Positions 1 through 64,000 of a DNA stretch of 64,000 nucleotides are shown in pieces. The notes under the pieces are model-generated. The model made no database searches and had not been told where the DNA came from. It was given only the letters and a program-made list of their open reading frames with translations. The stretch is from Acanthochlamys bracteata (Eukaryota > Streptophyta > Magnoliopsida > Pandanales > Velloziaceae). The stretch is from contig CM034141.1 in NCBI GenBank assembly GCA_019914995.1, positions 6,488,001 to 6,552,000 of the forward strand, given 5' to 3'. The position numbers and the translations under genes are program-made. Every line of letters begins with the position of its first letter. Position 1 is the stretch's first letter.

Positions 1-3000
1 GGGCTACCTGATACAATATTGTCAATGTGGTTAAACTTTCTTTCTGAAGCTTCAGGTTACTTTTACACTATAAGCATTGATTTGATTCATTAATTTCATG
101 ATTTAGGTCGAAATGATTCTTCTGAGACTATCAAACCTGGAGATGTTGATACACTCATGTATACGAGTTGAACAAGTGGCTCTCTGAAAGGCATTATGCT
201 CACGCATTAAAACCTGTTGCCTCAGGTTAAAATGGCATTGCCCTATTCAAATTTTCTTATTATTTCATCATAACAAAATAACTGTTGCTTGGAGAAGTTG
301 GTTCTCCCACAGAGAATAGAGTTTGTGCTCTAAAGCTGTAAATCTTATTTTTAGATTTATGAACTTGTGGGAGATTGTGCCTGCTAAGCCTGGGGACCGC
401 TTTTTAAGCATGCTTCCATCTTGCATGCTTATTAACGTGCGAGTATTTCATTTTCACTTATGGCATCAAGCTAGTTTAAGCTTAAAGGTAACACTGGGAG
501 TGTCAAACTTGAGGTACATAAAAGATGTATAGGAAAATCTTCTGTGTGACTGTAAAATTATGCATGTTGCCAGCAAAATTGGTTTTCTCGATATTTTTTG
601 TTATTTTTCATGTGTATTAACTTAATATTTACTTCTGAGTGGGAATATCTGCGGCGTTATCAACCACACTTTCTCATTTCGGTTCCTCTGGTTTATGAAA
701 AATCTCTGTAGGTTAGTTTTGTGTAGATTTATGATTACATGCAACTCCATTTAAAGATGTTAGTGGTTAGTATGCAGAGTTTTGGACAGATAACTAAGGA
801 TTCTAGTCCTTTAGAAGTTCAATGTATTAAATTAATTCAAGTGCTTTGCTGCCTTTTTGGTTAATGTTGGATGTTGTTGGTTTTCCAATTATCTTCCGTT
901 CTCATTTGTACAACATATTATGCAAATACAATGTAGCACATGCTCCGGAGCATGTCATGATCAATTGTTTTATGGCTGTGTGACGTGGATAGAAATAATG
1001 AAAACATGTCATTCTAATACTGCTTTAATGTTTTTTTTTGACAGTACTATCGATAAGCAGCTTTTTTCAAGTTCATCAGCAAGAAAGTTTGTTGCATTTT
1101 TCATTAGTCAAGATCAGTTTGCTGTACATGGAGGCAAAAAGGGTTTATGAGATTTGCCCTTTGACTTGCACATATTATTTGTTTTTAGTCTTTTCTCATT
1201 AATAATAAATGTTCTGTTGAAAAACCATCGGACGATTACATTAGTCTTGAATATTTTAGATAGGTCATTTGATTTTCTCCCTAATACATGTACTGATTGG
1301 TGAATGCTTATCGAACATCAGTAGAATGAGGCTTTTTTGTCGATGTTTCTGTTGCTTCTGGAATAATCTGCAGGGAAAGATTTTGACTGACAAGAAGTGC
1401 GAACTGTCTTATATTATTGTTTACTATGACTGGTTGTGGGAGAGACGTCTTACTGCTGTCCTGTGGCTATTGCATAGACTGGGATCAATCCTTGTCTATA
1501 AAAAATTCATTCTGCAATAGGAATATGAAGGGTATGGATCTGAGTTGATCCGCTTACTTTGCAAGGGGTGTTTTGTTTTTTAATTCCTGATTCTACTTAT
1601 ACTTACTATAATTTATCAATATGCAGATGAGATGAATAAGGAGATTTTATAACTAATTGCAGGCTGAAGTAAGCAGTGGTGGAAGCCTTGCAAACATTGA
1701 CAAGTTTCGAGGTTAGCATTGGAGGACCACATACTTCTTACCAGTGGACAGACAGAACATATTCATATCAACTTCATGTCACAGGCTATTGGCGTGAAGT
1801 TGCAGAATGATTATGGACTGACTGAGACCTCTTCAGTTGTCGCTGCGCGGCATCCATCTTGTAATGTATGCACTCCCCGACATTTTCCTTATACTATATG
1901 AATCCAGTGAAGTTATATGTATGGCTTGGACCCTGTAATCTAGTATCTCAGTGAACTGTTAAGGCGTACATTTTATTTGTGTATATCAATATGTGAAGGT
2001 TCTTGGCACCATCGGGCACCCAATTAAGTACACTTAAATTAAGATTGTAGACAAGGAAAGTGGAAAAAAATCTTTCAGATGGTTCAAAAGGCATTGTCAA
2101 AGTCAGAGGGCACAGGTTATGAAAGGTTATTACAAGGTAAGTTTTTCTCATGCTGCTGGTATATCTTGGAAATGAGGTTGTAAAATATGTTCGAGAATAT
2201 TCATATGGATAATCTCCCATATTACGTATAACTAGTGTGCTTTGATTAGGTGTAGCAAAATCACAATACCTTTAAGAAAATAAATATGCTAAGAGTGTGA
2301 TGTAGCATCTGAACTTGCCAACTAGAATACAGGAATACAGGCTAACTAATAAGAAAATAAATACTTGTCAACTTTGGAGCATGTGAACCATCTCAGAATC
2401 CCACCATTATCCAATACTCAGTAATGTCCTTTGCAGATTTTCTTGAATCCTATTGATGACAAAACCACCTAACTGAAGGACAAAGTCAATCATGTATCAA
2501 TAAAAGTAACATGGTGCTTTCCCATGTATCAAGAGATTTTAAATCTCTGTACCTTATGAAGACTTGGTTATGTACTGGTTAATGGAAAATGTTTTTTATA
2601 GAATCCATCTGCTACAAAGGATGCTATAGATGAAGAGGGATGGTTCAATACAGGCGCTATAGGTTGGATTGCTACATGAAATCCTGTTGGCTGAAGTCGT
2701 TACTGTGGAGGGATGATTGTTCTTGAAGGGTGTGCGAAGGATACAATTGCTCTCACAACAGGTCTCTCAACGAGCAAATATGATGGAATCTCTTATGCAT
2801 ATTTATGTAGCATATGAATTTCTGCATGCTTGTGTTATTTATTAATCTGTATAAGCTTGTAGCTTTGGCATGCATGTAATTTGTAGTTTCAACCTTCATG
2901 TCAAGGATGTCTGGTTAATTGTAACTAGAGGTTAATATGGTCTCCTTAAGCGGAAGTCTAATGTTTATGATGCGAATTTTTAGGTGAAAATGTTGAGCCA

Positions 3001-3765
3001 TCTGAACTTGAAGAGGCTGCTCTGAGAAGTAATTTGATTCAGCAAATTGTTGTCGTTGGTCAGGTGAAAAATCTTCCTTCTCGTGTGTGGAACAATTAAT
3101 TTATATATTTAGAACTGTTTGAATTGTTTCTGATTGCTGTTTAATAGCAGTCTTCTTCTGTAGAGTCCCTCTCGTGTTCCTTTTTGCCAAGAAAGTTTGT
3201 TGGTGATGCTGGCTGTAACTTTTTGACATTTACCAGGATCGGAGACGACTTAGTGCTCGATTATCCAAATAAGATGAGCCTGAACATAACGAAGGTACAG
3301 TCAATTGCAGGCGACAGGTCCGAGTTGAGTAACGATGAATTACTGAATCTATTGTACAATGACCTACGAACATGGTAAGATCTTTGAAGCAAAAAAGAAT
3401 TTTTTTACGTGCTTAAAAGTTCTCTTTACGCTGTGAAAAGACCTACAACAACAAAACTTTTATGTGGTATAGTGTTCGTAATGTTCTACTGTAACATATT
3501 GCTAAATGTAATGCTTGATGCAGGACATGCAGTTCTTTTCAAATCGGGGCACTATTTGTCTGTGGATGAACCTTTCACGGTTCTCTAATCCATGATGCTA
3601 CTCATAAGGAGTTCCAAGTTTCACTGAATGCATTGACGCATCCTTATATTTTCTTCTTTGCAGGTCGAGAATGGGTTAATGACTCCAACCATGAAAGTGC
3701 GGAGGGACAAAGTAGTTAGATTGGTACAGAGATGAGATGGAAAAACTTTACAAGTGAAATTTGCT
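1..3765 (+). pseudogene. Decayed long-chain acyl-ACP/acyl-CoA synthetase (AAE15/AAE16-like) pseudogene
   Basis: Pieces of a plastid-type long-chain acyl-activating enzyme (ANL/AMP-binding superfamily) occur in the right order but are broken by stops and frame changes. Recognisable blocks: the P-loop region near 165-225 (a YTS-x-TSGSLKGIMLTH-like stretch with a TGA inside), NLWEIVPAKPGDRFLSMLPS near 360-420, RRYQPHFLISVPLVYE near 650-695, SSSARKFVAFF near 1070-1100, DWLWERRLTAVLWLLHRL near 1430-1480, QNDYGLTETSSVVAARHPS near 1800-1860, IGHPIKY near 2010, DAIDEEGWFNTGAIGWI near 2620-2670, GENVEPSELEEAALRSN near 2985-3035 and NGLMTPTMKVRRDKVVRL near 3672-3725. Introns are kept, for example about 2763-2982, so this is a decayed duplicate and not a retrocopy. 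Living members activate fatty acids as acyl-AMP for transfer to ACP or CoA. The N-terminal part is missing or lies left of the window. Confidence 0.85.
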
Positions 3766-4894
3766 GGGAGAACCTTAGTGAACTTATTTCTTATTTATTC
3801 TTGTACTGACATGTTGGTTAGTATGATTAGTGTATCTATGTTAAATGTGGATTTTTGGATTTCCTACCCATTCGTCTTTGCTAGGAAGGAATTCCATCAG
3901 TAATAATAAGGCATTCTGCAAAGTAAAAATTTTCAAACGTTCTTTTGTTCTTGATCTATATACAACTTTATAGACTGATATAGCTATGAAAATTCAAAAG
4001 CTAAATTCTTGAGGTTCGTGTATGGTCACATGTTTAAGCTTCTGGTATTCCTTTTTCATCTTTTCAACAGTTAGGATTTACAGCCAAGAGCACTATCAAT
4101 TTTTTGTTGAAAATATCGACTGTGTTTGATTGTCGATAGACGCAGCGAAAATATAAAATATACTAAATAATTTTACGTAAGTAATACAATAATTGAGATA
4201 AAAGTAAGACAAATATAAAGATAAAAAATTTACGTAGAAAAAATAAGAATAATCTTACAGAAAATCAAACTAGTATTAAAAAAATTATTCAACCAAATCA
4301 ATTTATAAATTTTTGTGTTACATTTTAAATAGGAATTCTCATTAGAATATTTTACTTTTATCTTTTACACTTAATGATATTGTGATTGATACGAATGATC
4401 TTGATCATTTTTATATTTCAAGCAAATATCTCTTATTCATACATATAATGCACAAAAAAATTCTTGAATTTTAAACGGTTATTTTTTTATCTTTTCATTA
4501 GTTGTTCTAAATGACTTCTATTTTTCAAAAGATGCTTTAAAATTCTTAACTATTAGTTTTCTAATTTTTTAAGTAATGATTTATTTTTCTTGACATTTAG
4601 CATTTTAATATAAAAACATATTTAATTTGTTTCATTCTAATTATTCACTATTTATATAGTGGCTACAATATTTAACATTCTTTTGGCTAGTTTTTGAGAA
4701 ACTAAAACTTACACCTTCCAGATCAAACTTCAAAGTGTGATTATACTAACAAATTCATAGATTTTTGAGAAGCTGAAAATTAGAAGCTGATTGCAAAAAG
4801 ACATATTTTTCACATTTGAGAGAAGCTGATTAGCTTGTTCATTAGATGGCGGAGGCAAAAGATCGCTGTCTCTGAAAAAAAAAAGTTATTTTAT

Positions 4895-5155
4895 TAGCTG
4901 AATTTTATAGCGTTTCAAACGCTGCTTATTCACTTTTCTTTATTTTACATTTTTTAATATATATTTTATAAGTATATAAAAAATTTATTTAAAAATTTAG
5001 AAAGTATAAAAAAATTCTACGGAATGAGATCTTTTTATTGCATATTTTTATTTTTTTCTGAAAGTAAAAAAAATAGAACTCATTTTTAAAAAAAATAAAA
5101 ATAACTCTATTTTAAAAAAATTCTATTTCATAAGTATTTCCAAACGCACCCTATA
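4895..5155. repeat. AT-rich dispersed repeat, family A
   Basis: A block of about 250 bases made of alternating T-runs and A-runs. It is bounded by motifs like GCGTTTCAAACGC on the left and CCAAACGCACCC on the right, with a core of the type TTTTTAATATATATTTTATAA followed by AAAATTTATTTAAAAATTT. The same core recurs at about 19.75-20.27, 35.49-35.67, 40.02-40.24, 45.85-46.08 (and its duplicate near 52.0), 52.78-52.99 and 62.15-62.34 kb. Low complexity makes the ends uncertain. A fold-back or MITE origin is inferred from the quasi-palindromic structure. Confidence 0.5.
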
Positions 5156-5274
5156 GTTGTTATCTAATTAACTCTTCGATCTAAAAGACTATAAATGCTT
5201 TATATTAATATTTCATCACTGTAAATTCTCACTAAAAACGTGTTTTAAATACCCGTAACTGAATTTTATGAAGG

Positions 5275-5490
5275 TGAAAAGTAAGAAGTAAAATTTTTAA
5301 AAAATAAAATAGAAGTGGAGTTCAGTATTTGTATTTCAATAAGTTTTGAATGTGTGTTAAAAATTAAAAAATATAATTGTATTAAAAAATATGTAAATAA
5401 AAAAGTTAGAATTAGAATTTCGCACGTGAAAATAGAGTTTTAAATTTTTTGTGTAATTGAAATATAAAAACTGTTCAAAACTCAAAATTT
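5275..5490 (+). repeat. AT-rich dispersed repeat, family B (copy 1)
   Basis: About 210 bases containing GTGTGTTAAAAATTAAAAAA, TATAATTGTATTA and TGTAATTGAAATAT. The segment at about 56320-56530 is a diverged reverse-complement copy with the same order of motifs (roughly 80% alike by eye). No coding capacity. It is probably a non-autonomous transposon relic, and the superfamily is not determined. Confidence 0.5.
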
Positions 5491-5807
5491 GACCAAAAAA
5501 AAAGAATTGAACCGAAAAAACAAAAGAAGAAAATAAAATAAATCAACTTAAAATTAATCATTTCATACAGATTTTTTACTGTTGTTTTTTACAGCAGCTC
5601 CTTTGGAAAATCTACAATCTTCGTACTTCTCTCTTTATCTCTCTCTCTCTCGAGTACTTCCTACTTATTCTTTAAGCAAAAAATAAATAAATAATAATCT
5701 TCGCTCTCGTTTCTCTCTGGATCTGTACTATCCTTCAATTTCCAAAGCTTTCAACGACAAATCTTCTTTCAAGAAGCTTGAATTGAATATCTCCCTCTTT
5801 CTCAACC

Positions 5808-8800
5808 ATGGAGCAGCTCCGCTCGATCGGGCGTGAGCTAGCGATGGGTTCACAGGGAGGTTGGGGTTACCAATCAAAAGAATTCCTCGATTTGGTGAAA
5901 TCCATTGGTGAATCTCGATCCAAAGCTGAAGAAGATCGAATCATCACCGCGGAAATCGAATTGCTCCGCCGCCGTCTCTCCGATCCAGACCTTCCCAAAC
6001 GCCGTATGAAAGAGCTCTTAGTTCGATTAATCTATGCTGAAATGCTCGGGCACGATGCGAGCTTCGGTTATATTCATGCCGTCAAGCTAACGCACGATGA
6101 GTCTCTGTTGCTGAAACGGACGGGTTATCTTGCCGTGACGTTGTTTTTATCGGAAGATCACGATCTTATAATTCTGATTGTGAATACTATTCAGAAAGAT
6201 CTTAAATCAGATAACTATTTGGTTGTTTGCGCCGCGTTGGATGCTGCATGTAGGTTGATTAATGAGGAGACGATACCTGCGGTGTTGCCGCAGGTTGTGG
6301 AATTGTTGGGGCACCCCAAGGAAGCTGTAAGAAAGAAAGCTGTAATGGCACTGCATCGGTTCTACCAGAAATCGCCTGCTTCTGTTTCTCACTTGCTATC
6401 AAACTTTAGGAAGGTAATGATTTGTGTGGAAATTAACTGCTTTTATCCTTGTTCATGATTAAAGCAGCATGCAACTGTTTCATGGTTGTAATTATTGTTA
6501 AACTGGATTCTTGTTCATGGTGGTTTCAGTAGTAATTATGCTAAAATATCATGCATCTTACTATTTTATTAAGAATGTGTAGGAAAACTAAAAAATTGTT
6601 TAAGTAGAGTGGAAATTTTCCATTTCCTTCACAGTGTACCTGCATAGGCTGTTCGAGATGCCATTTTTTAAATCTAAAATCAGAGGTTCTCGAAGCAGGT
6701 GGTTTGAGAGGTAGGTCTGTTAATGTTTTAGGATAATTGCAGCACCTCTTAATCTGTGGGTTTTAGATGCAATTGCCATCAATACAATACAGACGTAACT
6801 GCCTGTTGTTTTTATGTTTAAGCAATTTTTGAATACTTGCTGCTCAATTGGTACATAAATAAGCTTTTGTGTTCTGTCTCATGGAGTCCTATCCTCTGGT
6901 GCGCAATGATACTTTACTGTTCCCTTCTGTAATATGATTATTCATGCTGTCTGGCACACTCAAGTTCGCTTCTTGTCGAATTTGATTTTGTTAATTTTTG
7001 TCTCCATTGTAGAGGCTTTGTGATAATGATCCAGGAGTGATGGGTGCAACACTATGCCCTCTTTTTGATCTTATTAAAGCAGATGCAACTGCTTACAAGG
7101 ATCTGGTCATCAGTTTTGTTAGCATCCTCAAGCAAGTTGCTGAAAGAAGACTTCCAAAGACGTATGATTATCATCAAATGCCTGCGCCCTTTATTCAGGT
7201 ATGTAAACCAAGACCATTTCGTGCGTGTATTTTTATTTGATCATTGACTACATCAAGTGTGTTTAAACCCCTATTGTTAACAGATTTGAATTTAAACAGC
7301 ACAGATACTGAAATGTTAAATTATGACATCTCTAACAAGTGATTAGGCAGGTATATAGGTCTTTGATACTTCATTATCTAACTAGAAATTACCTGAAGTG
7401 GTGGGGAACTATTAAAGAGTCTTGGTTATGATTTGGGTGCTTGTTGCTGATATTGACTTTGGTGCTGTGTGCTTTACTGCTAAATAAATTCTGATGCAAC
7501 TGGTCAAATTTATCCGTTTGATCTGCTTAGTCATGCTTTTCAATATCTAAGAACTAATGCTTTCTAAGTCCGAGACCTGTATAAGGCTCTGTATATATGT
7601 ATAAGGCCTCTGTAAATAGATGAGAATGTAAAACATTACAGGACGAATAGATGATTCAAAGTATACAGGCACTGTCTAATTTCAGAACGTCTATCTTTCT
7701 AAATGTCGTCTAATGACACATTACTGAGGTCTCAGTGAAGTTATCTACTTGTATTTGTAGCCAGAAGAAGGTTTACCATGTCTGCTCAATTATATTTCCC
7801 TTTGCCGGCCTTTCAATTTTGACATTTGCTGCCTCTTGAAATTGCATCAAGACTTATATTGCAAGCTTATATTAATTGTCCTGATCTTTGTCTTTTCAAT
7901 TTTCAGGTGAAACTTCTTAAAGTTCTTGCGTTGCTGGGTTCTGGTGATAAGCAAGCAAGTGGACACATGTATACTGTTCTGGGTGACATTTTTAGGAAAT
8001 GTGATCCGACAAGCAATATAGGGAATGCAGTACTTTATGAATGCATTTGTTGTGTCGCATCCATCTACCCCAATCCGAAGTTACTAGAAGCTGCTGCTGA
8101 AGCAATTTCCAAATTCCTCAAGGTTGTGAATTATGGTGAATTGCTGCTGTTAGTTAAGTATTCATGGGAAGACATGTGGTCTGACATTTGAGTATGTTTG
8201 ATGTCTCTTTCTGAGCAGAGCGACAGTCACAACCTCAAATATATGGGTATAGATGCACTAGGTCGTCTTTTAAAGGTGAATCCTGAAGGTGCTGAAGAGC
8301 ATCAGCTTGCTGTTATTGACTGCTTAGAGGTAATTAAGAAAGAGCTCTAGCTATATTGCTTGCTTTAGTAGTCTCGACTTCTTAATACCTTCAAATTTAA
8401 GTTCAAGCATATGTTGTGACTTCCAATGTGTTGAAGATTCTTGTTTAAGCTAGTTCTTTGAACTGATTAGTAACTAGGGATACAATGTATTTGATCTTGG
8501 TCCTTTTTCACATTCTGTGGGATGAGCTTTATTTATTTACTTTTCCTCTTATTGTTGCACCCCATTCGACATCTTGGCATGTACTAGACTGTCATAGTAC
8601 ACCAAGATGCCACTACTTGATAGTCAAAGTAACTAATTGTGCTTCACTTTGAATTGGCATGGTGAAAGTCTATGTCTTATACATGATTGGAAACATAAAT
8701 CTGATGCTTGCACTGATAATTTAATGACAGTTACATCTTTTGGCTTTAAATCAATGTTCTCATAGTTTGTTGTTTCTGCAGGACCCAGATGATACTTTGA

Positions 8801-11800
8801 AGAGGAAAACTTTTGAATTACTTTATAAAATGACAAAGTCCACAAATGTTGAAGTGATAGTTGACCGGATGATTGATTACATGATTAATATAAACGATCA
8901 CCACTATAAAACTGAAATTGCTTCACGGTGTGTTGAGCTTGCTGAACAGTTTGCTCCTAGCAATCAGTGGTTTATTCAGGTAGGAGAGAATGCTGTTGTG
9001 CTTGCAATAGATTGTTTCTATAACTCTTTGAAACAATGAAACTTAATATAGGATTGGTTCTAACACCTAATTCACAGACCATGAATAGGGTCTTTGAGCA
9101 TGCAGGAGATCTTGTTAATGTTAGAGTGGCACATAATTTGATGCGATTGATTGCTGAAGGATTTGGAGAGGATGATGAAAGTGCTGATGGTCAACTAAGA
9201 TCTTCAGCTGTAAGTAATCTTGCTTTACTTTCTGATTGACTCGAGCATTATACTTTTCTTTTTGTCTTTAGCACCAATGGCTGAATTTCCAATTACATGA
9301 ACCTTTGCTTTTTAAGGAGTGCTTCATTGTTGCAAAAAAGTAATTATTTGTGGTGTGCTCGTACTATTTTTCCATCAGTGTATTTGTTCCCAATAACATT
9401 ATTACTTGTTAATCTGTTTCTTGGATGATTTATTAATTTAAGTATTCAACTTACTTTCATTTTCTGATGGGCCGGTTGTTTGCTTCTTGCTTCTTTATAT
9501 CTTTTGCTTCATTCACTTCAAGTTTAAACTCAGAAATATTTTTATTTTCATTTCGTCAGGTGGACTCATATCTGCGGGTTCTGGAGGAGCCTAGGCTACC
9601 ATCTATTTTCTTGCAAGTACTAATTTTTCTAAGTTGAAGTCTCTTTTTTAACTTTCTTTCTGTTAGCAATAAGAAGCTATTTAGGAATATCTTTGAAAGT
9701 ATAATGCGGATTGCGAATGTAGGTAATATGCTGGGTTTTAGGGGAATATGGAACAGCAGATGGGAAGTATTCTGCTTCATATATAATGGGCAAGTTGTGC
9801 GATGTGGCTGAGGCCCATTCAAATGACGACACTGTGAAGGTACTATGGTAGTTGATTCATTCATTGTTTTTGTCAGTCTTTGTCACTGTAGTATCTCATC
9901 AATCTAATTGCTCAGGCTTATGGATATATATGTTATACCCCTCCAACTGCACCGATCTCATTCCATGAGTCTTGGATGATGTCAATATTTTGTACTTCCC
10001 CTATGGATATATCATTATTGTTAGCGTTGGTTTGTTTTAAGATTTACATAGTATCTATAGTTGCATAAGATGTTCAATTTAAGGGGTAGTTGCTATGCAA
10101 TCTTTCAGATTGCATTTTGTAAATATCATTTATCCTATTTTCTCCATTCCTTTTGTGTTCTACTTATAATTTCCCTTTTATTAGGGCTATGCTATCACAG
10201 CTATAATGAAAGTATGTGCATTTGAGATTGCTGCTGGGAGAAATGTTGAAGTGCTTCCTGAGGTACTTCTTACTGAATAAAATATTGCACAACTTTGCAA
10301 GCTTAAGAATGATGCTGTTAACCTTCTTTTAATTTGTTCAAACATTTCCAAAATCTTCATTGCCATAACTTTACTAGAGCGATAGAAGGTTTCTTTCATT
10401 GTTCATTACTAGTTTGCCTGATGTTCATTCATAATACACGCCAATCTCTCATGTTAAGCAATGTGGTTTAAGTCAATGCTTCCTTTTGACCATTTTAGCT
10501 CTATTGTTATGTGTGCCTTATGTTTTGAGTTCTATTATTTCCTGATTATGCTTCTCATTCACTGATCACATATTGCAGTGCCAATCCTTGATAGATGAAT
10601 TGTCAGCGTCTCATTCAACAGACTTGCAACAGCGTGCTTATGAGTTACAGGCCTTATTGGGATTAGATGCTAATGCAGTGGAAAGCATAATGCCAGCAGA
10701 TGCGAGCTGCGAAGATATAGAGGTTAACATGACAGCATGACTTGTTCATAATTCCGTCTGTTATTTTGTATACAGTCCTTTTCTGTTTTCATGGTTGAAC
10801 CTTCATCTGCCAACTATCTAAGGACATGTAACATCATAAATCTAATTGTCAACAGATTCATAAGTAGAAAACCACCTAACCTGTATAATAATCCAATATT
10901 CATCAAGAAAATTGTGTTTATAGTTTGGAAGCATCACTTGAGGAAGCATGAATGCATAGTTTTCCAAATTCACGAAGATTGATGCTCTTGCTCTGACTGT
11001 TAGACTGTCTAAGCAGATTGTTATGATGTAAGCCTATGAAACAGATAAACTACAATCTCTCAGAGAAAGTTACATGCTTGCAGCTCAATGCACATAGGAA
11101 ACATTAATGAGTTTATTTGAAGTTAACCTAGTAAGAAAGTATATGGAGTTGTTCCAAGTTCTTCAAAATCAAATACAAATCTTAGAACCTTTACCATAAG
11201 AACTAAATGGTGGTCAGAACTACAAAAATTGTCATTACAATATGATGGAGATGTATCTCTTTAATGTTGTCTTTTGGATATTTACATAGTTTTCTTTTCA
11301 AACTGTAGAATCATATGAGCTGTTTTTATGCAGGTTGATAAGGACCTCTCTTTCCTAAATGGCTTTATTGAGCAGTCTATAGAAAATGGGGCAAGGTCTT
11401 ACATCCCTGAAAGCGAGCGGTCTGGCATGTTTAATGTTGGAAATTTTAGAAGCCAAGACCATCATGAAACTACCAGTCATACCCTAAGATTTGAAGCATA
11501 TGAGCTTCCAAAGCCTGCACCTCTAGCCAATAAACCACCAGTAGAGCCTATGTCTTCTCAAGATTTAGTCCCAATTTCTCCAGCCTATTCCAGAGAAAGC
11601 CGTCAAATTCTTGATTTGCAACCTGCTCCTGATATATCTGCTGATACTGGACTCAAGCTTCGTCTTGATAACGTTCAGAAGAAATGGGGTATGCCTACGT
11701 ACTCATCCTCAGCTAACCCGACTATTGCCTCAACTTCTAATAGCCAGAATGCAACAAATGGTGTCACACATCCAGTGGGAGGGACTGGCTCCTTCCATGT

Positions 11801-12425
11801 ACAAGATGCCCCATATAGTTCAAGGAGGCAGCAGGACGAAGTTTCAGCTGAGAAACAGAAACTTGCTGCCTCTTTGTTTGGTGCTTCTACATCATCAAAG
11901 ACTGCCAGGAAGGTACCATCCACGCAGAGAACAACCAAGGGAAGCAGCAATGGCGATAGACATCCTACTCCAACTAAAACAGAATCTTTATCTGAAGCTC
12001 CCACAAAGGCTGCTCCTCCAGCACCGCCACCTGATTTGCTTGATTTGGGTGCACCAGTTCCAGCAAGTACTCCATCCATGGATCCTTTCCAGCAATTGGA
12101 AGGACTACTGGGATCAACGTCTACACCATCAGCACAGGACAATGCTACTTCTTCTGTCCCTAATAAGGCACTTGATATTATGGCACAGTACATGGATGTG
12201 CCACAGTCAGGTGGGAATGATAGCTATTCAGGAGATCCACTGTTAGCAGGCCTGTCTACTACCGGTAAAATTGCCCATGGACCAACAAATATTACTGCTG
12301 GTGCTCCTTCTTTGAGGAAGGGTCCAAATGTCCGTGGTGCTTTGGAAAAGGATGCAGTTGCCAGGCAGGTTGGAGTGACTCCAACAAGCAATAATCCTAA
12401 TTTATTCAAGGACTTGCTTGGTTAA
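5808..12425 (+). CDS. AP4E: AP-4 complex subunit epsilon
   Basis: Large adaptin of the AP-4 heterotetramer, which sorts cargo at the trans-Golgi network; in plants it is linked to vacuolar sorting. Exons by splice sites and reading phase: 5808-6413, 7013-7198, 7907-8122, 8219-8329, 8782-8979, 9078-9209, 9560-9616, 9723-9839, 10185-10262, 10579-10722, 11334-12425, all phase 0, giving 978 residues, close to the usual plant length of about 940. The N-terminal adaptin (HEAT-like) trunk covers about residues 30-600, with signature stretches GYIHAVKLTHDESLLLKRTG, SDNYLVVCAALDAACRLI and STDLQQRAYELQALL. The last exon encodes a low-complexity Pro/Ser-rich hinge and short C-terminal part with DLLDLG. 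The start is the first ATG after a CT-rich leader and matches the family N-terminus. No disruptions seen. Confidence 0.96.
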
Positions 12426-13013
12426 AAGCACATGAGAACTCCCTCTCGAGGAATTTGCGATCTTTCATGAACCTTCTGAAGCATGATTGTGACAAATCTT
12501 TCAGTGAATTAGTAAAATGCTCCAGCTGCATTTTAAGATGAAGTGAGACAGTTTGTCCTGAGTGGGGCAACAGGTAAGGAGTCTTGCTAGTGGAATGTGT
12601 AATTAGCAGTACATACCACCATTGCCAGGAGTTTCACGGAAGTGAGATGGACATTTTCGGCTCGTTACATCAACGCTCAAGAGTATGTTTTGCCATTTTT
12701 TTGGCAGGATGTTTCTGGTTAGGTTGTTGTGTATCAGTGAGGTCCTCAAACATCGCACAATAACGTTCGAATTTTCCGTTTGCAGTTCGTCCTTAATTGT
12801 TATTTAGAATACTATATTTAGTTTGGAATTGCATTCATTTCTCAAATTACATGTCTAGATAGCTGTAGATGAGTAATACTCTCAAATACTACCTTGTGTG
12901 TTCTCCCTTTTATTGTAATTTTTTTTTTTGAATGCTAAAATATTTTAAGTTTTTTTTTCTTTGTGACTATACTTGTATTTCAAAGATACGTTTGTCTTGT
13001 TTCAAAGCGGGAA
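12426..13013. other. AP-4 epsilon 3' region and PPR gene upstream region
   Basis: No gene seen. The first part is the likely 3' UTR of AP-4 epsilon. A T-rich stretch at 12916-12960 lies just before the PPR gene. The reading frame of the PPR gene stays open a little further left, to about 12963, but has no ATG there. Confidence 0.6.
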
Positions 13014-14885
13014 ATGTTAACCCCGCGAATGCTCTCCATCGTCGCACCACCCCGCGACATCGCGGTGCTCCTCCGCTCCATCGCACGCCACCGCTCTCCC
13101 TCTTCCTCCTACGCCGGGTTCCAGCTCCACTGCTACGTCATCAAATCCGGCCTTCTTCTCCACCTTCCCCTTCCATCTTCACTCCTCGATTTCTACTCCA
13201 AATCAAACCATCTGTCTCTCGCTCTCCAACTCTTCAACGAGCTCCCCTTCGATCTCCACACCGATCCGGTTCTCTGGTCTTCTATTCTCTCTAATTATTC
13301 AAAGCCTTTCTTCTCTCTCTCGCTCTCTCAAAGAATGCTTCAGCTCTACAACGTGATTCCAGACGCTCACATCTTCGCTACGCTCGCTAACATCTGCGCG
13401 CAAACTCGTTTACTGAATTGCGGAAAACAAGTTCATGCGCAGTTCTTAATGTCGCAGTTTTCAGTTGACACTGTTGTTAATTCGGCGCTCGTCGATATGT
13501 ATTCTAAGTGCGGCGTGCTGGATTATGCCCGGAAGTTGTTTGACTCTGTTATCTATAAGAACCGTGTTTGCTGGACTGCTATGGTAGCTGGGTATGCTTC
13601 AAATGGAAGGTTCTTAGATGCTGTTGAGTTGTTTGAAAGAATGCCTGATAGAGATTTGTTTACTTGGACTGCTTTTATTTCTGGTTTGGTGCAGAGTGGT
13701 TGTTGTTTTTATGCATTGAAGGTGTTCGTGGAAATGCAGAAGGAAGGGGTTGTTGTAGATGATGCTTTTGTTCTATCTAGTGTTCTTGGTGCATCAGCTG
13801 ATATGGCAGCTTTAGAATTAGGAAGGCAGCTGCATTGCCTTGTGATACAGCTTGGTTATGAAGGGAGCATGATCATTGGAAATGCACTCGTAGATATGTA
13901 TGCAAAATGCAGCGATATATGTTCTGCAAGAGCTGCGTTCGACTGTGTTAATATTCGAGATGTGTTCTCTTGGACCACAATGGTTGTGGGAGAGGCACAG
14001 CATGGTAAAGCTGAAAGGGCACTGGTTCTTTTTGACAAGATGTTGAAGTCCAAGGTGAAGCCGAACGAAGTCACGTTCGTAGGCTTGATTTATGCTTGCA
14101 GTCATGCAGGGTTGGTTCAGAAAGGCCGTGACTTGTTTGATTCGATGGAGAAGGATCATGGGATCCAGCCTTCATTGCAGCACTATACTTGCTTGTTGGA
14201 TCTTCTGAGCAGATCAGGGCATCTATCTGAAGCAGAAGACCTTATCAATGCAATGCCTTTTGAGCCTGACGAAGCTATGTGGGGAGCATTATTGAGTGCC
14301 TGCAAGAAGCATGGGGATACTGAGATGAGCATCAGGGTTGCTGACCATATGATGAGGTTGAAACCTACAGATCCTTCGACTTATGTTTTGCTGTCTAATG
14401 TTTATGCCATTTCTGGAAAATGGGAGTGTGTGGCCAATGTGAGGAAATTGATGGTTGATTTGGACGTGAAAAAGGAGGCAGGTTATAGTCTGATTGAGTT
14501 GGGAAAAGAACGACGCTTGTTCCGAGCTGGAGACGTTCCACACGACATACGGGATGACATAATTAAGTTACTGGAGGACATAGCGATGGAGATGAGAAAA
14601 AGAGGGTATGTTCCAGATACAAGTTCTGTGATGCATGACATTGAGGAAAATGAGAAAGAACAGCTTTTGTTTTTGCATAGCGAGAGGCTAGCAGTTGCTT
14701 TTGGCCTTCTCAAGTCAGTTTCAGGCTCAATCATTAGGATAGTGAAGAATCTGCGCATTTGTGGTGACTGCCATGTTGTCTTGAAGCTAACTAGCAGCAT
14801 TGTAGAAAGGGAGATTGTTGTGAGGGATGCTACTCGATTTCACCATTTCAAGAATGGGGGGTGCTCTTGTTCTGACTTCTGGTGA
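13014..14885 (+). CDS. DYW-type pentatricopeptide repeat protein (organellar RNA editing factor)
   Basis: Single-exon gene of 623 residues, as is usual for plant PPR genes. It has PLS-type PPR repeats over roughly residues 90-460 (for example VDTVVNSALVDMYSKCGVLD and RVCWTAMVAGYASNGRFLDA), then E/E+ motifs and a C-terminal DYW cytidine-deaminase-like domain. That domain has the HSE zinc/catalytic motif near residue 555, CGDCH near 583-587 and a final CSCSDFW, a variant of the classical DYW tripeptide. Such proteins bind organellar transcripts and direct C-to-U editing. The repeat content and order resemble Arabidopsis At4g14050 (a mitochondrial editing factor), so orthology is plausible but unproven. 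The ATG at 13014 is chosen; a second in-frame ATG at 13029 is possible. The RNA target cannot be told from sequence alone. Confidence 0.93.
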   Translation: MLTPRMLSIVAPPRDIAVLLRSIARHRSPSSSYAGFQLHCYVIKSGLLLHLPLPSSLLDFYSKSNHLSLALQLFNELPFDLHTDPVLWSSILSNYSKPFFSLSLSQRMLQLYNVIPDAHIFATLANICAQTRLLNCGKQVHAQFLMSQFSVDTVVNSALVDMYSKCGVLDYARKLFDSVIYKNRVCWTAMVAGYASNGRFLDAVELFERMPDRDLFTWTAFISGLVQSGCCFYALKVFVEMQKEGVVVDDAFVLSSVLGASADMAALELGRQLHCLVIQLGYEGSMIIGNALVDMYAKCSDICSARAAFDCVNIRDVFSWTTMVVGEAQHGKAERALVLFDKMLKSKVKPNEVTFVGLIYACSHAGLVQKGRDLFDSMEKDHGIQPSLQHYTCLLDLLSRSGHLSEAEDLINAMPFEPDEAMWGALLSACKKHGDTEMSIRVADHMMRLKPTDPSTYVLLSNVYAISGKWECVANVRKLMVDLDVKKEAGYSLIELGKERRLFRAGDVPHDIRDDIIKLLEDIAMEMRKRGYVPDTSSVMHDIEENEKEQLLFLHSERLAVAFGLLKSVSGSIIRIVKNLRICGDCHVVLKLTSSIVEREIVVRDATRFHHFKNGGCSCSDFW

Positions 14886-16105
14886 TTTCGAATCTTTTGA
14901 AGCATTACAGTTTAGTTAATCCTTGCTGTAATGTTTCTTCCCTGGTAGAAAGTGCATGATGTTGGGCAACTTTTTGTGAATGCGTTATGGCCAGCTACCT
15001 ACTTGCAAGCTGCTCATATCTGCTTCACGGAACAACTGAGACAATTATATTTGGGATGGAGCTTTACAGTATCCTGCATGGAGCACCTGCTCAGGTAAAT
15101 ATGTTCTAGACAAAAATTACCCAAAGTCTTTCTCTCAATAACACTGATATTTTATGCTGTCGCTTGTAGGTTGCGTTTGTTGATCTGCTCACCGCTGCTC
15201 AAATCATTAGATGAGTCTTCCAAGTTCAGACATGTTTAGTTTTTGGGATATATCCTTCCCTATTGTGTTCGAAGTAGACGCAGGCCATTTCACAACATGT
15301 TGGAAGATCAGACTTTGTCCAAACATCATCAGGTAAAGAATTATTTGCACCATGCACTGATAGGCAATGGACAAATAACAACAATATGTAAGGTTTATCT
15401 ATATCGGCCTTTTTGGTAGACTTTGAGCATATAGACGCGCACAAACAATCGAAGCCAAGGTTCCGTTCTTATTCTCTTTTATCTAAAATTTCTACTGATT
15501 TTATCTTGCAAATTTTCGAACATTTATTTTGGTTCCTAAAAACTTTATGCCATTGGCATATGGGCGCCAAATAATTATGTAAAGGATCTTACTTAAAAGC
15601 CTGTTATTGACCTGAGTCCCTGATCGAGTAGGAGGATCAGTTTTCTGTGTTTCTAACTTCCTTCACCAGTACGTTCGCCTACTCCGCCAAATACGGATAC
15701 GCCTAGATGAGCTTTGGCAATGTTGTTAAAAGAAGTCTTATTCAAGGTTAACTAGCTAAACTGAATCTTATAAAAAATCTAGACTTAAAACATGATAAAT
15801 TCACTCTTGTTTTGTCTGTATCCGGACTCGTCTCAATGTAGCCTGGTACTATTCCTGACCCAGTTTAATCTTATTTACCTATTCTTTATTTCTGTCCACG
15901 TTCACGATCTATACATTTTTCTGTTTGTTTTCGACCAAATTAGAATCTGCCACGTCATGCAAGTTTACAACAGTTTCTTTCTAATAGAAATCGCCCTTCA
16001 TGTTTTCTGTGTGTCGCTTGCTCTCTGTTGTGATAGAGTTGTAGCATTTGTTGTTGTTGTTGTTGTTGTTTGTGTTTGGGGGAGATTCTGAGATCACTAG
16101 ACTAG
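14886..16105. other. Spacer between PPR gene and selenium-binding protein gene
   Basis: No coding exons recognised. The proximal part is a likely PPR 3' UTR. The last few hundred bases are the upstream and leader region of the next gene and contain a TTG microsatellite. Confidence 0.55.
16048..16068 (+). repeat. (TTG)7 microsatellite in the SBP leader
   Basis: Seven perfect TTG units lie 37 bases before the ATG of the selenium-binding protein gene, so within its probable 5' UTR. It is likely length-polymorphic. Confidence 0.85.
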
Positions 16106-18955
16106 ATGGAAGAACAAGCAGCGGTGAACGGCGGAGCTACCACTGTGGCAGCATGCTGCCAAGGAGGTGGTAGTGGGCCTGGGTACGCCTCGCCGCTTGA
16201 AGCCATGGCTGGACCAAGAGAGAAGCTTATCTACGTTACCTGTGTTTATAATGGTTCATAATCTTTCTATTTCTATAGCTGTTTCATTCTTTGGTGATCT
16301 CTCGATTTTGTTTTCTGTGTTGGATTTGGTTACCATTTGCATGTTTAATTTTCTTTTTTTATGTTCTAATAGTTCTTAAAGGAGATTTATAATATCTAGG
16401 ATTGAGATTTTGTTACTGTATGAAGAATGTTTCAAGTAATGAACTTTTGATGAAGATGAGATTTTGTTTACTGTATGAAGAAAGGATGGACATCCAATGG
16501 TTGAGTTGATCAAGTAAAAATCTTGTTGAACTATCATAGTGTTTGTTATAAAAGGAGAACACAGGAGATTGAAGTGAGGTATTCTAGAAATATGTTGAAG
16601 TTGTAATTAGAATTACCTTATGAAGAAAATTGGCCACTAAGATTTACAAAAATCCCATGCATGGTACTGATAGTTAAGAACTTTCTCCTAATTTTTAGTC
16701 CCATGGTAGTCTTCCAAATACCTGTTTTCCATCGGTTAGGAAGTTGAATTCTAATACCTCAACAAAGGAAGTAAGAAATTGCTGTTCTATTTGAAACTTG
16801 TAATGCAAAAGCTTTTTTATGAAATTTTTACTAGTGACAATCATTAAATCACGTTACAGGGACTGGAAAGGAGAAGCCAGATTACTTGGCAACAGTTGAT
16901 GTCGACCCTACGTCACCAACCTATTCTACAGTCATCCATAGGTTATCTATGCCTTATGTTGGGGACGAATTGCATCATTCTGGGTGGAATTCCTGCAGCT
17001 CTTGCCATGGCGATCCTTCAGCACAGAGACGCTTCTTGATCTTGCCTTCATTGCTGTAAGTTACTTTTCCTTGCAGCAGCTGAAACGTTGCATGTTGCCC
17101 AGATATTGTGAACAAACAAAAAAGGCCTGGTAATTAAGTTAATAATTTACTTAAACAACTAGAGAATAACTCGATAATTATGCTTTGATGGCTATAATGT
17201 CTGCTCAATCACCTTTTGCTTTTCATCTCGGGCCTATGGTGTGACTGTGGTGATCATAGATTTGCTCCATGTAGGATTAGATTATTTGTTTTCTTTTATG
17301 TATATGTTGTTTCTGTATCAATCTTATTTGGTACGTTTGAAGATTTTCACATTCATGCTGATTCCTTGTTTGTGTCTACAGGTCAAGCCGCATATATGTT
17401 ATTGACACTGTAGAAAATTCAAGAGCTCCATTTTTGCACAAGGTAGTGGATCCTACAGAAATTGTAGAGAAGACTGGGCTTGCATATCCACATACAGCAC
17501 ATTGCCTTGCATCAGGTGATATCATGGTGTCTTGCCTAGGTGACAAGGATGGGAATGCTCAAGGAAATGGCTTCCTGCTTCTCAATTCCGATTTCAGCAT
17601 CAAAGGAAGGTAAATATCTACTTGCTCTTGATACTCCAGAATACGTTTCTCATTTTTTTCACCTTAAATTCTTCTCAGATGGGAAAAGCCTGGCCATAGC
17701 CCACTTTATGGGTATGATTATTGGTACCAACCTTGTCATAAGACGATGATCAGTACTTCATGGGGAGCCCCAGCAGCTTTTAAGAATGGTTTCGATCTTC
17801 AGCATGTTTCTGATGGACTATACGGCAGACACTTGCATGTGTACAATTGGCCAGATGGTGAACTGAAACAGACAATTGACCTTGGAAACACTGGCCTCTT
17901 GCCTCTTGAAGTAAGTTTGGAATTTGAAAGATTATTAGCACCACGGGAAGTTTGGATATATTTAATTCTAACAGTTCCTTTTTAAAAAAAATTACAGATC
18001 AGATTTCTTCATGACCCTTCAAAAGATACTGGCTTTGTTGGGTGTGCTTTGACGAGCAACTTGGTGAGATTTTTCCAGAATGCTGATGGTACATGGAACC
18101 ATGAGGTAAATTATATTGCGTTTACTGTATATAGTAGTCGAACTGATGTCTAACAAGCAGTCAATTGTTGTGCTATAGGTGGCAATTTCAGTCAAACCAT
18201 TAAAAGTTAAGAATTGGATTCTTCCTGAGATGCCAGGGCTCATCACTGATTTCCTGATATCTCTTGATGATCGCTTCGTCTATTTCGTGAACTGGCTTCA
18301 TGGAGACGTGAGACAGTACAATATTGAAGATCCCACAAAGCCTGTCCTCACTGGCCAAGTATGGGTAGGTGGACTCTTTCAGAAGGGAAGTGATGTAGTC
18401 TATGAAGCAGAGAATGGAGAGTCCCAATTCCATGTTCCTAAGATTAAGGTGGTAAATTTTGTCTCTTGACCCTCACAAGATTATGTTCTTTTTCTATATA
18501 TAAAGCTTATTAATTACACTTCATAATGTCCAACCACAGTCTCTTTGAGATGGAATCTTGGTAAACATGTTGATAGTTTGACTATGATGCGTACGCAATG
18601 AGATAGTGAATTTATATTGTCAAAGTCATCATCTTCGCTTAGTTTCACTAAGACATCGTATATTCATGTGCAGGGCAATCGACTGAGAGGAGGACCACAA
18701 ATGATCCAGTTGAGTCTAGATGGAAAGAGGCTCTATGTAACAAACTCCCTCTTCAGCTCATGGGATCGACAGTTCTATCCTGATCTTGTGAAGAAAGGTT
18801 CTCACATGTTACAAATCGATGTAGATACGGAGCAAGGAGGGTTGAATATTAATCCAAATTTCTTTGTTGATTTCGGGTTGGAACCTGATGGACCTTCTCT
18901 GGCCCATGAAATGAGGTACCCTGGTGGGGATTGTACCTCTGATATCTGGACATAA
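16106..18955 (+). CDS. SBP1: Selenium-binding protein (methanethiol oxidase family)
   Basis: Member of the SELENBP1/methanethiol oxidase family, soluble beta-propeller proteins. Plant SBP1 binds selenium and cadmium and contributes to tolerance; human SELENBP1 oxidises methanethiol. Exons: 16106-16253, 16860-17055, 17382-17609, 17679-17910, 17998-18105, 18179-18448, 18674-18955, giving 487 residues against 490 in Arabidopsis SBP1. Family hallmarks: vicinal cysteines Cys17-Cys18, the [14 protein letters not shown] stretch, [60 protein letters not shown] and the C-terminal [15 protein letters not shown]. The exon 6 donor is ambiguous (GT at 18449 or 18452); 18449 is chosen because it avoids an extra valine compared with the family. 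No disruption seen. Confidence 0.96.
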
Positions 18956-20754
18956 ATGATGCAGCATTTTATAGTAACAGCAACAGAAGGTCAAATCAAT
19001 GAATTGGAGCAGCGTACTAGTGCATATTTCTATGCAAACTCATTTCAATTCTGTAGAGACTGATCCAATAAATGCTCCTGACCTAGAGGAGTACTGGAGT
19101 GGCTCGGAGCTAAAATTTATGTACCCAAACTAGTTAAAGAATTTTACATTATTATGGATATCAGAAACTAAGGCTGTGTAATTATTGGACAATAAACATT
19201 GAAGCAAACTTTTGTCTCTCGCTTTTAAGATTCTTTTTCCGGAGAAAATGGCGAAAGTATGATGGTTGTCAGTGCAATTTGTCAAACATGGAGCATTATT
19301 GGTGTTTCTATTTAAGACTAGTTCCTTTCAAAGAGAGAGATATCCACAACTTCTCTGAAGAATTTTAGGCTTTTTAGCTTGGGCCAGTTCGCCGTCAAAG
19401 ATTCTTATTCTTTCATTCAACTAGAGAAAAACCAATCTTTGCAAAACGCTCTATAATCTGCGTCTTTATTCTTTAAGTGATCTCACTGTCTGAAGTGTTG
19501 GACAGATATAAAAATAGGTCATGGAAAAATTGTACCATTTTAGATGCTGGGTGAGATCAAGATGGGTCAAGTGGGCCTTTAATTGGACCTGGATAACCAT
19601 CTAGGGCTTAACGGTCTCATTATTAGTAGACAACCAATTTGAACGACTGCTTAATTTGTTAAACATATTTCTTGAAGTTAGAAGGAAAAATAGTTTTTCG
19701 AGGTTCAAGGAAATATTTCCGGTAACGATCAGCGGTGAGTTTGGCGAAGCGTTCCACAAAAAAAAATTTTAAATTTTAATTCATATTTTTTATATATTTT
19801 TTATAAATATTTAAAAATTTTATTTAAAAATATAAAAAGTATAAATATTTTAAAATTTTAAATTTAAAATTTTATAAATAAAATATTTTATTTTAATTTT
19901 ATTTAAAAATAAATAAAATAAAATTCATTTTAAAAAATTATTTTTCGTTTTATAAAAAGTTTATTTCAAAAATATTTTCAAAGCCGTCTTCAAAAATATT
20001 TCAAACACATAGGTCCCAACTATTACATGTGGGAACGTTTAAAAATACTTATAAAATAAAATTTTTTTAAACTAAAAAATATTTTAAGTTTTTTTACTTC
20101 TAAAAAAAATAATAAAATATATAATAAAAAAATTTTACTCCGTAAAATTTTTTATATTTTCTAAAATTTTAAATAAATTTTTATATATTTATAAAATATA
20201 TATTAAAAAATATAAAATTTAAAAATAGCGTTTCAAACGCTCTCCAGACGCTCTCATTAATTCAACCTTGATTCGTCATACCATTGGTGTTCGGCGTTTG
20301 CAATTATGGTGCTGTGCTCATTTCTTTTTCCAATGAACTTCCAAAACATTCGTAACATTTTAATTAATTAAACCGACTAACCTGTTCTACGTTCTTTTCT
20401 TCTAAAAATTTAGATGGCGATTTTTTAAAGGTGAGTTTTTAAAATAAATTATTAAAAATAATATACTTTTTATATAAAAAATAAATTAAAGTAATGTTTA
20501 TATTTTTTATAATAAAAAATAAATTAAGATAATTTCTTAACCGAAAAGAAGTGATTTTGGTGTTCAAAAGAACACAAAACCCCTTGCTTAGCTATTGCGG
20601 TTTCCGCTACTAAATTAAAATCAACCAAAATCAATCAACCACTAAATTAAGCGCGTGAGTATCAAATCCATGAGTTCGATTCAGAGATAGAGAAATATCT
20701 GATTATTTATTTATCTTCAATATCTTGGAAGAATTTCTGAGAGATATTGGAGTG
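18956..20754. other. Spacer between SBP1-like and MCRS1-like genes
   Basis: No coding exons seen. It contains the SBP 3' region, two adjacent AT-rich repeats (19745-20270) and the probable promoter and leader of the MCRS1-like gene. Confidence 0.55.
19745..20270. repeat. Two adjacent AT-rich family A repeats
   Basis: Two blocks, about 19745-20000 and 20035-20270, have the T-run/A-run core of family A in opposite apparent orientation. The right block ends in AGCGTTTCAAACGCT, the same boundary motif seen near 4910. Together they form a large imperfect inverted repeat of AT-rich arms. No coding potential. Confidence 0.5.
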
Positions 20755-23700
20755 ATGGGCGCATTAGCTGCTTCCGCGCTCAAATGGATTCCAGAGGACG
20801 ATCTCCTCTTGAAGAATGCCGTTGAGGTAAATTATTTTGTTTTGATTTTAAGTTCACTGTCGTTGAAATCGTTCGTTTTTTATGAAATTGTAGCTTTTCT
20901 CGGTGCTGAATTCGTTGTGTTGATGATTTGCTTGTGTTTGAGTATGAAATATTTGTAGGGAATTATATTAAGCTTGTGTTAGTGATGATTGAAGGTTGAG
21001 ATGAACTGGGTGATTGGAATCGTTTGTACATGCGGAACTTTGGTTCCTAATCATTTGATTTGAACATAAACATCTGTGGGGTTAGTTTTCGAATAGTAGG
21101 TGGTAGATGTTAGTTAATTTCTCCTAATTACTGTGGTAGAATGTAGTTTTTTCTGTAAATGCAATGTGTACTTTGGTGTTTATGTGATTGATTTATTTAG
21201 GTTTTTTTATAATTTGTTTTATTTAGATTTTTCTTGTTTATGATTGTATTCCTTCATCTTACACCTAAATTGTCAGCATGTTGTAATTGAACTTTGTGAA
21301 TCGGGGTTTAATGAGATACCACCTAAATTGCGAAAACACTTAACTGTTCGTCAAAATTGAGTTCCGTGTTAGGACTAAATAATTATTCAACCTGAGAAAA
21401 CTGATGTCTAGAGAAGTCAGTTTTAAGGTCCTCCATTGATATCTGCACATGAAGTCCAAGCATGTTCTTAAATTTTGCGGGAGTTAGAGAGAGTGTATTC
21501 TTTGTCCTGGAAAGTTGTTCTAGATAAGTAGGATGATAAGTTTGCTAGGGGTGGTGATTTCTACTGACTTGATTTTGGATTGCCTAGTTCGTGTTACTTG
21601 CTGATGCTATGTTGTTGATTATGATGATTTTGTATGTGGAGTAAGCCATCAGATGATTTTATCTTTGTGACTTACTCTTAGTTATTGGCTGCATTAAACC
21701 ATGCCTTCTTCTCTTGTTTTTTCTTCAGGCTGGTGCTTCATTAGAGTCTTTAGCTAAAGGTGCTGTGCGTTTTTCTTGTTGGTTTACTTTTAAGGAGCTA
21801 CAAGACCGTTGGCGTGCGCTTCTCTATGACCCTCATACTCCAACCGAGGTATCTGCTAGAATTGTTGAACTTGAATCTGAATTAACTGTCCCGAATCCTT
21901 CCAAGACAATTAGACCTGTAGCAATAAACGCAAAAGACTGTCTTTCTGGGAAAAGGAAAGGGGATAGCTTGCGTAGCCATTACTATTCTATGCGAAAAAG
22001 AGTGTGCAGTGATCCCCATTCGCATGATCTTGCCTATACCATGCAAGTAAACCCACTTCATGTTGACCATGATGATGCATGTGGACAGCATTTACAGTAT
22101 CAAACAAACTACGCAGACATTAGTTGTGCACCATTTCCACCTCTCTTGTGCCATTATAAGAATCTGGTTATGGGCTGTAATAGACAGCATAACGTTCAAC
22201 TAGGGAGACTGAGAACTTCTGATGCCAATTGCAATTTCACTGAGCAGCCATTTCTTGTTGGTTATGCTGAAAATGAGCTTCCAAATGATTTAATGAACCA
22301 GGATAGTCTATATGGGGATGCCCACAACATCATTCCATCTACGGATAAAACAGGAGAGAACAACATGAACCAACACTTTGAGCATGACTATGCGCAAATA
22401 CATGTATCCCCAGTTCTGGGCAATGATATTCTTCCACCAAATTCCTGTCCAAATGCACATGGAATTGGATCACCTCATGCATCTAAGGAAGTTAATGGGG
22501 AAGCAATTACCATAGGTGATATTGATTCAGCTAACGACAATTATGAGAATCATTGTCCTGAATATGTAAGAAACGATAACTCAAGCCTACAGGTTTCTAG
22601 ATGTACTACTTCCTCACACCAATTTGACTATCCATCTTCTGCAGCAGAGGAGGGAAGAAAGTGATAATGTTCCCCCTCCAGCTATGTCGATTGTGCCGCA
22701 CTTTGTAGATAAGGGTCCAATGATATGTACTTCAACTATAATTCCAATTAATGATATCAAGAATTTGGACCCACCAGGACATGATGGTGCCACTTCAGAG
22801 TCCAAAGTGGTTGATGAGATGCCTGCTACTGCCTTCGAGCATTCTGATAATGTTCTTGATGATTTAGATGATGATATTATGTTGGATTTAGATTTTCCAG
22901 TTTCTGGGCTTCTCAACATAGATGAGGAAGGTGGTGCTGGTAGGTCATGCTTCGAGAATATGAAGGATATCTTGCTGAATTCCCCTACTGATAAGTATGA
23001 AGATGATGCTCCTGATCTAAGTTATTTTAGAGATGCAAACCCTTGCCTTGCGGCCCCAGATATGACATGCTCCTCAAGATCAGATGTCAGGAATGATCCA
23101 ATTCACTCTTTCAATCATGATGAGCATAGAGTTTCATTCTCAGAAGAGAAGCAGCCTTCAACTCATCTAGATGCATTCCCAAGTGTGGGGGCATCTGAGT
23201 GTATCACGATTTGTGTACTGAGCACAGAGGATACCGAAATTCCATGCAACGATGATGTTGTTCTACCGGTACCTTCTAGTTTGGAATGGTTTTCTGCCTC
23301 TACCCTAGCAACTGGGCCGTCATGCACTTACAATAAACTTCCTTCAATGACGAGAGAAGAGCAGGAAGTAAATATACAATCTCATGGGTTCCCAATGAGA
23401 GGTGGATCAACAGTGTTATCAACAGGCCTGACACACTCAAACCACAATCATGGAGCGGAAGCAGAGCTGTTTCAGAAGGAATTCATGAATAAAAGAAAGT
23501 CATGTATGTCAAAACAAGTTGTTAGAATCGAAGAAAATATTAAAGGTTCGAGAGATAACGGCAATTCATCACAAGATCATACTGTACAAAGATGGAACTC
23601 TGATATGTGCGAGAAGGAAGCATATGTGACAGCACATGCAAAAAAGGTAAAATTTGCAGATCCGGTCTCCACTTCATCAATGTCAGATAATGAAGAGCCA

Positions 23701-26700
23701 TTATCCGGAAGTGAGGATGACATGCCCAGTTTTTCTGATGTGGAGGCTATGGTATGATGACCCTGTGTTTTACTCTTTGTGCTACTTCTTCAGTTGAAAC
23801 ACATCCTTTTTTACATTGCTCTCCAATCATATGATATGGTTGTTGTTCAATTTTCTTTTACAGATACTGGACATGGATTTAGGTCCACACGATGAAGAAT
23901 CGAGTCTCTTTACTAAAGAAGGTAATGTTCTAGTAGTGTTTTGATTGACTTCGCATTTTGTATCTCAGTTCTTCATCAAATTTGAAGGTGATTGGCTATA
24001 ACCATTCCTTGTTCGTCATTGTAAAGTAAATTATGTTCAATATAAGATAGACTATGTAATATGTCCAGACAAATCCATGTTGGATTTGTTTGTTTTCTAG
24101 GATGATAGTAGTTTTCAAGAAGCATTGTAAGAGCTTTTAGGTGGATGATTTATTTGAGTTGTTTATCTATTCCATACCATCAAGTCATCATACAGGAAGC
24201 AGTGATGTTTTTGTGGAGTGGCATTAGGTTGCGGTAGCTCATAGATCTTCTATGAGTCCGACGCTTTGTTGCTTGTTTGCGTATGGTCATTTTCTGCCAA
24301 GTATCTGACAACCGCCAAAATTAAGCCTCCTTTGGTAGCAAGCATCTGACAGCCACCAACATCCTTTCTTTTAAGAACGACACTGACAATTTGGGTATGG
24401 TATAAACATGCTTTTTTGAAGTACTTGGACTGGATCTAAATATCTGGAGGAGAGTAGAAGGGGTTTGGAGGAATAATACTATTAACCCTGCTTTCGCCAT
24501 GAAGAGTTGAGGGGTGGTATGTGATATGGTTTGACAGAAATCGCTAACCTTGTGAAAATTTGACTTTTTTCCTTTCTCATAAACCTCTCATCGACCGACA
24601 TGTGAACTCTGTGGAATTTATGGTTGCAATAGTCATTATAAATACATAAACCACTGGGTTTTATTCTTCCATTAATCTCTGGTGGATCTGGCAGTAAATT
24701 AATGCTTCTCCTAGCATGGAAGCATGGTCTTTGGCTTTATTGGTTGTTATAAATAAATGTCAAATTGCTTAAATTTGACGTATGGCGTGCCTTGAAGAAG
24801 CTCTTCTTTGCACAATTTATCCACATTTCTTGGCACCAATTGGAGCAATGTTAGGTGATGTGGAGGCATTCAGTTTTTCCTTTTATATGAAGCTTCTGGG
24901 ATTTCCAATCCTTCTAAATTTGTTTACCAGACCTAAGAACATGCTTCTTTAACAAAAGAGGTATGCCTGCAATAACCTAGTTGCAAGGTTCAGTTTTTCG
25001 AATTGGTTTTATTCTTTGCTTCTGTATATTCTGTGCACATTTGTGATTTAAGTTATACTTCATGTTTAAATCTCAAACTGAAATCTAGAATGCATTATTT
25101 TCTCAGCATCTTCAAGATATCAGGGTGATGTAAAGAAGGCCATTATAAGGTTGGAGCAAGGTGTACAGTCATATATGCATAGATCTATGTCAGTGCATGG
25201 AGCATTTGCAATTCTTTATGGACATCATCTGAAATATTTCATAAGAAATCCAAAGGTACTTGTTGAAAAAGCCTGTCTGATAGATTTGTATGCTCTCCAA
25301 TTGTTATTGCAATTTGCACCTGCAACGTCTATATTCTGTCTGTGACTGTCTGAACTGAGAGATATATCTAAACCCAAAAAAGGATTGTCTTGTTATTAAA
25401 ATGCTAAAAATGACTTCATTTGTTGTCCTGCTGATAAATAATATACAAGGTTTGTACTAGTTATGACTTAGCTATTTCTTCGATCTAACCAAAGCTCTAT
25501 CTCTTTTTCTTCCCTCCCTCCAGGTATTGCTTGGAAGAGGAACAGCAGATGTAGATGTTGATATCGACCTAAGTATAGAGGGAAGAGCTAATAAAATATC
25601 TCGACGTCAGGTAATGATTGGTTATTTCAGGACATGATAATATAAATAATTTTACAAGTGGCCCTTTTTAGTTTCCTGTTTATGTTACGGTTTTGGGAAG
25701 CTGATTGATATTTCTATGACCTACTTGTGAAGCTTGATGGGAAAACTAACTGACACTATCATTTGTATTAGAATTTAGGAGCAGTAATGAACTGCTTGTT
25801 TTCTGATAGTTATATTAAACTAAGTTCGTGTGGTAATAGTAATACTAGTTCCTCCAATATCGGTGAGGTATAACATATGTTGCAAAAGGTTTTTTCTGTT
25901 TGGGCTTCTTTCTATATGGTCCATCTACTTATCCTGTAAACGTCTTAAAACTGCACATTGGGGTTCCTTATTTCCATTTACCGATTGATTTATTGATGAC
26001 TGATTGGCTGAAGATGTTGCAATGCAATGAAAAGACATTTATCAGGTTATTTCTTTATTACGTTATTCGACTTATAATCATAATACTATTCATGTATAGG
26101 TCATCCTTGGTGCCACTATTTGGAGTTTATTTAGCAACAAATACCACTTGTCACGCTTGGCTCGTGCGGCACTTAGTCACACTTCTTGGCTAAGTCTGTC
26201 ATTTTCCCAATATAGCTACAAAGATAGCTAAGGAAGCTCGTATGGACTCGAAGAAAAAGGGAATATAGCTACAAAGACAGCTAAGGCAGCTCGTATGGAC
26301 TTGAGGAAAAAGGGAAGCTAAGGAACCACACTTAATGAGAGCTTGGAAAGAACTCTTTATTGGCACTCAAGCTTGTTACAAAGCTTTTCTTGATTACAAC
26401 TCTTGCTTGTTACAAAGCTTTGCTTGTTGGTTACAAGTAGGGCCTTTCCCTCCTATTTATACCCACTCCACCTCCTCAATTTAAAAATTTATGTTGCAGC
26501 TAAAGCTTTTAGATTTCTGATATATCTGTCTCTGATGTAGCTTTTGTTATTCTTTTTTTCTTTTGTGGTTTTTGCAGAGGAAATTGCTTGACTTTCTTTC
26601 ACATTAAAGATAGTGCAGTTTTTGTTGATTGCTTTCTCATATTGCAGGCAATTATTGGAATGGAAGAGGGATCGTTTTACCTGAAAAATATTGGCAAATG

Positions 26701-27065
26701 TTCCATATACGTTAACTGCAAAGAAGTGTCCCCAAAGAGGCAAGTTAATCTGAGCTCAGGTTGTGTGATTGAGGTATGTACCGATACCTGTACATCTACT
26801 GTTTTGGCATTTCTCTATACTTGAGCAGTCTAAATGCATTGTTAGCATGCAAGATGAAAATATCATGAGTATTTGTAAATGCTTTTACCTGATATGTTTA
26901 TTGGGTCTTATTGCTTTATCTACCAAATCCCTTCTGCAGATCAAGAGCATGAGATTCATGTTCGAGATTAATCACAAAGCAGCTGCACGCCATGTTACAA
27001 AACTGAGCACAAGGAAGCAAGAGCTGAATACAAAATTTGAATGGGTGCCCACACAAAATCCATGA
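20755..27065 (+). CDS. MCRS1-like protein with N-terminal MCRS_N region and C-terminal FHA domain
   Basis: Plant homologue of microspherule protein 1 (related to Arabidopsis At3g54350). Metazoan MCRS1 is a nuclear subunit of the INO80 and NSL chromatin complexes, so a nuclear chromatin role is inferred. Exons: 20755-20826, 21729-22565, 22645-23751, 23864-23921, 25107-25255, 25524-25610, 26648-26773, 26940-27065, giving 853 residues. Residues 1-70 form the SANT-like MCRS_N segment (ALKWIPEDDLLLKNAVE, then FTFKELQDRWRALLYDP). A long acidic, low-complexity middle follows. The FHA domain is near residues 742-815 with LLGRGTADVDVDIDL, ISRRQ and FYLKNIGK, carrying the conserved Gly-Arg and Ser-Arg phosphothreonine-binding residues. 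The 22566-22644 intron (79 bases, GTAAGA donor) is needed to join two long open frames. The ATG at 20755 fits the family N-terminus. Confidence 0.9.
26211..26316 (+). repeat. 53-bp tandem duplication inside an MCRS1-like intron
   Basis: Two head-to-tail 53-base units, 26211-26263 and 26264-26316, differ at only a few positions and both start TATAGCTACAAAGA. They sit in the intron 25611-26647, within a patch (about 26130-26470) unlike the rest of the intron. A second small repeat in the patch has CTTGTTACAAAGCTT twice near 26366-26420. The patch may be a transposon remnant such as an LTR piece; this is inference. Confidence 0.75.
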
Positions 27066-28090
27066 GATGGGAGGACTATGCAGACGAACACGTACTGGTT
27101 GGTTGTGACAAGTAACTTCTTCCCAAAATCTGCCAAATTGAGCTAGGCTGAATGTTGGATGTGTTACAATAAAGACCTCTGCAGTGAAGAAAAATCCTAT
27201 GGTCCATCCTTCACTAGTTGTTTCTTCAAAAATTTAGAAGCAATCCACATCAATTTGTATTAAGTTGTATATATTATGGCTTCTTTCTTTTTCTGTTTTT
27301 TTTACCCAAGTCTTTGTTCTTTGAATATGTCTTGTATCGTGATGCAAGCTGGTGATTATTTGTTTTCGTAAGATGGCTAGTTTGCCATTTCCTTACTACG
27401 CCTTTGTGGTTACTTTATTTTCGTTATGTTGGAAACTGAGTGTGCCCGGTAAATGATCAGCAGCGAAAATTTTTTAACACAAGAATGGCAATACAATATG
27501 ATAATCGAGACAAGAACGAAGTAAACATGAAATGGTAGAGATTTAGGGACTTTTGAGAAAAACTGGAAAGAATTAATTTCACGAACAACAGTTGCGCCAA
27601 AATGAATCGCTATCTAAACTAGATTACAACAGTCTTATTCCACGCAAGTGGAGACTCTTGTCATGGTCGCAACACTTCCTCCTTAGTTCTTGCAGTCTTT
27701 TCGACTTAACGGCAATAACAACCCTAAGCAAAGGGTTGAATGTTTTACTTAAAAATAAAACTACACTGCTGACTATGTCTTTCAGTTCAATAATTTTTGA
27801 AAATCTGCACTTCAATTTCAAACGCTCGTCTCAATGAAGTATGCATTCTTTTAATAATTGCACTCATAATGATTTAATATTTCTAATATCGAAGTTGCGA
27901 AACATTTTGCCGTCAAGATGAATATAAATATTGTTTGGCAAAATATATTGCATCAACATTCACACATTGGCCCAGCCCACTTACCCTAATTTCATCTTCA
28001 TTCTTTCTCCACTCCAACCTTCCAAATTCAAATCAACGCGTCATACTCTATCCTAATCCAATCTCAACCGTCCATGCCACTCCATCTCCA

Positions 28091-28098
28091 TATAAATA
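28091..28098 (+). promoter_or_regulatory. Probable TATA box of the SAHH gene
   Basis: TATAAATA lies about 105 bases upstream of the SAHH ATG in a pyrimidine-rich context, a usual position for a TATA box with a leader of about 70 bases. Transcription start not determined. Confidence 0.6.
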
Positions 28099-28158
28099 TC
28101 TTCCTACACTGTCCCCTTTGCTACTCTCTCGCTCGCCCGCCATTCCTTCATCTGCTAA

Positions 28159-28163
<5 letters not shown>

Positions 28164-28193
<30 letters not shown>
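28164..28193 (+). repeat. (AG)15 microsatellite directly before the SAHH start codon
   Basis: Fifteen perfect AG units end two bases before the ATG at 28196, placing the repeat in the 5' UTR. GA/CT repeats are common in plant leaders; here it sets the immediate start-codon context. Confidence 0.9.
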
Positions 28194-30811
<2,618 letters not shown>

Positions 30812-32199
30812 TAAATTGGAGGATGTAACAACTATTTACAGTTTAAATCAACAAAATCAAGTCCGGTAATTGGTGGCTTCTACTTCATTTATATCCTGCT
30901 CTAACTGTTAAGGCTTGATTTTCGGGTATGGCAATGAGGGTTATGTAATGTCATAAACAAAATTTTTGGTATGTTTTTTATATGTTTGATCAGTTATTAA
31001 TTTGTATTTTGTTGGTTTAAAGTTAAAAGAAATTATTATATTATGTATTTAGGGAGGTTATTAATTAGTACACTAGCCATAATCAGGACCAAAAATATAT
31101 TTATTAAATAACATTATTAATTTATCGTTTATATATTTATTGAGATTTTACTAAATTTCTACCAAAGTGAATGCTTCTGTAACCTTTAATCGACCTTCTA
31201 TATAATAAGAAACTTTGGAGAAAGGAAGGCATCGGAATATTTTATTTCTTGACAGGACAAAGACCTCGCTCGCGTAGATGTTATATATATACGGAATCAT
31301 TCGAACTGCTCAAATATCGCCTATCCTTCATTGGCTCGGCATATGTAAATGGAACGAATCATTTCTGTATTTCCAATTATCACTTGAAGAACAATTCCTT
31401 CAAAATTTTTTTTTTTTTTGATCTCTAGCATTGGTTGCAAGCTTAATTTACCTCTATGTTATTATAATTAAAATTAAAATTTCTCAAACCAATAAACAAC
31501 AGATTACCAATTTACCATCTCCTTCTACTCCTTCAACCAAAATGTTTTGTGCTTTTTCTGAAATGGCTCATCTTGCGTTTAGCTTAATGGGGGGCCGCTA
31601 TATACGTAGTGCTGTCGATGAAATTTTGATGATCGATTCTTTTGTGGAGGAACTCAAGAATAATGTAACTGAACAAACGAGGAAGTAAGCGGTTGAAGTC
31701 GTCTACAACGTGACGACATCTGGTAACGAGCACGGGTAACTCCACTACTGGGCTCTTTCTGGTGGCACGAACGCTGCTGTCGAAGCTTCTCTGAGAAGGT
31801 TCTCCATAATAGCTTGAGCGAGGGTTTTGCTTTGTTTTCTATCGAATTCGTTGCATATGATGGTCAGGGATATTGGGATTATCTATTTGCTCTCAATTTC
31901 TGGATGCTTTGAAGTATCACGAAGAATGCTGATTTTTATTTTTTTGCTAAACTCCTGGAGCCTGAAAGACTATAGCAAATTAACTTATAACGAAGCCCAT
32001 ACTGCACGTTCAATAATGTAGCCCAAGCTGTACAGTTCTGCCTTGTTATCGATTGAGGCCCCGTTAAAGCCCAAATGTAGCCCAAAACCTTGCCTTGTTC
32101 CCTTTGTTGTTGCAGAACAGAAACGCCGGCAGCAGTCCACCGCACCATCTCTCTCGCTCTCTCTCTGTGGTTGTTTAGTTGCGGCGGCGTTTGGCGGCT
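30812..32199. other. SAHH 3' region, unidentified ORF fragment and bL28m upstream region
   Basis: Mostly AT-rich spacer. Between about 31540 and 31815 an open stretch (SEMAHLAFSLMGGRYIRSAV and, after a stop, VEVVYNVTTSGNEHG) reads like decayed protein-coding sequence, but I do not recognise a family. A CT-rich tract near 32148-32167 precedes the ribosomal protein ATG and is its likely leader. Confidence 0.4.
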
Positions 32200-34239
32200 A
32201 TGTCTTTCAGAGTTCAGGAGTTGTTCAAGAAGGCATCGAAGCGGTTGGGAAGATTGGGAATGACGGCGGAAGGAATCGAGACCGTTAAAAATAGCATGCC
32301 CGATCGAAAGATAGTAATGTCGCGAGCGAAGCGAGGGATCTTCGCCGGAAGACATATTCAGTTCGGGAACCAGATCAGTGAGGACGGTGGGAACAAGTAA
32401 GCAAAATCACAGTTATCCTTCATTCCTTGTTCCACGCTTGATTTTTTTTTAATTATTATTATTTTGAGGGATTATGGGATCTATTTTTGCAGAAGTATTT
32501 GGTGGAGCAACTGTACTACTGGATAAAATCAGCATTGAAAAATTTTATTGTCAAGTGTTTGGGATTTGAATTTGTTGTGCTGGATAAATTATTAGTGCAT
32601 GATAATGTTAGCTTTCTGAGAATCGTGGTTAGTTTGGAGGATTTGGCGAGTAAATTTTCTCTAGGATAAAAAGTTTTCCAGGTAGATTAAGTTAAAAGGA
32701 TGTTGATCATATGAGTAGGGTAGTTGGTTTTGAATTGTATATGATTTAGTGTTTTTGCTAATTTATGTACATTTGAAGCATGATTTTTAGAAGTTAGCTA
32801 ATAAATAGTTTAACCTAATTTCTCTTCCTTGATCGAGCAAGAGACTCGCTTTCTGTGTGGAAGGGAGTATCGATGTTGTTTGTTTTCCAATTGTTTTAGT
32901 GTTATGGCTGAAGCAGATGCATATTATTAGAGGTACCATGTCATCTGAACTTGCAGGAAAGTTCACAAACTAGTGACAACATTATGGCTTCAATAGTAAG
33001 TTGCCAGCCATAATATGAAGTAAATAATCGCTCGAAATTGCTACATTTACAAGTCAAATACTATCGATTGAGTGAGTGAAGCAATCAACACGTATATGAA
33101 ATGTTGTAATTGTCACTGGGTGCAAATTTTGGATTTTGGAGTCATATTGGTAGATATAGAACCTGAGAGAGCTAATACTAATGCAGAGATGAATAGTCTT
33201 TGCTGATTTTTTTAAGTTCATTGAGTTATGTTTTATTGTCTCTTCCTATTTGTTAAATCTCATAAGCACAACTAAGTAACTTAAGGAATGAAGAGATAGT
33301 TCTTTTGCATTGTTCTTGCATGTCAAACACATACTAGAAGTTAATGCCTTTTCACAAGGTTTGAGCTCTTGCATTTTGTTCATTACGTCTTTTCTCAAAG
33401 TTTGAGCTCTTATCTTGCATTTTGTTCATTTAAGTCAGTAGTATGCTATCTTTTGTGCTTGGACCATAAGCCATTATGTTTACTGTCCCAGACCTTAGCT
33501 AGAGGACAGTACCTTCTAAATTGTAAGCCTCCTATATGATACAGTTATGGCTACTTCAGCTGTTTGTTTGCAGTTTGTCACTGATTTTTTCAGTTGCACG
33601 TCTTAGTTGAGTGTTGTGAGTATCAACTTTAAATAAAGAGTGATTCCTTCTAGTTGAGTGTATCCTTGGCCCATCAAGGATTTTGTTGTTGACTGGAAAC
33701 ATAAATTGGGGAAAAGGACATTCTATGCTGATAAGTGATTATATATTCTTTTTCTTTTTCATTTTTATTTGGATACCATAAACATTGATCTCACACAACA
33801 AATTCTTACTGTGTGAAGGTCGAGAAGGACCTGGAAGCCAAATGTACAAGAGAAGCGGCTCTTCAGTTACATCCATGATAGGCACATCCGGGTCAAAGTC
33901 ACAACACATGCTCTCAGGTGCATAGACAAAGCTGGTGGAATAGATGAGTACCTGTTGAAAACTCCCTACAATAAGATGGATTCAAAGCTTGGCGTACTTT
34001 GGAAAGCTAAGATGGAGAAGATGTATGCAGATCTAGGGAAAATGGAAGTAGGATTCTTCTCCCCTGAAGAAGAGGCTAAGATTGAGAAGGGATTTGAGGA
34101 AGCAAGGGCTGCAAAAAGAGAGGCTCGTAGGGAAGCTAGAAGAGCCGCAGCCAAACAGGAGCACATCACCCAAAGCAATAAAGAGGAACAAACAGCAATA
34201 GGGAAGCCGGATAAGAAGGGTAGCGAAGTTGCTGCATAG
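32200..34239 (+). CDS. Large ribosomal subunit protein bL28, mitochondrial type
   Basis: Bacterial-type L28 protein of the organellar large subunit. Exons 32200-32396 and 33819-34239 (a Lys codon split at the junction) give 205 residues, close to the plant mitochondrial bL28m length of about 210. The L28 core spans roughly residues 40-115, with SRAKRGIFAGRHIQFGN, SRRTWKPNVQEKRLFSY and RIRV-like IRVKVTTHALRCIDKAGGID. A charged Lys/Glu/Arg/Ala-rich C-terminal extension follows. The length and C-terminal tail fit the mitochondrial and not the shorter plastid form. The single intron is 1422 bases. No disruption seen. Confidence 0.93.
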
Positions 34240-34639
34240 AAGCCTGAAGTCGAGGGAAAATTAGATTTATATCTGAGGTTGAGCGTCATCTTTTACTCCC
34301 AGCTATGTTTCAATAGTATCAGGAAATCAGGAACTCCTTATGGTAGGAATTTCAGGCAACCTCAATCAGTTTTTCTTTGAAGATTTTGCTTGATTAATAG
34401 CTTTTAAATCTTTTCTATTAATCCAAGCATGTTATTGGGTCACTCCAAATTCCAGAACGCGAAGCTGATAGTCCAGGCTGTAGTATGTTAGATGAGAGCA
34501 CATATAGATAGATGCATGCTGTAGTAGTACTAGTCTTTGTTCTATTAACTTCGCACTAAGAAATGTAGCTACAATAACCTTCGACTTTCCTTTTCATTTA
34601 CTGCTGAATGAATTGTTTGAGAAGAGAAACTTATTTTTA

Positions 34640-35460
34640 TAGCCCATGGTTGCATCTATAAGTTTTAGTTCATGTATTATATATAACTCATAGATCGAGA
34701 AACAATTGTTCATGGGTTATAACTATGGTTGATATTTACGAGTTATAGCTAGTATGCTATAACTCGTGGTTCACATCAATGAGCTATAGTTCATGTGCTA
34801 TAGCTCATAAATGCATAGGCTATTTTTCATGTAGTTAACCTATAATTGACATCGTTGAGCTATAGTTCATGTGCCATCATTAATCCACAAGCTCTAGCCC
34901 ATTATTGTGATCCATGAGCTATAACTATGGTTGATATTATCGATGAGCTATAGTTCATGTGCTAAGCTCATGGATCCATAAGCTATTGTTCTGTGTACTA
35001 TAGCACATAACTGATATCGATGAGTTATAATTCATATGATATAGCTCATGAATTGATATATTATAGTTTACATGTTATAGCCCATGGTTGACATCCATAA
35101 GTTATAGTTCATGTGCTATATAACTCATGGATCGAGAAACTATTGTTCATGTGTTTTATAACTATGGTTGATATTTATGAGTTATAGTTCATGGACTGTG
35201 GGCAATGGTTCATGTGCTATTGTCCATAATTGGCATAGATGAGCTATACCTAATATGCTATAGCACAGTTTCATGGGCTATAGTTCGTCACTTATTTACA
35301 AAAGATATATAGGCTGTTGTTCTTATACTATAACCAACAGATTTGAAAATACATGAGTATATAGTTCACGTGCTATAGCTCACGAGTTAATATAAGTGAA
35401 TTATAATTAATGGCTTAAAGTTCGCATGCTACAGCTCACAGATATGTGAGTTGTAGCACA
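34640..35460. repeat. Degenerate hairpin-forming minisatellite, left block
   Basis: A run of imperfect units, about 75-90 bases each, built on GAGCTATAG and TTCATGTG followed by CTATAGCTC. The best unit, 34781-34806, has perfect 9-base inverted arms around an 8-base loop. Variants recur at about 34857, 34945, 35022, 35099, 35241, 35365 and onward. No reading frame persists. It starts about 400 bases after the bL28m stop. Origin unknown. Confidence 0.75.
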
Positions 35461-35484
35461 TAAGCCGTGCGTTTTGTTATCACT

Positions 35485-35670
35485 CCACTTCAAAATTTTA
35501 TTTCATATTTTTAAATAAACTTTTTCTAATTTTCATAAAACTTATTTAAAATTTTAAAAATATTAAAAATTTATATCATAAAACTTTATTATTATTTACT
35601 TTAATTAAAAATTTTATTTTATTTAATATTTTTTGGTTAAAATTTTTTTATTTCATAAATTTTCAAAAGT
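35485..35670. repeat. AT-rich family A element splitting the minisatellite
   Basis: T-run/A-run core like the other family A copies. The hairpin satellite stops at about 35460 and resumes at about 35690, so this block appears inserted into it. Confidence 0.45.
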
Positions 35671-35689
35671 CCCTGCAACCTTATAATAT

Positions 35690-35910
35690 ATCAATTGATG
35701 AGCTATAGCATATGAGATATATAGGTTATTATTCATACCGTATAAACCATGGCTGTTATTCATTCCTCTATAACCCATCACCCACGATTGACATCGACGA
35801 ACAATACTTCTTCATCTTCTATAGTTCACGAGCGATAAGATCAGATCGAATGAATTATATATAGCTCATGAATTAAGATCCGCATGCTATAGCGCAAGGA
35901 TCAGTGAACT
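35690..35910. repeat. Hairpin-forming minisatellite, right block
   Basis: Further degenerate copies of the same unit, including GATGAGCTATAG at about 35696, a shortened TATAGTTCACGAGC near 35820 and TATAGCTCATG near 35863. More decayed than the left block. Confidence 0.6.
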
Positions 35911-36734
35911 ATTATGTTACTTTTTTGTTACACACAAAATATATCCCTGTTCTTTTAGCAATAACTTAATTCTTAACTACATCGACGTTACTAGTAAGCC
36001 TATAATACTTGTATTGTAAGTGCGCTATATAGCAAAGAAAACAAAAAGTATATCACTAACTAAGCTCATCGGGACGTCGGGCCAATCGAGGCCTAGTTCT
36101 TACTGTCAAAACATCAACTTAGGGTGAAGTCTGAGCTCATCTTAAACTGCATGCTGCCAAGCTCGTTCACACAGCCAATACCAAGTCCTGCCAAAGCAGC
36201 TTGTACAATACCTAGCATGCACTCCTCAACTGAAACTCAAGCTCGTAAGATCACCGCCTAAGCATTTTCTATCAACACAAACTCCCTCTAATTCTGCTTC
36301 CTTTCATGGCTGATTCTCCACACACTGGATTTCTTTCTTGCCTGGTACCTTCCTCAAGAATCTATCTGCAAGAAGCACTGTCCAAAGCAAGACCTTCATC
36401 TTACTGGAAGATGAAGGAGCAGAAAATTTTTGAGCATATGGTACTACAAAACAGACAGTTGTGGTGCTAAGTAATGGCAGAGGGCTGCTGACGTTGCCAC
36501 TTGCCAGTTTGTCGTGGTCAGAGATGCAGAGAGAATAGAGCTAGTTGTGACACTTGATCCATTGGAATTAGAGTGACTAGTGGTGTGTAATAGTAGTGTT
36601 GAGATGTTGGTCAAACAACATACAAGGTATAACAGGAGCTGCAGTGGCTGGGGGTCAGAGTAGATGGTATCTGGTGCAAGACTGCCGGCTTGTTTTCGTG
36701 TCCCTTTCAGGCAGTCATACAATCATGGAACATC
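35911..36734. other. Spacer downstream of the GLE1 relic
   Basis: No gene recognised. Short open frames near 36444-36722 on the minus strand continue from the end of the GLE1 homology but show no family match of their own. Confidence 0.4.
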
Positions 36735-39638
36735 ATCATGGGATGACAATTTATTTTCAAGGCGCCAATCTTCTGGTTCTTGCATGTGGACCTTCTCTTC
36801 CAGTAATACTGCAAGTCTTGTGATGATATCAGCACCAAATTCTTCCTATTATTCCTTATGCTACGAGAAAACTTTTCAATATGTACATGAGACCTTCTCA
36901 AACTGATTCTTATACTTTTCGTAGAGTGCAAAACCTGCAGTCTGCCACACAGATTTATTGATTATTGAATATACCAACAATGGCAACTAGGAATACGTTG
37001 GAGATAAATACTAACCTCTAAGAAGGGCGTTAAAGCATGAGTAGTTGACCTGCTTGCAGGGATCTTATTGAGGAAACCTTGCAAGCCAAGCCCATCCTCC
37101 ATCCTTCTTTTAGACCATGTAGATTCACCACATCAGCAACCGCTGTCTGCAGAAGCAAACATTTGCTTATATATAAGACAGTTTGCTAGAGGATGCTAGC
37201 AGCTTCTAGAAGTGTATCAGGTGAGAGAAGATAGGATGCTCATATAATAACAAAATAAGTACCTGAACCAAAGCTCCATGAAGTTTCATGTAGCCCTCCA
37301 AACGTTGCAGGTAGAAAGCAGGGTTTTCAGACTTCCAATTTTCTTCTCAATATCCTATCTTGTAGTAAAGCTTGGTCTTAGCCTGCTAGAAGACATTTAA
37401 TCAACATGGAATGAGAAACATGCCAAAGAACTAGAGAACAGATAACAATGCTCCTAATGCTCCATTGATCTCACTATCAAAAGGAAGGAGAACTACCAGA
37501 ACACTAAAACTTAAAGCAGCAACAATTTCACAAAATGACAGTAATCAAGCAGGTGTTTTAGAAAATTAAGGATTGTATAAGATATTCCTATAGTAGTTGT
37601 TGTGTAAGCAGAAAGTGAAACATATGAAGTTGGGTAGTCAGGAATTTCAGCTTAGATGGCCAAATATGCTCAATAAACAAAATAGCTCCAACAACCTCAG
37701 AAACAGATATATAAACTAGCACCTAAAGAGAATGAACCACTAAAACATACATCTTCCTCTGATATTGCTTATCCAGTATGCTATCCCTTTGCAGTCTTGC
37801 TTCTATTATTTTTTCAAATTGAAAGATAGCTGAATGCAATCTTTCACTCTCACTCTTTTGATCCCACTCAAGTGCAGATAATTTATTCCTGATATCCTCC
37901 TGATTTCAAATGATAGCATCAGAAAAACATACTATTAGAACCTTTCGCACCTACACAGTAAACTATGAAAAAAAGAACATCTTACCTTGACTTTAAAGTG
38001 ATGCTCCAATCCATTCTCAAATAAAAACCCCCTCCTCTGGGCTCATCTTCGTCATCAAAGGAGCATGAGAAACTTGGAAATGATCTTCAATAGTCAACTC
38101 CATATAAGATAAGTGAGAAAATTAGTATTAAATGTATGACTATATAGTTCTCAGTCCCCCTCCAATAAAATTACTACTGCTGACTTCCTAAGGAGGGTTT
38201 GCTTCCTATTTTATTCAAAGTATGTAGATTACCATTGGTTATGATTTCTTAACCATATCTTGACCTCATAGATGCTGTATAGAAGTACTAACCAAAACCA
38301 CCCAAGCTCTCAGCCTTTGTCATGAATGACTCTATCCTATATCTGTCCATTGGATGGACTCCATTAGATAGTGAGATTATATTCCCAGGCAAAAATGTTA
38401 ATAAGACATGCTAAACTCTGATCAGCTGTACCTGTGCACATCTAATTAGTTGTTTAATTGCATATAACCTTTTGAAAATTGTCTACAGTACACAGAACTA
38501 CATAAAAGATCAGCCCACATATCTAAATGATCTGCAGTAAATGCACAACACTTGCATACAATTCTCAAATTAGACAATCAACAGGTCACTCCCTAAAGTG
38601 TTTTTGATACATTTGACATAAATTAATCAGTAGGCCTCTTTCTTTTGCTAACAACCGCTCTAAAAGAAGCAATGCTCCTAGGTATTGGGTCAAAGATTGC
38701 TCATATGTTTTGTCCAGGAAAAAGAAAAACAGTTTTAAAAAATTATAGTATGAAGAGACATTTTTAAAGAAAATACTTCATAATTGATAAGCAGGTCAAG
38801 AAACAATGAAAGGATCCAAAGAGTTGTTTCTTGAAAAGTAATAGTAAAGTCCGCTAGTAATCTGCAGCTTACAACTATAAGTGCATGTGAATCACCATCA
38901 CTATATCAAACTGTGAATCCACAAAAACTTGTTCCAGAATATATTCAGAGATTTTAACCCAGAGCCCATACGAAACCTACAAGAAAACCTTGTACCAGTA
39001 GTTTAAGTATCATCATCATCACTCCAGCTATCTAAACTATCAGAAACGCTCATTATAGATGGCCTCCCACACTCTACCATCATTGCTCCTTCATGATGTT
39101 TCCCTGAGAAAAAGTTCACAAGAACAGAAGGAATTTCGAAAGCATTAGAAAAACAAGTATGCTAACTAATATAGCATGTCTATGAGAAAACATGATACTC
39201 TGCTAACAACTAAACCAATCCCTCCTCTTAAAGTAACGTATAATCAACAAAACTTATCAAATAATCATTATAATCGAGACAAAAAAACGCATCAAATGGA
39301 TCACGCTAACTTAAGATTTTCTTAAAAAATGTAGAAAAGGTTAAGACAAAAAATGGTTTACTGAACAATGATTACCTTCGAGTCGAGAACGGTGCGCGCG
39401 AAGAAGTTGATTGAAGCTTCGCTTCCAACGACTGCTGCAGTTCGGAGAAAAGATCATCTACAGTCCTCCAAGTAGGTTCTGGATCAACTGAAGCGACCAC
39501 CGGCGGCGATCTACTCCGACATTTAGGGCTTAATTGAAGAAACCCCTGCTTTTCAATTAAAGTAATAACTTCGAATAGTTCTACAAATTCAAACAAAAAT
39601 TTGAAACAAATTGCAGAATTAAAATCGAACGTACCCAT
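36735..39638 (-). pseudogene. GLE1 (mRNA export factor) pseudogene with internal deletion
   Basis: Minus-strand relic of GLE1, the nuclear-pore factor that with IP6 activates DEAD-box helicases for mRNA export. In gene order: an N-terminal part with DPEPTWRTVDDLFSELQQSL near 39400-39490; an acidic piece MSVSDSLDSWSDDDD near 39015-39060; FENGLEHHFKVK near 37985-38020; EDIRNKLSALEWDQKSESE, then EARLQRDSILDKQYQRKM near 37750-37900; LQRLEGYMKLHGALVQ near 37262-37310; VNLHGLKEGW near 37095-37130 and ARF just after; TAGFALYEKYKNQFEK near 36895-36945; and the C-terminal LAVLLEEKVHMQEPEDWRLE near 36755-36815. At least three frame breaks occur, for example in the G-run near 38033 and in the 37080-37100 segment. 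The charged coiled-coil middle and the first half of the GLE1 domain are absent. Introns remain, so it is a decayed duplicate and not a retrocopy. Confidence 0.8.
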
Positions 39639-40535
39639 GGTTAATTCATTCGTGAATAAACTTGCCGGGATAGGGAAGGAGGTATGCTGTTGGCATTTCA
39701 GAAGAAGAGCCAGCGACTGTTTTTTCAACTTTCGAAATTGAAATCAACCGTCCATTGCCGATTTTCGTGTGTTTATGCTGTGGTTACTAATAGTTAATTT
39801 TTAAAGATCATCAAGGCTCGAAGAGCAATGTGTTAAATTAATTGCTTAATAGTAAGCAACTCAAACGGGCTTTTACTCAAATGAATTACAAATTTACCCC
39901 TCCGCTCGGGTGATCTGCGAATGGTAACTGGTAAGTACCTCGCGCTTAATTATAGAGCAGCCGTGATGATTCGAAGATTATAGTTGCGATCGTGGCAATG
40001 ATCCTTAGAGACGGAGGATTTATAAAATGAAACTTTTTTAAAATTAAAAATATATTTAATTTTTTATAAAAATAATTTTATTTTATTTTATTTTATAAAA
40101 AAATAAAAATATATAATAAAAAATTTTATTTTGTAAAATTTTTTATATTTTTATATATTTATAAAATATGTATTAAAAAATATAATAAAAAAATTAAAAA
40201 AATGTTTTTCAAATGGTGTGCCAAAAGCACCCTTAATTAATTAGTCCCATCTTGGCGAAAGAGTTTATGCACAGTGTTAGTATAAAGAAACTAATTAGTA
40301 AGAATTAGCACCTGTCGCAAAAACATTAATAGGACCTGTTTCCTTCCTGTGTAGTGTAGCTATAAAATTACCAGTAGTTGACCACGTGGTCATTCCAGTC
40401 AGGGATAATTATTATTATATCGATAAAAATTATCTAGACTTCTTTTGCAATGAAAGAAATTCATTAAGTGAAAATTAACAGCAATTCCTAACCTAAACGA
40501 CAACCCTATTCAATCTCTCTGTTTAGATTTTCTTT
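39639..40535. other. Spacer between GLE1 relic and tandem duplication
   Basis: No coding exons seen. It contains an AT-rich family A repeat at about 40015-40235 and otherwise unique sequence leading to the left edge of the 6.1-kb duplication. Confidence 0.5.
40015..40235. repeat. AT-rich dispersed repeat, family A
   Basis: Core of A-runs and T-runs with TTATATATTTATAAAATATG and TATTAAAAAATATAATAAA, ending near CCAAAAGCACCC, like the other family A copies. Boundaries approximate. Confidence 0.45.
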
Positions 40536-41028
40536 TATATTTCATTCATTCCAGCCCGACAATAAAGACAAAAGCACATAATCTACAAACAGAAATCCAA
40601 TAAACAGGAGACGAAGACAACAACGTAATAAGAGAGTATTAACATTATAAATCCATGCAAGATATACCTTGTGCTGATTGACCCAAAAACCAAAAATAGA
40701 AATATGTATCTGAGAAGGAAAATTCTCCTATGCCACTATATTTCACTTCATTAAAAAAATATATCTGAATTTATCTTTAATATCATATTGGAAAACAGGA
40801 AAAAAAAACAACAGGAAAACAAAATTGGATACTGTACAACGTTTGCATGATCACCTCCCTTTTTTTTTATTTGATCACGCCAATGTGAATCATTTCTGTG
40901 ATCCAACAAAGAAAAGGAAAAATAACAAAGGTAACAAATATTAAACTGGTTTGTAAAGTATTTACTGAAAAAATGACCCTGCTGGAAGGGTAAGAAAATG
41001 GCTAACATTGGACCAAATGAGCAGCTGT

Positions 41029-44000
41029 TCAATATGTTTGGTTGAAATGAAGGAAACCGGATGGTTCTGGAGCTGCCATTCTTGACATAGACGCTTGACT
41101 ACTGAAAAACAAACAAGTAGACCAAACATATTGGTATTAACAACTTGTAATATACCGCATGATAACTGAACGGAGCCTCCTTAGAAAAACTTTACCTATT
41201 TAACATGTACGACGTCGGGATGGGTTTCATGGCCGCAACATCATTCATGCTGTGATCTTGAGACATCAAGGGCCAAAGAACTTCAAAGAGAAGGGACAGA
41301 AAGTTCAGAGCAAGCAGTGCCAGGTTAGCAACAGACACGATATATTCACATGACTCAAATCAAATTAATGATCCACAAACATAGTGTTCCTAGAGTAATA
41401 CAAAAGAAGTACTATTTCACCTTAGAATCCCAGGAAACTAAATGTTTAATATTGGCATATCGTAGAAGTGATATCATGAAAGAAAGATGGAATTCAAAAC
41501 TCTGCTAATTTTTGTAGCACCAGTGGAGAGATTGCATAGCTTTAAGTAAGGAGGTAAAGTAATAATTTTCCTTAAAATGTTGAACTCCACTTCAAAACTT
41601 AACGACTTACAACTAGAATTTGATCTTGTCATTCAGCAAAAGATTTGTCAAGATATTAAAGCTAGAAAGAAACTTACATGATGGTGTCGCATGACTCTGA
41701 AATCCGGAGCACAATAGAAGTTCCTGTTTTTTATTTCAAAATGAGATTCTCAGTTTGAGAGATAACATGTCTGCACATCTACATGTGTTCTTGGGCATAT
41801 GCAAAACAGAAAAACTAAAACTCACCTTCCCGTGTTGTGTGAGATCATTTGCACCTGCAGAATCATATCACGTGTACACACCAGTTAGACCTATATGTAT
41901 GGTAACCACGCATGCCAACTTACAAATATAAAAACCAGAAGTACTTAAGCAGGTTGCAGAACAAGCTACTCGTTATAAGTGCTGAAAACTGTGTGCATAT
42001 ACACACAAACATGCACAGCTAGAGAAACATGCATGTACATACCCAAAAGCAAGAGAAAGCATGAGAGAGTTAATTCCTCAAAGATGTAGGATAATGACTG
42101 AATAAGTATGAAAGGTATCTCCTAACATCTCATGAAAAATATCATCTCACAACCAAAATGACATCCTCAATTATCAGAGAGAATTTGAACATACCTGCTT
42201 CAGAAACACTTGGCTTGACTGCCAGTGTTAAGCCAAGAAAGTTGTCGTCTGATTCAGTTTCAAAGTCCCACAAATTAAGTTCAAGCTTTGGATTTGCTGC
42301 TGAAAGATTAAAACCAAAAGCAAACGTATGTAATACGTCTTCACTAAGAAAGCAACTATTATGTGAACAGTATCCTTCCAAACTGACTTCACAAAACTGA
42401 AAAAGTAAGAATCATTAGTTCACATCTTACCCTTCTGACTTCCTGTAAGTTCAAAATGAGTTTGAAGTGGAAATGGAACCCATGTACCCACCTGAAAAAA
42501 AGTTAGCCATAGACATATATAGAAGAATCATTATATAAACTGTTCAAGAGTCAGGGGAGAGAATAACAAGTAAGAGATTAATTACAAGAAAGAAGGGATG
42601 CTGCAGAGCCTGCTCAGCTGTTGGTCTCTTTTGTGGATCCCAAGAGCAAAGTTGCTAAATACAAATTATGTACAAAATCCATGAGATACAAGCTGTCACA
42701 TCAATAGATAAAAAATAAAAAAATCGTTAAAATGAAAATATTTTTGACATACAAGAATCAGGTCAATCGCTTCCAAGCTAGCATTGGGTATAAGTTCTGC
42801 GAGATTGGCTGCTGGAAACTGTAAAAGGAAATGCAGTGAGAAGAAACCATAAATCTGGAAGGTAATCAATCTGAAACTTACCTGGAAAAGCTTAAAATTG
42901 ATTGATCGGGAATAAATCATTCCTTCAGGCCAGACTGTGCTATCTGGGGTCCCAAGAACAGAGCATATTTTGCAAATCTGATCAGTCTCACTGCATGGCA
43001 ACAACATAATATGAAATGAAAGATTTTGGTACAATAAGAATACTGAAACCCTATAGTAAGAGTGTTTCATATGAACAGAATTAGTACAGCCATTTACCTT
43101 TCACCAGGAAAAAGAGGAGATAAAGTAAAAAGCTCTGCTATAATTGCACCAATAGCCCACATGTCTGCAGAGAAATACTAGAAGTCAGATGCTAGCGTTC
43201 AAGTAGCTCTTTATGGTCCTTGAGGAATTGGTACAACACATACCAATTGCAGGTGTATAGAATGAAGATTGCAGCAGCACCTCTGGAGCTCGGTACCTGG
43301 ACAAGATGACAGTTCCTTAGATACGTGTAGCAGCAGATAACACATCCTCAATTCCTCGGCATTCTATTCAGCTATTTATATATTTACTGAGGAAGAAATT
43401 GACTCACCATCTAGTGGAAACATAATCTGTATATGGAGGCTGCGACATTACCTCCCTCACCAATCCAAAGTCAGCAACTTTGATGATGTCATTTGTCACT
43501 AAGAGATTCTCTTCAAAAGTGAAAATTGCTATAGAATTTAGATACAGAAAATTCAGTTAAGCCAAATCCATAGGACACAGTAAGATTACCTGGTTTCAGA
43601 TCCCTATGGAAATAGCCACTCCCATGCATATAAGCAAGAGCCTGCAGAACTTGAGTCATTAAGTTTCGTATCTCTGACTCAGTGAATGCCCTTTGTCGAT
43701 CTCTCATAACTTGATATAGATTATATTCCTGAGTGCATATCCAAAGTCAGCGTAAGCTTCAGAGGGGGCATATAGCATTTTATAATTCTTACATCATGGT
43801 GATGCTGAACATCCAGAATTGTTTACTCTCCGTAAACGAATTGAAACAAAATTTGATGCCAGATAAAAGCGCATGTCAAACACCAAAAAGATCAAGCACT
43901 GATAGCAAGTAGTAGGGGTTGGATCCAACAGCAAGCAACCACAGCATGCATTACATTTTAGCACACGATATATACGTAATGGTGATGGTTTACGTGTGCG

Positions 44001-44768
44001 TTTTTAGCTTACTTTATAATCCATTGGTCTTGCACAATTCACATTCCCAATTAATGTGCATCAGAATACAACAGCCATGTTGCAAATACTAGTTCACTAA
44101 AAATAATCATCATTGATAGCTAGTCAAAGTTTCCTCCAGTTAACATAAAACAGCATTCTCACTTTCCATTTACTAAATGTAGAGATGTATTCCATATGAT
44201 TATTAGGAAGCTAGAGAAATACCCACCATGTATTCAAAAATAAAGAAGAGCTCGTGATTTTCCTGACAACCTCTCTCAACTTGATGATGTTCGGATGATT
44301 CAATTTACAAAGAGACTGCACGACAACAAAACATTGTTCCTATCAATACAAATTATATCACAAATGAATGCACTACTTGTCAGATCCTTAATCTTTGATG
44401 ATACCTAATACCTTAACTTCCTGCAGATTCATACATTCTTCCCAATAGTAAAACTTTCTCCTCATTTTCTTTACGGCAACCTGAAATTGTGTGATGATTA
44501 AAAATATAAAGAGAAACATAATTGATCTACTTCTACAGGAAGTTATCAAAAGAATTTAACGGAAAAAAAGGAAACTACAAAATACAAACTTACGATCTCC
44601 AACGTTTCTAAATTGAGGGCCTTATATACACATCCACAAGTTCCATCTCCGATCTCCTTCAACAATCTATACCTGAATTTCACATAAAGATCATCAACCA
44701 CACAATCTTTTTAAAAGCAACAAATAACCAAAAATTTAATCAATTAATCTAATTACTTACTTCTCCAT
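41029..44768 (-). pseudogene. MHK: MHK/CDKF-like Ser/Thr protein kinase, copy 1 (frameshift in exon 4)
   Basis: Homologue of Arabidopsis MHK, a plant RCK/MAK-type kinase related to CDKs and MAPKs. Seventeen coding exons on the minus strand (high to low): 44768-44761, 44672-44594, 44480-44412, 44315-44227, 43728-43590, 43510-43408, 43306-43254, 43164-43098, 42990-42882, 42818-42753, 42654-42586, 42491-42431, 42299-42195, 41854-41826, 41723-41678, 41280-41196, 41101-41029. Motifs: [10 protein letters not shown]-loop, VAVKKM catalytic lysine, [13 protein letters not shown], the TDY activation motif, [12 protein letters not shown] and LELNLWDF. Exon 4 has 89 bases where copy 2 has 90: one base is missing in the C-run near 44261, so translation leaves frame near residue 70 and stops soon after. 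It may be a true null allele or a sequence error. An intact reading would be about 416 residues. Confidence 0.85.
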
Positions 44769-45275
44769 TATTCTTAATTCCCCAAAAAAGAAATTACTAG
44801 CTCCACACTATCTCACTGAACTGGCAACTAAATCCTAACACATCAATCCATAATAGATATGGATTCCATTCTACTAACTAGTAGACAGAGACCGCTCGTA
44901 GCAGCGAACGAGATGTTCGAATCTTCAAAAATTGTTCGATCAAATTCCGCCTGAAACAAAATCGTCATTGCTTGATTCTTCAGCTTCTTTAAAGCTGCGA
45001 TCTAAAATCAATCAATATCATCTGCATAAAAAAAAAATATCCAAATTATTGAATCAAACAGGATTGGGATTTGATCGATCTAAAGAAATGGAGAAAGATT
45101 TAGAAAGATAAGTACGGACCGCGTCCCCTTAACCGATGAAAGCTGCCTGCTGACCTCCGTCCGTCGCCGTTTATGGCTTTGATTTCCAAACTCCCCCCTT
45201 CGTTCCCTTCTTTCTTTCGTTTCGTTGTTCTCTATAGCTTTCTCTCGAGATCAAAGGGGAAGTTATACAAGCGGT

Positions 45276-45281
45276 CACGTG
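45276..45281. promoter_or_regulatory. G-box (CACGTG) upstream of MHK copy 1
   Basis: Palindromic CACGTG about 510 bases upstream of the ATG, in the probable promoter or leader region. G-boxes bind bZIP and bHLH factors. Duplicated in the second unit. Function inferred only. Confidence 0.35.
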
Positions 45282-45849
45282 CAAAAGGCGTGCTTTCATA
45301 TATATATTTTTAATTTAATTTATGAGAAATTATTAATACATAATTTTTTGGAAAGTTAGAAGAAAAATTGCCGAAAGATTAGACGTATATCGCCGAAAGA
45401 TTTGGTTTTAAATATGTGGTGATGAAGAATATTTTTTTTTTAGAAACTTTATATTGATTAAAAACTGTATTTATTGACTGAGTGGTTTAAGTTAGTTAGA
45501 TTGTTCTTTTTACAGAAAAATCTAAGATTAATTTCTTAAAATTTGTTTTTTTTGTTTGGATCCATCGAAGAGAAAATGAAAATTTTTTATTGATGAGGAT
45601 TAGTATGAGATTTGTTTAACTTTTTTATGAGAGAGAGAGGGTGAGAGAGAAAAATTAAAATAATAATTGCGATGATGGGGATAGCTAACCGTCTAGATAA
45701 AGCCAATGCAAGATATCCATATCTGATTATAAAGTAGGGAATTTTGGAGATATTCTATTTCTATTGGGCTTTGAACCAGTTGGCCCATACATCATACAGG
45801 CCTGATTTATTGCGCTCCAATTCATCTGTACGTGCATGTCTTTGCAACC

Positions 45850-46075
45850 CAACTTTTAAATTTTAATTTTTTAATATATATTTTATAAATATATAAAATA
45901 TATTTAAAATTTTTAAAATTATAAAAAAGTTTTACATAATAAAATTTTTTATTATATATTTTTATTGTTCTTTTAAAAATAAAAAAATAAAACTTATTTT
46001 TAAAAAATATAAAAACTTATTTATTCTAAAAAAAATTTATTTGATTAGCACTTTCAAACCATCCGCTCAGTGAAT
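45850..46075. repeat. AT-rich family A element in duplication unit 1
   Basis: Best-preserved family A copy, with TTTTTAATATATATTTTATA in the left arm and a complementary A-rich right arm, ending near CACTTTCAAACCATCC. Its duplicate lies at about 51970-52195. Confidence 0.5.
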
Positions 46076-46097
46076 GCGGAAGTTCCGTAGCTATTCT

Positions 46098-46612
46098 TAG
46101 GAGTGGCAAATTTCAACCCGACCTGAGACCGATCCGAAAAAGTTAGGTTCGGGTCAACATTTAGTCGGGTTCGGATCGACCCGAAAATGACTCGAAATTT
46201 TAAACGGACTCGGATTGACCCGTTTAACTATTTATATAACATATATTACTTAATAATTAGAAAATAATAGCAAAAAATTTGAATTTAATTTGTATATGTA
46301 TATATATATATTAATTTATCTTAATTTAACTAATTTTTATTTAATTTATAAAATTTGTCAAAATTAATATTTTTCTTTTTAAATATATCATAATTAATAA
46401 TTTATATATATTATTATTAAAAATTAATATTTATTATTTTTATTTTTATTATTATATGAGTCGATCCGAATTTAATCCGGTTATAAATAGGTTGGATTAG
46501 GGTTAATAATTTTAACCCATATAAATAAATAGATCGGATTAGAATTAACAAATTTTGACCCGATTATTATATGATCGAACCGAATGACTCGGGAACTCAA
46601 TTGCCACCTCTA
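46098..46612. mobile_element. Non-autonomous hAT-type MITE (unit 1)
   Basis: 515-base element with imperfect terminal inverted repeats, TAGGAGTGGCAA at the left and TTGCCACCTCTA at the right. It is flanked by 8-base direct repeats GCTATTCT (46090-46097) and GCTACTCT (46613-46620) with one mismatch, as expected for a hAT target site duplication. Both subterminal regions hold GGGTTCGG, GACCCG and GATCCGAA-like motifs. No transposase frame. It predates the tandem duplication because both units carry it. Confidence 0.8.
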
Positions 46613-47147
46613 GCTACTCTATAGTCTGGTTTCTCTTGAACTTTTTAAAATATATTTCATTCATTCCAGCCCGACAATAAAGACAAAAGCACATAATCTA
46701 CAAACAGAAATCCAATAAACAGGAGACGAAGACAACAACGTAATAAGAGAGTATTAACATTATAAATCCATGCAAGATATACCTTGTGCTGATTGACCCA
46801 AAAACCAAAAAAATAGAAATATGTATCTGAGAAGGAAAATTCTCCTATGCCACTATATTTCACTTCATTAAAAAAATATATCTGAATTTATCTTTAATAT
46901 CATATTGGAAAACAGGAAAAAAAAAAACAACAGGAAAACAAAATTGGATACTGTACAACGTTTGCATGATCACCTCCCTTTTTTTTTATTTGATCACGCC
47001 AATGTGAATCATTTCTGTGATCCAACAAAGAAAAGGAAAAATAACAAAGGTAACAAATATTAAACTGGTTTGTAAAGTATTTACTGAAAAAATGACCCTG
47101 CTGGAAGGGTAAGAAAATGGCTAACATTGGACCAAATGAGCAGCTGT

Positions 47148-50100
47148 TCAATATGTTTGGTTGAAATGAAGGAAACCGGATGGTTCTGGAGCTGCCATTC
47201 TTGACATAGACGCTTGACTACTGAAAAACAAACAAGTAGACCAAACATATTGGTATTAACAACTGTAACATACCGCATGATAACTGAACGGAGCCTCCTT
47301 AGAAAAACTTTACCTATTTAACATGTACGACGTCGGGATGGGTTTCATGGCCGCAACATCATTCATGCTGTGATCTTGAGACATCAAGGGCCAAAGAACT
47401 TCAAAGAGAAGGGACAGAAAGTTCAGAGCAAGCAGTGCCAGGTTAGCAACAGACACGATATATTCACATGACTCAAATCAAATTAATGATCCACAAACAT
47501 AGTGTTCCTAGAGTAATACAAAAGAAGTACTATTTCACCTTAGAATCCCAGGAAACTAAATGTTTAATATTGGCATATCGTAGAAGTGATATCATGAAAG
47601 AAAGATGGAATTCAAAACTCTGCTAATTTTTGTAGCACCAGTGGAGAGATTGCATAGCTTTAAGTAAGGAGGTAAAGTAATAATTTTCCTTAAAATGTTG
47701 AACTCCACTTCAAAACTTAACGACTTACAACTAGAATTTGATCTTGTCATTCAGCAAAAGATTTGTCAAGATATTAAAGCTAGAAAGAAACTTACATGAT
47801 GGTGTCGCATGACTCTGAAATCGGAGCACAATAGAAGTTCCTGTTTTTTTATTTCAAAATGAGATTCTCAGTTTGAGAGATAACATGTCTGCACATCTAC
47901 ATGTGTTCTTGGGCATATGCAAAACAGAAAAACTAAAACTCACCTTCCCGTGTTGTGTGAGATCATTTGCACCTGCAGAATCATATCACGTGTACACACC
48001 AGTTAGACCTATATGTATGGTAACCACGCATGCCAACTTACAAATATAAAAACCAGAAGTACTTAAGCAGGTTGCAGAACAAGCTACTCGTTATAAGTGC
48101 TGAAAACTGTGTGCATATACACACAAACATGCACAGCTAGAGAAACATGCATGTACATACCCAAAAGCAAGAGAAAGCATGAGAGAGTTAATTCCTCAAA
48201 GATGTAGGATAATGACTGAATAAGTATGAAAGGTATCTCCTAACATCTCATGAAAAAATATCATCTCACAACCAAAATGACATCCTCAATTATCAGAGAG
48301 AATTTGAACATACCTGCTTCAGAAACACTTGGCTTGACTGCCAGTGTTAAGCCAAGAAAGTTGTCGTCTGATTCAGTTTCAAAGTCCCACAAATTAAGTT
48401 CAAGCTTTGGATTTGCTGCTGAAAGATTAAAACCAAAAGCAAACGTATGTAATACGTCTTCACTAAGAAAGCAACTATTATGTGAACAGTATCCTTCCAA
48501 ACTGACTTCACAAAACTGAAAAAGTAAGAATCATTAGTTCACATCTTACCCTTCTGACTTCCTGTAAGTTCAAAATGAGTTTGAAGTGGAAATGGAACCC
48601 ATGTACCCACCTGAAAAAAAGTTAGCCATAGACATATATAGAAGAATCATTATATAAACTGTTCAAGAGTCAGGGGAGAGAATAACAAGTAAGAGATTAA
48701 TTACAAGAAAGAAGGGATGCTGCAGAGCCTGCTCAGCTGTTGGTCTCTTTTGTGGATCCCAAGAGCAAAGTTGCTAAATACAAATTATGTACAAAATCCA
48801 TGAGATACAAGCTGTCACATCAATAGATAAAAAATAAAAAAATCGTTAAAATGAAAATATTTTTTGACATACAAGAATCAGGTCAATCGCTTCCAAGCTA
48901 GCATTGGGTATAAGTTCTGCGAGATTGGCTGCTGGAAACTGTAAAAGGAAATGCAGTGAGAAGAAACCATAAATCTGGAAGGTAATCAATCTGAAACTTA
49001 CCTGGAAAAGCTTAAAATTGATTGATCGGGAATAAATCATTCCTTCAGGCCAGACTGTGCTATCTGGGGTCCCAAGAACAGAGCATATTTTGCAAATCTG
49101 ATCAGTCTCACTGCATGGCAACAACATAATATGAAATGAAAGATTTTGGTACAATAAGAATACTGAAACCCTATAGTAAGAGTGTTTCATATGAACAGAA
49201 TTAGTACAGCCATTTACCTTTCACCAGGAAAAAGAGGAGATAAAGTAAAAAGCTCTGCTATAATTGCACCAATAGCCCACATGTCTGCAGAGAAATACTA
49301 GAAGTCAGATGCTAGCGTTCAAGTAGCTCTTTATGGTCCTTGAGGAATTGGTACAACACATACCAATTGCAGGTGTATAGAATGAAGATTGCAGCAGCAC
49401 CTCTGGAGCTCGGTACCTGGACAAGATGACAGTTCCTTAGATCGTGTAGCAGCAGATAACACATCCTCAATTCCTCGGCATTCTATTCAGCTATTTATAT
49501 ATTTACTGAGGAAGAAATTGACTCACCATCTAGTGGAAACATAATCTGTATATGGAGGCTGCGACATTACCTCCCTCACCAATCCAAAGTCAGCAACTTT
49601 GATGATGTCATTTGTCACTAAGAGATTCTCTTCAAAAGTGAAAATTGCTATAGAATTTAGATACAGAAAATTCAGTTAAGCCAAATCCATAGGACACAGT
49701 AAGATTACCTGGTTTCAGATCCCTATGGAAATAGCCACTCCCATGCATATAAGCAAGAGCCTGCAGAACTTGAGTCATTAAGTTTCGTATCTCTGACTCA
49801 GTGAATGCCCTTTGTCGATCTCTCATAACTTGATATAGATTATATTCCTGAGTGCATATCCAAAGTCAGCGTAAGCTTCAGAGGGGGCATATAGCATTTT
49901 ATAATTCTTACATCATGGTGATGCTGAACATCCAGAATTGTTTACTCTCCGTAAACGAATTGAAACAAAATTTGATGCCAGATAACAAGCGCATGTCAAA
50001 CACCAAAAAAGATCAAGCACTGATAGCAAGTAGTAGGGGGTTGGATCCAACAGCAAGCAACCACAGCATGCATTACATTTTAGCACACGATATATACGTA

Positions 50101-50891
50101 ATGGTGATGGTTTACGTGTGCGTTTTTAGCTTACTTTATAATCCATTGGTCTTGCACAATTCACATTCCCAATTAATGTGCATCAGAATACAACAGCCAT
50201 GTTGCAAATACTAGTTCACGAAAATAATCATCATTGATAGCTAGTCAAAAGTTCCCTCCAGTTAACATAAAACAGCATTCTCACTTTCCATTTACTAAAT
50301 GTAGAGATGTATTCCATATGATTATTAGGAAGCTAGAGAAATACCCACCATGTATTCAAAAATAAAGAAGAGCTCGTGATTTTCCCTGACAACCTCTCTC
50401 AACTTGATGATGTTCGGATGATTCAATTTACAAAGAGACTGCACGACAACAAAACATTGTTCCTATCAATACAAATTATATCACAAATGAATGCACTACT
50501 TGTCAGATCCTTAATCTTTGATGATACCTAATACCTTAACTTCCTGCAGATTCATACATTCTTCCCAATAGTAAAACTTTCTCCTCATTTTCTTTACGGC
50601 AACCTGAAATTGTGTGATGATTAAAAATATAAAGAGAAACATAATTGATCTACTTCTACAGGAAGTTATCAAAAGAATTTAACGGAAAAAAAGGAAACTA
50701 CAAAATACAAACTTACGATCTCCAACGTTTCTAAATTGAGGGCCTTATATACACATCCACAAGTTCCATCTCCGATCTCCTTCAACAATCTATACCTGAA
50801 TTTCACATAAAGATCATCAACCACACAATCTTTTTAAAAGCAACAAATAACCAAAAATTTAATCAATTAATCTAATTACTTACTTCTCCAT
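47148..50891 (-). CDS. MHK: MHK/CDKF-like Ser/Thr protein kinase, copy 2 (C-terminal frameshift)
   Basis: Same 17-exon structure as copy 1, shifted by about 6119-6123 bases; the start codon is in the 8-base exon 50891-50884. Exon 4 (50349-50438, 90 bases) is in frame and reads [15 protein letters not shown], so the kinase domain (P-loop, VAVKKM, HRDLKP, DFG, TDY, APE) is complete to about residue 300. Exon 15 (47796-47840) has 45 bases where copy 1 has 46: one C of the pair near 41704 is missing, so the frame changes near residue 356 and stops at the fifth codon of the next exon. The predicted product is about 368 residues instead of 416. The catalytic part could still work. RCK kinases phosphorylate Ser/Thr before proline and are activated at TxY; plant substrates are not deducible here. 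Confidence 0.85.
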
Positions 50892-51397
50892 TATTCTTAA
50901 TTCCCCAAAAAAGAAATTACTAGCTCCACACTATCTCACTGAACTGGCAACTAAATCCTAACACATCAATCCATAATAGATATGGATTCCATTCTACTAA
51001 CTAGTAGACAGAGACCGCTCGTAGCAGCGAACGAGATGTTCGAATCTTCAAAAATTGTTCGATCAAATTCCGCCTGAAACAAAATCGTCATTGCTTGATT
51101 CTTCAGCTTCTTTAAAGCTGCGATCTAAAATCAATCAATATCATCTGCATAAAAAAAAATATCCAAATTATTGAATCAAACAGGATTGGGATTTGATCGA
51201 TCTAAAGAAATGGAGAAAGATTTAGAAAGATAAGTACGGACCGCGTCCCCTTAACCGATGAAAGCTGCCTGCTGACCTCCGTCCGTCGCCGTTTATGGCT
51301 TTGATTTCCAAACTCCCCCCTTCGTTCCCTTCTTTCTTTCGTTTCGTTGTTCTCTATAGCTTTCTCTCGAGATCAAAGGGGAAGTTATACAAGCGGT

Positions 51398-51403
51398 CAC
51401 GTG
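51398..51403. promoter_or_regulatory. G-box (CACGTG) upstream of MHK copy 2
   Basis: Duplicate of the 45276 site in the same promoter context. Function inferred only. Confidence 0.35.
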
Positions 51404-51969
51404 CAAAAGGCGTGCTTTCATATATATATTTTTAATTTAATTTATGAGAAATTATTAATACATAATTTTTTGGAAAGTTAGAAGAAAAATTGCCGAAAGA
51501 TTAGACGTATATCGCCGAAAGATTTGGTTTTAAATATGTGGTGATGAAGAATATCTTTTTTTTTAGAAACTTTATATTGATTAAAAACTGTGTTATTGAC
51601 TGAGTGGTTTAAGTTAGTTAGATTGTTCTTTTTTACAGAAAAATCTAAGATTAATTTCTTAAAATTTGTTTTTTGTTTGGATCCATCGAAGAGAAAATGA
51701 AAATTTTTTATTGATGAGGATTAGTATGAGATTTGTTTAACTTTTTTATGAGAGAGAGAGGGTGAGAGAGAAAAATTAAAATAATAATTGCGATGATGGG
51801 GATAGCTAACCGTCTAGATAAAGCCAATGCAAGATATCCATATCTGATTATAAAGTAGGGAATTTTGGAGATATTCTATTTCTATTGGGCTTTGAACCAG
51901 TTGGCCCATACATCATACAGGCCTGATTTATTGCGCTCCAATTCATCTGTACGTGCATGTCTTTGCAAC

Positions 51970-52195
51970 CCAACTTTTAAATTTTAATTTTTTAATATAT
52001 ATTTTATAAATATATAAAATATATTTAAAATTTTTAAAATTATAAAAAAGTTTTACATAATAAAATTTTTTATTATATATTTTTATTGTTCTTTTAAAAA
52101 TAAAAAAATAAAACTTATTTTTAAAAAAATATAAAAACTTATTTATTCTAAAAAAAATTTATTTGATTAGCACTTTCAAACCATCCGCTCAGTGA
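51970..52195. repeat. AT-rich family A element in duplication unit 2
   Basis: Copy of 45850-46075 carried along in the duplication, with small differences in A-run length. Confidence 0.5.
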
Positions 52196-52219
52196 ATGCG
52201 GAAGTTCCGTAGCTATTCT

Positions 52220-52736
52220 TAGGAGTGGCAAATTTCAACCCGACCTGAGACCGATCCGAAAAAGTTAGGTTCGGGTCAACATTTAGTCGGGTTGGATCGT
52301 AGAAAATGACTTTCGAAAATTTTAAACGGACTCGGATTGACCCGTTTAACTATTTATATAACATATATTACTTAATAATTAGAAAATAATAGCAAAAAAT
52401 TTGAATTTAATTTGTATATGTATATATATATATTAATTTATCTTAATTTAACTAATTTTTATTTAATTTATAAAATTTGTCAAAATTAATATTTTTCTTT
52501 TTAAATATATCATAATTAATAATTTATATATATTATTATTAAAAATTAATATTTATTATTTTTATTTTAATTATTATATGAGTCGATCCGAATTTAATCC
52601 GGTTATAAATAGGTTGGATTAGGGTTAATAATTTTAACCCATATAAATAAATAGATCGGATTAGAATTAACAAATTTTGACCCGATTATTATATGATCGA
52701 ACCGAACTGACTCAGGAACTCGAATTGCCACCTCTA
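52220..52736. mobile_element. Non-autonomous hAT-type MITE (unit 2)
   Basis: Duplicate of the MITE at 46098-46612 with the same terminal inverted repeats and the same flanking 8-mers (52212-52219 and 52737-52744). The region after TTTAGTCGGGTT differs by several substitutions and indels from unit 1, more than the rest of the unit. Confidence 0.75.
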
Positions 52737-52776
52737 GCTACTCTATAGTCTGGTTTCTCTTGAACTTTTTTAAAAT

Positions 52777-53603
52777 AAATGATAGTTTTATCTATTTTAA
52801 AAAATAATTTTTATTTTTTATCTAAAAAAATAAAAATTAATAATAAAAAAATCTTTTTACATAAATTTTTTTTATTTATTAAATTTTTAAATAAATTCTT
52901 TATATACTTATAAAAATACATTAAAAAATAAAAAAATACTAATCAGCTTTTTGAGAAAAGCTTTTCCAAACGACACCGGAAATCAAGAAATTCAAAACCT
53001 TATACAGAGAAACCAACAGAATTACCAAGCCCGGCCCAATAAGACCCGAATAAAGGATTGAATACACTTCAATAACAAGTTCATTATCAGGAAATGTTTA
53101 TCTCGACAATAATTTCAAGTTATCACTATTCTTCTACTAATAAATGTCAGCATAACTCTGAGAAGAACATGTCGTGAGATTTAACTCTTACATTATATTT
53201 CAGAGATGTTTATCATGAATTACCTTTACCAAGCCAAAAAAACAAAAGGCTTACGTTCGTTCCCTTTTTTTTCTCTCCACTTCAGAGTATACAAGGAAAA
53301 AGATAAACCAATTATGTCCAGCATTTCTTCAACACCACTTAACATGATTCTCCAATTTCTCCAAAACTAGCTTCACAGGTGGTGTTGTTTGTTTTTTTTT
53401 CAGGTATTCTACAAAGCTGTATGCAACTTCTTCACAAAAACAATCATGCTTAAAGCATGAGCTCCAAGAGTCCCCCACTTGCTCAAACTTCTTCCAGACC
53501 TTTTTTATCTTTTGTTTTTGTCAATTTCCACTCACCATCGTTTTGCTTTGGCATGTTCTAACAAAACCAGTATTGACACTACTAGACAAAACATAAACAA
53601 AAC
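52777..53603. other. Spacer with AT-rich repeat, cyclin D 3' region
   Basis: An AT-rich family A block occupies about 52780-52990 and ends at CTTTTCCAAACGACACC. The remainder up to 53603 is the likely 3' UTR and downstream region of the minus-strand cyclin gene. No coding exons seen. Confidence 0.5.
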
Positions 53604-55692
53604 CTACCATTTTCTTACAAGAGTTATGGTCTTTTCATCTAATTTTCTCCGCTTGCATGGTGAAAAAGTTGGGTAAGAATTTGTTTGTGAACCAACCGTT
53701 GTTTCATCACTCTTGTAACTCCTGCATGCAGCTGCGTCAAGCACATCAATTGGACTCTGTGGCACTGATGAAGTTGCAGGACTAGCGTTCTTATGAATTC
53801 TATTCCGCACTAATATAACATGTTGAATCACCTCAATGCATTTCAATACTCTCTCCTGCAATGATGAACCTTGTTAAAATGATTCAATTCTTTAAAAGAG
53901 GAAGCACACATGTCCTTTGGATAAAAAGTTGATAACCATGCCCACCTTTCTTACATATTTACAGCTAGTCAAAGCTTTGTCAAGATCTACAGCTTGGGAC
54001 TCCCCTAATACTGATAAAGCCACAGCTGCAGCAACTTCTGAAGGTATGAATGATAAGAAATCTATTTCTGCATTACAGAAAACAAGACCAAAATTTCAGC
54101 ATAAATTTTAATCACTTTCACTAGGCTACCATTTATAAGAAATTATAATTTCAAGCATCTTATGATTACCTTACCTCTAACTGTGCTCAATACAAGTTCC
54201 ACTGCTCTAGAGAGGGCACATTTGTGTGGGGAATTCTTGCCATTGAACTGGTAGAGAAAGTAATCTATGAACGAGAACGGAGTAACTGCTTGCATTCTCC
54301 ACTTAAGGGTGCCAAGCACTAGGAGCTCCATTCTCTGAATAGTCCTAGCTTGGAAAACATATCTTGCTTCGGCTATCTGACAAGTTCAATGGATAAGCAA
54401 AAAAGGAAGTGAATTAAATGACTCGATTTCATCAGAGAACATTCGTGTTTGATCTTAATTTCACCTGTAGATCAAGAGATAGAGGGACTTCAGTCTCCTC
54501 TACCTTTGCACCTAAAGATAAGCAAGCAACGGATAATAACTGAGTCATCCAAGCCTTACCTTGCTGAAATTATAACAATGCCAGAGGTTAGCTTTTGGAT
54601 AAGCTATATATGTTGCATCATTTACATACAGCACACAAAGCCATACTAGAAGGAAGGCAGTAAAATGGTTCTTACAGGAAGCTCATAGGCTGAGAGAAAT
54701 CGATCCAAGTAATTTACAGAGAGATAAGCACTCAATGGTCTGAATCCGTAATGTGCATGAACCTGCTGATTAGATGCCAGTCATCAGGATCAAAGCAAGT
54801 TTATTAAGGAGAAAGAACAAAAAAGAATTCAGACAATTTAGCAAATAGTCAATTAAGATGAATCAGTGAAAACAATAGCAAATTCACTAGACAGGATGCA
54901 TGTAAGCAATGAAATTAATTGAAGTTTTCTTGAATCAAAACCTCCAATAACTACAATGAGGTAACTGATTAACAGGACATCTTTTTCTGCAGATGGTCTG
55001 CATTTAAAGCACAAATTAATGGACATGGAAAAACTTCATCTTCCAACGTTAGTTTACATATGAGCAACAAAAAACTATACAATGAACATAATGAAGAAGC
55101 AACTTTTCAACAGAAAATCACTAGTTAGTAAAAAAGGGAGCATAAAAGTATCCACATTCACCATCTGGCTTCTTATCAATTTCTTTTTTTTCCCTATAAA
55201 ATTAATTAAAAGGCAATAAAAAAACCTAAACCTGCATCACCCAACAAATTAAAAACACATCAAACTCCATTCTTGATCAATCAAACGAGAAATTCAGTAC
55301 AAAATAATAATAAGATAAAAAACTGAAGGGTTGAGAAAAATCCAAATAAAAAGAAGAAAATTGGGGAGAAGTTTGCCAACCTTGAAAATCCAATCAATGG
55401 CGTCTCTTCTGATGGAGAGGTCAAGAGAACCAGCGAGAAGCCGAGAAGTATAATCTTCTCTAGGCAAATGCTGAACTTCTCTCTCCACCAAAAGCTCCAA
55501 GAGATCATCCGACTGAATAGGAAAACCCATGAAAAATTCTCCACAACCTAAAGAACTACTGGTTTGTCTGCCACTATTCTCCACGACACCAAGCTCTCCC
55601 TCTCCTTCATCATCACCATCATCTAAGCCCAGAACACTGTTATTGTCCTCAGCACACAGAAGAATGGAAGAGAAGTCATAGCTCATACCCAT
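53604..55692 (-). CDS. CYCD2: D-type cyclin, CYCD2/CYCD4 group
   Basis: G1/S cyclin that partners CDKA and phosphorylates retinoblastoma-related protein. Exons (high to low): 55692-55381, 54762-54676, 54563-54465, 54376-54175, 54067-53946, 53855-53604, giving 357 residues, close to Arabidopsis CYCD2;1 (361). Visible: the RB-binding LxCxE motif LLCAE at residues 11-15 in [16 protein letters not shown]; cyclin box N from DAIDWIFK and [20 protein letters not shown] through [20 protein letters not shown] to [19 protein letters not shown]; the cyclin C part with [17 protein letters not shown]; and a PEST-like Ser/Thr/Pro-rich tail ending [14 protein letters not shown]. Splice sites and phases are consistent throughout and no disruption is seen. 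Assignment between CYCD2 and CYCD4 is not settled by inspection. Confidence 0.94.
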
Positions 55693-56579
55693 TCCTTTCT
55701 CTAACCAAAAGAAAGAAACAGACTGGTTTGATTTATTTTCTCAATCAAAAATGGGATTTTTATGGATTTTTCTCTGGAAACAGATTGTTTGGTAAATGGA
55801 AGTTGAGTACAGAAAGGATTTTATTTGGTATTCCTGAAGATTTTGGCTTGTTTCCCCTCTCCCTCTCTCTAGTCTTGGATGAGATGTTAAAGCAAAAAAC
55901 CGGAGTTTTTTCGGCAGTGTAGAGACAGACTCTACATACACACAGGAGAAAAGATAGGCCTTTTGTAGGGTATAATATATAGTACAGAGGAGGAAAGAAA
56001 GTTTTGAGAGGCAATGTTGGAAACAAACTCAGAAACTGGTATTTTAGTATTTTGCAAATTAGATCAACAAAATCTTCATTTAGCAGATCATCAAAAGATA
56101 ATATTTTGCAATTTCTTATTTAGGCAATTTGCAACTTGGTTCTCATAGAGTTCTGAAGAGTTAACAATTTCACCTTCCTAGTAGAATCTAACAAATTTAA
56201 TGTGCCATGGTGACCATTTGTATTTAGATGAACTTCACCTTTAAGAAGGGTTGAATAACTTGGATCATGTGCCACCTCCTCTTAGTGCGTAATTCTACTT
56301 TTTTCCGCCATATTTTGAATTTTCAATAGTTCATATATTTCAATTATATAAAGAACTCAGAATTTTATTTCTACATGTGAAACTCTAATTTTAACTTTTT
56401 TATTTGCACACTTTCTAATACAATTATATTTTTCAATTTTTAACACACTTTTAAAAATTATTAAAATACAAATACTAAACTCCATTTCTATTTTATTTTT
56501 CAAAAAACTCTACTTTCTACTTTTTGTTTGTACGAAACTTAGTTACGGACATTTAAAACATGTCTTTAATTAATGTTAG
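55693..56579. other. Cyclin D promoter region and spacer
   Basis: No coding exons seen. A TATA-like CTATATATTATA on the minus strand (about 55970-55982) lies about 285 bases upstream of the cyclin ATG and could be its core promoter. An AT-rich repeat copy follows at 56320-56530. Confidence 0.45.
56320..56530 (-). repeat. AT-rich dispersed repeat, family B (copy 2)
   Basis: Reverse-complement relative of 5275-5490, sharing the motif order. It ends about 45 bases before the copia target site. Confidence 0.5.
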
Positions 56580-56767
56580 TGAAACGATTTGAGTGAAAAA
56601 AAAATATGATAAAATTGATAATAATAGTTGATGATGAGTTTACATTCAATAGCTACATATATATAGCTAATCATAAGAGTCTAACTAATAAACATAATCA
56701 ATGTGGGACTAAAGTAATACTAAATGGGCCAAAATAAAATGGGCCTATAAATTTATATAATCTAACA
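56580..56767 (-). repeat. Copia 3' LTR
   Basis: 188 bases, starts TGAAACGATTTGAG and ends TATAATCTAACA on the plus strand (TG...CA). It differs from the other LTR at about 7 positions (3.7%). Confidence 0.95.
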
Positions 56768-56782
56768 CGCCCCCTCAAACTC
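56768..56782 (-). other. Polypurine tract of the copia element
   Basis: On the minus strand GAGTTTGAGGGGGCG directly precedes the 3' LTR, the expected place for plus-strand priming. Confidence 0.75.
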
Positions 56783-59700
56783 ATGGAGGATCAAGCAACA
56801 TGAGTTTGCCCAATAATAGCTGAAATCTCGGTGTAGAATGTGCCTTTGTAAAGAAATCTGCCAGTTGATCAGTTAAAATCACATGTGGTAAGAAAATAAT
56901 GCCTGATAGAAAATGTTCACGAACAAAATGACAATCAATCTCAATGTGTTTCGTCCGTTCATGAAAAACTGGATTGCTTGCAATCTGAATAGCACTTCGA
57001 TTGTCACAGTATAAAGGTGTAGATCCTGTAAGTGTAATGCCCATATCAGACAGCAATCTACGCACATGAATAATCTCTCTAGTAGTAACAGCCATAGCTC
57101 TATACTGCATACTCGTCAGAGAAGAACATGCAACCATCGCCTGTTTTTTACTACGCCACGAGATCAACGAGTCACCAAGAAACAAACAGAAAACTGTAGT
57201 AGAAGTGGTTGGATCACCGCATGATCCGAAAAGGCTCAAGCTCCAAATTTGATGTAGAAGACATAAAAAGTGAGCGAGTAATCGTACTCAAGATATCGAG
57301 AATTCGCGAGAAAGCACTATAATGTACCGATCGAGGTTAGAGACAAACCGACCGACAATACTAATCGCATGAGAAATATCCGACCTCGTCAAACAAAGAT
57401 ATACTGGTCGACCAACTAATCGCTGTTTCTATACTAGGATGTGAGAGCCTCACCGCAGGGGACGACGAAGCTTCACATGAAGCTCCATAGAGTGTCAATT
57501 GTCTTACTATCCGATATATCTTGATCCAATAATATCCGAGGCATACTTTTGTTGAGAAATAAGAATACCTCTATTACCCTGAGCAATCTCCAATCCAAGA
57601 AAATAACGTAAGTGACCAAGATCTTTCATCCAAAATTTGAAGATGTCTTTGAGTTCTTTGCTATTCTCTTTGAATCATCTGTTATAATCATATCATCTAC
57701 ATATAACAATAGAAGTACCCTCCCCTGCGGTGAGGACCATACAAATAAGGAGTGATCCTGAGAACTATGCTGAAAACCTGCCTCTGTAATGGCTCGTCTA
57801 AAACACTCAAACCAAGCTCTAGGAGCCTGTTTGAGTCCATAAATAGCACAACGGCCGACATACATGACCTGGTAGTGTAGAAAGACCTGGGGGAGGCTGC
57901 ATATAAACAATCTCGGATAAAGTACCATGAAGAAATGCATTCTTCACGTCCATCTGATAAAGAGGCCAACGATTGCAAAGAATAACTAATAAAGTACGAA
58001 CTGTGGTTATCTGAGCTACATGAGCAAATGTCTCATCATAATCAATTCCATGCTCCTGAGTAAATCCTCGAGCAACAAGACGAGCCTTATGCCGCTCAAT
58101 AGATCCGTCGGGTTTATATTTGATTTTGAAAACTCATTTACAACTAATAGTCTGAGCTCCCTCTGGAAGTGGGACAACATCCCAAGTACATGTCTCCTGA
58201 AAAGCATGAAACTCCTCTGCTATAGCCTTCTGCCATTCAGGGTACTGAATTGCTTCTTGATAAGAATTGGGCTCTCGAGTAGTGTGTATAGAAGTAAGAA
58301 AAGAATGAAACTGTGAAGAATAAGAGGACAATGTGGCAAAGCCGAACCTATCTGGTGGACCAGAACAATCTGGAGTAAACCGATCTGGTGGTCTGTGAAC
58401 TCGTTGTGACTGACGAGTTTGTGGTGGTGAAGGTGGATGTGAGGGCGGTGATGAAGGTGAAGATAGTGAACTCGAAGTAGAAGAAGAATATGAAGGATTC
58501 TCATGTGCCATCGTCGGAACTATCGTAGAAGGGACTGTACTATTAGAAGAAAGTAAAGGAGTTGGATCAATGGAAACATTAGAACACTAAGTAGATGATG
58601 TAGAAGTATGTGTGTCTGGTGATGTTAAAAATTCGACGTCAGGAGATGTAGAAAAATAAGGTATATTTTTAAGAAATGTGACATGTCGAGAAATACGAAG
58701 ACGACGAGCCAAAGGATCATAACAACGATATCCTTTATGCTCGAAACTAATGCCAAGAAGGACACACTTAGCTGAAGTAGCAGACAGTTTTGTGCGCTCA
58801 GTCGGAGGAAGAAGAACAAAACAAGTACATCCAAAAGTGCGAAGCATGCTATAGTCAGGAGAAGATGAAAAAAGACTCTAATGAGGAGTCTTGCCAGATA
58901 AAACAGATGATGGAGTGATATTGATAAGATTAACTGACGTAAGAATTGCCTCTGCCCAAAAAGTTTGAGGTACAGAATAGGATAGTAAAAGAGCACGAGC
59001 AGTCTCCAAAATGTGGCGATGATTGCGTTCTGCTACTCCATTCTATTCATGAGTGTAAGGACATGACTGCTGAAAAAGGGTACCATGAGACTGTAAGATA
59101 GATCTCATGGTAGATGACAGATACTCACGAGCACAATCAGAACGAAAAATTTTAACTCTACAGTTAAACTGAGTATGGATCATAACGGTGAATCGATTAT
59201 AAATAGAAGGAAGATCCGACCAGGTGCGCGTATGAGATAAACCAAAGTGTAACGAGTGTAATCATCAATAAAACTTACATAATAGAATAGGTGCGGGCCC
59301 CAAATGTCAGAATGAACTAACTCAAAAGGACGTTTGGTTTTAGATAAACTTTTAGGGAAAGGAAGAGTTAAATGTTTTGCCAATTTACAACCTGTACATG
59401 CAGATAGTGGTGAAAAAGGCCCTTTTCCGAAAGCTCCACTTTGAAATAAATTTTTAGTCGAGATTGTAAAATATGACCCAAACGTTTATGCCACAAATCG
59501 TGATAGATGAAATAAAAGAAAGACAACTAATAGTGGAAGGATTAGATAAAAGAATATGAAGATATTCTAAATAATAGAGTCGTCCCTTTCTACGAGCACA
59601 ACCAATCGTTTGGCCAGTATGAGGATCCTTTATATTGCAAGTAATAGAATCAAAAGTAACAATGAATCCACTCTCGCAAAGCTCACGATGGATATAAGAT

Positions 59701-60273
59701 TAAAAGTAATGCTTGGAACATGTAGGACAAAGGGTAAAGTTAGAGTATCTGAAATAAGACATCCAGATTTGGTAATGAGTAATTGAGAACCATCGGCTGT
59801 GTGTAGGGATGAAAAATGTGATGGTAAAGATGTAGTTTTGGATAATAAAGACTCATTCGAAGTCATGTGATGAGAAGCACCAGAATCTAATATCCAAGAA
59901 GAAGACATACCTAGAGAGGCAGAAAAAGCAGATATAGAGGAGCCAACAAATGATGACTGTTGTTGAAACTGGAGCTCTAGTTGAGTAAGACGATACTTAA
60001 TATCTGAAAAATCAGGAGAGATCTGACAATCTGCCGGTGCACTATCAACGATATGTGCTTGAGGATCTTGAGAGCAATTTGAAGAAAAGAAAGCCTTCAC
60101 CTTCATTTGCTCTCGATATTGTAAAAATAAATGTGGATAAAGTTAAAAACAACTATCCACAATATGACCAAATTTGCGACAATGAGAACAAAATATGGTC
60201 ATGCTGATTACAGACTAGACCGAAAAAAAAAAAATTTTAATTTGAAACTTGAGAAAATTTTCAACATCGAATG

Positions 60274-60285
60274 GCTCTGATACCA
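60274..60285 (-). other. Copia primer-binding site (initiator Met tRNA)
   Basis: On the minus strand TGGTATCAGAGC directly follows the 5' LTR. This is the classic plant copia site complementary to the 3' end of initiator methionine tRNA. Confidence 0.9.
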
Positions 60286-60473
60286 TGAAACGAATTGAGA
60301 GAAAAAAAAATATAATAAAATTGATAATAATAGTTGATGATGAGTTTACATTCAATAGCTACATATATATAGCTAATCATAAGAGTCTAACTAATAAATA
60401 TAATTAATGTGGGACTAAAATAATACTAAATGGGCCAAAATAAAATGGGCCTATAAATTCATATAATCTAACA
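60286..60473 (-). repeat. Copia 5' LTR
   Basis: 188 bases, starts TGAAACGAATTGAGAG and ends TATAATCTAACA on the plus strand. It is followed by the GTTAG target duplication. Confidence 0.95.
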
Positions 60474-60496
60474 GTTAGAAATTCCATTCTCAAGCA

Positions 60497-60682
60497 GTAG
60501 AACTTCATCACGGTGATCTTGCTACATTTTAGTACGAGAGAAATATTACAACACAATCGAAGTGCTAACTAAGCAGGGCTATGCATCATTGTTTTCTTAT
60601 GTTTTTATAACTATTTGGAAAATTCTCTCTCAAAAATAATAATTCCAATATATCGTAGAACTTCATCACGGTGATCTTTGCT
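60497..60682. repeat. Direct repeat pair next to the copia element
   Basis: GTAGAACTTCATCACGGTGA followed by TCTT(T)GCT occurs at 60497-60523 and 60655-60682, 158 bases apart; both copies are preceded by ATTCCA. The first begins about 20 bases after the copia target duplication. Confidence 0.8.
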
Positions 60683-62149
60683 CCTGGTCAACTATGGTTT
60701 GTATAGTTTAAGACAACATTAAGACGACCAATGAGAGAACAAGGACAGGCAAAGATTGCAGTTTATGTCCAAACTTAAATTAGCACGCTCGAGTTACATC
60801 GTGCATTAAACTTTTATACATAATTGAGTTCCGAAAGTAATCACCTGTATAGTAAAATACAGAAAACCTTTTATATATGCTAAGCTAGAATTTAAAATCC
60901 TTCATCAGCAAAAATTGTGGTGATGTGCATAAGCCATGGCGGATGTTCTGGATGTTTTAATGAGTCTGGTGACTCGGGATTGAAGCTTCAGTTGTTGTTT
61001 ATACGATAATTAATAACGGTAATTAATGGTCGTTGATTTACATGTGATAGACAACAGGCTAAGAACTTATATAATCGTCTTTTAACAGTATTTTTTATAT
61101 CTAGATAATAAAACAGAGCGCATTATTAACTGTTTGTAGGAAGAAATGTTTGACCAAAGGAATCATGTTAATAAATTTCTGCATTCACAAGAAGTTAATT
61201 ATGCAAAGCTGTGAAGCAACAAATGGAGGGAAGTTATCAGGTGAATAAAGAAGAAGAAAATTGCTCATGAGCTTCTTCCATGTGGAACCAAGTCTCTTTT
61301 AAGTGCCTCACAACAAGGTCGACTACCTTTTATTATTAACATATCGTCGGGTGTTAGAACCAAGAAGAACAATACTTTTTACGCATATGTAAACTTACCA
61401 TTCATTTCCCTCTACCTCTAAAGCCAGAGAGGCAATTCGATGACTTGGCTTTTCAGTGGTTGGCAACTATTTAAGTAAAAAAGCTTCTACCTCCCTCGAT
61501 GCAATTCAAAAGCTTTGAGCCCAAATCTCAATGAATGAGTAGTCATGTGGGTGTCATTTATAAGTGTTTTTTGAGTTTTTAGAATGATCAAACACATGAG
61601 CACCCTAGTATTTATTAGTTTTTGCGACCAAGTTATATATTAAAAATGGTAAAAAGTGCAGTACTTCTAAAGTAAAACATGCAGTAGGTATGTAGCAATA
61701 CACAAGTGCAGGTTGGCACAAAAATGAGTTACCAAGGCGTGATAATATGGAATTCAAGGTACCAAACCAAGTGCTACAGTCTCTCTTTGTTTTGTTGATT
61801 GTTTGAGCACGGATGGCCTATGCTTGAGTCGAAGATGCTGGAGTATGTAATGTAAAGCCATAATAATAAATCCATTAAAATGGAGTCGGAACATTAAAAA
61901 TCCATCCAACGTTAATCCCACGAGGTTAAGGAATTTCGTAGGCTCCAGATGACCAGTATGTGTTTTGAGCCCTTACAAATGGACTACTATAAAATTCCAA
62001 TGTCACAGTAATGTTAATTGCATCGGCCATGAGATATACACTCGAGGGGAATACTGTTCTATAAATATCAAAAAAGAAAATTCTGTGAATTTAGCTCAAA
62101 AATGCACCGACAAAGGTACATAGAGCTTAATTAACAGTCCATTCGTTTC

Positions 62150-62335
62150 GTTCCAACATTTAATTTTTTAATTTCTAATAAACTTTCTATAAATTCAAAT
62201 TTTATAAAAATTTAAAAATTTATATATCATAAAATTTTGTTATTATATATTTATTTTTGAAATATTTTTTATTTAAAAAAATTTCTCTCATAAGAACTTC
62301 AAATCCTTCCAATAAACTTAACTTCAAAATAATCT
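62150..62335. repeat. AT-rich dispersed repeat, family A (diverged)
   Basis: Alternating T-run/A-run block with TTTATAAAAATTTAAAAATT and AAAATTTTGTTATTATATAT, resembling the other family A copies. Ends uncertain. Confidence 0.4.
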
Positions 62336-63154
62336 AAACAATAACCATATACATATAATCAACTCATAAATACAAGAATAGGGTTGTCCGAAGCAAGCAT
62401 ACCTGCAGATGGTGCACACATGGCCCAAGGAACAGAGACACACATTAGATAGATTCGTACCTGTAGTATATAAGAAATGCCAACCTTACAACTTGTGTTA
62501 AAATGCAGCGTAGTTTAAATACCTATTGTCACGATTAAAAGTACAAACGTACAGTTTAGAAAATTTTCAGATTTTAAATAGCAGAAGCAACAAAACAAGA
62601 TATCACACTCAAAGATATCATCATACTCAAAGTAAGTGCAAGATTTAAAGATTGCCGTCCAACTCACAAAGCTTTTGTGTGCTAGATTTACGCCCCTTCA
62701 ATGTGCGCATCTGTAACTTGTCATCATAGACAACAAAACCAGAACACTAAAGAGGGAAAAAAAACATCTGAAAAACACATCTCATTATCAACATATATTC
62801 AGAAGTAACAGAATTAAATTTCAGGGTGGGTTGATTGAGCACAATGGTCATGAAAAAGTTTTATAAATGTCGGTATGTTGTCTGTACCATCAGGCAGACT
62901 AACTTCATCATCGATAAAGCCTAATACGGCGTGGTCTAAATTGGCGGAGGCATATGAGACAGAATAAACTAGAAGAAAATAAAATCTAAGCAAATGGAGA
63001 ACATACAACCATCAAATATATAGTATCCAACAGTTCCAGGGTAGCTGAGATAGCAATACCACAACATAAAAGGTTTAACAGAATGACAAGAAGCATATCA
63101 AACATCTAGTCCAGTCTGCCTCCTACAAGAGGAGGCACATCAGTGCAGCCTTCA

Positions 63155-63376
63155 CTATGCTTCATCTATTTGATCCTGCACAAGTTAAATATTGGTTATA
63201 TTCTGAACACTATAAAACTTGCACCAAGACTGTACAATTTAGGAGCCAAAACAAAGTACCTGTGTATCTGAAGTCCAAAGAGTGAGGTTGTCACGCAGCA
63301 GTTGCATGATGAGTGTGCTATCCTTGTATGACTCTTCCCCAAGACTATCCAGTTCAGAAATAGCTTCCTCAAAAGC
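63155..63376 (-). CDS. 14-3-3 protein (general regulatory factor), C-terminal exons only
   Basis: 14-3-3 proteins are dimeric phosphoserine/phosphothreonine-binding adaptors. Two coding exons are present: 63376-63260 (39 residues, [20 protein letters not shown] then [19 protein letters not shown], the helix 8-9 signature of the family) and 63175-63155 (DQIDEA and stop). The upstream exons lie beyond the right edge, so at least 620 bases of intron are in the window. The short acidic tail differs between family members and would help in naming the isoform. Splice sites are canonical and phase 0. No disruption in the visible part. Confidence 0.92.
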
Positions 63377-64000
63377 CTATAGCAAATCAGGTTCCAAAAA
63401 ACATTATAATAGGAATATGCTAAACAGTAGTAAAAAGGCGCTCGGTGTTGGCGTTCTTTCTCTCAGTCATATTTACTTATTTATCAAGTGCCAATAGAAG
63501 TTCAATTCACTGAAGCTGCAACCACCAGTTTTACACATTCCATGAAACGTTTGACCCAACATGTACTTCTGAATTAATCTAATTTGTGAGTCTTGATATA
63601 AATTCTGAGTTTTGTTTCTAATTAGCGCCAGGACTCGTCTTGGACATGGGCTTCCCCCCTCCAATCCAACTTGTTAGAATTCTCGTGCATTATGTTGACT
63701 TGGACATATAAACAATTACAGAAACAGGAAACCATGGCATTACCGACTTCATTTACCATGTTCTGTAAGTTATAGCTACACACAGGAAAATATTCCAAAT
63801 GAATTACTGAACCTAGAGCCTCAAAGCTTGGGCGTGATTAGTTTACAGCCAAGATTTAATGATTAATATGAGGTTGTCACAATATTTGTTCACCTTATTT
63901 CTCTTCAAAAGTCTAGTTCAGAATGCTGCAGAAGGTTTAAACATCAGAAGATTCTTGTTTTTCTCTAGTTTTTCTTAGACATGAGGGCAATCTTCACACA
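63377..64000 (-). other. Intron of the truncated 14-3-3 gene
   Basis: Begins with the acceptor CTATAG at 63377-63382 (minus strand). No preceding 14-3-3 exon is recognisable up to 64000, so the whole stretch is taken as intron. Confidence 0.6.

Follow-up and report, generated by a model that had tools for sequence, protein, structure and literature searches.

Two abutting units and their borders

The window that we analysed is a 64,000-nucleotide stretch of the Acanthochlamys bracteata genome (C16:6488001-6552000, where C16 is a contig of 7.2 Mb), and it contains two direct repeats. We placed unit 1 at 40536-46650 (6115 bp) and unit 2 at 46651-52775 (6125 bp) by means of 21-mer offsets, blastn, an affine alignment and the edge sequences read at three borders; the units, the junction between them and the repeats described below are given without strand. 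The 21-mer offsets (6115-6124 across 40536-46584) indicate that the units abut with no N between them, and blastn aligned them at 99.33% identity (6141 aligned columns, 9 mismatches, 27 gap openings), confirming the original prediction of two directly adjacent, nearly identical units. The dinucleotide TA is present at 40536, 46651 and 52776, where its assignment to one side or the other is ambiguous, and the edge sequences at the internal junction (46649-46652) have these 2 bp common to both sides, again with no N. TA thus occupies each of the two outer breakpoints as well as the junction, which gives a shared sequence of 2 bp, in agreement with the overlap of about 2 bases that had been predicted. 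Recombination between flanking repeats was considered as a cause and rejected, since the edge sequences have only 2 bp in common at the breakpoints.

To place the locus in its genomic context, we searched the genome (195.5 Mb, 557 contigs). A 2-kb probe from unit 1 matched two places genome-wide, with no third copy of the unit found by this probe, and the left and right flank probes each matched one full-length place, and older relatives were seen on C17 and C18 at 70-78%. These counts of unit and flank probes gave no sign of a separate haplotig of the locus. On the small unplaced contigs the haplotig test covered a sample of 4 of the 557 contigs, among which the stretch of C60 was all N and gave no match when searched, and C300 was a high-copy repeat at 85-90%.

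A kinase gene and repeats in both units

Each unit contains an MHK-like kinase gene on the minus strand. In unit 1 this gene extends over 41029-44768, with its ATG at 44768 and a stop codon at 41031-41029 that is in frame with exon 17; in unit 2 it extends over 47148-50891, also with an ATG and a stop, and its 17 exons are laid out as those of unit 1, all with GT-AG borders in both units. The joined exons, 1317 bases in each copy, contain no substitution and one single-base deletion per copy. Exon 4 of unit 1 (44315-44227) has one base fewer than its counterpart in unit 2, which breaks the frame within the kinase domain, and exon 15 of unit 2 (47840-47796), the copy in which exon 4 is in frame, has one base fewer than its counterpart in unit 1, which breaks the frame near the C-terminus. 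Given this one-base deletion in each, both copies are frameshifted as assembled.

Pfam places a complete kinase domain in the unit-2 protein at residues 4-283 (PF00069, E 4e-71), and the best solved-structure relatives of this protein are CDK3/CDK2. From the TDY of the activation loop and the motif EECMNLxEVK we take the kinase to be MHK/MAK-like; the plant MHK / MAK-ICK-MOK (RCK) kinases have a CDK-like kinase domain with TDY in its activation loop. A literature search on At4g13020 / MHK found no matching paper. The gene resembles those plant kinases in its CDK-like domain, whereas neither copy here has an unbroken frame as assembled. In the genome-wide search, for which 126 matches were listed, kinase exons matched at 74-97% in the two units and the best other kinase exon matched at 71%, so that no close further copy of the gene was found among the 126. 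With no such copy listed and both frames broken, the assembly taken at face value would describe a plant without an intact MHK-like gene.

Upstream of the gene, unit 1 contains an AT-rich repeat (45855-46063, limits approximate), read from the sequence and from tandem-repeat rows, with its counterpart in unit 2 at about 51976-52185. It is followed by an element at 46098-46612 in unit 1, with the ends TAGGAGTGGCAA...TTGCCACCTCTA, terminal inverted repeats (TIRs) of about 12 bp, and 8-bp flanking repeats, GCTATTCT and GCTACTCT, that differ by one mismatch. We found 38 further loci of its family at 80-89% identity (40 scored of 1950 candidates). The short TIRs, the 8-bp target repeat and the many short copies are the features by which we identify the element, to which we linked no hAT transposase, as a hAT-type MITE. 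The copy in unit 2 (52220-52736) departs from both unit 1 and the family in a cluster at 52294-52316. The whole gene, the AT-rich repeat and the hAT-type MITE that had been predicted as the contents of each unit were thus recovered; of the predicted promoter, what we saw is upstream DNA. An Rfam scan of the window gave nothing at gathering scores. The gene structure, the MITEs and a Copia-like remnant are indicative of a plant.

A second, AT-rich MITE (52762-52977, limits approximate) straddles the right breakpoint, which falls about 13 bp into the element. Just those first ~13 bp recur where unit 1 ends, and the remainder occurs only to the right of unit 2. Because 27 aligned copies of the second MITE elsewhere continue beyond the breakpoint, the right flank is taken to be original and the internal junction new. 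The junction is, on this comparison, a derived one between two ancestral flanks, which is the expectation under a true duplication as much as under a false join.

Spectrum of differences between the units

The affine alignment of unit 1 with unit 2 gave 6 substitutions and 29 indel events, the last of which merely marks the chosen end of unit 2. When 20 hAT-type MITE copies, drawn from the 38 further loci, were compared in all pairs over their conserved core, we counted 3511 substitutions to 646 indels. The substitution:indel ratio of the units is therefore reversed about 26-fold relative to the MITE copies (Fisher P 4e-18, a value that is only indicative because the MITE pairs are not independent and the alignments come from different programs). 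A dense cluster of differences lies at 46172-46195 in unit 1 and 52294-52316 in unit 2. After removal of the cluster region 46165-46200 and the last 6 bp, 23 indels (29 minus 6) were retained. Five of the 6 substitutions fall within 8 bp of one of these indels, a result reached in 0 of 20000 random placements, and 14 of the 23 lie in runs of at least 3 in the longer copy, runs that make up 24.6% of unit-2 bases. The prediction that the differences are mostly one-base homopolymer indels was thus largely right. The single isolated substitution among the 6 is at a position where the MITE family (20/20 copies) contradicts unit 1. These differences, read from the sequences themselves, are consensus errors in our assessment, without haplotype-specific SNPs, as is characteristic of homotype false duplication. 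The noisy consensus put forward in the original prediction is thereby supported, by the reversed ratio, by the substitutions beside indels and by the frameshift of both copies without any exon substitution. That prediction had included neither the frameshifts in different exons of the two copies, nor the dense cluster, nor the breakpoint inside the second MITE.

Differences could be assigned to one copy in the exons and the MITE only. At 46447, 20/20 MITE copies side with unit 2; at 46585, 46591 and 46599, the unit-2 state is found in 18, 17 and 17 of the 20 copies, respectively, and the unit-1 state in none. Unit 1 lacks one base of the T-run at 46642; among 27 copies of the second MITE, the run is as long as in unit 2 in 26 and shorter in the remaining one. 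Within its last 66 bp (46585-46650), unit 1 therefore departs from the repeat families at four sites, unit 2 at none of them, compared with an expectation of 0.36 per 70 bp (P 5e-4, for a region chosen post hoc), and the corresponding segment at the right-hand end of unit 2 agrees with the family. On the other side of the junction, the initial 156 bp of unit 2 have zero differences from unit 1. Within the cluster at 52294-52316, it is unit 2 that departs from the MITE family, and unit 1 mostly agrees with it.

Controls elsewhere in the genome

As a comparison for this level of noise, we used genes outside the units. Among 71 PPR loci scored of 906 candidates, a sample in which scoring favours good matches and one locus is the query itself, 70 had no stop in the matched frame, and open frames were 491-1079 aa long. 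The closest two of the 71 are 75 kb apart, so this sample contains no tandem copies. At a distance of about 0.9 kb, the right neighbour of unit 2 is a presumably cyclin-D-like gene, of which six exons align in frame with its relative on C17; a Pfam search with its first exon gave no match. A 237-residue exon of an adenosylhomocysteinase (SAHH) gene aligns gap-free to the solved plant enzyme 3ond, which we take to be from lupin. In an MCRS-like gene, whose first frame matches PF13325, two frames overlap at 22570-22664, owing either to an error or to an intron that was not recognised.

As a clean control we rejected the left neighbour gene (37.0-38.1 kb), since it is disrupted against its relative on C18 by an in-frame stop (a substitution), an insertion of 7 bp and two insertions of single bases in homopolymers. 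We read this gene mainly as a decayed duplicate, and its two 1-base insertions could be noise. By these comparisons the units are much noisier than the PPR sample; that the noise is confined to the units is not proven.

Origin of the tandem repeat

We propose, with a probability of roughly 0.6, that the repeat is a homotype false duplication in which one locus was assembled twice. The plant would carry one copy, consisting of the left flank, a single 6.1-kb unit and the right flank. Two assembly paths, each holding the unit, would have been left unmerged and placed end to end; these were probably contig ends that overlapped, roughly as long as a single long read, the gap between them would have been closed or removed, and thin or ambiguous read support may have left unpolished noise. 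The two units are nearly identical, their differences have an error-like spectrum, both reading frames are broken, and the unit-1 deviations are clustered against the junction. Also in favour of this reading, other coding sequence (the PPR loci, the right neighbour and the SAHH exon) is cleaner, and the assembly read literally would leave the plant without an intact MHK-like gene. Passages of Rhie et al. (2021, PMC8081667) describe homotype false duplications as often lying at contig boundaries, about as long as a read, with tandem copies and a gap between them, and a passage of Ko et al. (2022, PMC9516828) reports more erroneous k-mers in false duplications. The present repeat resembles the cases in those passages (PMC8081667, PMC9516828) in being a direct tandem, near-identical, of a length plausible for a read, poor in consensus and free of an allelic SNP pattern, but unlike them, as they are usually N-gapped, it has a junction without N. 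According to the relevant part of PMC9516828, false duplications are mostly gap-separated and only sometimes separated by wrongly filled sequence. No N was present in the chromosome-scale pieces examined either, which leaves the gap-filling step unproven. Further points against a false duplication are the clean first 156 bp of unit 2 at the other side of the junction, the position of the cluster 52294-52316 in unit 2 far from the junction, the absence of tandem copies from the 71-locus PPR sample, and the disruption of the left neighbour gene as well, given which 'noise only in the units' is unproven.

Several of these features would also suit a real, essentially undiverged tandem duplication that arose at a 2-bp microhomology, through end joining or template switching, and whose differences are consensus errors, an origin that we consider possible but doubtful. 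The gapless junction within a 7.2-Mb contig, the 2-bp TA overlap, the inclusion of a whole gene in a gapless direct repeat, and a right breakpoint inside a MITE that continues only rightward, so that the internal junction is derived, are all features in common with a young duplication by end joining or microhomology. The TA overlap was the basis on which end joining had been predicted, and this step does not follow, as an arbitrary contig join could match 2 bp by chance. If the duplication were real, short reads could not be placed uniquely in identical copies and polishing errors would remain; such ambiguous mapping would account for there being more noise than in the PPR loci and the right neighbour. 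However, the differences resemble sequencing errors and the deviations are heaped on one side of the junction, which is not what a young tandem duplication would show. At a real junction, spanning reads would have a unique placement and ought to have removed errors from the last 66 bp of unit 1, yet four uncorrected deviations remain there, while the corresponding segment at the right-hand end of unit 2, unlike the unit-1 end, matches the family. We therefore prefer an artefact, and these uncorrected deviations beside the junction are our main ground for it, as an argument and not as a proof. The virtual absence of a trustworthy substitution in 6.1 kb would moreover require an extremely young event. 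One variant of a real duplication, which we consider unlikely, is that error-prone break-induced or template-switching replication left mutations near the junction of the new copy; these would be the changes at 46447, 46585, 46591, 46599 and 46642, all situated in the terminal 66-204 bp of that copy. Point mutations at junctions are suggested for human rearrangements in a passage of PMC4352052.

Two further explanations concern the nature of the copies. If the units were uncollapsed haplotypes, that is, two alleles of one locus in a heterotype false duplication, the layout would be the one seen here, and the flank probes indicated no separate haplotig. Alleles should, however, differ mainly by isolated SNPs, and between the copies only one of 6 substitutions is isolated and is contradicted by 20/20 MITE copies; we regard this origin, which the original prediction had also offered, as quite improbable. 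Decay of both copies to pseudogenes after a real duplication would fit the frameshifts in both copies as assembled and the left neighbour gene, which likewise looks decayed. Against such decay stand exons without a substitution, a spectrum dominated by indels, and a genome list with no other close MHK-like gene, and we give this explanation almost no credence. Overall, the predicted choice between duplication and artefact was upheld in its noisy consensus, but not in its haplotypes or its end joining.

Implications for gene content

We conclude that the doubled kinase gene is probably not a real feature of the plant, and the locus serves mainly as a caution. A gene count would show a recent kinase expansion here, and a pseudogene scan would call two broken copies, both of which are probably wrong. 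Two checks that need no reads were useful at this locus, namely the comparison of the substitution:indel ratio with that of repeat copies of the same genome, and the use of repeat-family members to reveal the erroneous copy and the pile-up of errors at the junction. Were the duplication real, it would amount to nothing more unusual than the tandem doubling of a single kinase gene, perhaps with a dosage effect.

Mobile elements in and around the two repeat units

A dense cluster of differences between the two adjacent direct repeats (46172-46195 in unit 1, 52294-52316 in unit 2) falls where the hAT-type MITE carries an inverted repeat rich in GC (TCGGGT...ACCCGA), and at this cluster it is unit 2 that departs from the MITE family. 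Three AT-rich MITE-like elements lie around and within the unit (40012-40239, 45855-46063 and 52762-52977); a copy search with the first and last of these recovered families of dozens of copies each. We also identified a Copia-like remnant on the minus strand (56609-60459), which contains a Pol_BBD domain and is flanked by direct repeats of 145 bp each that match each other at 142 positions.

Two stretches were sampled from small contigs. L053 (C300:1-6000) belongs to a high-copy repeat, with matches at 85-90% identity on at least 39 other small contigs. L054 (C450:1-6000) has a GC content of 53.9% compared to 36% in the genome window, and may be rDNA, organellar DNA or a contaminant.

Relatives and integrity of nearby genes

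Among the genome matches listed, there was no further close copy of the kinase gene. The right neighbour gene has an older relative on one chromosome (C17:1544927-1547619) and the left neighbour gene on another (C18:6342703-6351506), at 70-78%. In the MCRS_N-type gene (PF13325), two long forward frames in different reading frames overlap at 22570-22664, possibly reflecting a 1-base error or an unrecognised intron.

The left neighbour gene (37000-38100), which we take to be augmin-like, is disrupted relative to its C18 relative by an in-frame stop, a 7-bp insertion and two 1-base homopolymer insertions. The gene is probably a decayed duplicate, and noise may account for part of this disruption.
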